In this document: positions 1 to 33,935 of the stretch, one piece after another
How positions within the stretch are numbered: the first letter of the stretch is position 1
Layout of the letters: each line of letters starts with the position of its first letter
NCBI GenBank assembly: GCA_016209385.1
Contig: JACQWB010000278.1
Coordinates: 1 to 33,935, forward strand
Direction: 5' to 3'
DNA from: Candidatus Rokuibacteriota bacterium
Lineage (GTDB): Bacteria > Methylomirabilota > Methylomirabilia > Rokubacteriales > CSP1-6
DNA: 33,935 nucleotides
Translations under genes and position numbers: made by a program
The notes under the pieces: model-generated
Database searches by the model: none
What the model was told of the DNA's origin: nothing
The model's input: the letters and a program-made list of their open reading frames with translations, nothing else

Positions 1-28
1 CGAGTAGGATCAAGGCGTTACGGAACAC

Positions 29-290
29 GTGGCGACCAGGCGCGGCTGCCGACCACGTAGGGAGTTCCTCGATAGGGGCTCCACGACCGGGAAAGCCCAA
101 GGGCTTGTGGCTGACCGGCAAGTTATCTTAGCGGCGATGGCGTTTGGCCGGGCCTTGCCCAGTAGCACCTTCAGCGGCGGAGCTGAGACAAACCGCTTTC
201 TCCAACGGTTGGGCTTTACGGTGGTAACGAAGGGCGGGGATGCTATTCCCAGCACTCGGGCATGGAAACCAATAGAGACCCCGGATGCCG
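29..290 (+). pseudogene. Fragment of an FSGG-motif protein (restriction-associated type)
   Basis: One open frame runs from 29 to 460, but only its middle part looks like protein. Around 170-230 it encodes FSGGAETNRFLQRLGFTVV, which resembles the FSGG..(N/V)..L..LGF.VV signature in N-terminal domains of some HNH/McrA-like restriction proteins and related uncharacterised proteins. The family likeness is from memory and is not proven. No catalytic domain follows: after about 290 the frame loses this character and overlaps a different decayed gene in another frame. There is no convincing ribosome-binding site. It is best read as a relic of a defence-type gene, but it could also be a non-coding stretch with a chance match. 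Confidence 0.35.
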
Positions 291-329
291 TAAACATGCC
301 GCCGGCCACCTCAGTCTTCCCAAGAGCAA

Positions 330-600
330 CTGGAAACTCTGAAACAGCAACTCCTTTGGTCAGGAAAGCTGTATACCTGGGAAGGACTCCAGCGGGATCG
401 CAAGCTGCCGCCAGCCAGCGCTGGTGTCTACGCCTGGTTCTTCAAGTCAATTCCGTCTAAAGTTCCATCCCGAGGACGCATCAAGCGGGAAGGGATGACC
501 CTCCTTATGTTGGGATTTCCCCCGGCCGACGCGGGAGCACTGAAACGCTCCGGAGCGGAAGGATCCACGCTTCGCCTCACGCTAGGATGCTTGCCAGGTT
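330..600 (+). pseudogene. Decayed GIY-YIG-family protein fragment
   Basis: The frame open from 294 to 788 encodes KLYTWEGLQRDRKLPPASAG, directly followed by VYAWFFKSIP, then MTLLMLGFPP near 495 and EGSTLRLTLGCL near 562-597. I recognise this order (LYTWEGLQRDR, GVYAWFF, TLLYVGISP, NAEGSTLRLTLGCLL) from bacterial GIY-YIG nuclease-like proteins. Here the second element is altered (LMLGFPP instead of LLYVGIS) and the segment between it and EGSTLRL is much shorter than in the relatives I remember. The C-terminal half is unrecognisable and runs into the tRNA-like element. There is no ATG before the recognisable start (CTG at 330). Together these point to an inactive remnant. Confidence 0.55.
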
Positions 601-738
601 CCTTCCGGCCTGCCGGAGAGCGCGTAAAACGGTGCGCGGGGGTGGCGCCGAGTGCTACGAATTTGCCGTGTTTTGCCGACTGGCGCTTCTTATCTTTCAG
701 CAACTTATGCTCCTTGGCACCTGGCAGTCTTGGCGTCA

Positions 739-765
739 GGGGGTTGAATCCCCTCAGCTCCACCA
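739..765 (+). other. tRNA/tmRNA-like 3' end with defective T-loop
   Basis: Positions 739-765 can be read as a T-stem of five G against CCCCT, a 3' acceptor strand CAGCTCC, discriminator A and an encoded CCA. The T-loop reads TTGAAT where TTCGAAT is expected, so the universal C56 is missing. No matching D-arm, anticodon arm or tmRNA tag frame precedes it. A perfect acceptor complement GGAGCTG lies at 179-185, but 587 nt is too long for a tmRNA and nothing between looks like one. The element is probably a degenerate tRNA or tmRNA 3' end, the kind of sequence that integrases use as attachment sites. Confidence 0.4.
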
Positions 766-787
766 ACCGTTCGAGCGGGGTTACGTG

Positions 788-813
788 ACCGGGCGTAGCC
801 CCGGTTTCATTTT
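788..813 (+). terminator. Terminator-like hairpin after the tRNA-like element
   Basis: ACCGGG (788-793) pairs with CCCGGT (800-805), followed by TTCATTTT. It sits 22 nt after the CCA end, where a terminator of a stable RNA gene would be expected. The U-tract is interrupted by CA. Confidence 0.5.
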
Positions 814-875
814 CCGCCGCGCCTTGACAGCCCCAGAGGAACGCGCATCCTAGTCTCCTAAGGGGGAACCGCGCG

Positions 876-1271
876 ATGCCCCAGAAGGCGATCGAGATGA
901 TTCTGGCCCGGCAGCTCGCGAGTTACCTCGCGGTGCCGATCTTCATCGTTGATCCCCAGGGGACGCTCGTCTTCTACAACGAGCCGGCGGAGGCGATTCT
1001 CGGCCGACGCTTCGAGGAGACCGGTGAGATGGCCGTCGGTGAGTGGTCAACGATGTTCAAGCCGACGGACGACCACGGGATACCCGTCCCGCCGGACCAG
1101 CTGCCGCCCGTGATCGCCCTCGCGAAGCGTCGGCCCGCCCACCGACGGTTCTGGATCGTGGGGCTGGACGCCGTGCGTCGCCACATCGAGGTCACCGCGT
1201 TCCCGCTCATCGGTCAGGCGCAGCGGCAGATCGGCGCGCTCACGATCTTCTGGGAGATCTCGGACCGATGA
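876..1271 (+). CDS. Single-domain PAS protein
   Basis: A 131-residue protein consisting almost entirely of one PAS domain (about residues 10-125). The typical opening PIFIVDPQGTLVFYNEPAE and a closing beta-strand region (ALTIFWEISDR) are both visible. PAS domains sense ligands, redox state or light, or mediate protein contacts. No output domain (kinase, GGDEF, HTH) is attached, so it probably acts on a partner. The ATG at 876 is preceded by an AAGGGGGA ribosome-binding site. Its stop overlaps the ATG of the next gene (ATGA at 1268-1271), so the MBL-fold hydrolase is translationally coupled and is the obvious candidate partner. A possible -35 TTGACA lies at 824-829, but no good -10 follows. 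Confidence 0.8.
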   Translation: MPQKAIEMILARQLASYLAVPIFIVDPQGTLVFYNEPAEAILGRRFEETGEMAVGEWSTMFKPTDDHGIPVPPDQLPPVIALAKRRPAHRRFWIVGLDAVRRHIEVTAFPLIGQAQRQIGALTIFWEISDR

Positions 1272-2110
1272 AGGTCACGCTGTGGGGGACGCGCGGCTCC
1301 CTGGCGTCGCCGGGCCCGGACACGGCGCGCTACGGGGGGAACACGTCCTGCGTCGCGGTTCTCGGCCCGGCCGGCACCGTGCTCATACTCGACGCCGGCA
1401 CCGGGATCCGCCGGCTCGGCACGACGCTCCCCCGCCCGCTGCGGCGCGTGGACCTCCTGCTCACGCACCTGCACATGGACCACATCCAGGGGCTCGGCTT
1501 CTTCGCGCCGCTCTACGAGCCGGAGACCGAAATCCACATCTGGGGGCCCGCCAGCCCGACGCTCGACCTCCGGACGCGGCTCACGCGCTACCTCTCGCCG
1601 CCGCTGTTCCCCGTCCGCCTGCGCGACGTGCCGGCTTCCCTGCTCCTCCACGAGGTCGCCTCCACCGGATTCGAGGTCGGCGAGTTCCGCATCACCGCGG
1701 ATCTCGTCTGCCACCCCGGCCCGACTGTCGGCTACCGGATCGAGGCCTCGGGCGCGGCCCTCGCGTACCTGCCCGACCACGAGCCGGCGCTCGGCGCGCG
1801 GAAGTTTCCGGCCGGCAGGGATTGGACATCGGGATGCGCGCTCGCCGCCGGTGCCGACCTCCTCCTCCATGATGCCCAGTACAGCCGCGACGAGTACTCG
1901 GATCGCATCGGCTGGGGCCACAGCTCCCCGCAGCAGGCGCTGGAGTTCGCCGCGCTGGCCGGGGTCGCACACCTCGTGCCGTTCCACCACGATCCGGCCC
2001 ACAGCGATGAGGACCTGGACCGGATGCTGGGAGAGGCCGTTACCGCGGCGAAGCCAGCGTTCCGCGTCACGGCCGGCACCGAGGGCGCGTCCTTCGAGCT
2101 CGGGCGGTAG
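1268..2110 (+). CDS. MBL-fold metallo-hydrolase
   Basis: A 280-residue metallo-beta-lactamase-fold hydrolase with the family opening MKVTLWGTRGS and a YGGNTSC segment. The metal-binding motif HLHMDH is at about residues 67-72. Later ligands are visible in a PDHEP loop, the HDAQY segment, GHSS and the C-terminal PFHHDP. This layout is that of the PhnP/cyclic-phosphodiesterase-like branch of COG1235, which binds two zinc ions and cleaves phosphodiesters. The actual substrate cannot be read from the sequence. The start chosen is the ATG at 1268, which overlaps the stop of the PAS gene; a longer frame upstream lies out of frame inside the PAS gene and was ignored. No signal peptide is visible, so it is probably cytoplasmic. 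Confidence 0.85.
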   Translation: MKVTLWGTRGSLASPGPDTARYGGNTSCVAVLGPAGTVLILDAGTGIRRLGTTLPRPLRRVDLLLTHLHMDHIQGLGFFAPLYEPETEIHIWGPASPTLDLRTRLTRYLSPPLFPVRLRDVPASLLLHEVASTGFEVGEFRITADLVCHPGPTVGYRIEASGAALAYLPDHEPALGARKFPAGRDWTSGCALAAGADLLLHDAQYSRDEYSDRIGWGHSSPQQALEFAALAGVAHLVPFHHDPAHSDEDLDRMLGEAVTAAKPAFRVTAGTEGASFELGR

Positions 2111-2134
2111 GCGCGGAGATCACTGCGGGGCGGC

Positions 2135-2497
2135 ATGAGCGCGAGAGGCGTGGCTGCCGTGGTGGCGGCGCTCGTCCTCGGAACAGGAGTGGGATCGGCC
2201 CAGACCTTCGGCGGCGCGCTCGCCCGCCACCTCCAGCTCGACTGGGAGGTCACCCCAGGGCGGGGCGGACGCCCGGTCATCAGCGGCTACGTCTCCAACA
2301 CGTACGGCCTCCCGGCGGCGCAGGTCCAGCTCCTGGTGGAAGTGCTCGACGCCGGCGGCCGCGCCGTCACCGAGGTCATCGGCTACGTCGACAGCCGGGT
2401 GCCGCCGCAGGGACAGGCGTACTTCGAGGTGTCAGTGCCGAAAGCCGGCGCGAGCTACCGGGTGACGGTCCACTACTTCGACTGGTTGGTCGAATAG
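2135..2497 (+). CDS. Small secreted FxLYD-like protein
   Basis: A 120-residue protein with an N-terminal signal peptide (hydrophobic run at residues 5-18 ending in GSAQ, with likely cleavage near residue 22). The rest looks like one immunoglobulin-like beta-sandwich of the FxLYD type: ISGYVSNTYGLPAAQVQLLV, then a GRAVTEV strand and a PPQGQAYFEVSVP strand. In such proteins the domain often describes an envelope-associated binding module of unknown ligand. The gene starts 24 nt after the MBL gene in the same direction and may be the third gene of that operon. No catalytic residues can be named. Confidence is good that it is a gene and moderate on the fold. Confidence 0.65.
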   Translation: MSARGVAAVVAALVLGTGVGSAQTFGGALARHLQLDWEVTPGRGGRPVISGYVSNTYGLPAAQVQLLVEVLDAGGRAVTEVIGYVDSRVPPQGQAYFEVSVPKAGASYRVTVHYFDWLVE

Positions 2498-2624
2498 CCG
2501 GGCAAGGAACGGGCACTCCTGCCCGGCTTGCGTCGGGTCTCCCGCTCTGCCATGATCTCGATACGCGGCCGCCGGGTGCCGTTTGATGGCTCGATCGCAT
2601 CTGACTGACCGGAGGAGACCGACC

Positions 2625-3848
2625 ATGAGTGACAGGATTCGGACGACAGCGTGGGCGCTCGCCGGGCTTCTGGCTCTCGCGTGGGCCGGGCCCGCCTTTG
2701 GTGAGCCCTGCCTCTCCCCCTATGTGAAACGCCTCACCGGCGCGGAGAAATACCTCTATGTCCTGTCCGTTGACGCTGATGCCAAGGATAACGACTTCCT
2801 CGCCGTCATCGATGCGAACATGGCGTCGGCGACCTACGGGCGCGTCCTGACGACGGTCGACCTCGGCTCGGCCAACAACGAGCCGCACCACATGGGGTTC
2901 ACCGACGATCGCACCAAGATCTGGGCTGGGACGCTGTTCTCGAAGCGCCTCTTCATCTTCGACGTGGCCACCGACCCGGCGAAGCCGAAGATCGTCAAGA
3001 CCATCGAGGACATCACCGCGCTCACCGGACTCCACGGCCCGCACACCTACTACGCGCTCCCGGGGCGGATGCTGCTCACGTTCCTTTCGTCGGCCGACGG
3101 CAACCCGCCCGGCGGCCTGGCGGAGTTCACCAACGACGGGCAGCTCATCCGTGTGTTCAAGAACCCGGCCTCGGCCCCCTACGCCTACGACGTCGCGGTG
3201 AAGCCCGAGATCAACCGGATGGTCACCTCGAGCTTCACCCCGTATCGGAACTACTCCAAGCCCCTCGCCCAGTGGGACATGAAGGACGGCGGCAACACGC
3301 TCCTGGTCTGGGACTTCAAGGAGCGCAAGGTACTCCAGACCCTCACGACGGATCCGATCCCGCTGGAGGTTCGCTGGAGCCTCAAGCCGGGGAAGGCTTA
3401 TGGCTGGACCAACTCGGCGCTTGGCGACTCGATCTGGTTCTTCAGGCAGGGTAAGGACGGCGCGTTCTCCGCCAAGAAGGCGGCCGATCTCGGGAAGGGG
3501 TGCCTGCCGGCCGACCTTCGCCAGTCTCCCGACGATCGCTACCTCTACGTCTCCTGCTGGATGCGGGGCGAGCTTCATGCCTGGGACGTCTCGGTCCCTG
3601 ACAAGCCGCGCCTCCACGACACGGTGGTCGCCGGGGTGTCGCCCAACATGATGCACGTGACGCCGGACGGCAGGCGGATGTACGTCACGAACTCGCTGCT
3701 CTCCACCATGGACTACTCGGGAAACTTCTGGGTCCGACTCGTTCACATCGGGCCCGACGGCCGCATGAAGCTCGATCCATTCTTCAACGTGGACTTCACG
3801 AAGTTTCCGACCGGGCCAGCCCGCGCCCACGACATGCTGCTCTACTGA
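2625..3848 (+). CDS. mtoX: Methanethiol oxidase, SBP56/selenium-binding protein family
   Basis: A 407-residue secreted protein of the SBP56 (selenium-binding protein 1) family. Bacterial members are copper-dependent methanethiol oxidases that convert CH3SH to formaldehyde, H2S and H2O2 in the periplasm. The signal peptide lies at about residues 8-27. Family landmarks are NNEPHHMGF, HGPHTYY, LRQSPDDRYLYVSCW, SPNMMHVTPDGRRMYVTNS and the C-terminal ARAHDMLLY; the His residues in these segments are candidate metal ligands. I chose the ATG at 2625 because GGAGGAGA precedes it, rather than an earlier in-frame ATG at 2583. The SCO-type copper chaperone gene follows 31 nt downstream, a pairing known for mtoX loci, which supports the enzymatic over the mere selenium-binding reading. 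No MauG gene is in view. Confidence 0.8.
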   Translation: MSDRIRTTAWALAGLLALAWAGPAFGEPCLSPYVKRLTGAEKYLYVLSVDADAKDNDFLAVIDANMASATYGRVLTTVDLGSANNEPHHMGFTDDRTKIWAGTLFSKRLFIFDVATDPAKPKIVKTIEDITALTGLHGPHTYYALPGRMLLTFLSSADGNPPGGLAEFTNDGQLIRVFKNPASAPYAYDVAVKPEINRMVTSSFTPYRNYSKPLAQWDMKDGGNTLLVWDFKERKVLQTLTTDPIPLEVRWSLKPGKAYGWTNSALGDSIWFFRQGKDGAFSAKKAADLGKGCLPADLRQSPDDRYLYVSCWMRGELHAWDVSVPDKPRLHDTVVAGVSPNMMHVTPDGRRMYVTNSLLSTMDYSGNFWVRLVHIGPDGRMKLDPFFNVDFTKFPTGPARAHDMLLY

Positions 3849-3879
3849 CGCTCGTCCGGGGCCCGGCCACGCTGCTGAG

Positions 3880-4503
3880 ATGCTGCCCCTCCGCGTCGCG
3901 ACCCTGCTGGCCGTCGCGGCGCTTCTGAGCGCCGGGGGCAGCCGGGGTGCAGAGGCTCCCTCGGTCCTCGAGGTCCGTCAGGTCCCCGTCGCCGGCTACC
4001 TCCCGGTCATCCGTGACGCCCCGCCGTTCGCGCTCGACCGCGCGGACGGGCGCCGGGTCCGGCTCGCCGATCTTCGAGGAAAGGTCGTGGTCCTGGCGTT
4101 CATCTACACGTCCTGCACCGACACCTGCCCTCTCATCAGCGGCAAGCTCGCCACGCTCCAACGGAGGCTCCAGGACAAGAAGCTCCTGCGCGACCGGGTC
4201 GTGATTCTCTCGATCACCTTCGATCCCGGGCGAGACAGGCCGGAGGTCTTACAACGCTACGCGAAGGGCTTCCGGGCCGACCCGGAGGGATGGCTCTTTC
4301 TGAGGGCGACCGAAGCCGAAACCCAGCGTCTCCTCCGGGAATTCGATGTCTGGGTCCGACCGGCACCCGACGGCGAGTTCGACCACGCCGACCGGATCTT
4401 CCTGATCGATCAGGCGGGACGAATCCGCGAGATCTACAACCAGCGCCTCCTCGCGGTGAAGTGGGTCTTACGGGACGTCCTGAGCCTGCTCAGCGCCCCG
4501 TAG
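3880..4503 (+). CDS. SCO1/SenC-type copper chaperone
   Basis: A 207-residue thioredoxin-fold protein with a signal peptide (residues about 5-24). It has the SCO copper motif CTDTC (Cys79, Cys83) and the distal histidine in EFDHADRIFLID (about His169). These three residues bind copper in SCO proteins, which deliver Cu to cytochrome oxidase CuA sites or other copper enzymes. Its position directly after the SBP56 gene suggests that it metallates the methanethiol oxidase. In described mtoX loci a SCO1/SenC gene sits next to mtoX and has been proposed for that role. The gene converges on the Vgb-like gene, with only 15 nt between the stops. Confidence 0.88.
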   Translation: MLPLRVATLLAVAALLSAGGSRGAEAPSVLEVRQVPVAGYLPVIRDAPPFALDRADGRRVRLADLRGKVVVLAFIYTSCTDTCPLISGKLATLQRRLQDKKLLRDRVVILSITFDPGRDRPEVLQRYAKGFRADPEGWLFLRATEAETQRLLREFDVWVRPAPDGEFDHADRIFLIDQAGRIREIYNQRLLAVKWVLRDVLSLLSAP

Positions 4504-4518
4504 GCGCTTTCGTCTCGC

Positions 4519-5514
4519 CTATTCGATCACGCCGAGCCGCCCGTTGTGGCTGCCCATGTACCAGAGGCGGCCCTCGGCGTCGACGATCATCTTCCTGATG
4601 CCGACGCCCTTCGACGGGAGCGGAAAAACGCGGATCTGCCCGGTGCCCGGGTCGAGCCGCACCACCGTGTCGGTGGCGATCTCGTTCACCCACACGATCC
4701 CCGCGCCGTCCACCGCCACCGCGTAGGGCCCCCCGCCACGACCCGCCGGCAGCGGATACTCCCTGACCACCTTCCCGGCGACGGGATCCACGCGCAGCAG
4801 CGTCCCCTTGCCGTGAAGAGTGACCCAGAGCGAGCCATCAGGGGCTACCGCCATGCGGCGCGGCTGCGAGTCGGGCTCCAGCACGAGCTCGGTGATCCCA
4901 CCCGTCTTCGGGTCGAGCTTGCCCAGCTTGCCCGCTGCGATCTGACAGAACCAGACGTTGCCGGCGGCGTCGAGCGCGATGCCGTACGGCCGGCCCGCGG
5001 CCCTGAACTCGGTGATCTGCCCCGTCCGCCTATCCAGCCGGCCGATCTGGTTACCGCCCTGGACCGTGAACCAGATCACGCCCTGCTCGTCGATCACCAG
5101 CGTGTGCGGGTCGCCGCCGGACGGCGCCCGGTACTCCGTCACCTTCCCCGTGGCCGGGTCCAGGCGGCCGATCGTGCCGTTGCCGTTCCCCGTGTACCAG
5201 ACCTGGCCGGCGCGATCCACGAGGAGGCCGTGGGGCCTGGCCCCGGCGGGGAGGTCCCACTCCTTGAAGGCCAGCGCGCGCGTGTCGAAGCGCGCGATCT
5301 TGTTCCCGGACATGACGGCGATGTAGATCCTGCCGTCGGGCCCCGGGGCCGGATCGCGCGCGAACCTGGGCGTCGGCACCGGCCACTCGGAGATCTTTCC
5401 CTCGAAGTTGGGCCTGGCCCCCGGCGTGATCCCGTAATTGGACCCGCCCGCCCAGGCGGTTCCGGCAGTCAGGAAGACGGCCGCAAGAGTGAAACTCAGC
5501 CTGGCGGCATGCAT
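4519..5514 (-). CDS. Vgb-like (streptogramin lyase family) beta-propeller protein
   Basis: A 331-residue secreted protein with a signal peptide (residues 1-22, ending in GTAWA) followed by about seven blades, each with a pattern of the kind G.VWY/F ... G.IGRLDP.TG.VTEY/F. This is the Vgb repeat. True virginiamycin B lyases linearise streptogramins, but most proteins with these repeats have no known activity and the name should not be taken as function. The ATG at 5514 has GAGGAGGTG upstream and creates the signal peptide; a longer in-frame start at 5571 is unlikely. It lies 43 nt after the cobA-like gene, same strand, so it may be the last gene of the sulfur/siroheme operon, although no functional link is evident. 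Confidence 0.75.
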   Translation of the reverse strand: MHAARLSFTLAAVFLTAGTAWAGGSNYGITPGARPNFEGKISEWPVPTPRFARDPAPGPDGRIYIAVMSGNKIARFDTRALAFKEWDLPAGARPHGLLVDRAGQVWYTGNGNGTIGRLDPATGKVTEYRAPSGGDPHTLVIDEQGVIWFTVQGGNQIGRLDRRTGQITEFRAAGRPYGIALDAAGNVWFCQIAAGKLGKLDPKTGGITELVLEPDSQPRRMAVAPDGSLWVTLHGKGTLLRVDPVAGKVVREYPLPAGRGGGPYAVAVDGAGIVWVNEIATDTVVRLDPGTGQIRVFPLPSKGVGIRKMIVDAEGRLWYMGSHNGRLGVIE

Positions 5515-5557
5515 GGCACCCTGACACCTCCTCGGGCCGTGACAGCGTCGGCCCGGG

Positions 5558-6358
5558 TCAGTGTACACCAACTCGGAACGGGACGGTCTCGGGCGCCATC
5601 TCCGCCGGACTCAGTTCGAACCAGCGGAGGCGATCACGAAGGGCGACGACGTTGCCGATGACGGCGACCACCGGGGGCGTGAGGCCGGCCGCCTCGGCCT
5701 TCCCGACGATGTCGCCGAGCGTACCGGTGATCGTCTGCTGGGCGTCGGTCGTCCCCCAGCGGATCAGCGCGACCGGAGTCTCGGCGGAGCGGCCGTGGGC
5801 GATGAGCGCGGTGGCGATCCGCGGGAGCGTCCTCACACCCATCAGGACGACCAGCGTATCCACGGCGGTCGCGAGCCCCTCCCAGTCGACCGAAGGCTCG
5901 CCCTTGCCAGAGTCCTCGTGGCCCGTGACCACCGCGAAGGACGACGAGAGCCCGCGGTGCGTGAGCGGGATGCCGGCGTAGGCCGGGACCGCGACGGCCG
6001 AGCTGACGCCCGGCACAACCTCGAAGGGCACGCCGGCCTCCGCCAGCGCCGCGGCCTCCTCGCCGCCCCGGCCGAAGACGAAGGGATCGCCCCCTTTGAG
6101 CCTGACGACGTCGCGCCCCCGGCGTGCGTGAGCGATCAGGAGAGCGTTGATCTCGGCCTGGGGCACGTAGTGGGCGTCGGCGAGTTTCCCCGCGAAGATC
6201 CTGAGCGCATGCAGTGGGGCCTCGTCCAGGAGCACCGGATTGACAAGGCGGTCGTAGACGACGACCTCCGCCGTCCTCAAGAGCTCGCGGCCGCGGACGG
6301 TCAGGAGGCCCGGATCCCCCGGGCCCGCCCCGACCAGAGACACCGTGCCTACCCGCAT
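5558..6358 (-). CDS. cobA: Uroporphyrinogen-III C-methyltransferase (SUMT)
   Basis: A 266-residue SAM-dependent enzyme that methylates uroporphyrinogen III at C-2 and C-7 to give precorrin-2, the branch point to siroheme and cobalamin. Motifs seen are VGAGPGDPGLLT at the N-terminus, VVYDRLV, VRLKGGDPFVFGRGGEE, PGVSSA and GIPLTHRG, all standard for the family and at standard spacing. Its start overlaps the end of the precorrin-2 dehydrogenase gene by 10 nt, so the two are translationally coupled and together replace the fused CysG of enterobacteria. With the sulfite reductase upstream, siroheme supply is the likely job rather than B12 synthesis; no other cobalamin genes are in the window. Confidence 0.93.
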   Translation of the reverse strand: MRVGTVSLVGAGPGDPGLLTVRGRELLRTAEVVVYDRLVNPVLLDEAPLHALRIFAGKLADAHYVPQAEINALLIAHARRGRDVVRLKGGDPFVFGRGGEEAAALAEAGVPFEVVPGVSSAVAVPAYAGIPLTHRGLSSSFAVVTGHEDSGKGEPSVDWEGLATAVDTLVVLMGVRTLPRIATALIAHGRSAETPVALIRWGTTDAQQTITGTLGDIVGKAEAAGLTPPVVAVIGNVVALRDRLRWFELSPAEMAPETVPFRVGVH

Positions 6359-6984
6359 ATCCCGGCCGTCAGTCGCCAGAGGAGACGCTCCTTAGCTTCT
6401 TCTCGCCGCCCTTCGGCGATCAGCCTGCGGAGGTCGGCGTCCAGGGCCCGGCGCCATGCTTCACCGTCAACCGAGCGCGCGTGCTGGCGCAGCTCACGCC
6501 TGACCTCAGCCGCTACCTGGGCCAGCACGGTGTACTCCTCGGTGAAGTAGGCTTCCAGCTCCTCCCTGATCACGCGCGCGAGCGCCGGGCTGGCCCCTCC
6601 GGTGGCGACCGCCACCACCAGGTCGCCGCGTCGGAGAACCGAGGGCAGGATGAAATCGCAATGGGCGGGGTCATCGGCGGCGTTGACCCAGACCCCGCGC
6701 TCCCGCCCTTCGCGAGCCACGCTCCCGTTCGCTTCCCCGTCGTCGGTGGCGACGAAGACGAGCTGATGGCCGGCGAGATCGCCCCGGCGATACTCACGCG
6801 CGACGTGGCGGACCCGCCCTTCGCGCGCCAGCTCGCCGAGGCGCGGCGCGAGCGCGGGAGCGACGACCGTGACCGAAGCCCCCACGGCGAGCAGCCCTTC
6901 GACCTTCCGCTCGGCCACCGCGCCGCCACCGACGACGAGGCACGACCGGCCGGCCAGCTCGAGGAAGATCGGGTAGTAGCCCAT
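6349..6984 (-). CDS. Precorrin-2 dehydrogenase / sirohydrochlorin ferrochelatase (Met8/CysG-N type)
   Basis: A 211-residue protein of the Met8/CysG N-terminal type. It oxidises precorrin-2 to sirohydrochlorin with NAD and, in many members, inserts iron to make siroheme. It begins MGYYPIFLELAGRSCLVVGG, the Rossmann opening, followed by a GGGAVAERK loop. VFVATDD, VNAADDPAHCDFILPS (with the Asp needed for catalysis in homologues) and ATGGASPALAR are also clear. The start at 6984 lies just after a very stable hairpin (6995-7023), with AAGG between. The gene is followed by the overlapping cobA. No separate ferrochelatase (SirB/CbiX) is seen, which fits a bifunctional enzyme. Confidence 0.9.
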   Translation of the reverse strand: MGYYPIFLELAGRSCLVVGGGAVAERKVEGLLAVGASVTVVAPALAPRLGELAREGRVRHVAREYRRGDLAGHQLVFVATDDGEANGSVAREGRERGVWVNAADDPAHCDFILPSVLRRGDLVVAVATGGASPALARVIREELEAYFTEEYTVLAQVAAEVRRELRQHARSVDGEAWRRALDADLRRLIAEGRREEAKERLLWRLTAGICG

Positions 6985-6994
6985 CGCCTTGACA

Positions 6995-7023
6995 TCGGAG
7001 GGGGCCTCGACGGCCCCCTCCGA
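6995..7023 (-). promoter_or_regulatory. Perfect 12-bp hairpin immediately before the precorrin-2 dehydrogenase start
   Basis: TCGGAGGGGGCC (6995-7006) pairs perfectly with GGCCCCCTCCGA (7012-7023) over a 5-nt loop. In the transcript it ends 10 nt before the start codon and has no U-tract. It could act as an mRNA stabiliser at a processing site, as a translational control element or as an attenuator between the sulfite-reductase and siroheme genes. Confidence 0.55.
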
Positions 7024-7039
7024 GGCCTCCCACAGGAAA

Positions 7040-7187
7040 CGGTTGCGCCGGCACAGCCGGCGCTCGAACCGGTTTACTCCGATACGCAGTTAGCGACCGT
7101 CCCGATAAGCCGCGCGCCTTGCGTGACCCACTCCGCCGACCTCATCATGTTCCGCTCCGAGCGGCACCCGCTTCGCGGGGTACCCGG
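7040..7187 (-). other. Structured spacer between sat-sir and the siroheme genes
   Basis: The 265-nt gap 6985-7249 carries no credible gene but is rich in hairpins. GCGCCGGC/GCCGGCGC (7045-7052 with 7056-7063, 3-nt loop) is flanked by CGGTT/AACCG (7040-7044 with 7067-7071). A second hairpin, CCCGC-GAA-GCGGG on the minus strand, lies near 7170-7185. No known riboswitch core is recognised. Confidence 0.4.
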
Positions 7188-7249
7188 CCCGCGCACTTAC
7201 CTCCGCGGGCGAGGTTCCGCAAGGAGGGTGGCGCCCCCTTCCGGGTTAG

Positions 7250-10159
7250 CTACCCGTCCACGCCGTGGGGCGGCCGGCCCGGCGAGGCGTCCCGGGCCAC
7301 GGCGGCGACCTCCCCACCCGCGAGGAGCCCGCGCAGCTGCTCATCCGTATGGCGGGAGCAGAACTGGCGGAAGTTCTCTCCGTTGCTGCGATCGGCGAGG
7401 TATCTCCTCAGGAGCCGCTCGATGGCTTCGGGCACCTCGGTCGCGGAAACGCGGTAGCCCACCGGACGGGCCTTGGCCTGGTGCTTTCCCACGGCCCCGC
7501 CCACGCAGAAGTAGTAGGCGTCCGCCATCGTCCCTTCGACCTTCGTCTTCTTCCCCTCGATCCCGATGTCGGCGATCCAGTGCTGGCCGCAGCTGTTGGG
7601 GCAGCCGGTGACGTGGATCTTGACGTGCTGCTCGAAGCGCGGCATGCGTGTTTCCAGCTCCTCCACCAACCAGCGGGCGAACCCCTTGGTCTCCGTCAGT
7701 GCAAGCTTGCAGAACTCGGTGCCGGTGCAGGCGATGGTGCCCCGCCAGAACGGGGAGGCGCGAAGCCTCAACCCGGCCGTCTCGACCTCTTTCGCCAGGG
7801 CTTCCGTGTTTTGCGGGCGCACGTTGAGGATCAGCAGGTTCTGCATGGCGGTTGTGCGCAGCTCGCCGGTCCCGTAGCGGTCGGCCAGGTCGGCCACGAG
7901 CCTCATCTCGCCCGCGGTCATTCGGCCCCGGAGGACAGCGATGCCTGCATAGACGTAGCCGTCTTGCTTCTGAGGGTGGATCCCCACATGGTCGCGGTAG
8001 ACGTCGTCCGGCGGTTCCTCGGGAACGGCGGGGTCCAGGCGAAAGCCGATCCGCCGCTCCAGCTCCTCCTGAAAGCGCTCCACGGTCCAGCCGTGAGTGA
8101 GAAAGAGAAACTTGAGCCGCGCCTTCTCGCGGTCCTGCCGCAGGACATCGCTGTCGCTGAAGATCTGGGTGATGCCTTTGACGACGGGGAGGACCTCGTT
8201 CCAGTGGACGAAGACGTTCAGACGCAGGCCCAGGTGCGGGGTCGTCGAGAGCCCCCCGCCGACCCTGACCGAGAAGCCGATCTCGCCCGTCTCAGGATGC
8301 GTGATGGCGGTCATGCCGATGTCGTTGATCTCGGGGTAGGAGCACCAGACCCGGCAGCCGGTGATGGAGACCTTGTACTTGCGCGGGAGGTTGGAGAACT
8401 CGGGGTTGCCGTTCAGCATCCGGGTCGCCGCGTGGTTCAGCGGGGAAGCGTCCACGATCTCGTCGGCGTCCACGCCGGCCAGCGGGCAGCCGGTGATGTT
8501 GCGCGTGACGTCGCCGCAGGCCCCCATGGTGGTGATGCCGCACCGCCAGAGGCTCTGGAAGATCTCCGGGATCGCCTCGATCGGGACCCAGTGGAGCTGG
8601 ACATTCTGGCGGACGGTGAGGTCTCCGACCGCGCGCGCATGCTTCTCGGCGAGGTCGGCGATGCTGCGGAGCTGGTGAGAGAGGAGGAAGCCGTTCGGGA
8701 TGCGGATCCGCACCATGAAGTAGGGCACCGCCTTCCCCTCGCCGCCCTTGCCGCCGATCGCGCCGAGGCCGTCACCCTGGGTGTAGACCCCCCACGCGCG
8801 GAAATACGTGTTGAGCCACGCTGCCGGGATCGATTGATACCCCTCGCGAGCAAACCGGACGATCTCGTCGAAATGCTCCCAGGGGTTCAGCTCGCGCTTG
8901 AGGCGCTCGACCCTTTGCGCCTTCGTCTCTTTTACCGGAGCCTCTTTGACGGGCTCTGCCGGGGCGGCCGTGACCTCGGCCCCGCGCACCCAGTCTCGCA
9001 GGATCTCTGCGACCTCCGGGCGCGCAAGCTCCACGGGCAACGGCTCGCCCCGGCCCAGAAGCTCGCGCACCAGCGTCCCGCTCAAGGCCACCCGGTTCGA
9101 CGGGCCGTGAGGGCAGGTCTTCGGGGACGTGAGGGTCTCGCACCGGCGGCAGTAGAAGGTCTCGTCGAAGAAGAGGGGGACGATCCCCAGCTCCCCGGGG
9201 GCGAACTCCCGGAAGAGGTCGTCCACCGACACGCGGGACAACGCGGTCTCGATGCCCGTGTACTCGCGCCCCACGACGTAGTGGGTGCAGCCGTAGTTCT
9301 TCCGGACGAGGGCGTGGAAGAGCGTCTCCCGGGGACCGGCGTAGCGCATGGCGCCGGGAAACACCGCGAGGACGACCCGGTCCCTGGGGAAGTACTGCTC
9401 CACGAGGACCTGGTAGCAGCGGACGCGGACCTCCGAGGGAATCTCGTCGAGCTTCGACTTCCCCACCAGGGGGTGGATGAGGAGGCCGTCCAGGGGCTCG
9501 AGCGCGCACTTCTGGATGTACTCGTGGGCGCGGTGGACCGGGTGCTGGCTCTGGAATGCCACGACGGTTCGCCAGCCAAACTCACGGAACCGGGCCCGCG
9601 TCCCCGCCGGGTCCAGGCGGTAGGGCTCAAAGCCCTTCAGGGGCGGGCGGGCGATCAGGTCCACTGGTCCGGCGAGAAGCACGTTTCCGCGGGTGGTCTG
9701 ATACTCGACTCCGGGGTGGCCCGGGTCCTCGCTGCCGTACACGAGGCGGGTCTCTTCATGCCAGTCGTAGGGGAAGCGCTCTTCCACGTGGAGGATGCCG
9801 AGCAGCTCCTCCCAGGGGGCCACGAGAGCGACGTCCTCCCCTTCCTTCACGGCGTCGGCGGTTAGACGTCGAACCGCCAGAGTAATGGGGAGCGTCCAGG
9901 GTAGCCCGTTGGCCAGGCGCATCTCACCGAGGACGCTCCGGTAGTCGGCCTGGCCCATGAACCCCTCGAGCGGGCTGTAGGCGCCGACGGCCAGCAGTTC
10001 CAGGTCCGACATCGTCCGGGCGTTGAGGGCAATTGGCTTGAGGGAGGAGGCCCGCCGGCGGGCCTCCTCCAGGGCCTCCCCACGGAGGACCCGATCAACA
10101 AGCCTCCCGCCGTGGGGAGAAACCAGGTGAGTCGCAGAAACCTGGACTGTCTCGGTCAT
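7250..10159 (-). CDS. ATP sulfurylase fused to siroheme [4Fe-4S] sulfite/nitrite reductase
   Basis: A 969-residue fusion. Residues about 1-395 are a Sat-type ATP sulfurylase that makes APS from sulfate and ATP. It shows QSQHPVHRAHEY (203-214), IHPLVG, GPRETLFHALVRKNYGCTHY and a YCRRC...TCPHG zinc-type cluster. Residues about 396-415 form an Ala/Pro/Glu/Lys linker. The rest is a ferredoxin-type sulfite/nitrite reductase with the siroheme-[4Fe-4S] cysteines in CTGTEFC (811, 817) and TGCPNSCG (853, 857). The start at 10159 has GGGGGAAG upstream; an in-frame start at 10216 adds an unlikely 19 residues. Downstream genes make siroheme, its cofactor. Sulfite versus nitrite cannot be decided by eye, but fusion to Sat favours sulfite. 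The intermediate enzyme, APS reductase, is absent from the window. Confidence 0.9.
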   Translation of the reverse strand: MTETVQVSATHLVSPHGGRLVDRVLRGEALEEARRRASSLKPIALNARTMSDLELLAVGAYSPLEGFMGQADYRSVLGEMRLANGLPWTLPITLAVRRLTADAVKEGEDVALVAPWEELLGILHVEERFPYDWHEETRLVYGSEDPGHPGVEYQTTRGNVLLAGPVDLIARPPLKGFEPYRLDPAGTRARFREFGWRTVVAFQSQHPVHRAHEYIQKCALEPLDGLLIHPLVGKSKLDEIPSEVRVRCYQVLVEQYFPRDRVVLAVFPGAMRYAGPRETLFHALVRKNYGCTHYVVGREYTGIETALSRVSVDDLFREFAPGELGIVPLFFDETFYCRRCETLTSPKTCPHGPSNRVALSGTLVRELLGRGEPLPVELARPEVAEILRDWVRGAEVTAAPAEPVKEAPVKETKAQRVERLKRELNPWEHFDEIVRFAREGYQSIPAAWLNTYFRAWGVYTQGDGLGAIGGKGGEGKAVPYFMVRIRIPNGFLLSHQLRSIADLAEKHARAVGDLTVRQNVQLHWVPIEAIPEIFQSLWRCGITTMGACGDVTRNITGCPLAGVDADEIVDASPLNHAATRMLNGNPEFSNLPRKYKVSITGCRVWCSYPEINDIGMTAITHPETGEIGFSVRVGGGLSTTPHLGLRLNVFVHWNEVLPVVKGITQIFSDSDVLRQDREKARLKFLFLTHGWTVERFQEELERRIGFRLDPAVPEEPPDDVYRDHVGIHPQKQDGYVYAGIAVLRGRMTAGEMRLVADLADRYGTGELRTTAMQNLLILNVRPQNTEALAKEVETAGLRLRASPFWRGTIACTGTEFCKLALTETKGFARWLVEELETRMPRFEQHVKIHVTGCPNSCGQHWIADIGIEGKKTKVEGTMADAYYFCVGGAVGKHQAKARPVGYRVSATEVPEAIERLLRRYLADRSNGENFRQFCSRHTDEQLRGLLAGGEVAAVARDASPGRPPHGVDG

Positions 10160-10186
10160 GCTTCCCCCGCAAAGGGTGTGTCCGAA

Positions 10187-10216
10187 ATACTCACATTTGT
10201 CGATCGGTAAAGTCAA
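10187..10216 (-). promoter_or_regulatory. Candidate promoter for the sat-sir operon
   Basis: On the minus strand TTGACT (10216-10211) is followed after 17-18 nt by a weak -10 (TGAGTA/GAGTAT, 10193-10187), about 30 nt upstream of the chosen start. The stretch is clearly more AT-rich than its surroundings. Confidence 0.35.
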
Positions 10217-10345
10217 GAAATAATTTTTACTAATGGGGCAAGGAGTTGCCCCGAGGGAGGCACGCCGGACCTGGCCGGCGTTGAAGCCTACCGAGGGGAT
10301 CCGGAAGGCATTCGCGGAAGGACGATGCGCTTTCCCGGAACTGCG

Positions 10346-10560
10346 CTATCCCTTCACCTGAGCCCAGCGGCTCACGAACTGCCCCGCGGCCCACACGCCG
10401 ACGGCGAACGTCCCGAAGGAGAAGATTCCCAGGGAGAACACACCGACCGAGAAGACCCCGACGGAGAAGAGGCCGGCGGAGAAGACCCCCGCTGAGAAGA
10501 GGCCGGCCGACAGGACCCCCGCGCTGAACAACCCAGCGGATAGCCAGCCAGCCGACATCC
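10346..10560 (-). repeat. 15-bp tandem repeat within the pentad protein
   Basis: The pentads are also visible in DNA as imperfect 15-bp units (GAGAAGA followed by CCCCSRCC-type blocks on the plus strand) from about 10365 to 10545. Units near the middle are most alike, suggesting expansion by slippage. Confidence 0.6.
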
Positions 10561-10663
10561 GGTCCTTGGGCGCTGCATTGGGGATTGGCGGGCCGACCAG
10601 CCCGATCAGGAGCAGAACCATCAGCACTCCCCAGATGATCAGATTAGCGACGCGACGGGTCAT
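10346..10663 (-). CDS. Small membrane protein with eleven S-x-G-x-F pentapeptide repeats
   Basis: A 105-residue protein. Residues about 6-24 form a hydrophobic, probably membrane-inserted segment (LIIWGVLMVLLLIGLVG). From about residue 37 the chain is tandem pentads such as SAGLF, SAGVL, SAGVF, SVGVF, SLGIF, SFGTF, AVGVW and AAGQF, eleven in a row, ending in a short basic tail. A five-residue period with small, Gly and large hydrophobic positions resembles the pentapeptide-repeat right-handed helix, but without its usual A(D/N)LXX code, so the fold is a guess. The ATG at 10663 has AAGGAGGATC upstream, a strong start. The gene stands alone, divergent from padR. No function can be assigned. Confidence 0.75.
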   Translation of the reverse strand: MTRRVANLIIWGVLMVLLLIGLVGPPIPNAAPKDRMSAGWLSAGLFSAGVLSAGLFSAGVFSAGLFSVGVFSVGVFSLGIFSFGTFAVGVWAAGQFVSRWAQVKG

Positions 10664-10839
10664 GGCTCGATCCTCCTTCAGCACCCTGCTAGAGGCCGAA
10701 CGTGTTCCGGGTGAAGGTCCCGTGAAAGCCGAACGGCACGTGGTGGCGGAGCGAGAGCACAGCGAGCGGACGAGCCGCAAGAGCCGTGGCGATCGCCGCG
10801 ACGCTTAAGAAATGTTCGCCGATCCTGCACCCTCACCAT

Positions 10840-10864
10840 ACTCAAATATTTGTGTTTTTATACT
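10840..10864 (+). promoter_or_regulatory. padR promoter region with near-perfect operator palindrome
   Basis: ACTCAAAT|ATTTGTGT (10840-10855) matches its own complement at 7 of 8 arm positions and lies just before TATACT (10859-10864), a good -10. It is in the AT-rich island upstream of padR. PadR proteins usually repress themselves at such sites. A clear -35 is missing. Confidence 0.45.
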
Positions 10865-10898
10865 GAGACCTAAAAATCTTTAATAAGATAGTCTTAAG

Positions 10899-11459
10899 AT
10901 GTCGTTGAAACTCGCGGTCTTAGGGCTCCTGGTGGACAGCCCCCGGACCGGCTATGACCTGAAGAAGCTCTTCGACGGGTCCGTCGGCTACTTCTGGCAG
11001 GCGAAATTCCAGCAGATCTACGGCGAGCTGCGGCAGCTCGAGGGCGAAGGGCTCGTCGAGAAGCGCGACGTTCCTCAGGTCGGCAGGCCAACGCGGAAGG
11101 TCTACTCGATCACCCAGACCGGCCGCGCGGCCCTCGACGCCTGGCTCGACACCCCGTCGCCGCTGAGCCCGGTCCGCGACGAGTTCCTCGTCAAGGTGTC
11201 CTCGTTCGGAAGGCTCCCCCCCGAGCGGGCCGTCGCCCGTCTCAGAGAGCACCGCCACCTCCATGAAGAGCGCCTTGCCACGTACCGGACGATCGAGTCG
11301 CGGCTCAAGGAGGCGGGCTGGATCTCGGAGGCCGGCGTGGCCGAGCCGCTGCTCGGCGGCTACCTCACGCTCAAGCGCGGGATCGCCTACGAGGAGGACA
11401 CGATCCGCTGGTGCGACTGGGCGATCGGCCTCCTCGAGCCGCGGCTGCCCATCGGCTAG
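10899..11459 (+). CDS. PadR-family transcriptional regulator
   Basis: A 186-residue winged-helix regulator of the long PadR subtype. The N-terminal domain (residues 1-80) opens LAVLGLLVDSPRTGYDLKKL, contains FWQAKFQQIYGELRQLEGEGLV and the wing GRPTRKVYSIT, then GRAALDAWL. The C-terminal half (about 95-180) is the helical dimerisation domain (VRDEFLVKVSSFGRL, LREHRHLHEERLATYRTIE). PadR proteins repress genes for stress responses or exporters and release DNA on binding small, often phenolic, ligands. The direct target is probably its own promoter (see the palindrome at 10840-10855); neighbouring candidates are the divergent pentad protein and the SBBP gene 210 nt downstream. The ATG at 10899 is preceded by AT-rich sequence with only a weak ribosome-binding site. 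Confidence 0.9.
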   Translation: MSLKLAVLGLLVDSPRTGYDLKKLFDGSVGYFWQAKFQQIYGELRQLEGEGLVEKRDVPQVGRPTRKVYSITQTGRAALDAWLDTPSPLSPVRDEFLVKVSSFGRLPPERAVARLREHRHLHEERLATYRTIESRLKEAGWISEAGVAEPLLGGYLTLKRGIAYEEDTIRWCDWAIGLLEPRLPIG

Positions 11460-11482
11460 CGGCGAAGAGGACCTGCCGGCTC

Positions 11483-11570
11483 CGTCACCACCTGTCACCG
11501 CTGTCACCGGTTTTTGGGAGTAGGGGGGTGAAGTGAACCCTTGCCGTGAGACACGGAAGTGGGTGACAGT
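11483..11570. promoter_or_regulatory. GTCACC direct repeats with distant inverted copy upstream of the SBBP gene
   Basis: Three GTCACC units spaced 8-9 nt apart lie at about 11483-11508 (two of them as TGTCACC), and an inverted GGTGACAG lies at about 11561-11568. Regularly spaced repeats between two genes suggest a regulator-binding region, but no factor can be named. The rest of the gap 11460-11669 shows nothing else. Confidence 0.35.
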
Positions 11571-11669
11571 TCTCCAAAGGAGGACCGATGCCCGGCGAAG
11601 AGATGACTCCGACGTGAAACAGCCACCGTCCTGGACAATGGACTCAAAGACCGCGGGGAGGACGAAGCG

Positions 11670-14600
11670 ATGAAAACCTATGTGTGGCTCGTGGTCTCGG
11701 GAGCAGCCTTGCTGGGGCTGGTCGGTTATTGGAGCACCCTGACGGGCAAGGGAGCGGACAGGGTAGTGCCAGCCACCCAGCAGGAGAGCATGCCGGGCCT
11801 TTCGACGCCGACTCCCCTGCCGGCGCTGGTCACCAAGGAAGCTGTCCGCCAGCGGCTGCCGACGCTGCAGCTGCCCTTCATCGCCAATCAGGGTCAGGCG
11901 GCTGAGGAGGTCAAGTTCTACACACCGACCGCTGCCGGCACCCTCTTCGTGACCACGGCGGGGGAGCTGGTGTACGCGCTCCCGAAGCGACAGGGGGAGA
12001 AGCGAGGCCATGCGGTGGCGCTCACCGAGAAGCTGGTCGGAGGAACGGTGAGGGAGGTAACGGGCGAGGGCAAGACCCGGACCAAGGTGAACATCTTTTG
12101 GGGCAACGAGCCGGCCAAGTGGCAGCGCCACCTGCCCACCTACGACATGGTGAGTCTCGGCGAGGTGTATGCCGGGGTGGAGGTCAAGCTGCGCGCCTCG
12201 GGGAACACCGTGGAGAAGCTGTTCTATGTCAACCCTGGCGCGGACCCAGGGCAGATTCGGGTCAAGCTGGTGGGGGGGCAAGCGGTCGCGGTGACGGCGC
12301 AGGGGGAGTTGGAGGTGAGGACCGCGCCGGGCGCGATGCGATTCAGTAAGCCCGTGGCCTATCAAGAAGTGGCCGGGGGGCGGGAGTGGGTCGACGTGGC
12401 ATATGTGGTGGAGGGCGAGGCCTACGGCTTTCGGCTGGGGGCGTATGACCGGAGCAGAACGCTGGTGATCGATCCTCTCATCACCGCCACCTTCCTGGGA
12501 GGAAGTGTAAGTAGTGGTGAGATAGAGATGGAAGGTGGAGGGGATGCCGCCTTTGCGCTCGCCCTGGATAGCACAGGCCAGGTCTACGTGGCGGGGAAGA
12601 CGTCCTCCGCAAACTTTCCAGGCGTCGGTCCAGGGTCGGCGGATTCCGCCTTTGCTGGTTTGGCCGGAGCCTTTGTCGTCAAGCTGGATGCCGAGCTGAG
12701 TGAGATCCTGGCCGCCACCTTCCTGGAAGGAAGCGTGGGTTATCTGGGGATAGCCCCTCTTTCTAACGTGGAGCCCACTGCTCATCCTCCACATGCTACC
12801 CTGGCCCTCGATGGCATGGGCGGCGTCTACGTGGCGGGGACGACATCCTCCGCAAACTTTCCCGGCGTCAGTCGAGAGTCGGCCGATAACACGTTTGCTG
12901 GTTTAACCGAAGCCTTTGTCGTCAAGCTGAATGCCGATCTCAGTGCCATCTTGGCTGCCACCTTCCTGGGAGGAAGTGGAGACGAAGGTGTTTCGGCCCT
13001 CGTATTGGATGGCACAGGGAAGGTGTACGTGGCGGGGGGGACAACCTCAGCGGATTTTCCCGGAGTGGGTGCCGGGTCGGCCGATCCCACCTTTGCTGGT
13101 CCTAATGAGGCCTTTGTCGCCAAACTTGACGCCGATCTCGGGGCAGTCCGGGCCACCTTCCTGGGAGGAAGTAATCTCGACGGAGAGTTTGGTTTCGACT
13201 TTGCGTCGGCCCTCGCTCTGGATGGCAAGGGCCATGTCTACGTAGCGGGGACGACAGCCTCGGCCGACTTTCCTGGGGTCGGTTCGGGGTCGGCCGATTC
13301 CACCTTTGCTGGTCTCAGCGAAGCCTTTGTCGTCAAGCTGGATGCCGATCTCAAGACCATCCTGGCCGCCACCTTCCTGGGAGGAAGCAGTTCGGGTAAT
13401 TCGCTGGGAGGATTTGGAAGCGATACCGCTTTCGCCCTCGCTCTGGATGGCAATGGCCAGGTCTACGTGGCGGGGGCGACATCCTCGTGGGACTTTCCCG
13501 GGGTCGGGCCCGGATCGGCCGATCCCTCCTCGGATCTCCCCCTGCCCCCGAGCCCCTGCCCGCCCCCTTTAGTGTGCCCCGGGGGCCCCGCCCTCCTTGG
13601 GCCCGAAGCTTTCGAAGGCTTTATCGCCAAGCTGGATGTCAATCTCAGTGCCATCCTGGCCGCCACCTTCCTGGGAGGAAGTGGAAGTGATGCGGTTCTT
13701 GCCCTTGCCCTGGATCCCATAGGCCGCGTCTATGTGGCGGGTAGGACAAACTCATCGGTGTTTCCCGGGATCAGTCAGGGATCAATCGATCCCTTTGCTG
13801 ACTCAGAGGATGCCTTTGTCGCCAAGCTAGATCTCAATCTCAGTGCCGTCCTGGCTGCCACCTTCCTGGGAGGAAGTAGCGCTGATGCGGCTTTTGCCCT
13901 CGCCCTGGCTCCCACGGGCCACGTCTACGTGGCGGGGGCGACAGCCTCGGCGGACTTTCCTGGGGTCGGTGCCGGGTCGGCCGATCCCAGCTTTGCTATG
14001 GATACTTCTTTTTTCATCCATCCGAATATCGCCCACGAAGCCTTTGTGGCCAAGATTTTGGCCAAGGATTTGGACGGCAAGGTCGGTCCGCTGGGCGGCG
14101 AGATCGTGGATTCACTCGTCCCCATGCCACCCGGTCCTCCACCCGTGTTTCGTGTGGGCCCGGATGTGTTGCCGATGGAGGTCGGTGTCTTCATCGACGT
14201 GATTCCCGACCCCGATGTCTCGGCCCCCCCTGGGTTCCTCGGACCGGCCAGCCGCTTCGTGGACTTCACCCTCGATCCCAACCCAAGCCCGCTGCCAGCC
14301 CCGGGCGCGACGATTGTGCTGCCGCTGGCCTTTTCCCTTCCAGCCGCGACCCCGCTGCGCCTGTTCAAGTTCGCTCCCCCCAGCTCCCTGAGCGCCACGC
14401 TCGTCGTCGGCACGGTCGATGCGGGCGGCACGACCGCCACCTTCAACGGCATCACCGAGTTCTCCGTATTCGTCGCCTTTCAGGCCGCCAACCATCCTCC
14501 CGTCGCCAATGCTGGCGCGGACCAAGTGGTCTCGGCAGGCGTCGGCTGCCTGGCAACGGAGACCTTGGACGGGACGGGTTCAAGCGATGCGGATGGCGAC

Positions 14601-15107
14601 AGGCTGACGTTTACCTGGACCGGCTCATTTGGCACAGTCGGCGGCCCTACCCCAACGGTCACCTTGCCTCTGGGGATACATGTCATCACACTCACGGTCG
14701 ATGACGGCCATGGCGGGACAGACGCCGACACAGTCGCCGTGACGGTAGTCGACACGACGCCGCCGAGCATCGGCACTGTGACCGCCAACCCTAATGTCCT
14801 CTGGCCCCCCAACCACAGGATGGTGCCTATCGCCGTATCCGTATCGGTGTCGGATGTCTGCGATGCAGCACCGACCTGTCAGATCATCTCGGTCAGTAGC
14901 AGTGAGCCCGACGCTGGTCTGGGGGACGGCGACACCTCGCCGGACTGGGAGGTGACCGGGGCCCTAACGGTGAACTTGAGGGCGGAGCGCTCGGGCAAGG
15001 GGGGCGGGCGCGTATACACCATAATCGTCCAGTGCACCGACACCTCGGGCAATAGCGTCATGAAAAGCGTGACGGCGACTGCACCACACGATCAGCGACG
15101 CAAGTGA
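11670..15107 (+). CDS. SBBP-repeat beta-propeller surface protein with PKD domain
   Basis: A 1145-residue exported protein. Residues 1-25 form a signal or anchor segment. Residues about 50-270 form a conserved beta-rich N-terminal region (PFIANQGQ, VNIFWGNEPAKWQRHLPTYD, RTLVIDPLI). Then come seven or more SBBP repeats, each with TATFLGGS, ALALD..G.VYVAG.T.S..FPGV and DAFVAKLD (about 270-800). A PKD domain follows (PVANAGADQVV ... GSSDADGDRLTFTWT, about 945-1030), and a final beta-domain reads PPNHRMVPI. Such proteins occur on the surfaces of environmental bacteria and probably bind carbohydrate or protein; no catalytic site is visible. The ATG at 11670 follows GGGGAGGACG. Codon use is less GC-rich in the repeats than in neighbours, and the repeats are very alike at DNA level. 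Confidence 0.85.
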   Translation: MKTYVWLVVSGAALLGLVGYWSTLTGKGADRVVPATQQESMPGLSTPTPLPALVTKEAVRQRLPTLQLPFIANQGQAAEEVKFYTPTAAGTLFVTTAGELVYALPKRQGEKRGHAVALTEKLVGGTVREVTGEGKTRTKVNIFWGNEPAKWQRHLPTYDMVSLGEVYAGVEVKLRASGNTVEKLFYVNPGADPGQIRVKLVGGQAVAVTAQGELEVRTAPGAMRFSKPVAYQEVAGGREWVDVAYVVEGEAYGFRLGAYDRSRTLVIDPLITATFLGGSVSSGEIEMEGGGDAAFALALDSTGQVYVAGKTSSANFPGVGPGSADSAFAGLAGAFVVKLDAELSEILAATFLEGSVGYLGIAPLSNVEPTAHPPHATLALDGMGGVYVAGTTSSANFPGVSRESADNTFAGLTEAFVVKLNADLSAILAATFLGGSGDEGVSALVLDGTGKVYVAGGTTSADFPGVGAGSADPTFAGPNEAFVAKLDADLGAVRATFLGGSNLDGEFGFDFASALALDGKGHVYVAGTTASADFPGVGSGSADSTFAGLSEAFVVKLDADLKTILAATFLGGSSSGNSLGGFGSDTAFALALDGNGQVYVAGATSSWDFPGVGPGSADPSSDLPLPPSPCPPPLVCPGGPALLGPEAFEGFIAKLDVNLSAILAATFLGGSGSDAVLALALDPIGRVYVAGRTNSSVFPGISQGSIDPFADSEDAFVAKLDLNLSAVLAATFLGGSSADAAFALALAPTGHVYVAGATASADFPGVGAGSADPSFAMDTSFFIHPNIAHEAFVAKILAKDLDGKVGPLGGEIVDSLVPMPPGPPPVFRVGPDVLPMEVGVFIDVIPDPDVSAPPGFLGPASRFVDFTLDPNPSPLPAPGATIVLPLAFSLPAATPLRLFKFAPPSSLSATLVVGTVDAGGTTATFNGITEFSVFVAFQAANHPPVANAGADQVVSAGVGCLATETLDGTGSSDADGDRLTFTWTGSFGTVGGPTPTVTLPLGIHVITLTVDDGHGGTDADTVAVTVVDTTPPSIGTVTANPNVLWPPNHRMVPIAVSVSVSDVCDAAPTCQIISVSSSEPDAGLGDGDTSPDWEVTGALTVNLRAERSGKGGGRVYTIIVQCTDTSGNSVMKSVTATAPHDQRRK
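12480..13880 (+). repeat. Coding repeats with internal TTCCTGGGAGGAA palindrome
   Basis: The core GCCACCTTCCTGGGAGGAAG recurs, with one copy altered to GGAAGGAAG, at about 12486, 12714, 12957, 13150, 13369, 13661 and 13856. Units are thus roughly 190-290 bp apart. Each copy holds the inverted repeat TTCCT-GGG-AGGAA. This is near-identity at DNA level beyond what protein constraint needs. Confidence 0.7.
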
Positions 15108-15109
15108 CC

Positions 15110-15241
15110 ATGGAAAATGTTGGCTTTAGACCGCTGTACATTGATCTCTCCGAGCGGCCAAGTGTCGAGAGCGGGGAGATCTCCGAAGGCGTCGAGTTCT
15201 GGAGGGAGGTTCGACGCAGGAGGAAGGCCAGGGCCCGCTGA
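15110..15241 (+). pseudogene. Small frame ending in a duplicated antitoxin C-terminus
   Basis: A 43-residue frame whose last 14 residues (WREVRRRRKARAR and the stop overlap) are those of the ribbon-helix-helix antitoxin at 16674-16934. Positions 15200-15252 match 16893-16945 with one mismatch in 53 bp, including the antitoxin stop and the first codons (MARY) of the toxin. Upstream of the match the two sequences differ, and after MARY the toxin frame is lost. This is a copied fragment, probably left by recombination, and not a working antitoxin, although expression of the 43-residue peptide cannot be excluded. Confidence 0.55.
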
Positions 15242-15252
15242 TGGCCCGCTAC
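15200..15252 (+). repeat. 53-bp direct repeat, copy 1
   Basis: This matches copy 2 at 16893-16945 with one mismatch (A here, C there, at unit position 31). It spans the antitoxin/toxin junction in copy 2 but has no intact module here. Its right end coincides with the break in the carotenoid-oxygenase remnant. Confidence 0.85.
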
Positions 15253-15422
15253 ATGACGGCGCTCAGCATGCCGTCGCCGTCGAACCAGTGGCCGAAGGGC
15301 TGGCCGCCTACGTCATTCTGAGCCGGGCCGTTCCGGTAGAGCGTGCCGGTAAGGCGGTCGGGGAATCGCCCCTCGATCTCCTCGATCGGGTAGTCCCACT
15401 CCAAATATCGCGACTCTTGCAA
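15249..15422 (-). pseudogene. Truncated carotenoid oxygenase (RPE65 family) N-terminus
   Basis: Read on the minus strand, 15422-15249 encodes about 57 residues with RYLEWDYPIEEIEGRFPDRL, then GTLYRNGP and GHWFDGDGMLSAVM, ending at a TAG. LxGTLYRNGP and HWFDGDGM are hallmark N-terminal motifs of carotenoid cleavage oxygenases, non-haem iron enzymes of about 450-500 residues. Everything after the first 60 residues, including the four iron-binding histidines, is missing, and the stop codon lies inside the 53-bp duplicated sequence. The frame is the same as that of the upstream GTPase stop, and no good start codon is visible (TTG at 15422). The gene was cut by the rearrangement that placed the repeat here. 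Confidence 0.7.
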
Positions 15423-15449
15423 GCTCCGTTGTCCGTCGCGGCGCCGGTG

Positions 15450-16475
15450 TCACGCGTGAAGCTCGACCACATCCCCGTCCGCTACCGGGTGCTCGCGCCC
15501 AACCTGTTGTCCGTCAAACCCGGCGTTGCCCCAGACGCGGGCGTACTTGAGCGAGCGCGCGAGCTCCTTGTGCACGAGCCGCGCCACGTCTTCCACGGTC
15601 TGACCGCGGCGCAGGGTGAACGGCCGGTCCCGAGCAGGCGAGCGGCCTGGCGCCTTGGTGTAGACGCGCACAATACCCAGGTGGCTGAAGAGCCAGGGGC
15701 CGATCGCGCCCAGGCCCCGCCCGGTGGTCGCCGACACGGCCAGGGCAGGATAGCGAAGCCCGGAGAGCTCTAGGAACGCCCGGAGCTCGGCCTCCACGTC
15801 GGCAATGCGGTCCACCTTGTTGACAAGGAGCAGCGCGGGAAGCCGGAGGGCGAAGGGATCCTCGTCGCCCTCGGCTCCTGCTCCGGCGGACTCGTTGGCC
15901 GCCTCCCAGCGCTCGGTGAGCGTCACTCGCCGCTCGCGCAGGACGGCGTGCACCGCCTCGACCTGCTCCACGCACGCCGAGTCGGCGAGGTCCACGACCA
16001 GGAGAGCCGCGTCCGCCGTCCCGAGCGTGCTCGCCAGCCACGGGAGCGGGTGCTCGGGCGAGACGGCTGGAAGGTCCACGAGCTGGAAACAGATGTCCTC
16101 GTGGGGCATCATCCCCGGCCCGGGATACTTGGTCGTGAACGGATACGCCGCGGCCTGGGCCCCGGAGCCCGTGAGCCGCGTATGCAGCGACGACTTGCCC
16201 GCGTTCGGCGGGCCGAGCAACGCGATCTGCGCCGCGCCCTCGGGGCCGATCACCAGCGCCGGGCCGCCCCGGGCCCCGCCCTTCTTGGGCCGCTCGAGCT
16301 CCTCGGACAGCTCCTTGATCCGCCGCTTGAGGTCGCCCTGGAGATGGTCCGTCCCCTTGTGCTTGGGGATCACGCGAAGCATCTCCCGGAGCCACTCGAG
16401 CCGTTCCTTCGGGTCGCGTGCCTTACGGAACGCGGCCTCCGCGGCCTTGTACTCGGGGGTCAGGTTGGCAGGCAT
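15450..16475 (-). CDS. DRG/Obg-type GTPase with TGS domain
   Basis: A 341-residue GTPase. Residues about 1-75 are helical and charged (KELSEELERPKKG). The G-domain has G1 GPPNAGKSS (about 88-96), a G3 reading DLPAV where DxPG is usual, and G4 NKVD. The C-terminal about 70 residues form a TGS domain (IVRVYTKAPG, FTLRRGQTVEDVARLVHKEL, GREHPVADGDVVELH). This is the plan of DRG proteins, common in archaea and eukaryotes and present in scattered bacteria, with links to ribosomes and translation. The start at 16475 is the first ATG and gives a normal length. It stands alone. A 50-residue acidic insert (ESAGAGAEGDED) lies between G3 and G4. Confidence 0.88.
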   Translation of the reverse strand: MPANLTPEYKAAEAAFRKARDPKERLEWLREMLRVIPKHKGTDHLQGDLKRRIKELSEELERPKKGGARGGPALVIGPEGAAQIALLGPPNAGKSSLHTRLTGSGAQAAAYPFTTKYPGPGMMPHEDICFQLVDLPAVSPEHPLPWLASTLGTADAALLVVDLADSACVEQVEAVHAVLRERRVTLTERWEAANESAGAGAEGDEDPFALRLPALLLVNKVDRIADVEAELRAFLELSGLRYPALAVSATTGRGLGAIGPWLFSHLGIVRVYTKAPGRSPARDRPFTLRRGQTVEDVARLVHKELARSLKYARVWGNAGFDGQQVGREHPVADGDVVELHA

Positions 16476-16597
16476 AGTATCGGCGCCGAAGCCAGCCTCC
16501 CCGCGCCGCTCTCAGCGAGCACGCGCGACAGGCTCATTGTACCCGCGCCGGCCGGGCTCCGCTTGGGCATGGCGCGAGGCCAGGGTGAGGCGACCCT

Positions 16598-16626
16598 TTG
16601 TTACGGTGAATCACTTTCGCTACAAT
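16598..16626 (+). promoter_or_regulatory. Sigma-70-type promoter of the RHH/RelE module
   Basis: TTGTTA (16598-16603), a 17-nt spacer and TACAAT (16621-16626) give a good sigma-70 promoter 48 nt before the antitoxin ATG. The rest of the gap 16476-16673 shows nothing else. Confidence 0.7.
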
Positions 16627-16673
16627 CTTATACAGATGTGCGCGCTTACGCAGAAAGGCAGGAGGCAGCCAAG

Positions 16674-16934
16674 ATGCCAACGAAGCCCACGACCAAACGG
16701 GTTCCTGTGGCTCTAGAAGCCCCCCTATATGAGACGCTGGCGACGGTGGCCGATCGCGATGGGGTCTCCATGTCGCAGAAGGCTCGCGACCTGATCCACC
16801 ACGCCCTTGAGATCGAGGAGGACGAAGCCTTCGAGACACTCGTCCGGGGCCGGATGCGCCGGGGCGGGAAGTTCATTCCGCACGAAGCGTTGTGGAGGGA
16901 GGTTCGACGCAGGAGGAAGGCCCGGGCCCGCTGA
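16674..16934 (+). CDS. Ribbon-helix-helix antitoxin
   Basis: An 86-residue antitoxin. The N-terminal ribbon-helix-helix reads KRVPVALEAPLYETLATVAD then GVSMSQKARDLIHHALE, a typical beta-helix-helix DNA-binding dimer unit. The acidic/basic C-terminal tail (EEDEAFETLVRGRM ... WREVRRRRKARAR) would wrap the toxin. The ATG at 16674 has GGCAGGAGG upstream. Its stop overlaps the toxin ATG (TGATG at 16932-16936), the coupling normal for these pairs. It should repress the promoter at 16598-16626. Because the toxin is frameshifted, this antitoxin may now be an orphan. Confidence 0.85.
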   Translation: MPTKPTTKRVPVALEAPLYETLATVADRDGVSMSQKARDLIHHALEIEEDEAFETLVRGRMRRGGKFIPHEALWREVRRRRKARAR

Positions 16935-16945
16935 TGGCCCGCTAC
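16893..16945 (+). repeat. 53-bp direct repeat, copy 2 (source copy)
   Basis: This is the counterpart of 15200-15252. Here the sequence makes sense as the end of the antitoxin and the start of the toxin, so this is the likely origin of the duplication. Confidence 0.85.
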
Positions 16946-17226
16946 GAGGTCAATTACTTCGACGAGGTTCTTGAGGACGACATCCCCGATATCCCGGCGA
17001 ACGTCCAGGACCGGATCGAGCGGGCGATTGAGGAGAGGCTCAAGACGGCCCCCGAGAAGTACGGCGAGCGGCTCCGAAAGTCCCTGATCGGCCTCTGGAA
17101 GATCCGGTCGGGGATTATCGCATCATCTACACGATCGACGACAAGACCCGGTCTGTGAGCGTGTGGGCCATCGGCCACCGGCGGCTCGTCTATGACCTGA
17201 TGGGGCGGCGGTGGCTACGCAGGTAG
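16934..17226 (+). pseudogene. RelE/ParE-family toxin with a -1 frameshift
   Basis: The toxin frame starts MARYEVNYFDEVLEDDIPDI and continues IERAIEERLKTAPEKYGERL, KSLIGLWKIRSG, a normal RelE-type N-terminal two-thirds. After the G run at about 17111-17114 the family continuation (DYRIIYTIDD, VWAIGHRR, VYDLMGRRWLRR) is found in another frame and ends at 17226. One extra G (five instead of four) would restore a 98-residue RelE. As written, translation ends at 17158 with an unrelated tail. The missing part contains the catalytic Arg/His region of RelE toxins, so the product should be inactive. A homopolymer sequencing or assembly error is the main alternative. Confidence 0.8.
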
Positions 17227-17318
17227 CGCCGCCGGCCTGGGAAAGCGGTCATAAAGCGGTCATCCTGTCTGTCTCACGCGCTCAGCTAACTACTTAGAGG
17301 GCCCTCCACTCGAGTTTC

Positions 17319-17327
17319 GTATATACT
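17319..17327 (+). promoter_or_regulatory. brnT -10 element overlapping a palindrome
   Basis: GTATATAC (17319-17326) is a perfect palindrome and contains the -10 TATACT (17322-17327), which ends 5 nt before the brnT ATG. Transcription would then start at or very near the start codon, giving a leaderless message. The palindrome is a natural binding site for BrnA-type autorepression. Confidence 0.45.
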
Positions 17328-17332
17328 GAAGT

Positions 17333-17623
17333 ATGTTGGAGTGGGACGCGCGGAAGGCCGCGGTCAACCGCACCAAGCACGGGGTCTCGTTTGAAGAGGC
17401 GGCGACCGTGTTCGGCGATCCGGATGCCCTGGACGGCCCAGATCTGCGTCACTCCGAGAAGGAGTCACGATTCCTGCGACTGGGCCGCGCGGCGACGGGC
17501 CCCGTGCTCATCGTGGCCTATACCGTTAGGAGGCGAGACGATGGCGAAAGTATCCGCATCATCAGCGCGCGCCGGGCGAGCCGGAAAGAGCGGGCGGCCT
17601 ATGCGGCGGCGTCCCGGGATTGA
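17333..17623 (+). CDS. brnT: BrnT-family ribonuclease toxin
   Basis: A 96-residue toxin of the BrnT family (RelE-like fold ribonuclease that inhibits translation). Hallmarks are EWDARKAAVNRTKHGVSFEE, the VFGDP turn, a RFLRLGRAATGPVLIVAYT strand pair and IRIISARRASRKERAAY near the end. Length and motif spacing are normal and the frame is intact. No clear ribosome-binding site lies before the ATG at 17333, in line with leaderless expression from the -10 at 17322. The BrnA antitoxin overlaps its 3' end; the toxin-first order is the usual one for brnTA. Confidence 0.88.
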   Translation: MLEWDARKAAVNRTKHGVSFEEAATVFGDPDALDGPDLRHSEKESRFLRLGRAATGPVLIVAYTVRRRDDGESIRIISARRASRKERAAYAAASRD

Positions 17624-17843
17624 CTTCTCCGACATCCCGGAGACTTCCCCCGCCCAGCTCCGAGCGATGCGCCGCGTGGGGCGGCCCCCCTTGGGGGCTG
17701 AGGCCAGGCGACTGATCGCCATTCGGATCGATCCCCAGGTCCTCGACGCCGTGCGGCGGGAGGCCAAGCGGCGAGGGTTGGGCTACCAGTCCCTCATCAA
17801 CGATGTGCTCACGAGGCATGTCGCACGGGAGCGGAGCGCCTAA
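17541..17843 (+). CDS. brnA: BrnA-family antitoxin
   Basis: A 100-residue antitoxin. The central IDFSDIPETSPAQLRAMRRV segment and the C-terminal ribbon-helix-helix (RLIAIRIDPQVLDAVRREAK then LGYQSLINDVLTRHV) match BrnA, which binds BrnT and represses the operon. The ATG at 17541 is chosen because AGGAGG sits 8 nt upstream and because homologues have some 15-25 residues before the FSDIPE motif. An alternative ATG at 17601 would give 80 residues and a shorter overlap. The chosen start overlaps brnT by 83 nt. The AGGAGG may instead be chance Arg-Arg codons of brnT. Confidence 0.82.
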   Translation: MAKVSASSARAGRAGKSGRPMRRRPGIDFSDIPETSPAQLRAMRRVGRPPLGAEARRLIAIRIDPQVLDAVRREAKRRGLGYQSLINDVLTRHVARERSA

Positions 17844-18197
17844 ATCCCTGAATACGACCTGCATACCGGGGAGCTAGTTTACAGGGATGACGTCGGGAAC
17901 GAGGTCAGGAGGCAAAAGTTCCTCTGGGCGTCGAGTGGGCGTCGAGTGAGATCGGCCTCACCGGGTCGTGATTGTCGGGAGCAAGCGGCTGCTTCGGCGG
18001 CGGGAGCCAGCGGGTGACGCCGCGGACGGGGCGCCCCACGGCGCGCAGCGCACCGCGTAAACACCGCCGTGCTACGAGGTGTCGCCAGAAGCAGTGTGCA
18101 AGCTCGTGCTTGGCGGGAGCGAGCACCGTGGGGCTGTCCGCGGCGGCAGGACCCGCTGGCGCCCGGGATCAATCTCGAGCTTCATGGATAATCTGGG
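17844..18197. other. Intergenic region without a supported gene
   Basis: In the frame of brnA the sequence stays open after its stop (PEYDLHTGELVYRDDVGNEV and onward, to about 18016), which reads like protein but is not recognised and has no start. An 11-bp direct repeat GGGCGTCGAGT occurs twice head to tail at about 17937-17958. Minus-strand frames here look like non-coding GC-rich sequence. No RNA gene is recognised. Confidence 0.4.
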
Positions 18198-19493
18198 CTA
18201 AAACGAATACCGGAGCGACGCGCGGACGACGCTCCCGAGCGGGAGGCTGCCGAACTCGCTCCGCGGCGAGCCGTAGAAGAAGTCGAGGGTGAGTACCCCT
18301 TCCAGGTCACGCGCCAGCCGGTAGCGCGCCTCGCCGCTCAGCGTTCCGCTCCCGTCCTGAAGGTTCAGGAGGAGAAACCCCGACAGCGCGAGCTCGCTGC
18401 CCGGCGGCAGAGACCCGCTCGCCCTGACGAAGGCATAGTGCTGGCCGCTCTCGCCCGGCGTCAGGAGCTGATTCGCACGCAACAGGAAGATCCGCGGGAG
18501 ATCGGGCGGGCCGGAGACACGCGCGTTCCCGCCGTCCTGAAAGCTCCGGGCCAGGCTGAGCCCGTCGAAGACGGTCTCCCGCTCCCGCCCGGTCAGCCCG
18601 TCACCGTTGTAGAAGTACTCCGCGATCAGGTTCACGCCGCTCGGAAAGGTGTACTGGGCGCCGAGGAGGGTTTCGCCGACCAGCCGGTGGAGCCGCCGCT
18701 CTTGCCAGAGCGGCACAGGCACGGCTCCGGGCCGGCCGCTCGGGGCAACGAAGGCTGGCAGCTCTCTCGATCGCATGCGTCGGAGGATCCCCTCGAAGTG
18801 AAGCTCCAGCGCGTCCCCGAAGACCCGCGCGAGCGAGACCCCGCCCTGCCATTCGCGGCCCCGGTAGAGATAGAGCGCGACGTCAGTGCCGGCAACGAGG
18901 TCGCTCCCGCGGGCCCAGAACTGCTCCACGGTATTCGAGACCCCCTCGGTATCGAGGCCGTCCAGCTCGGGAGCGTAGACGACCGCCAGGCCGCGCCGTC
19001 CCGCCCTCGCCTCTGCCCTGACGAGGTAGTGGCCGCGGCGGTGGTCCCGCTGCTCCTTGGGATCCTGGCTGAGCGCGGCCGCCGCACGGGTCCGAAAGAA
19101 GTCAACCGGATTCCAGGCATACCCGACTCCCTCCCGAACCCGTTCCTTTCCGACCTCGATCAGGAGATGGGGAGACATCCGGTAGACCACGTAGGCATCC
19201 TCCAGAATGTTGTCCACGCCGTCGCCGTGTTCGGTGATCGTCCCGATGGCCCGGTTTACGAGCGCGAAGTCGAGCGCCGGATGCGGACCCGCGTCGAGCC
19301 TGAGATCGAGGACACCCTGGCCGATCCCGGAAGCAACATCGAAGAGCCGGCCGCCGGGGTTCAGCAGGCTGCGCTCGTTGGAAGCCTGGTATGCGCCATC
19401 GAGCCTGAGGGTGCCCCCCCACGACCAGTCGAGGGCCAGCGCGGCGGGCGCCCACAGGAGGAGTGCGAGAACCACGCCAACGGCACAGAACAC
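18198..19493 (-). CDS. Outer-membrane beta-barrel protein (last gene of the cluster)
   Basis: A 431-residue protein with a signal peptide (residues 1-20, ALA cleavage) and alternating strand pattern throughout (WSWGGTLRLDGAYQAS, HLLIEVGKERVREGVGYAW, GVNLIAEYFYNGDG). It ends VVRASLRYSF, the C-terminal aromatic signature recognised by the BAM machinery, so it should be an outer-membrane barrel. It looks like the uncharacterised porin-like proteins found beside LolA-like and transporter genes. GTG start at 19493, 2 nt after the LolA-like stop. Its likely role is the outer-membrane end of the export line encoded upstream. Confidence 0.75.
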   Translation of the reverse strand: MFCAVGVVLALLLWAPAALALDWSWGGTLRLDGAYQASNERSLLNPGGRLFDVASGIGQGVLDLRLDAGPHPALDFALVNRAIGTITEHGDGVDNILEDAYVVYRMSPHLLIEVGKERVREGVGYAWNPVDFFRTRAAAALSQDPKEQRDHRRGHYLVRAEARAGRRGLAVVYAPELDGLDTEGVSNTVEQFWARGSDLVAGTDVALYLYRGREWQGGVSLARVFGDALELHFEGILRRMRSRELPAFVAPSGRPGAVPVPLWQERRLHRLVGETLLGAQYTFPSGVNLIAEYFYNGDGLTGRERETVFDGLSLARSFQDGGNARVSGPPDLPRIFLLRANQLLTPGESGQHYAFVRASGSLPPGSELALSGFLLLNLQDGSGTLSGEARYRLARDLEGVLTLDFFYGSPRSEFGSLPLGSVVRASLRYSF

Positions 19494-19495
19494 AT

Positions 19496-20254
19496 TCAGC
19501 GGAGGAATTTGAGGTAGGTGGGGTGGAAGATCTCGTCCCTCAGCGATTCCAGCCGCAGCTTGGAGTAGATCATCCGCGAGAGCGCGTCAGCCCGCACCGC
19601 GTCGCGGATCTGAACCTCCGTCGGTCGGAGAGCGCCAAGCACCTCCCGATACCGCGTGTAGCGGGCGGTTTTCAGGAGAAGGCCCGTGATGGCATAAAAC
19701 TCGGCCTTCACCGGGAGAAACGTCTCGCGCTCGACCCAGTAGCGGATCCGGTGGTAGGTGGCCCCTTCCACCACCCCGCGCAGCTCCAGGACGTGGCAGG
19801 CGCGTCCCTCGACCTGATCGTCACCGTCGAGGGCCGGGACGTAGTCGCCCCCGAAGTTCACCCGCATCACGTCGGCGTGGGAGACATCGCCGAGGAGGCG
19901 CTGCTGGGGCGAGATCCTGAGCGGCCGGTCGGTGGCCGGGAGGTACACCCAGAGGTTGGGGCCCACCATCAGAAGGATCTTCCCGCGGTCAGCCGGCGGG
20001 AACACAAACCTGGCCAGGCTCTTGTCCGGCAGCTTCACGGACGCCGCCAGTCGCGCGTTGGGCTCCTGCTCGGTCCCGGTTGGAGTGACAATGGCCAGCT
20101 CGAAGGAGAACGACGGCCCGGGGGCCCTGATCCGGTCCGCCTGCCTGACGATCTCGGCCGCGGTCAGGGCGGCCGCGGGGTCAAGGCCGGCCGGGCAGAC
20201 CAGCGCGGCGACAACGCCACCCAGGACCCGGGCCCAGCCGACGGAACGCTTCAC
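19496..20254 (-). CDS. LolA-like outer-membrane lipoprotein-sorting protein
   Basis: A 252-residue periplasmic protein with a signal peptide (about residues 1-29) and a LolA/LolB-like half-barrel. Recognisable features are the paired strands SFSFELAIVTPTG, SLARFVFPPADRGKILLMVG, LWVYLPATDRPLRI and the C-terminal MIYSKLRLESLRDEIFHPTY. Annotations call this family outer membrane lipoprotein-sorting protein; members often sit beside RND/MMPL or ABC permeases and carry lipids or hydrophobic compounds across the periplasm. ATGA overlap with the ATPase gene. In this operon it is best read as the periplasmic carrier for the cluster's product or for a lipid it is attached to. Confidence 0.82.
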   Translation of the reverse strand: MKRSVGWARVLGGVVAALVCPAGLDPAAALTAAEIVRQADRIRAPGPSFSFELAIVTPTGTEQEPNARLAASVKLPDKSLARFVFPPADRGKILLMVGPNLWVYLPATDRPLRISPQQRLLGDVSHADVMRVNFGGDYVPALDGDDQVEGRACHVLELRGVVEGATYHRIRYWVERETFLPVKAEFYAITGLLLKTARYTRYREVLGALRPTEVQIRDAVRADALSRMIYSKLRLESLRDEIFHPTYLKFLR

Positions 20255-20925
20255 GGCCCGAGAACCCGTCCATCCTGCACGCGCACGACCCGGCCGGCGC
20301 GCCTGACAAGACCCGGATCGTGGGTCGCCATGACGAACGTCGTGCCCCGGTCTCGTCGAGCCTCCTCCAGGAGATCGATGATGGCCTCGCCCGTTCGAGA
20401 GTCCAGGTTGGCGGTCGGCTCATCGGCCAGGATCAGCCGGGCGCTGGTGACCAAGGCGCGCGCGATCGCCACCCGCTGCTGCTGGCCACCGGAGAGCTGG
20501 TCCGGGCGGTGACGGGCGTGAGCCGCCAACCCCACGCGCTCCAGAGCCTCCTCGACCCGGCGTCGCCGCGTCGCGCGCGCGACCGCCTGGAAGAGCAGCG
20601 GGTACTCGACGTTCTCGTACGCCGTCAGCACCGGGAGCAGGCTGAAGAACTGAAAGACGAAGCCGACCGTCCCCGCCCGAAAGCGCGCCAGCCCGTGCGG
20701 AGACAGGGTGGCGAGGCGCTGCCCGTCCACGGTGATCTCGCCAGAATCGGGCCGGTCGAGGCCTCCGATCAGGTGGAGGAGCGTCGATTTCCCGCTCCCC
20801 GAGGGGCCGACGACGGCCGCGAACTCACCCCGGCCCACCTCCAGCGAGATCCCCCTGAGCGCGGGGACGAGCGTGCGGCCCAGCCGGTAGGTTTTGACGA
20901 TGTCCCGGACCGCGACGTGCGGCAT
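20251..20925 (-). CDS. ABC transporter ATPase, LolD/MacB type
   Basis: A 224-residue ATPase with Walker A GPSGSGKST, Q-loop FVFQFFSLLPVLTAYENVEY, signature LSGGQQQR, Walker B LILADEPTANLDS and H-loop MATHD. FVFQFF.LLP.LTA.ENV is typical of the LolD/MacB/FtsE clade, whose permeases work as mechanotransmitters on periplasmic substrates and do not make a simple pore. It lies 6 nt after the permease gene and overlaps the LolA-like gene by ATGA. Confidence 0.93.
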   Translation of the reverse strand: MPHVAVRDIVKTYRLGRTLVPALRGISLEVGRGEFAAVVGPSGSGKSTLLHLIGGLDRPDSGEITVDGQRLATLSPHGLARFRAGTVGFVFQFFSLLPVLTAYENVEYPLLFQAVARATRRRRVEEALERVGLAAHARHRPDQLSGGQQQRVAIARALVTSARLILADEPTANLDSRTGEAIIDLLEEARRDRGTTFVMATHDPGLVRRAGRVVRVQDGRVLGP

Positions 20926-20931
20926 CGCGCC

Positions 20932-22203
20932 TCAGGTGTAGCGAAGGGCCGCCGCCACGCGCATCCGCGAGGCCCGCAGCGCGGGGTAGAGGCTGGAAAC
21001 GAGCGCGGTCAGCACCGACGAGGCAAAGGTGAGGAGCAGCACGCGGGGAACGACGTTGAGAAACACGACGTAGCCTCTGGAGGCCCCGGGCGGCGGCGCC
21101 ATGGCGATCCCGCCGAGGGCGTTCATCAGATGGCAGGTGCCGACGCCGGCCACGGTGCCGAGCGCTGCCCCGACCAGGCCGACGAGCAGCCCCTCGAGGA
21201 GGAAGAGCTCCGCCACGACGGGACGGCCGACTCCGAGCGCCATGAGCGTCCCGATCTCCCGCGTCCGCTCGAAGATCGCCATCAGCATCGTGTTCAGGAT
21301 GCTCAAGACGACGATGAGGGCGATGACGACTCGGACGAACCGGTACATCCCTTCGTAGACCCGGACCACGCGATGGTAGAAGCTGGCCAGCTCGGTCCAG
21401 CGCCGGACCTCCAGGGGCCACCCGCCCCGCTCGATCTCGTCGCTCAGGCGCCGGGCGACGGGATCCGTCAAGTCGGTGTCCGTCAACAGCACGACGACCC
21501 TGTCCACCCGGTCGCTCTGGACGAGCCGCTGGGCCATCGGGAGCGGCAGAAGGATCGCCCGCTGGTCAAAGTCCTCGGCACCGGTCTCGAAGGTGCCGGC
21601 CACCGTGACATCCATCCCGTTGATCGTGCCCCCCAGGGTCGTCGTGAGCAGGATTACCCTGTCGGCGGCCTTCACGTCGAGGGCCGCCGCGAGGCCCTTG
21701 GCGACCAGGATCTCGCGGGCTGCAGAGGTTGCCAGGGGCGCGCCGCTCGCGATGGTCAGGAAGGACAGGGCCGCACCCTCCTTCTCCGGTTCCATCCCCC
21801 GCCCCACGAACGGCAGCGTGGTCTCCCCGTTCCCGATGAGCCCGCTGATCTCGAGACGCCGGGACACCCCTTCGACCTCGGACCATCCGAGGAGGATCCG
21901 CTCCACCGCCTCGGCTTGCGATCCTTCGAGGAGGACGGACATCGGGTGGGAGAGGCGCTTCTCGGCGTGCCCCGTCCTGGCGATCTGCAGGTGACCCAGG
22001 TGGTTCCGGATGGTCGTCTCCCGAAGCCCCCAGAACGCGTAATCCATGTATCCGCCGAACGTGATCAGGGCGACGGAGCCGGAGGCGATCGCGGAGACGG
22101 TGATGGCTGTCCGTCGCTTGTTCCTCAACACGTTGCGCCAGGCAATGCGCGTGTGCTCGGGGAGCGTTAGAACCCACCACGCCACCCGCCGCGCGACAGG
22201 CAT
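20932..22203 (-). CDS. ABC permease, FtsX/LolC/MacB type
   Basis: A 423-residue permease. There is one N-terminal membrane helix (about 27-50, after RIAWRNVLRNKRRTAIT, the usual MacB/LolC entry motif) and a large periplasmic domain (about 55-270). Three C-terminal helices complete it (VRVVIALIVVLSILNTMLMAI; ELFLLEGLLVGLVGAALGTV; LLLTFASSVLTALVSSLYPA), with the RTREIGTLMALG coupling motif between the first two. Such permeases form dimers with a LolD-type ATPase and extract or push lipophilic substrates at the outer face of the inner membrane. The start at 22203 overlaps the stop of the TPR gene by one base. Confidence 0.9.
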   Translation of the reverse strand: MPVARRVAWWVLTLPEHTRIAWRNVLRNKRRTAITVSAIASGSVALITFGGYMDYAFWGLRETTIRNHLGHLQIARTGHAEKRLSHPMSVLLEGSQAEAVERILLGWSEVEGVSRRLEISGLIGNGETTLPFVGRGMEPEKEGAALSFLTIASGAPLATSAAREILVAKGLAAALDVKAADRVILLTTTLGGTINGMDVTVAGTFETGAEDFDQRAILLPLPMAQRLVQSDRVDRVVVLLTDTDLTDPVARRLSDEIERGGWPLEVRRWTELASFYHRVVRVYEGMYRFVRVVIALIVVLSILNTMLMAIFERTREIGTLMALGVGRPVVAELFLLEGLLVGLVGAALGTVAGVGTCHLMNALGGIAMAPPPGASRGYVVFLNVVPRVLLLTFASSVLTALVSSLYPALRASRMRVAAALRYT

Positions 22204-22931
22204 CAGCGAAGCCGGTCCAGCTCGCTCCGAGCCCAGACGTTTTGTGGCTGGAGTGCCACGGCTCGCTCGAGAACCTCACGGGCTTCCGCCCGCTGCCCCC
22301 GCTCTCTCAGCGCGATCCCGAGCCAGACCCGGGCCTGAACGCTCGCGGCCTCGAGCTGGATCGCCTTCTGGAAATGCCGGACCGCCTCGTCGGGATCTCC
22401 CCCGAAGAGCTTCGGGGTCCGGAGCTTCCAGATCCCCATGGCCAGGGCGGCGCGCGGGTTGTCGGGATCGAGCTTCAGGGCCAGGGCGAGCTCGTTGTAG
22501 GATCGCCGACCGTACAGCACCCCGGTCATCCCGCCCTTGAGGCTGATAAGCCGCCCGTAGGCCTCACCGAGGATCCGGTGAGCGTCGGAGTGTTGAGGGA
22601 GCTGCTGGATGGCAGTCCTGGCCGAAGCGATGGCCTGGTCGATCTCGCCGAGGGCCCTGTCCGTTTCCTTGCGCCACGCGTGGATGCCGACCAGGGCGAG
22701 GGCGACCCTGGCCTGGTAGTAGGGAACGGAGGGAGACGGGACCCCCGAGCGGGCAAGCTGATCGAATAGGCTTCGGGCCCTCCCCAGCGCCTCGGCGTCA
22801 AAGGCCGACTCGCCGGCCTCGAGCAACCGGCGGGCCTCGTCCGGAAGGTCCGCCGACGGTTCATCAGCGCCGAGCATGACCGAAAGCACCAGCAGGAAGA
22901 CCCCGATTCCCCGCACGGCCGTCGCCCTCAC
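22203..22931 (-). CDS. Exported TPR-repeat protein
   Basis: A 242-residue protein with an N-terminal hydrophobic segment (GIGVFLLVLSVMLGA, residues 8-22) that is either a signal peptide or an anchor. Helical repeats follow, including TPR-like units at the C-terminus (NPRAALAMGIWKLRTPKLFG, AVRHFQKAIQLEAASVQARV, AREVLERAVALQPQNVWAR). The likely role is a periplasmic scaffold for the export proteins encoded after it. GTG start at 22931 overlaps the stop of the GriH-like gene (GTGA). No catalytic motif is seen. Confidence 0.78.
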   Translation of the reverse strand: MRATAVRGIGVFLLVLSVMLGADEPSADLPDEARRLLEAGESAFDAEALGRARSLFDQLARSGVPSPSVPYYQARVALALVGIHAWRKETDRALGEIDQAIASARTAIQQLPQHSDAHRILGEAYGRLISLKGGMTGVLYGRRSYNELALALKLDPDNPRAALAMGIWKLRTPKLFGGDPDEAVRHFQKAIQLEAASVQARVWLGIALRERGQRAEAREVLERAVALQPQNVWARSELDRLR

Positions 22932-24040
22932 TGCTCGACGATCGTCTCGGTCACCTTGATCCCGACGTGCCTTCCCGGCTCGCAGACATAGCCGAGGACC
23001 CTCTCCCCCTGCCTCAGCGTCGTCACGCCGCGGGGTGCCCCGTCAGCGCCGAAGATCCGCACATGCCAGTCATCCTGGGCGAAGAGATTCACGACGGCGG
23101 CGCCGCCCACCGCCTCGATCCTCAGCAGCGGGCGGATCTCGATCTTCACCCGCCCGACCCCGACTGTCCTCGCCTCCCCCGAGGTGCGCACCGCGAGCAC
23201 CTCCGAGCCGGCTCTCAGGTCAGTCAGATACTCGGCCATCTCCCGCGGTCCCCAGAGGTAGGAGTGGATCGCTCCGGCGTTCACGCGGAACGGTCGCGTA
23301 TTCATGTAGGGGAGCGGGTGAACCTCCGAGCAGACCAGGATGCCCCCACCGGAGGTGGAGCCCACGACCATCCCCTCGTCCTCCGCCATCAGGGTCGTGG
23401 TATCGACGCAGGCGCGGTGTCCCATCCCCGCGTACTGGAGCCGGACGACCTGCATCTCCACCAGCTCCAGACGATGGGTGGGCCGCGCGCTCAGCTCATG
23501 AGCGATCCCGGCCACGGTCGCGGGATCACCGGGCGCCAGGAGGATCCCGTGACAGCCGTGCTCGAGCACCCCGAGGGCCACCAGCGCCTCCTCGGCGGTC
23601 TCCACGGTCTTGATCACCCGCGCCCGCGTGGACTGGGCGCGCGCCAGGATCAGCTCCAGGGGGATGTTGGTCTGCTCCTCGAGCGCGACGAAGAGGTAGT
23701 CGACCTGCTCGAGGAGCTGGCAGGCTTCCTCCAGGGTCCCGTCATCGCTGACCCGACACACGACTCCGACCGGGTTCCCGCGGCTCCTGGCCTGCTCCGC
23801 GAGGTCGCGCGAGCGGCACAGGACGACCTCGCCCCGGCCCGCGACCTCGGCCAGCTCTCCCGCGTCGGAGACCAGCCAGCCGCGGCGCACGCGCGCGGGA
23901 ATGTCCACGGAGGCCGCCTGGGGCGGGCGCATGAGAAGCGCGGTGACGGGGGAGTGGAGCGCCGTCGCCAGCGCCTGCGGCTCGACAGCCGGCAGGCCGG
24001 TCAAATCGAGCCACACCTCCGGAACCCTCAGCGCTTGCAT
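22928..24040 (-). CDS. 3-dehydroquinate synthase II / GriH-like 3-amino-4-hydroxybenzoate synthase
   Basis: A 370-residue protein of the archaeal-type DHQ synthase II family (COG1465). The hallmark stretch lies at about 220-260: EDEGMVVGSTSGGGILVCSE, then HPLPYMNTRPFRVNAGAIHS. The C-terminal half is the usual beta-rich domain (VNLFAQDDWHVRIFG). In archaea the family turns the C7 aldolase product into 3-dehydroquinate. In Streptomyces griseus the homologue GriH turns the same type of C7 precursor plus an amino donor into 3-amino-4-hydroxybenzoate. With a GriI-like aldolase in the same operon and biosynthetic-type partners, the GriH reaction is favoured. ATG at 24040 has GAAGGGG upstream; an alternative GTG is at 24046. 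Confidence 0.85.
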   Translation of the reverse strand: MQALRVPEVWLDLTGLPAVEPQALATALHSPVTALLMRPPQAASVDIPARVRRGWLVSDAGELAEVAGRGEVVLCRSRDLAEQARSRGNPVGVVCRVSDDGTLEEACQLLEQVDYLFVALEEQTNIPLELILARAQSTRARVIKTVETAEEALVALGVLEHGCHGILLAPGDPATVAGIAHELSARPTHRLELVEMQVVRLQYAGMGHRACVDTTTLMAEDEGMVVGSTSGGGILVCSEVHPLPYMNTRPFRVNAGAIHSYLWGPREMAEYLTDLRAGSEVLAVRTSGEARTVGVGRVKIEIRPLLRIEAVGGAAVVNLFAQDDWHVRIFGADGAPRGVTTLRQGERVLGYVCEPGRHVGIKVTETIVEQ

Positions 24041-24059
24041 CGGCACCCCTTCGCCCGCT

Positions 24060-24812
24060 TCAGGCCACGAGCGCCAGCATGTTCGTCGAGGTCACCTGCT
24101 CGAACGCCGGGCCGCGGAGCAGCAGATCGAGCTTCTCCAGCTCGACCTGCGGGTGGTGGAGCGGGAACTCGGAGCCGAAGATCAGCTTCCCGGGGCCCAG
24201 CCGTTCCAGGGCCGCCTTGAGGATCAGGTAGGATCCACCAGACGTCTCCAGAAAGAGGTTGTCGTGCCGGGCCGCCAGCTCGATCGCGTCCATGTCGGCG
24301 GGGCCGAACCCCATGTGACCGAGGATGAAGACGGTGCCGGAGAACTGCCCCGCCAGCAGTCCCATCTTCTCGGTGCACGCTCCGGGATGGTAGACGACGT
24401 GGGTGTAGAGGGGAACGCCGAGCGCCCCGCACGCAGCGGCCAGGTCGAGAACCGTCCTCGACGTGAGGGAGAAGCGGTGCACGAGGGGGGCGAGCTTGAG
24501 ACCGCGGAATCCCCGCCGGACGGCCAGCTCGAACTCCGCCACAGCGGTGTCGCCCTCGTGGGGGTTGACGCAGTAGAACCCCAAGAATTTTTCCGGCCTC
24601 TGCCGGATCAGGCGCTCGACGAGCTGGTTCGGAATCGCCGTCGCGTGGATCGGCTCCGCGCCGGTGAGGTAGCGGGTCATCTTCCTCACGTCGATCATGC
24701 CCCCCGGCACCAGGACGGCCCGATCGATGTTCGCTTGCGCCATCTGGGCGGCCAGCAGCTCCGGTGAACCGTAGCCGTCCTCGGTCACGTGAGCGTGGCC
24801 GTCAACGATCAC
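24060..24812 (-). CDS. Amidohydrolase-2-family metalloenzyme, possible benzoxazole cyclase
   Basis: A 250-residue TIM-barrel amidohydrolase. The HxH motif is at residues 6-8 (DGHAHV); further metal-ligand candidates are His138 (YTHVV) and His166 (ILGHMG). Near the C-terminus the usual GSDxP is GSEFP, with Glu215 in place of Asp. Family members are hydrolases or decarboxylases (ACMSD-like). In nataxazole and closoxazole biosynthesis, however, an amidohydrolase-like enzyme beside a CoA/AMP ligase closes the oxazole ring on an aminohydroxybenzoate amide or ester. The neighbourhood makes that role plausible here. GTG start at 24812 overlaps the stop of the second ligase (GTGA). Confidence 0.8.
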   Translation of the reverse strand: MIVDGHAHVTEDGYGSPELLAAQMAQANIDRAVLVPGGMIDVRKMTRYLTGAEPIHATAIPNQLVERLIRQRPEKFLGFYCVNPHEGDTAVAEFELAVRRGFRGLKLAPLVHRFSLTSRTVLDLAAACGALGVPLYTHVVYHPGACTEKMGLLAGQFSGTVFILGHMGFGPADMDAIELAARHDNLFLETSGGSYLILKAALERLGPGKLIFGSEFPLHHPQVELEKLDLLLRGPAFEQVTSTNMLALVA

Positions 24813-26080
24813 GGCCCGCCTCCCGATTGCTCCCCGATCACCCTGAGGAGCTTCCCCCCGGAGTACCCGAGGTCCGGGACGAACTCCACGGAACAGGCGA
24901 GGCCGAAGCGTCGGTGGAGCTCGGCCCGGATCGACTCGCTGAGCGACCCTCGATCCTCGATCGGTGGCCCGGGCAGCAGCACGCGCACCGAGCCGGCCTC
25001 GGGTTTGAGCCGGTACCAGGGGCTCACCCCCGGGAGAGCCAGCAGCACCTCCTCGATGTCCAGGGCGAAGCGGGGCGGCTCGACGGCTGCGACCACGTCC
25101 TCCGCGCGCCCGCGGAGGCGCAGCCGCGGGCCCGGGATCCCGCAGCGACAGGCTGACGGCTCCCAGCACCCCAGATCCCCCGTCCGAAACCGCAAGAGCG
25201 GGGAAGCCTGCCGCCACAGCACGGTGACGACGACCTCGCCCACGGGAGGGTCCGCGTCGGCGTCCGGCACATCCGCGCCTGGAACGACTTCGACGTGGAC
25301 GAAGTTGGAGGCCACGTGATAGCCGTCCCGCATCGAACACTCAAGGCCGACGGGCCCGCACTCCAGCGATCCGTAGTAGAGGAAGGCAGGACACCCCCAG
25401 AGATCCTCGATGCGACGCCGCAGCGCCCGAGAGCACGGCTCGCCGATGAGCCAGAGGGATCTCAACCTGATCTCCCCCGGGATGCTGATCCCCGAGCCCC
25501 CGGCGAGCTCTGCCAGGTGCAGGGCGTAGGACGGGGTCGTGAACAGGTGATCGCCCCCGAGGGCGCGCATCAGCTTCAGCGTCTTGGCAGGATCGGCGTA
25601 GAACCCGCCTTTCCCCACCGGCACCACGCACGCGCCGATCCCATCCTGGAGAGCCCGATGGATCGCCAGGCCGGTCACGCTCACCTCGTACGGAAGGGCG
25701 TTGAACACGATCTCCCCTTGGGCGATTCCCAGGAGCCGCGCCGCGGGCGCCTCGGACAGGAGCGGCATGAGCCCGCGAACGTACAGATCCTCCCAGTTGA
25801 AGAACACGTAGAGCGGCAGCCTGCCGCTGGTCCCGGTTGAGAGATGGGCCTGGGCGAGCTGGTCCTTGGGGACCGACAGGAGGATCCAGGGATCTCCTTC
25901 CAGTTCCTCCCGGTCCGTGAACGGGAGCAACGACAGGTCCTCAGGACGGTGAATCTGGTCGGGAGTCACGCCCGCCTTCATGAACTTTTCCCGGTAGAAC
26001 GGATTCCGATAGTAGGCATGGGTCGCGACCTGATGGAGCCGCGACGCTGAGGCCAGAGACTTCTCGAGCAGAAAGGACAT
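24809..26080 (-). CDS. Phenylacetate-CoA-ligase-like adenylate-forming enzyme (second copy)
   Basis: A 423-residue PaaK-type AMP ligase. The phosphate-binding loop is AHLSTGTSGRLPLYVFFNWE; the adenine/carboxylate region is YGSLECGPVGLEC; then FRTGDLG, LRLRGRAEDVV and a C-terminal domain with the catalytic-type lysine in YSGGKLLRVIGE. It activates a carboxylic acid, probably an aromatic acid, as AMP and then CoA or amide/ester product. The Cys pair in SACRCG near RTGDLG is typical of the family. ATG at 26080 has GGAGGG upstream and sits 14 nt after the first ligase; an earlier in-frame start at 26113 would overlap it. It resembles the first ligase along most of its length and so arose by tandem duplication. 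Confidence 0.88.
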   Translation of the reverse strand: MSFLLEKSLASASRLHQVATHAYYRNPFYREKFMKAGVTPDQIHRPEDLSLLPFTDREELEGDPWILLSVPKDQLAQAHLSTGTSGRLPLYVFFNWEDLYVRGLMPLLSEAPAARLLGIAQGEIVFNALPYEVSVTGLAIHRALQDGIGACVVPVGKGGFYADPAKTLKLMRALGGDHLFTTPSYALHLAELAGGSGISIPGEIRLRSLWLIGEPCSRALRRRIEDLWGCPAFLYYGSLECGPVGLECSMRDGYHVASNFVHVEVVPGADVPDADADPPVGEVVVTVLWRQASPLLRFRTGDLGCWEPSACRCGIPGPRLRLRGRAEDVVAAVEPPRFALDIEEVLLALPGVSPWYRLKPEAGSVRVLLPGPPIEDRGSLSESIRAELHRRFGLACSVEFVPDLGYSGGKLLRVIGEQSGGGP

Positions 26081-26094
26081 GGCACCCTCCGCGA

Positions 26095-27435
26095 TCAGCC
26101 GAGGTTCGGGCACGGCTCTTCGTGGATCACCCGCACGGTCTTTCCCCCGCTCCGGGGAAGCTCGGCAACGAACCGGACCTCGACGGCGACCCCGATCGCG
26201 TATTCGAGCTGGCTTTCAATGGCCCGCCGGACGGTCTCCGTCGGCGGGACGCCGGCCGCAGGTTCGATCCTGACGCAGAGGCGATCGGGCTTCGGCAGGA
26301 GCTCGTACCAGTTGCCGGCCTCGGGAATTCGCATCAGGAGCTCCTCGAGGTAGTACGGCGAGTAGGCCGCGCCGCCGACCTGAATCTGGTCGCCCGCGCG
26401 GCCGCGGAGGTGGAGCTTCCAGAGCGCGACGCCGCACCCACACGGGAGGTCGTCGACGAAGCCGAGGTCGCCGGTCCGGTAGCGGATCACCGGCGAGGCC
26501 AGCCGCGTCAGCTCCGTGACGACGATCTCGCCCACCTCTCCGGACGCGAGAGGCGTCGCCGTCGCCGGGTCGACGATCTCGACATAGACGTGCCCCGCGG
26601 CCACGTGGTATCCGCTCCGCGCCGGGCACTCGATGCCGATGGGCCCGGCTTCGAGGGAGCCGTAGAAGAAATACGCGGGGTGGCCCCAGAGTGCCTCGAC
26701 CCGCTCGCGGAAGGCGGGCGAGCAGCCCTCCCCGGTCAACCAGAGGAACCGGAGAGGGATCTCGGCGAGGGCGATCTTCTCCCGCTCGGCGGCCTCGGCC
26801 AGGAGTACGGCATAGGAGGGGGTGGTGATCAGAATCGTCGCGCCCAGATCGACCGCCGCCCGGAGGGTCCGCTCCGGCGTCGAGTAGTAGCCGCCCTTGC
26901 CCGTGGGCACCACCAGCGCGCCGCAACCCTTCTGGAACGTCCGGTGGAAGGCGAGACCGGCCGAGCTCATCTCGTACGGGAGGGCATTGACGACCACGTC
27001 GTCGATCCCCACCGGGACCAGCCGCCGCATGGCAGGTCCCAGGTTGAAGACATGAAGATCCTCCCAGGTGTGGGGGATGTAGATCTCCTCGCCGCCTGTG
27101 GTCCCCGTGGAGACATGAATCTGGGAGACCTGATGCAGGGGAACGGCGAGGAGCACCCAGGGCTTCCCGCGGATCTCCTCCCTGCCGGTCAGGGGCACGC
27201 GCGGCAGCTCTTCGGGCAGGACCAGGGACGTGGGATCGACACCCGCCGCGACGAACTTCCGCCGGTAGAACCGGTTGCGCTGCCACGCGTGAACCAGGAT
27301 CCGGGAGAGGGCCTCACGCTGGTAACCGGCCAGCCGCTCCCCGGACCACCGGTCCACCAGATTTTCGCCTTCCCGCAAATACCGCTCGACCAGCTCCGGT
27401 CGCGGCCCGCGGAGTCTCCGCTCCAGATACGACAC
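26095..27435 (-). CDS. Phenylacetate-CoA-ligase-like adenylate-forming enzyme (first copy)
   Basis: A 446-residue PaaK-type AMP ligase. Motifs are SQIHVSTGTTGGEEIYIPHT, FLWLTGEGCS, YGSLEAGPIGIEC, YRTGDLGF, DLPCGCG, LHLRGRAGDQIQVGG and the C-terminal lysine in RSGGKTVRVIHEE. It is 11 nt downstream of the GriI-like gene and 14 nt upstream of its paralogue. Two ligases in one small pathway suggest that either two different acids are activated, or one makes the acyl-AMP and the other the acyl-CoA or amide. Residues lining the acid pocket cannot be judged by eye. 3-Amino-4-hydroxybenzoate, the expected product of the flanking genes, is the natural substrate candidate. Confidence 0.88.
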   Translation of the reverse strand: MSYLERRLRGPRPELVERYLREGENLVDRWSGERLAGYQREALSRILVHAWQRNRFYRRKFVAAGVDPTSLVLPEELPRVPLTGREEIRGKPWVLLAVPLHQVSQIHVSTGTTGGEEIYIPHTWEDLHVFNLGPAMRRLVPVGIDDVVVNALPYEMSSAGLAFHRTFQKGCGALVVPTGKGGYYSTPERTLRAAVDLGATILITTPSYAVLLAEAAEREKIALAEIPLRFLWLTGEGCSPAFRERVEALWGHPAYFFYGSLEAGPIGIECPARSGYHVAAGHVYVEIVDPATATPLASGEVGEIVVTELTRLASPVIRYRTGDLGFVDDLPCGCGVALWKLHLRGRAGDQIQVGGAAYSPYYLEELLMRIPEAGNWYELLPKPDRLCVRIEPAAGVPPTETVRRAIESQLEYAIGVAVEVRFVAELPRSGGKTVRVIHEEPCPNLG

Positions 27436-27446
27436 GGCCGTGCCCC

Positions 27447-28271
27447 TCAGCCGTGAGCGTGGACGAGAGCCGGCGACTCGCTGGCCAGGTCGATGGCGGC
27501 CTCGACCGACACGCCATCGTGAACGATCTTGGCGAGCGCCCGGAGGAAGAGATGGGGCGCCGGATGCTGAAAGACGTTCCGGCCGATGCAGACCCCCGCT
27601 GCCCCGCAGGCCACCGCGGACTCAACCATCTCCAGCACGCGCCGATCCGACCGGTCACGCTCCCCTCCGGCGATCAGGACCGGGACGAAGCATCCGTGAA
27701 CGACCTCGAGCATCGCCTCGCGGCTGCCCGGGTAGCTCACCTTGACGAGGTCAGCCCCCAGCTCTGCCGCCAGACGGGCCGCGTGCTTGATCGCGGAGGC
27801 TGGCGAGCCGGGCTGGGCCCGGGCCCAACGCACGTACGTCATCGCGAGGAGTGGCATCCCCCACTGCTGGCACCGTCCCGCCACCTCCCCGAGGTCCCGC
27901 AGCATCTCCCCGTCGCGGGGCACGCCGAGGTTCACGTGGACCGAGACCGCATCAGCCCCGAGGCGAACCGCTTCCTCCACGGATGCGACGAGCACCTTGT
28001 GATCAGGGTCGAGACTCAGGGCCGTAGAGCCCGAAAGCTGGAGAATCCAGGGGAGCGTGGCCTCGAGGCCCTCGCTCTCGCTGATGGCGACGCCTCGATG
28101 GACGATCACCCCTTGAGCTCCCCCGTCGGCCACAGCCCGCAGGATCTTCCACGGCACCTCGAGCCCGGGGATCGGGCCTCCGGTCACCCCGTGGTCGAGG
28201 GCAACGAGCACCGCCCTTCCGGACTTCTGATGGATCAACCGCGCCAACCGAAACCGTTTCCCGCTCCCCAT
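27447..28271 (-). CDS. GriI/AroA'-like aldolase (C7 sugar precursor synthase)
   Basis: A 274-residue class I aldolase of the DeoC/FbaB superfamily, of the type of 2-amino-3,7-dideoxy-D-threo-hept-6-ulosonate synthase and GriI. The catalytic set is visible at correct spacing: Asp26 in VALDHG, Tyr146 in AMTYVRW and the Schiff-base Lys177 in LVKVSYPG. The gaps of 120 and 31 residues equal those of the archaeal enzyme MJ0400 (Asp33, Tyr153, Lys184). GRNVFQH near the C-terminus binds phosphate in the family. GriI joins aspartate semialdehyde to dihydroxyacetone phosphate for 3-amino-4-hydroxybenzoate; the archaeal enzyme uses a different ketose donor. ATG at 28271 follows GGGAGGCGGG. It is the first gene of the ten-gene operon. 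Confidence 0.9.
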   Translation of the reverse strand: MGSGKRFRLARLIHQKSGRAVLVALDHGVTGGPIPGLEVPWKILRAVADGGAQGVIVHRGVAISESEGLEATLPWILQLSGSTALSLDPDHKVLVASVEEAVRLGADAVSVHVNLGVPRDGEMLRDLGEVAGRCQQWGMPLLAMTYVRWARAQPGSPASAIKHAARLAAELGADLVKVSYPGSREAMLEVVHGCFVPVLIAGGERDRSDRRVLEMVESAVACGAAGVCIGRNVFQHPAPHLFLRALAKIVHDGVSVEAAIDLASESPALVHAHG

Positions 28272-28363
28272 ACCCGCCTCCCACTGACCCGACGCCCGAG
28301 CGCCACCAGCACACAGACCCGTCAGCGTCGGCATACACAGCGCACGCGACCGACGGTGCGCGG

Positions 28364-28392
28364 ATTGTGGGCGAGGGGCTGCGCCCCGTCAA
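28364..28392 (-). promoter_or_regulatory. Promoter of the aminohydroxybenzoate operon with spacer palindrome
   Basis: On the minus strand TTGACG (28392-28387), 17 nt, CACAAT (28369-28364). The spacer contains the inverted repeat GGGGC-TGC-GCCCC (28375-28387), a possible operator. It lies about 90 nt upstream of the GriI-like start. Confidence 0.55.
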
Positions 28393-28436
28393 TGTCCAAA
28401 GATCGATACAGCCTCCGGGGTAGCGTCAGCGGCGCC

Positions 28437-28466
28437 TTGACAGGTGATTCGTCCGCGCCGTATTCT
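28437..28466 (+). promoter_or_regulatory. Divergent promoter for the luciferase-like gene
   Basis: Perfect -35 TTGACA (28437-28442), 18-nt spacer, -10 TATTCT (28461-28466), 71 nt before the ATG at 28538. It is back to back with the operon promoter, about 45 nt between the two -35 elements, so both could be controlled together. Confidence 0.6.
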
Positions 28467-28537
28467 GCCCGTGCGTTGACGCAACACGCTGCGAGTCCCG
28501 GTCGCCGGGCGGCAGACTCGAAGAGGGCCTTGATCCC

Positions 28538-29581
28538 ATGCGCTTCGGCCTGTTCACCGAGTTCGAGTGCCCGGCACGGACGAGCGAGGCAACCGCCTTC
28601 GACGAGGCGATGGCGCAGATGGTGGCGGCGGAGGCGCTCGGCTTCGACGCCGTCTGGCTCGGCGAGCTCCACTTCCAGAAGGACCGCTCGGTGCTGTCGT
28701 CGCCGCTGGTGGTCGCCGCGGCCCTCGCCAGCCGGACCACGCGCATCCGCCTCGGCATCGCCGTCCAGGTCCTGCCGCTGAGCCAGCCGCTGCGCCTGGC
28801 GGAGGACGTGGCGACCGTCGATCACCTCTCCAAGGGCCGGCTCGATTTCGGCGTGGGCCGGAGCGGCCTGCCCGGCCACTATGCGGGCTTCAACGTCCCC
28901 TACGGCGAGAGCCGTGACCGCTTCACCGAGACGCTGGAGATCCTGATCAAGGCGTGGACGCAGGAGCGGTTCTCGCACGCGGGCAAGTACTTCACGTTCC
29001 ACGACGTGTGCGTGATGCCCAAGCCCTACCAGAAGCCCCACCCGCCGATCCGAATGGCGGCGACCACGGAGGAGACCTACGGGCTGGTCGGGCGCATGGG
29101 CCTGCCGATCTTCGTGGCCGTGCGGACCAGCACCATCGCGGACGTCTCCCGCTTCGTCGGCGGTTATGGGGAAGGCTGGCGCGCGGGCGCCCACCCGGGC
29201 GACGGAGACATCGGCCTGAGCGTCCCCGTCTACGTGGCGGAGACGGCCGCCGCCGCGCGCCAGGAGCCCGAGGCGAGCACGCTGCACTTCGTCCGCTCGG
29301 TCGCCCGCGCGCTCCAGCAGCCCAGCGAGAGCGGCCAGACGGCGGAGGCGCGCCTGGTGCGCGCCCGGCGGCTTGAGGCGCTCGCCTACGACGAGGTCCT
29401 CGACCAGCTCGTGGTCTACGGCACGCCCGAGGCCGTGGCCGACAAGCTCCTCGCCCTGCGGGAGGCCATCGGCTTCACGACGCTCTCGGCGTGGATGAAC
29501 ATGGGCGGGCACATCCCGCACGAGCGGGTCCTGCGCTCCATGCGCCTCTTCGCCGAGCGGGTGATCCCGCGCCTGGCGTAG
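28538..29581 (+). CDS. Luciferase-like (LLM) flavin-dependent oxidoreductase
   Basis: A 347-residue bacterial-luciferase-fold enzyme. It opens MRFGLFTEFE and continues AEALGFDAVWLGELHF, TRIRLGIAVQVLPL, PLRLAEDVATVDHLSKGRL, GVGRSG and KPYQKPHPPIRMAAT, all standard for the family. It uses reduced flavin (FMN or F420) to oxidise or monooxygenate a small molecule. The substrate cannot be predicted. It is divergent from the aminohydroxybenzoate operon and shares its 266-nt control region, so a tailoring role on that product is possible but is only inference from position. The start ATG at 28538 is consistent with family N-termini. Confidence 0.88.
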   Translation: MRFGLFTEFECPARTSEATAFDEAMAQMVAAEALGFDAVWLGELHFQKDRSVLSSPLVVAAALASRTTRIRLGIAVQVLPLSQPLRLAEDVATVDHLSKGRLDFGVGRSGLPGHYAGFNVPYGESRDRFTETLEILIKAWTQERFSHAGKYFTFHDVCVMPKPYQKPHPPIRMAATTEETYGLVGRMGLPIFVAVRTSTIADVSRFVGGYGEGWRAGAHPGDGDIGLSVPVYVAETAAAARQEPEASTLHFVRSVARALQQPSESGQTAEARLVRARRLEALAYDEVLDQLVVYGTPEAVADKLLALREAIGFTTLSAWMNMGGHIPHERVLRSMRLFAERVIPRLA

Positions 29582-29802
29582 GGCGGCCCACGGCTCCTCT
29601 TGCCCGACATCTCGCGGGCGTCCTCCCTGTTTCCTGAGCCCCCGGCCGGCCTCGGGTGTTTTCCGGACCCGGACCGCAGGGGTTTTCGCTAGTCTTTCTC
29701 CGGCGTTCCCTCACTGGATCTTCCAGGGCATCCCCGACAAAAATAAGGCGTGGGAGCATTCGCATCGCGTCGCGAGGGAGACGACCAAAGGGACGGTGAG
29801 CA
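29582..29802. other. Gap before pilT without a gene
   Basis: Nothing recognisable beyond a CGGACCCGGACCG direct repeat near 29665. No convincing terminator for the LLM gene or promoter for pilT is seen. Confidence 0.4.
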
Positions 29803-30921
29803 ATGGCCGCGACAATGCACGACCTCCTGACCGTCGCAGTCGAGCGCGGAGCCTCGGACCTCCATATCACCACAGGCACGTACCCGCAGATCCGGTTACA
29901 CGGCAAGCTGAGACCGCTGACCGAATTCGAAGTCCTCACGCCTCAGGACACCCAGCGGCTGGCCTACAGCGTGCTCAGCGAGGAGCAGAAGCAGAGGTTC
30001 GAGGAAGAGAACGAGCTGGACCTCTCTTTCGGCATCCAAGGGTTGGCCCACTTCCGGGCCAATGTCTACCGCCAGCGCGGGGCCGTGGCCGCGGCGATCC
30101 GCGTGATCCCGTCCAAGATCCGCTCCTTCGAGGCGCTGGGCCTTCCCGCCATCGTCGAGCGGTTGGCGGAGCGGCCCAAGGGCCTCGTGCTGGTGACGGG
30201 ACCCACGGGCTCGGGGAAGTCCACCACGCTGGCCGCCGTGGTGGACAAGATCAACAACGAGCGGGCCGAGCACGTCGTGACGATCGAAGACCCGATCGAG
30301 TTCCTCCACAAGCACAAGAGGTCGGTCGTGAACCAGCGGGAGATCGCGGCCGACACCCACTCCTTCAAGAACGCGCTCAAGTTCATCCTCCGCCAGGACC
30401 CTGACGTGGTGCTGATCGGCGAGATGCGCGACCTGGAGACGATCCAGGCGGCCCTGACCATCGCCGAGACCGGGCACCTGACCTTCGCAACGCTCCACAC
30501 CAACTCCTGCGCCCAGACGCTAAACCGGATCATCGACGTCTTCCCGCCCCACCAGCAGGCCCAGGTGCGCGCCCAGCTCTCGCTGGTCCTCGAAGGTGTC
30601 CTCTCCCAGACGCTGCTCCCGCGCGCCGACGGCCGGGGACGGGTACTCGCCCTGGAGATCATGGTCATGACCCCGGCCATCCGGAACCTGATCCGCGAGG
30701 AAAAAATCCACCAGATCTACTCTGCGATCCAGGCCGGAGCCAAGTACGGGATGCAGACGATGAACCAGGCGCTGGTCCAGCTGGTGCAGAAGGGCCTCAT
30801 CACCCGCGAGGAGGCCATGAGCCGCACCACGATGCCCGAGGAGCTCGCCCAGCTCCTGGCCGGAGCGGGCAGCGGCGCGGCTCAGCTCGCTGCCGGAGGC
30901 TCCCCCTTCGGCAGGCGCTAA
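29803..30921 (+). CDS. pilT: Type IV pilus retraction ATPase PilT
   Basis: A 372-residue PilT-family hexameric ATPase that drives pilus retraction at the inner membrane. Seen are the N-terminal domain (MHDLLTVAVERGASDLHITT), Walker A GPTGSGKSTT, the Asp-box region VVTIEDPIEFLH, Walker B VVLIGEMRDLET, the His-box GHLTFATLHTNS and the PilT-specific AIRNLIREEK motif followed by MQTMNQALVQLV. Length and order are normal. The ATG at 29803 has a GGGACGGTGAG ribosome-binding region. No other pilus gene is in the window, so it is an isolated locus, as pilT often is. The stop is followed by a hairpin shared with the convergent GNAT gene. Confidence 0.95.
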   Translation: MAATMHDLLTVAVERGASDLHITTGTYPQIRLHGKLRPLTEFEVLTPQDTQRLAYSVLSEEQKQRFEEENELDLSFGIQGLAHFRANVYRQRGAVAAAIRVIPSKIRSFEALGLPAIVERLAERPKGLVLVTGPTGSGKSTTLAAVVDKINNERAEHVVTIEDPIEFLHKHKRSVVNQREIAADTHSFKNALKFILRQDPDVVLIGEMRDLETIQAALTIAETGHLTFATLHTNSCAQTLNRIIDVFPPHQQAQVRAQLSLVLEGVLSQTLLPRADGRGRVLALEIMVMTPAIRNLIREEKIHQIYSAIQAGAKYGMQTMNQALVQLVQKGLITREEAMSRTTMPEELAQLLAGAGSGAAQLAAGGSPFGRR

Positions 30922-30977
30922 CCACCGGCTCCCGATCGGTCTCTGCCCCGACGCTAGAGAGCCTCGGAGGGGCCGCT

Positions 30978-31001
30978 CCCCACGCCTTCGGCGTCGGGGG
31001 G
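30978..31001. terminator. Hairpin between convergent pilT and GNAT genes
   Basis: CCCCACGCC (30978-30986), TTC loop, GGCGT, a bulged C and GGGG (to 30999). It lies between two convergent stops and could serve both directions, but there is no T-tract. Confidence 0.45.
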
Positions 31002-31020
31002 CCGGCCCGCTCCCGTTGGC

Positions 31021-32100
31021 CTAGAGAACGTCGTTATCCCCCATGACGAAGTAGAAGTCGCCTGGACCTGCCCGGCGGCGGAGCCGCGAGGCCAGGGAGT
31101 TCAGAGTCGACGTATCGATCACCACCGGCTGAGAGCGCCTCTTCAGCACCAGCCGACCCCTGCGGAAGGCGTGGTGAAAGAAATTCCCCGGCGACGCGGT
31201 GAAGTAGATGGCGATGGCGCCCATTGCCCCGGCCCACCGCGTCACCAGCCGCGAGGCGGCCAGCGCGACCTCCCAGTCCGGCGCCAGGAAGACGTCGACG
31301 AGATGGGCAATCGCGTCCCGCACCCTTACGACCAGGTATCCTCGCGTTCGGCCGGATTGGCGGATCAGCGCCACGTGGTACCGGGTGTGCGGTCGCCCGA
31401 AGTAGCGCCAGTTCAGAAACTCCCTCCGGCGCAGCGTGAAGCTCGCCACCCGTCGGCCCAGGTCGTGATGGATCTCCTCGAAATCGGACTCGAAGGCCCG
31501 GATGGGCTCCAGAGACACGTCGCGCTCCCTCAGGCCTGTCGCCAACTGAGCGGTCTCCGCCGCCACGGCACCGTGCCCCGCGTCCTCTGCGTCGCGGGTG
31601 AGCCGATAGCGCATGTATCTCGACCACGACAGGATTTTCGCCTGCACCTCGCAGGGGCCGAGGCAGTGGAGGGCCGGGACTCCCAGGTAGATCGAGAGGG
31701 AGGATTCGTTAGGGAAGGAGAAGAGACTGGCCTCCGCTTCCTCGGCCAGGGCGCAGACCATCGTCACGAGATGGCGGAAGACCCCCCGCCCCCGATGCTC
31801 GGGTGCCACCGCGGCGTCGACAAACTGGTACGCCGGCCGCTCCTCCCCCATCCGAAAGAATCGCCACGCGACGGCGGGTCTGATCCCTACCAGCTCGCTG
31901 TCCCGGTCGAAGGCGGCAAGGATGATGGTCTCGCCGTACGGGTTCCGCTCATAGAGCCACTCGGCCTCCTCCACGGAACGACTCGTCCCCCGACACCGGT
32001 TGTGGAACTCATTGAGGCGGGGCAACTCCACCGGGGAGAGCCGGCGGAAACTGTAGGGCGACGCCTGCGCCGCGCCACGTGCGAGGTCGTGCCCGGTCAT
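31021..32100 (-). CDS. GNAT-fold N-acetyltransferase-like protein
   Basis: A 359-residue protein whose first half is a GNAT domain. Residues about 55-130 contain FVDAAVAPEHRGRGVFRHLV, the acetyl-CoA pyrophosphate loop (R/Q-x-x-G-x-G/A). The second half (SWSRYMRYRL ... RREFLNWRYFGRPHTRYHVA ... FYFVMGDNDVL) looks like the second GNAT-like lobe of enzymes that act on sugars or peptides, such as FemAB-type or polysaccharide-modifying proteins. The substrate is unknown. The ATG at 32100 overlaps the stop of the methyltransferase gene (ATGA), so the two are translationally coupled; an earlier in-frame start would lie inside that gene. Confidence 0.82.
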   Translation of the reverse strand: MTGHDLARGAAQASPYSFRRLSPVELPRLNEFHNRCRGTSRSVEEAEWLYERNPYGETIILAAFDRDSELVGIRPAVAWRFFRMGEERPAYQFVDAAVAPEHRGRGVFRHLVTMVCALAEEAEASLFSFPNESSLSIYLGVPALHCLGPCEVQAKILSWSRYMRYRLTRDAEDAGHGAVAAETAQLATGLRERDVSLEPIRAFESDFEEIHHDLGRRVASFTLRRREFLNWRYFGRPHTRYHVALIRQSGRTRGYLVVRVRDAIAHLVDVFLAPDWEVALAASRLVTRWAGAMGAIAIYFTASPGNFFHHAFRRGRLVLKRRSQPVVIDTSTLNSLASRLRRRAGPGDFYFVMGDNDVL

Positions 32101-32954
32101 TTCCGCGCGATGTAGATCACCACCCACGGGCCCGACAGGGGGAGTCCCGGATACCTTCGCGTGTGGATCACGTCCAGCAGGCGGAACCCGCTCGCACGAA
32201 AGTATCGCGCCCCGTCCCGGGTGGTGTATCGATTCTGGATCGGCTGCTCCACCAACTCCGGCCGTGCCGCGCCCTGCCAGCGCCCGATCAGCCAGCGAAG
32301 GGCCGTCACCGGCCTTGGCCTCGGCATCACGTACTCCGTAAGTTTTCCGACGAGGCGCTCCCCCAAGGTCAGGGTCACGTGGGTCAGGGCGACGTAGTGC
32401 CCTCCTGGCCTCAACACCCGCCAGATCTCCCGCATGGCCTCGTGGACATCCAGGAAATGCTCCATGACCCCCACGCCAGCCACCAGATCGAAATACTCAC
32501 CGGGAAACGGAAGTCGCTCGGCCAGGGCGACGCTCAGGTGCGCGTCTGTCTTCGTCCTGGTCAGCTCGAGGGCTACCCGCGAGAGGTCCACCGCGTATTT
32601 GTCGCCCGCCGTCACCGCGGCCAGCAGGTCGCCTTCGCCGCATCCGAGTTCGAGGAACCGGTTGGCCGGGAACCGCGCGAGCAGGGACGCGAAGAACCCG
32701 AAGAAGCCGTAGTCCCGTCCCTCCCGCCTCCAGGGGTGTGGATGCCGGCAGTAGAGCGAGTCGTAGGCCCCTGAGACCCTCCTCGCGGAGGCGAACCGGG
32801 GGTCGTGGGACAAAAAGATCGGGATGCCTTCGGCCACGGGGTAGGCCACGCGACATGCCGCGCAGTACGCCTCTTCCAGGGGGGTCTTGCAGTCGGGACA
32901 GACGTAGAGCCCCGGGTTTCCGGGTTGCGACCCACGACCTAAAAGGCAATCCAC
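32097..32954 (-). CDS. Class I SAM methyltransferase with N-terminal zinc-ribbon (Trm112-like) segment
   Basis: About 285 residues. The N-terminus carries CPDC and CAAC (about Cys19, 22, 31, 34) and YPVAEGIPIFL, the Trm112-like ribbon common in front of small-molecule methyltransferases. The SAM-binding core follows: FLELGCGEGD (motif I, about 100-109), the acidic YAVDLS and VAGVGVMEHFLDVHEAMREI with VLRPGGHYVALTH. The target is unknown; a sugar, lipid or natural product is likely. The start is uncertain. I chose the GTG at 32954, just before the ribbon; the frame is open to a GTG at 33062, but that extension overlaps another protein-like frame and adds unlikely sequence. Confidence 0.82.
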   Translation of the reverse strand: MDCLLGRGSQPGNPGLYVCPDCKTPLEEAYCAACRVAYPVAEGIPIFLSHDPRFASARRVSGAYDSLYCRHPHPWRREGRDYGFFGFFASLLARFPANRFLELGCGEGDLLAAVTAGDKYAVDLSRVALELTRTKTDAHLSVALAERLPFPGEYFDLVAGVGVMEHFLDVHEAMREIWRVLRPGGHYVALTHVTLTLGERLVGKLTEYVMPRPRPVTALRWLIGRWQGAARPELVEQPIQNRYTTRDGARYFRASGFRLLDVIHTRRYPGLPLSGPWVVIYIARK

Positions 32955-33136
32955 CGCTCGCCGTCCAGAGGGGTGAGAAACGCGGCGCCGCGACGGACCG
33001 GCTCGGCCTGTTTCGAGTAGAGCAACGCCCGGGCCTGGGGGCTCGGATAGGACACGCCGCACCTGTCAGCAAACGTCTGGGCCCCTCGGGGGTGGGTCCA
33101 CGAGAGGCTGTAGAGGAGCGAGAGTATAGGACACAT
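32939..33136 (-). CDS. Possible small protein, unrecognised
   Basis: A 65-residue frame (ATG at 33136) with protein-like composition, for example ADRCGVSYPSPQARALLYSK and RRGAAFLTPLDGERWIAF. It ends 15 nt inside the chosen methyltransferase start, a spacing typical of coupled genes. I do not recognise the family, and the ribosome-binding site is poor. It may be the C-terminal end of a longer gene that has lost its front, since the first 20 residues look less natural than the rest. Confidence 0.35.
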   Translation of the reverse strand: MCPILSLLYSLSWTHPRGAQTFADRCGVSYPSPQARALLYSKQAEPVRRGAAFLTPLDGERWIAF

Positions 33137-33304
33137 AACCGGAGCTCTAAGGCCCTGCGGAAGCAAACTAGTGAGGGCAACCTTCGTGCCAGAGGCGACA
33201 GTCGACTGTTCCCGTCTAACTCGCCGGTTTTTTGTTTTGCCTGGAGCCCTTGACTGAGTCCCAAATAGAGCTCGGAGTTTTCTTCGCAGATGCGCATGTA
33301 AGGT
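33137..33304. other. Intergenic stretch with two GTGTAAA motifs at its edge
   Basis: Less GC-rich than the surroundings (CGGTTTTTTGTTTTGCC near 33220). On the minus strand GTGTAAA occurs twice, about 20 nt apart, near 33305-33333. No gene or known RNA is recognised; an old element end is possible. Confidence 0.3.
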
Positions 33305-33541
33305 TTACACCGCACGTGGAAGTTTTACACGGCGATGGGACTCCACGGCTCCGTGGAGAGGGCCGGCCTGATCAGGCGCCGAACTTGGTGAGCCGCAGCG
33401 CGTTGGCTCCGCCGAGGCCCCTTCGCCGTCGGTCCCTATCTGTCGCGGGTGGAGAGCCGGCACAGTCTTCGTGAGCCGGCGGTCCAAGATCTGCCGCCAC
33501 TCCTGGCCCAAGGCCTTTCGCTCTGCGTCGTCAGAATCGTG
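33305..33541 (-). pseudogene. Former C-terminal coding sequence of the HD-domain gene
   Basis: After the TAG at 33542-33544 the same frame stays open to 33305 and begins with protein-like sequence (DSDDAERKALGQEWRQILDR), of the kind that follows LTEWTLLEEV in relatives as I remember them. Later it becomes low-quality (GASAEPTRCGSPSSAPDQAG). This looks like a former continuation of the gene that is now decaying. Confidence 0.4.
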
Positions 33542-33935
33542 CTAGCGTCCGACCTCCTCCAGGAGCGTCCACTCGGTCAGGTGGAGGTAGGGGTGGAGCT
33601 CTTTCCTGAGGTCCCAGGGGAAGACGATCCGCATCGTGTCGCGGAAGATCTCTCTGAGATGCAGGTCGATCCCCCGGGTGGTCCGGTGGTAGTAGACGTT
33701 GGTGTCCATGTAGAACCGGGCGGTGAGGAACATGATGAGGGCCTGGGTGCCGCTCCGGTCCAGCGTCAGGCCCTCCTCGGTGAAGAAGGAGTAGTAGATG
33801 ACGCGCTCGATGTCGATGGGCCCCACGGCCACGCCGCACATGTAGGAGTCGCGCAGCACGTAGTCCATGTTGTCCGCGGTGTAGATGCCGGAGAGAAGAG
33901 GCTTGAGGAACGCGAGCCACCGCGGATGCCCAACC
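33542..33935 (-). CDS. HD-domain phosphohydrolase, partial (5' end outside the window)
   Basis: The last 130 residues of a protein that continues beyond 33935. It reads LSGIYTADNMDYVLRDSYMC, then GVAVGPIDIERVIYYSFFTE, followed by a helical C-terminal region ending LHLTEWTLLEEVGR. S..l.aDrMDYllRDSy.tGV..g.iD..R is the conserved block of dGTPase-like HD phosphohydrolases (COG1078), where the Asp of (A)D(N/R)MDY is a metal ligand; the HD motif itself lies upstream, outside the window. The native substrate is unknown. The stop at 33542 seems premature, because the same frame continues with related sequence. Confidence 0.75.
   Translation of the reverse strand, partial: VGHPRWLAFLKPLLSGIYTADNMDYVLRDSYMCGVAVGPIDIERVIYYSFFTEEGLTLDRSGTQALIMFLTARFYMDTNVYYHRTTRGIDLHLREIFRDTMRIVFPWDLRKELHPYLHLTEWTLLEEVGR

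Follow-up and report, generated by a model that had tools for sequence, protein, structure and literature searches.

A small Rokubacteriales protein with a hydrophobic helix and twelve apolar glycine pentads

Pentapeptide-repeat proteins consist of tandem A(D/N)LXX pentads folded as a right-handed quadrilateral beta-helix. Two published accounts define them by a canonical consensus over at least eight contiguous pentads (PMC8145042, PMC7337050). Forms linked to transmembrane (TM) segments are already in print: HglK combines four predicted TM regions with 36 AXLXX repeats (PMC8145042), and TM-linked pentapeptide proteins of Bacteroidetes accompany a Min-Wnt domain and glycosyl hydrolases (PMC12419801). 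HAAS-pentapeptide proteins are likewise in print: Ravi et al. 2024 name pentapeptide repeats as one kind of intracellular domain that occurs joined to HAAS. They propose that HAAS relays signals of membrane-linked or intracellular origin to PadR, and that the HAAS-PadR pair signals stress of the membrane or within the cell (PMC11237479).

Here we describe a gene in a 33,935-nucleotide stretch (the window) of a Candidatus Rokuibacteriota genome (4.57 Mb in 310 contigs; contig JACQWB010000278.1). Like HglK and, by their published description, the Bacteroidetes proteins, its product joins a membrane segment to five-residue repeats. It shares apolar [A/S]-x-G-x-x pentads, in the same Ser-Gly phase, with HAAS-pentapeptide proteins encoded beside PadR, but has its own N-terminal helix and lacks HAAS (no Pfam match at E ≤ 1). 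It appears to be an unusual variant of five-residue-repeat proteins already described, and not an entirely new kind. A literature search, mostly of journals outside subscription, returned no paper for the pentad motif by name, for the GLTT repeat or for pentapeptide repeats in Rokubacteria.

The pentad gene and its orthologue

The gene encodes a 105-aa protein that starts at ATG. As the original prediction held, the ORF is present and the product has a single hydrophobic helix beside the pentads (Table 1).

Table 1. Features of the pentad gene and of neighbouring genes in the window
Feature	Coordinates	Strand	Description and basis
Pentad protein gene	10346..10663	-	105 codons + stop; ORF and translation, same-length orthologue with dN/dS about 0.4
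Ribosome-binding site AAGGAGG	10672..10678	-	8 bases 5' of ATG; sequence; AAGGAGG precedes the orthologue's ATG as well
Hydrophobic helix, about residues 7-24	10592..10645	-	preceded by Arg3-Arg4; hydropathy; helix 2-23 in both AlphaFold models
Pro-rich linker, residues 25-36	10556..10591	-	PPxPNxxP common to the orthologue; alignment
Twelve pentads [S/A]-x-G-x-[F/L/W], residues 37-96	10376..10555	-	pentad count; also a tandem repeat at the DNA level
Short C-terminal tail with Arg and Lys, residues 97-105	10349..10375	-	translation
PadR regulator with Vir_act_alpha_C domain	10899..11459	+	divergent, 235 bases from the pentad gene; Pfam PadR 59.5 bits, Vir_act_alpha_C 85 bits, both above cut-off
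Fused ATP-sulfurylase + ferredoxin-type sulfite/nitrite reductase, one ORF	7250-10159	-	same strand, 186 bases downstream of the pentad gene
Surface-protein-like ORF, 1145 aa	11670-15107	+	DUF7948, SBBP beta-propeller repeats; PKD-like domain just below cut-off

The repeat reads, in order, SAGWL, SAGLF, SAGVL, SAGLF, SAGVF, SAGLF, SVGVF, SVGVF, SLGIF, SFGTF, AVGVW and AAGQF. The run is unbroken, as had been noted from the sequence, but it comprises twelve pentads rather than the eleven counted there, and the strict form S-x-G-x-F is found in only 8 of the 12; all of them fit [S/A]-x-G-x-[F/L/W] consecutively. In 100,000 shuffles of the protein's residues, the longest pentad run was 4, reached once. 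Identity autocorrelation within the repeat was 34/55 at lag 5 and 34/50 at lag 10, with values of 0–4 at lags 1–4 and 6–9. A glycine zipper has the pattern GxxxG, with a spacing of four. With a period of five, and identity of 2/56 at lag 4 against the value at lag 5, the glycine-zipper-like oligomer that had been suggested is rejected.

The repeat is strongly apolar. All but one of its 60 residues are other than D, E, K, R, H, N or Q, and residues 36–94 form 59 consecutive positions without any of these. Polar or charged residues thus make up 2% of it, within the range from 0% (the orthologue) to 14% seen in the other 15 rows of our alignment of pentad proteins, versus 45% in one classical pentapeptide protein of the same phylum.

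A 15-bp DNA repeat was detected by Tandem Repeats Finder, in line with the original prediction, but it is degenerate. Mean DNA identity between units is 60% (11 of the 12 units), and mismatches are distributed over the codon positions as 98/69/162. The pentad repeat is therefore maintained at the protein level, with no fresh DNA expansion, and recent slippage is unlikely given the low identity between units. The suggested variation in copy number finds no support, the one orthologue having the same length and the same register.

That orthologue, in another family of the same order (genome G037), emerged from protein searches that covered 60 relatives and 95 phylum genomes. It is identical to the window protein at 58/105 residues (55%), has equal length and carries the repeat in register. 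Of its 12 pentads, ten match [S/A]-x-G-x-[F/L/W]; the exceptions are the first, GTGWL, and the second, SVSPV, where the glycine has been lost. Differences between the two genes fall on the codon positions as 37/24/55, with dN 0.38 and dS 0.93 over the whole gene and dN 0.29 and dS 0.84 from residue 37 to the end (dN/dS ~0.35–0.41).

Could the ORF be a chance open frame, or the antisense of a low-complexity repeat gene? The in-phase antisense frame is likewise open across most of the pentad region, and antisense readings of other repeat genes produced false matches in our searches (L003, L004). Against this, the antisense frame in the window offers no start codon (ATG, GTG or TTG) before 10566, and a same-length orthologue, the skewed codon-position differences, dN/dS of about 0.4 and a strong ribosome-binding site on both genes together argue that the pentad ORF is a real gene, which makes a spurious frame very improbable.

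By sequence search, the gene is rare and patchy across the phylum. The pentad protein matched in 4/95 phylum genomes; two of these matches were read as antisense of other repeat genes, and it was therefore accepted in 2/95. Among the 60 relatives, 3 matched and 2 were accepted. A two-row profile of the window protein and its orthologue matched in 6/94 phylum genomes, of which 2 were accepted; its matches in G019 and G052 belong to other pentad classes (L013, L014). A contig scan matched at least 591 stretches, with 4 accepted among the matches listed. No match was found to the pentad protein by tblastn against plasmids, in the viral contigs searched, in PHROGs (both orthologues) or among PDB sequences. 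NCBIfam gave nothing for the window protein at E ≤ 1; for ten pentad proteins it gave no match at E ≤ 0.1 in eight and only a match below cut-off in two.

The search matches include other glycine repeats. L013, from the window's own phylum, has pentads and no visible membrane helix. L014:1408-1722 (+), from the same phylum, encodes a 104-aa protein in which AVGAFAIGALAIG-type pentads lead into a charged part, representing another glycine-pentad class. The query also matched L003:1303-1827 (-), where glycine pentads arise from the antisense reading of a classical A(D/N)LXX pentapeptide-repeat gene. L003/L012 (G055) was rejected on this ground from the reading frames, as were L004/L011 (G085), antisense to a repeat tail, and L006, L007, L022/L024/L040 and L031, readings of other repeat genes on another strand or in another frame. 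Antisense glycine pentads of A(D/N)LXX genes are a trap for six-frame searches with such repeats.

Distant apolar pentad proteins

Similar pentads were found in the phylum of a Clostridia record. Of 299 genomes searched there at E ≤ 1e-8, 3 matched; G095 and G189 were accepted and G259 was not. The G189 protein (L021) has 100 aa, with an N-terminal hydrophobic helix followed by pentads; among 199 relatives of G189 searched at E ≤ 1e-6, 3 matched, the anchored type being present in G189 itself only. A six-sequence profile searched against 319 genomes of this phylum at E ≤ 1e-5 matched 18 genomes in 24 rows. Inspected by eye, 11 rows from 11 genomes are genuine apolar glycine pentad proteins (L032, L033, L034, L035, L037, L038, L039, L041, L042, L043, L044), one is a probable fragment (L053) and 12 are antisense, off-type or, as with L046/L052 and L048, unclear (L036, L040, L045-L052, L054, L055). 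In the phylum of an actinobacterial record, 3/396 genomes matched at E ≤ 1e-8 and 2 were accepted; L029 and L030, from that phylum, have pentads and no visible membrane helix.

A PadR gene, in every case above the Pfam cut-off, lies directly upstream in 7 of the 11 genuine cases (L032, L035, L038, L039, L042, L043, L044). HAAS precedes the pentads above cut-off in four of these seven (L032, L035, L038, L043) and below it in L039, and was not found by Pfam in L042 and L044. Among the remaining four, L033 (the L005 locus) carries a fusion to HTH_3 and L034 (the L021 locus) belongs to the anchored type; neither is seen in L037 or L041.

In a 16-row alignment, eight glycine columns are invariant. 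A profile from 13 relatives, excluding the window protein, the orthologue and L021, scores these three at 64.1, 63.3 and 85.8 bits uncorrected and at 44.2, 49.8 and 51.0 bits corrected, the best of 4,000 shuffles reaching 23.5 bits uncorrected; this test is not independent, because the relatives were found with window-derived queries and aligned together with the window protein. We also scored the 120 within-pentad permutations of the residues with this profile. The 30 that keep the Ser-to-Gly phase score 49.5–79.2 bits (average 62.6), whereas the 90 that break it average 19.5–28.0 by phase (maximum 48.8). Since phase-keeping permutations outscore those of the other three phases, the Ser-Gly phase is common to the window protein and the distant apolar pentads. 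Counting the natural order itself, 16 of the 120 equal or exceed the score of the natural protein, so the score owes little to where exactly the bulky residues stand. From this comparison, a shared ancestry of the window protein and the HAAS-type pentads is no more than plausible.

Fold and possible role

We tentatively propose, with slightly less than even confidence, that the pentad protein is a membrane-anchored, apolar pentad beta-solenoid of the cell envelope, with fold, topology and role all inferred. The N-terminal helix would anchor it in the membrane, the N-terminus being probably inside because Arg-Arg precedes the helix. The Pro-rich linker would lead into the 12 pentads, wound as a short beta-solenoid; if each coil takes four pentads, the number in pentapeptide-repeat proteins, there would be about three coils. 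Gly (i-2) and Phe/Leu (i) would face inward, and Ser and the aliphatic residues outward. Because all but one of the repeat residues are apolar in the above sense, the solenoid is expected to rest on the bilayer or within it, or to pack with its own copies through its apolar surface. By analogy with the apolar pentads behind HAAS/PadR in Clostridia, the role is most likely that of a structural or sensory envelope element, which might serve as a scaffold or sense the state of the membrane.

The C-terminal tails of the window protein, the orthologue and L021 carry Arg and Lys, which would also fit both ends being inside, with the repeat dipping into or crossing the bilayer. It is quite unlikely, though conceivable, that the protein represents a membrane-embedded pentad beta-solenoid, apolar on the outside all round, neither helix bundle nor beta-barrel, minimal at 105 residues and elsewhere fused to HAAS/HTH regulators as a membrane-state sensor.

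The compact beta-helix considered in the original prediction is favoured by hydropathy and by one of two structure models, but the other model is helical and no convincing solved match was obtained. Hydropathy power in the window repeat is 57.9 at 144 degrees versus 0.5 at the alpha-helical 100 degrees (orthologue, 51.9 and 1.4). The AlphaFold outcome depends on the alignment. With the 2 orthologous sequences, the model has helices at 2–23 and 44–104 (mean pLDDT 71.4, pTM 0.35); with 16 rows, it has a helix at 2–23 and strands across 36–99 (mean pLDDT 75.3, pTM 0.53; all five models 71–75), a result of middling confidence that depends on remote relatives retrieved by the same query. The 16-row model has pLDDT 84–88 over residues 41–80 and places a continuous 28-residue strand at 46–73, followed by strands of 3–4 residues about five apart. 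Foldseek against the PDB returned no solved structure at E ≤ 0.001; its three rows include no pentapeptide protein, and the first is a YadA-like head at E 5.5 (VIA Z 7.2, rmsd 6.0, within the range the tool calls common). A viral structure library gave 43 rows at E ≤ 10 and none at E ≤ 0.001, and for the 2-row helical model Foldseek offered no chain for comparison.

These results bear on two other explanations of the repeat. The pentads might be transmembrane alpha-helices, giving a small multi-helix or self-packing membrane protein in which Gly and Ser serve packing. The 2-row model, whose helix at 44–104 has a mean pLDDT of 88–89 over residues 71–90, points this way, as does the 59-residue apolar run, and the positive C-terminal tails are compatible with both ends inside. 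Yet the hydropathy lacks alpha periodicity, a strict period of five with Gly in 12/12 pentads is unexpected for membrane helices, the 60 residues exceed one crossing with no polar loop to interrupt them, and the 16 sequences yield a beta model; we consider helices doubtful. The protein could instead be a truly diverged classical pentapeptide-repeat protein, a right-handed quadrilateral beta-helix whose polar surface became apolar by adaptation to the membrane. Its 12 contiguous pentads exceed the eight of the definition, position i being bulky and position i-2 small, and in the frame G-x-F-S-x position i (L/F) fits the consensus in 10/11 pentads tested and i+1 in 9/11. TM-linked pentapeptide proteins are also on record, as described for HglK and in PMC12419801. 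However, Gly at i-2 and the aliphatic residues at i-1 and i+2 are off consensus, and of 11 pentads tested (of 12) none, in any of five frames, fits the consensus of Vetting 2006/Zhang 2019 at all five positions; the orthologue behaves the same. The classical pentapeptide Pfam model was not matched, the only Pfam pentapeptide match at E ≤ 1 being Pentapeptide_2 at 13.9 bits (orthologue 14.6; cut-off 26.4), and the three Foldseek rows, all above E 0.001, include no pentapeptide structure. Such an origin is, in our judgement, unlikely, and the assignment to a known pentapeptide-repeat family that would have overturned the original prediction was not obtained.

The remaining candidate family is GLTT (PF01744). 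It is defined by xGLTT and built on nematode proteins. The likeness lies in the pentad G-L-x-x-x; the name-giving Thr-Thr is missing, residues 37–96 containing one Thr in all. The Pfam model scores the window protein at 23.1 bits, just above the cut-off of 21, and the orthologue at 18.9, below it. Of 14 pentad proteins scanned with it, four exceed the cut-off (the window protein, L005, L008 and L032), and searching the genomes G000 and G037 with the model gave nothing at E ≤ 0.001. As the pentapeptide consensus fits 0/11 pentads and GLTT is passed narrowly here and missed by the orthologue, we file the protein under neither family; its architecture probably works like that of a pentapeptide-repeat protein. 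The view that no family could be named thus needs qualifying by the GLTT score and by the similar HAAS/PadR-side pentads in print (PMC11237479), while the orthologue's score agrees with it.

If the repeat is a solenoid at or in the membrane, pentapeptide-repeat architecture would extend into the bilayer, and this protein of 105 residues would offer a convenient minimal model of the HAAS-side pentad domains of envelope-stress regulators. If it is helical, only the odd repeat would set the protein apart from other small membrane proteins.

Neighbouring genes

The divergent PadR gene is a possible partner of the pentad gene, but is not conserved with it. The window PadR had no match at E ≤ 1e-30 in the orthologue's genome and matched in 3/30 genomes at this threshold. 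It differs from the PadR of the HAAS-PadR dyad in its divergent orientation, its Vir_act_alpha_C domain and this lack of conservation with the pentad protein.

On the other side, the fused sulfur gene is followed by siroheme-synthase-like genes. It has near full-length, one-frame matches in G007 (81%) and G014 (80%); of the other genomes with a match among the 30 searched, most show separate matches to the two halves or a match to a single half. No pentad ORF of at least 60 codons lies in the 1.5 kb before the fused gene of G007 and G014, and the pentad protein was not matched in either genome in the protein search of 60 relatives. The neighbours of the orthologue in G037 are different, with NADH dehydrogenase subunit-like genes, read by eye, starting about 2.2 kb downstream. 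The neighbourhood therefore reveals no partner for the protein.

A scan for regulatory sites found one promoter-like site on the other strand (0.2 expected) and one terminator-like site within the downstream gene (1.2 expected); no promoter-like site was found for the orthologue. Only short inverted repeats lie between the pentad gene and PadR, and none could be assigned as an operator. Between the pentad gene and the sulfur gene, a perfect 7-bp inverted repeat, GGGGCAA/TTGCCCC, was seen by eye at 10234-10251. It is followed on the minus strand by an A/T-rich stretch and a TTGACT, and the promoter/terminator scan did not list it.

Follow-up and report, generated by a model that had tools for sequence, protein, structure and literature searches.

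Short, variable segments that carry few repeats and lie between conserved bacterial genes have been described from strain comparisons, and a large share of them has been ascribed to illegitimate recombination (Touzain et al. 2010, PMC2884548). The locus examined here lies in a stretch of 33,935 nucleotides from a Candidatus Rokuibacteriota bacterium (hereafter ‘the window’, meaning the whole stretch of DNA that was analysed). Like the described segments, it is made up of short pieces, foreign or rearranged, that lie between conserved genes, with gene ends truncated and flanking repeats mostly lacking. Unlike those segments, it is known from one genome only, and it holds three pieces in a row. 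Two other described systems have contributed to it, namely the RPE65/carotenoid cleavage oxygenase family (PF03055), both ends of one member of which are recognizable in the window, and the modules in which a ribbon-helix-helix antitoxin is paired with a ParE/RelE-type toxin. We consider it likely that positions 15108-15449 constitute a non-functional scar, in which three internal gene pieces were joined directly between two intact genes through illegitimate end-joining. The pieces are a fragment of a DUF2283 gene (about 60 bp), a copied antitoxin/toxin junction (59 bp) and the N-terminal part of a carotenoid oxygenase (150-200 bp). To the left, a gene for an SBBP-repeat/PKD protein of 1145 amino acids (11670-15107, plus strand) lies between this enzyme fragment and a second one, and the right border is formed by an intact gene for a TGS-domain GTPase (15450-16475, minus strand).

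The antitoxin/toxin junction had been described in the initial annotation as a 53-bp piece copied from the module nearby, and the count given there holds: 15200-15252 agrees with 16893-16945 at 52 of 53 positions, with the single mismatch (A/C) at 15230. A repeat search widened the match to 55 of 57 (15196-15252 versus 16889-16945), and the full copied piece comprises 59 bp (15194-15252, plus strand). Of these, 56 agree with the in-window module (16887-16945), while all 59 agree with a second module on another contig, C36 (C36:17662-17720), which is the best match anywhere in the genome (310 contigs, 95% complete). As C36 matches without a single difference, the module next to the scar is not the nearest source of the piece, contrary to what had been proposed. 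This identity, coupled with the 3 of 59 positions that differ from the in-window module, indicates that the piece left the C36 lineage after the two modules had separated. The repeat is more than chance, given that an exact 59-mer would be expected about 2e-25 times. A genome-wide search for further copies returned three places only, which are the scar itself, the in-window module and C36. No match was obtained when plasmids were searched with the scar sequence or viral contigs with its 21-bp core. A 79% match in another genome (G010:C240) to 15212-15267 was rejected as chance, as it contains indels and none of its translated frames carries the antitoxin tail.

The copied piece holds the last 15 codons of the antitoxin, its stop codon and the first four codons of the toxin, and thus corresponds to the overlap of the gene pair (TGATG). 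Unlike complete modules of this type, a piece with 15 antitoxin and four toxin codons is unable to function as one, and neither gene is complete within its 59 bp, as a type II toxin-antitoxin system would require. Nor did we find support for the earlier suggestion that the start of the toxin gene is mobile. The piece is mostly antitoxin tail and includes only 12 nt of toxin coding sequence (ATG GCC CGC TAC), it is present in only three places, and neither terminal repeats nor element-like ends were found at 15194-15252.

The in-window module comprises the antitoxin gene (16674-16934, plus strand), a paralogue of the source of the copied piece, and the toxin gene (16934-17226, plus strand), whose frame is broken relative to C36 by the loss of 1 bp near 17108. 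An intact toxin frame therefore does not follow the antitoxin within 16674-17226, and the toxin looks inactivated, although the base may have been missed in sequencing or assembly. Over 555 bp the two full modules share 93% identity, and the copy at C36 keeps its natural neighbours, with antitoxin sequence upstream and toxin sequence downstream of the shared 59 bp. The C36 toxin (L002 1192-1512) departs after DDKTR from the end of the window copy, SVSVWAIGHRRLVYDLMGRR, its C-terminus being replaced by unrelated sequence. Since both modules are decaying, a functional role for the 59-bp piece is unlikely. Directly after the in-window module, at 17333-17843, Pfam matches identify a BrnT toxin gene followed by a BrnA-type antitoxin gene.

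On the far side of the copied piece lies the N-terminal part of the carotenoid oxygenase (15253-15449, minus strand), where homology spans about 15402 to 15253. Read on the minus strand, the frame 15422-15249 matches positions 7-56 of PF03055 (at 15255-15401) with an E-value of 7e-15, above the curated cut-off, and an HMM built from 79 homologues aligns its columns 55-103 to 15253-15400 (E 9.8e-23). The initial annotation had placed the end of the copied piece, at 15252, beside the point where this enzyme frame is cut, and the two coincide exactly. On the minus strand the junction reads GCC GTC AT|G TAG, and because the stop codon TAG (15251-15249) lies inside the copied piece, the junction itself creates the stop. 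A recombination junction at 15252/15253, with the enzyme frame truncated by the copied piece, is therefore borne out. The room between the stop codon of the GTPase gene and the first possible enzyme start is nine codons, fewer than the apparent leader of the homologues, so the 5' leader may be missing as well and the remnant may be cut at both ends.

A second remnant, absent from the initial annotation, carries the C-terminal end of the enzyme with its stop codon (10691-10790, minus strand). It matches positions 443-468 of PF03055 at 10710-10790 (E 1.3e-4 when searched as a single protein) and columns 476-505 of the homologue HMM at 10692-10790 (E 3.4e-8). The two remnants share a strand, follow each other in the expected order, do not overlap in the family profile and lie 4.46 kb apart. 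The HMM of 79 homologues finds no further enzyme piece in the window, and no other piece was found in the whole genome. About 370 middle codons are missing, and the central part of the PF03055 profile, which covers the complete catalytic propeller, is not represented. Judged by its sequence, the carotenoid oxygenase is a remnant or pseudogene rather than a functional member of its family, and the scar appears as part of a wrecked carotenoid-oxygenase locus. That a single event accounted for both the copied piece and the loss of the enzyme, as first proposed, does not agree with these findings. Since the C-terminal end adjoins a second breakpoint at a distance of 4.46 kb and the middle is gone, the loss of the enzyme must have involved at least two breakpoints. 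The first reading is thus corrected as to where the piece came from and how far the event extends.

To the left of the copied junction is a piece that the initial annotation did not mention. Positions 15134-15193 (plus strand) encode LYIDLSERPSVESGEISEGV, an internal portion of a DUF2283 gene with neither its start nor its end, which is 75-80% identical over 20 amino acids to DUF2283-like proteins of 76-77 amino acids from three genomes of the same class. The fragment falls short of formal DUF2283 membership, as PF10049 scores it at 14 bits (E 0.06) against a cut-off of 23 and the full domain is absent. No DUF2283 donor was found in the assembled genome. With 15193 as the last homologous position and 15194 as the first of the copied piece, the two abut directly and, by their joining in frame, form an open frame of 43 amino acids (15110-15241, plus strand). 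The ATG of this frame is supplied by the 24 bp that follow the stop codon of the SBBP-repeat gene (15110-15133), a stretch that has no match elsewhere in its own genome and at which related DUF2283 proteins differ. In 94 other genomes from the phylum, nothing corresponds to the 43-amino-acid frame. The possibility that a conserved short gene occupies 15110-15241, which would have undermined the original interpretation, is rejected on the basis of these genomes. The hybrid frame is most likely a by-product of the joining. However, an in-frame join of this kind has a one-in-three chance of arising, and we count this against the scar explanation.

In 98 relatives none of the scar is present; the GTPase gene is conserved up to its stop codon, and homology ceases at or just past that codon. 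No relative with the arrangement that preceded the rearrangement was found, and any account of how many events took place, and in what order, is therefore tentative. When an intact enzyme was sought in genomes of the same family, carotenoid oxygenases were present in only two (G008 and G023), with N-termini that are 36-51% identical, and neither genome belongs to those with a nucleotide-level match at the GTPase locus. Across 84,980 genomes, enzyme homologues reach at most 71% identity over 41 amino acids, and there is therefore no close donor. Of the homologues, the cyanobacterial L083 matches the C-terminal remnant best, and it also matches the N-terminal one well.

The character of the joins bears on how the pieces were brought together. 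The C36 and window sequences diverge at once past 15252 and before 15194, and only two of the eight bases preceding 15194 agree with C36, which is the level expected by chance; thus, neither join shows evidence of shared bases. The stretches 10740-10900 and 15190-15330 have no direct or inverted repeat of at least 7 bp in common, and neither terminal inverted repeats nor a target-site duplication (repeats of at least 7 bp were tested) mark the locus as a transposon or insertion sequence. Because there are no terminal repeats and no homology common to the junctions, illegitimate end-joining is the best-supported mechanism. Breaks would have been rejoined by illegitimate recombination, through Ku-type or other end-joining, and the rejoining would have captured or copied 59 bp of a C36-type antitoxin/toxin module. 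The genome encodes a Ku gene, which is split over two contig ends.

Two true rivals to this explanation exist. The assembly is fragmented into 310 contigs, and an exact repeat such as the 59-bp piece is where false joins typically arise, so the scar could be proposed to be an assembly chimera. However, the C36 copy has both of its natural flanks, and therefore each unusual flank, DUF2283 on one side and enzyme on the other, must abut a real copy, whereas a false join cannot supply both. A further sign that the contig is genuine is that it carries the other end of the enzyme as well, on the same strand, and we consider a chimera very unlikely. Even less probable, to the point that we give it hardly any weight, is that the 43-amino-acid frame encodes a functional hybrid peptide, such as an orphan antitoxin tail capable of binding a related toxin. 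The C-termini of ribbon-helix-helix antitoxins generally contact the toxin, and the frame is open, in phase and retains the 15 C-terminal residues of the antitoxin. Against such a role, the peptide is absent elsewhere in the phylum set and lacks the ribbon-helix-helix DNA-binding part, the frame of the neighbouring toxin is broken, and the C36 toxin is without its natural end. The short frames in the scar should not be annotated as genes.

Within the scar explanation itself, two histories can be distinguished as sub-cases, and the gene for a PadR-type regulator that adjoins the C-terminal enzyme remnant (10899-11459, plus strand; PadR and Vir_act_alpha_C domains) bears on both. PadR homologues that are 35-39% identical to it are located divergently, just upstream of the enzyme, in 3 of 80 carotenoid-oxygenase loci (L086, L087 and L121). 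Because of this placement, sequence comparison suggests, without proving, that the PadR gene of the window was part of the old enzyme locus. In one history, which is possible and which we hold tentatively, the enzyme was once divergent from PadR at about 10850 and was mostly deleted, and a 150-200-bp N-terminal piece was displaced by 4.4 kb. The orientation and position of PadR are then as in the three loci, and the nine codons of room upstream would fit an enzyme piece that, as with its two neighbours, has lost both ends. This history requires an extra displacement step, however, and a small PadR tree, in which the position of the window protein is poorly resolved, does not group it with the three enzyme-linked ones. 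In the other history, which we regard as doubtful, a segment of about 4.45 kb (approximately 10800-15252, comprising PadR, the SBBP-repeat gene and, at the right-hand end, the debris) was inserted into the oxygenase gene, the middle of which was lost, and 15252/15253 marks the right edge of the insert. It is exactly this segment that the two enzyme ends enclose, on one strand and in the expected order, and the matches of both to the cyanobacterial homologue point the same way. The resemblance to enzyme-linked PadR genes suggests instead that PadR was already in the enzyme locus, repeats of the insertion type are lacking, and neither of the two genes between the remnants encodes a transposase or integrase. 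It is also conceivable, but improbable, that one break was repaired in a single event with several short filler pieces copied from other parts of the genome, of which the 59-bp piece would be a templated insertion from C36. Its perfect identity to C36, despite the 7% difference between the modules, and the blunt joins speak for such a repair, but a stepwise history fits both observations too. If a single templated repair did occur, the locus would exemplify multi-piece filler insertion occurring naturally in a bacterium; failing that, it represents routine decay. Overall, the scar is ordinary genome decay with a moderately unusual detail.

Several minor observations accompany these results. 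The three loci with a divergent PadR gene belong to two gammaproteobacterial bins and one labelled Pedobacter, and the combination of PadR and carotenoid oxygenase is a possible conserved regulator pairing; a literature search on PadR with carotenoid oxygenases returned nothing relevant. Just downstream of the C-terminal enzyme remnant, 10346-10663 encodes a small protein with repeats of the GLFSAGVFS type (GLTT repeat) and a hydrophobic N-terminal segment. Farther along, a minus-strand frame of 988 amino acids (7250-10216) combines PUA_2 and ATP-sulfurylase domains in fusion with NIR_SIR sulfite/nitrite reductase domains.

Follow-up and report, generated by a model that had tools for sequence, protein, structure and literature searches.

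The 33,935 bp contig JACQWB010000278.1 of a Candidatus Rokuibacteriota bacterium, analysed as a whole and referred to here as the window, was found to carry a ten-gene operon in which the biosynthetic gene families of closoxazole clusters occur together with the genes of an export cassette. It is probably a closoxazole-type operon for a specialised metabolite, equipped for export, with its reactions, product and exporter cargo predicted from the protein families. As the ClxA/PfxC ligase, one of the defining parts of such clusters, is missing, the gene content indicates that the operon is a variant of the closoxazole-type cluster and not a plain member.

A pair of enzymes, an aldolase that supplies a C7 precursor and DHQS-II, convert aspartate semialdehyde and dihydroxyacetone phosphate to 3-amino-4-hydroxybenzoate (3,4-AHBA). 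Closoxazole clusters have been described as clxA-E in Clostridium cavendishii and pfxA-E in Pyxidicoccus fallax, with ClxE/PfxE as the aldolase, ClxB/PfxD as the 3,4-AHBA synthase, ClxD/PfxB as the amidohydrolase, and two kinds of ligase, ClxA/PfxC making the dimer and ClxC/PfxA adding the third unit; the ligase and amidohydrolase steps were reconstituted in vitro, and related clusters occur across many phyla (PMC12118335). All five gene families are also in the window operon, which differs from clx/pfx in having two ClxC/PfxA-position ligases and none of the ClxA/PfxC type, another gene order, and an added ABC/LolA/TPR/barrel cassette. The biosynthetic set of aldolase, DHQS-II, two AMP ligases and amidohydrolase, which the initial annotation took to be undescribed, is therefore the published clx/pfx set (PMC12118335). 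What is new is the pair of ligases from a single clade (clade two, below), the co-transcribed export cassette and the rarity of DHQS-II; the union of the biosynthetic genes is already known.

In the proposed pathway, the aldolase and DHQS-II would build 3,4-AHBA from aspartate semialdehyde and dihydroxyacetone phosphate. Two of these units would be coupled in a first, ATP-dependent step by one of the ClxC/PfxA-type ligases, which would have taken over this reaction; the amidohydrolase would then form the benzoxazole ring, and the second ligase would attach another aryl acid to the carboxylate. The LolCE/LolD-like pump would move the product across the inner membrane to the LolA-like carrier for exit via the outer-membrane protein, and the TPR protein may act as a periplasmic helper.

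Organisation of the operon

The ten ORFs lie on the minus strand from 28271 to 18198 (Table 1), and neighbours overlap or sit at most 14 nt apart. From the aldolase gene to the last gene the spacings are 11, 14, -4, 13, -4, -1, 6, -4 and 2 nt, as is characteristic of genes transcribed together as one unit. Ten tightly packed minus-strand genes were claimed by the initial annotation, and all ten ORFs are indeed present, at spacings of -4 to 14 nt; family matches and spacing likewise bear out its placing of the exporter cassette in one operon with the biosynthetic genes. Families were assigned by Pfam and NCBIfam searches of the operon proteins. Starts were refined for the aldolase (ATG at 28271), ligase 2 (ATG at 26080, chosen because the ORF of a congener begins there) and the amidohydrolase (GTG at 24812).

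Table 1 Genes of the operon in the window, in order of transcription, with the basis of each assignment.
Gene product	Position	Strand	Basis
GriI/ClxE-type aldolase (DeoC family, ADH-synthase-like)	27447..28271	-	PF01791 E 5e-48; NF005556 above cut-off; 76% to congener
AMP ligase 1, ClxC/PfxA-position clade	26095..27435	-	47% to Heliorestis and 49% to Sorangium ligase (pfxA position); clade 100/100, 100/99
AMP ligase 2, diverged, same clade as ligase 1	24809..26080	-	46% to ligase 1; ligase tree
Condensing-type amidohydrolase (ClxD/PfxB-like)	24060..24812	-	PF04909; homologue identities; FGSE motif (Glu215)
DHQS-II / GriH-ClxB-type 3,4-AHBA synthase	22928..24046	-	PF01959 E 3e-97; outside archaeal clade 100/100
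TPR protein, signal-like N-terminus, probably periplasmic	22203..22931	-	TPR_11 E 2e-18
LolCE/MacB-like ABC permease	20932..22203	-	FtsX, MacB_PCD; TIGR02212 110 bits, below equivalog cut-off
LolD-like ABC ATPase	20251..20925	-	ABC_tran; TIGR02211 233 bits, below equivalog cut-off
LolA-like periplasmic carrier	19496..20254	-	PF17131 E 2e-39; 38-41% relatives in bacterial family
Putative outer-membrane barrel, last gene of the operon	18198..19493	-	Signal-like N-terminus, C-terminal Phe, position

The congener (G047) carries the aldolase, ligase 1, ligase 2 and amidohydrolase genes in identical order at 75-79% identity, running to the end of its contig, and its upstream flank differs from that of the window. 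Because the order of four genes is kept at this level of identity, the arrangement is beyond chance. Contamination or odd composition was considered and rejected: the GC content of the operon is 0.69 (GC3 0.84-0.90) against 0.67 in the flanks, and the congener has the same genes. The host bacterium is known solely from a fragmented genome assembly.

A DHQS-II alignment scan of GTDB genomes gave 80 loci. Homologues of the ligases and the amidohydrolase accompany DHQS-II in, among others, Heliorestis acidaminivorans (L042), Sorangium cellulosum (L048), Anaerosporobacter faecicola (L059), a Pseudobacteriovorax genome (L060) and several actinobacteria. In a second Sorangium locus (L148) the order ligase-amidohydrolase-ligase-DHQS-aldolase is that published for pfxA-E.

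The export cassette

The permease scores 110 bits against an equivalog cut-off of 362 bits for LolCE, and the ATPase 233 bits against 308 bits for LolD, so that both are below; the LolA-like protein passes the gathering score of PF17131 (135.9 against 30 bits). The last gene had no Pfam or NCBIfam match, DUF1302 included, and its product is a putative outer-membrane barrel from the signal-like N-terminus, the C-terminal Phe and the position of the gene; a single-sequence structure model (pLDDT 35) gave no usable evidence of a barrel. Relatives of this gene were found by phmmer at the equivalent position in L126 and L128, and in L121 the gene after LolA, in the equivalent place, encodes a DUF1302 protein. 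A LolD-like ATPase, a LolCE-like permease and a LolA-like carrier are common to the cassette and to LolCDE-LolA lipoprotein export, but the window has a single permease, a putative terminal barrel gene, linkage to small-molecule genes and scores below the cut-offs.

At least six genomes of the bacterial family have cassettes of ATPase, permease and LolA_like genes in which DHQS-II, ligases and aldolase are lacking, and several of these cassettes also include a TPR or barrel-like gene. Since relatives have this type of cassette without the biosynthetic genes, it is a generic unit of the bacterial family that was here joined to a biosynthetic operon. The description of the exporter as dedicated, made before these comparisons, thus holds as regards co-transcription but not as regards the cassette type. 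The same cassettes in relatives also speak for a reading which is unlikely but has to be taken seriously, namely that the biosynthesis is as proposed and the ABC/LolA/barrel cassette is a generic lipid or lipoprotein envelope transporter merely lying downstream. Against it stand the tight spacing (-4 to 6 nt) that continues from DHQS-II to the end of the pump genes, and a groundwater MAG placed in the Myxococcota (L096/L147) in which a similar cassette lies among the genes of a different DHQS-II/aldolase cluster. The order there, with all genes in one direction, is DHQS-II, reductase, acyltransferase-like, AMP ligase, barrel-like, LolD, permease, LolA_like, permease, aldolase, second AMP ligase and amino-acid (probably aspartate) kinase, the barrel-like gene being only a candidate homologue of that in the window. 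This locus gives independent support to the view that such pumps may serve 3,4-AHBA-type chemistry. A literature search found no exporter of this type described together with a biosynthetic cluster, and the operon points to a LolA-like trans-envelope route by which diderm bacteria may export aryl compounds of this kind.

The two AMP ligases

In a tree with ClxA, NatL2 and PaaK the cluster ligases split into two clades. Clade one contains ClxA and NatL2, and every compared cluster with an amidohydrolase contributes one ligase to it. In clade two are the second ligases from Heliorestis, Anaerosporobacter and Sorangium, the Sorangium gene lying at the pfxA position. The name ClxC/PfxA-position for clade two comes from how the genes are ordered at the Sorangium locus L148, not from ClxC/PfxA sequences. 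Both ligases of the window and both of the congener fall in clade two (100/100 in one tree, 100/99 in another). The initial annotation had noted tandem AMP ligases, and two are present in one operon, but they are not a ClxA+ClxC pair, which the trees reject, both being of the ClxC/PfxA-position type. A dimerising ligase of the ClxA/PfxC/NatL2 type is absent from the operon and none was recognisable elsewhere in the assembly (~95% complete). The presence of such a ligase at another locus was also rejected, as none of six other PaaK-like ligases in the genome, four of which were re-tested in a second ligase tree, belongs to the ClxA/NatL2 clade.

Nataxazole, with 3-hydroxyanthranilate as its building block, has in common with the window the use of a ligase and an amidohydrolase (NatL2/NatAM) for benzoxazole formation; NatL2 is in the clade of ClxA, where neither window ligase groups.

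PDB entry 9s3l, labelled 'phenylacetate-CoA ligase', was taken to be ClxA because its S118, P120, K140, M198, Y218, Y219, T222, N226, D281, H301 and K393 match the residues given in PMC12519233. Docking in that work placed S118 and K140 of ClxA beside the 3,4-AHBA acceptor, close to its hydroxyl and carboxylate groups. The equivalents of both residues are kept in the two window ligases and their clade mates, the positions being occupied by V and A in NatL2 and by F and G in PaaK.

With no ClxA/PfxC/NatL2-type ligase, ring formation may not proceed as in closoxazole. PfxA alone yielded some dimer in vitro (PMC12118335), and a clade-two ligase can therefore plausibly carry out the first joining step. 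It is tentatively proposed that the operon encodes a benzoxazole-type pathway without a ClxA/NatL2 ligase, in which two diverged ClxC/PfxA-type ligases do both joinings, perhaps with a 3,4-AHBA oligomer of greater length or other linkage as the product, and the LolA-carrier pump exports it across the envelope. The operon offers a natural setting in which to see whether ligases of clade two suffice to build the scaffold.

The amidohydrolase

The window amidohydrolase is 53% identical to the protein of the Anaerosporobacter clx-type cluster and 41-43% identical to those of Heliorestis and Sorangium. In nearly all of 15 aligned cluster amidohydrolases FGSE or FGTE replaces the usual FGSD (Glu215 in the window; L086 keeps Asp), and generic Amidohydro_2 homologues mostly have Asp (FGSD). 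From knowledge of the family, we take Glu215 to be at the position of the usual metal-site Asp. The kinship with Clx-type enzymes assumed at the outset was confirmed, as regards the amidohydrolases of clx-type clusters, by the identities of 41-53% and by the shared Asp-to-Glu change, which offers a sequence handle for separating the condensing amidohydrolases of such clusters from hydrolytic ones. In a structure model of the window protein (pLDDT 94) the nearest fold was 3cjp, with aryl decarboxylases of the ACMSD family farther off.

The sequence and FGSE motif, which group the amidohydrolase with clx-type clusters and not with the mostly-FGSD generic homologues, weigh against another and improbable reading, in which two carboxylate-extending ligases join 3,4-AHBA into an open-chain oligomer, either amide or ester, or make a mixed aryl amide, and the amidohydrolase trims or edits the product with no ring closure. 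This reading would agree with the position of both ligases in the ClxC/PfxA-position clade and the absence of a ClxA/NatL2-type ligase; moreover, ClxA K140A yields oligoamides (PMC12519233), so that such chemistry is within reach of the fold.

Two further amidohydrolase relatives were set aside, that of G027 (35%, the nearest in the bacterial family outside the genus) and one from Ensifer, as both lie in a different gene context that is not clx. A plasmid search with the amidohydrolase gave no match of at least 60% identity, and among 379 Myxococcota genomes Sorangium was the sole strong match, P. fallax not being recovered.

Precursor genes and primary metabolism

In the DHQS-II tree (50 rows) six archaeal DHQS-II form a separate clade (100/100), and the window enzyme is placed among biosynthetic-cluster enzymes as sister to an actinobacterial group (95/98). 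The window aldolase joins the cluster aldolases at 90/87, below full support, and is 46.7% identical to archaeal MJ0400. Family matches and the grouping of DHQS-II with biosynthetic-cluster rather than archaeal enzymes thus uphold the initial prediction of a 3,4-AHBA precursor pair. An aldolase and DHQS-II for 3,4-AHBA are common to the grixazone and bagremycin pairs (GriI/GriH, BagB/BagC); the window pair matches the BagB_FevI and BagC_FevH HMMs, but well below the curated cut-offs of these exact-type families.

It is very unlikely that the operon makes 3,4-AHBA-derived esters or an adenylated monomer feeding another pathway, as for grixazone or bagremycin, and no benzoxazole: the DHQS-II and, less firmly, the aldolase do group with Streptomyces and Micromonospora cluster loci at which no ligase or amidohydrolase homologue was found, but the operon is devoid of an oxidase, reductase or other tailoring gene, and its amidohydrolase and ligases are clx-like. 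A role of the pair in primary aromatic amino acid synthesis by the archaeal ADH route, raised at the start as a counter-case and hinted at by the identity of the aldolase to MJ0400, above the cut-off of the ADH-synthase subfamily NF005556, is scarcely credible and was rejected, as one canonical aroB and two DAHP-synthase-family genes are present in the genome, the 94 remaining genomes of the phylum have no DHQS-II, the window DHQS-II is outside the archaeal clade at 100/100, and the pair is co-operonic with the ligases and amidohydrolase.

Occurrence and origin

Of the 95 genomes sampled from the phylum (33 genera), one had DHQS-II, a frequency typical of an accessory pathway, and the operon places a closoxazole-type gene set in a phylum where this marker is so rare among the genomes sampled. 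DHQS-II groups with actinobacterial clusters, as the aldolase does with less support, the ligases and amidohydrolase with clx-type clusters of Bacillota and Myxococcota, and the exporter with cassettes of the host's own family. The base composition of the operon is uniform. The operon looks to have been put together from three sources.

Related clusters and genes in other genomes

Two clusters of the closoxazole (clx) type were found in Sorangium cellulosum So ce26, at L048:9166-13710 and L148:5585-11262, the first ligase of the former being represented by a C-terminal fragment alone. In the Heliorestis acidaminivorans cluster, the chorismate pyruvate-lyase-like protein is a possible source of 4-hydroxybenzoate for mixed products.

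A groundwater MAG placed in Myxococcota carries a DHQS-II/aldolase cluster (L096:9896-20883, and L147) that is apparently of a different kind. It also encodes an acyltransferase, a reductase, an amino-acid kinase and a pair of AMP ligases, and has an ABC/LolA/barrel-like cassette of its own. The Euryarchaeota MAG G480 contains, alongside its canonical archaeal copy, a second DHQS-II (L044:900-2015), which grouped in the tree with the bacterial cluster enzymes.

The amidohydrolase relatives of G027, a genome from the window organism's family, and of an Ensifer megaplasmid share a neighbourhood of an unrelated kind, comprising a sigma-54-type regulator, a peptidoglycan-binding-like protein, a PLP-enzyme-like protein and large conserved ORFs.

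ORFs flanking the operon

The ORFs at 5558-6984 of the window, adjoining the sulfurylase-reductase fusion, read like siroheme-synthesis genes. Further flanking ORFs are included in the table.

Features in other genomes and in the window flank
Feature	Location	Strand	Remarks
Chorismate pyruvate-lyase-like protein	L042:17568-18182		Within Heliorestis clx-type cluster
Amidohydrolase relative	L026:8204-9013		G027
Amidohydrolase relative	L023:8001-8750		Ensifer megaplasmid
ATP sulfurylase-sulfite/nitrite reductase fusion ORF	window 7250-10216	-	PUA_2/ATP-sulfurylase and two NIR_SIR modules in one ORF
Small repeat ORF	window 10346-10780	-	SAGLFSAGVFS-like repeats, preceded by membrane-like stretch
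BrnA/CopG-type antitoxin-like ORF	window 17391-17843	+	Directly past operon end
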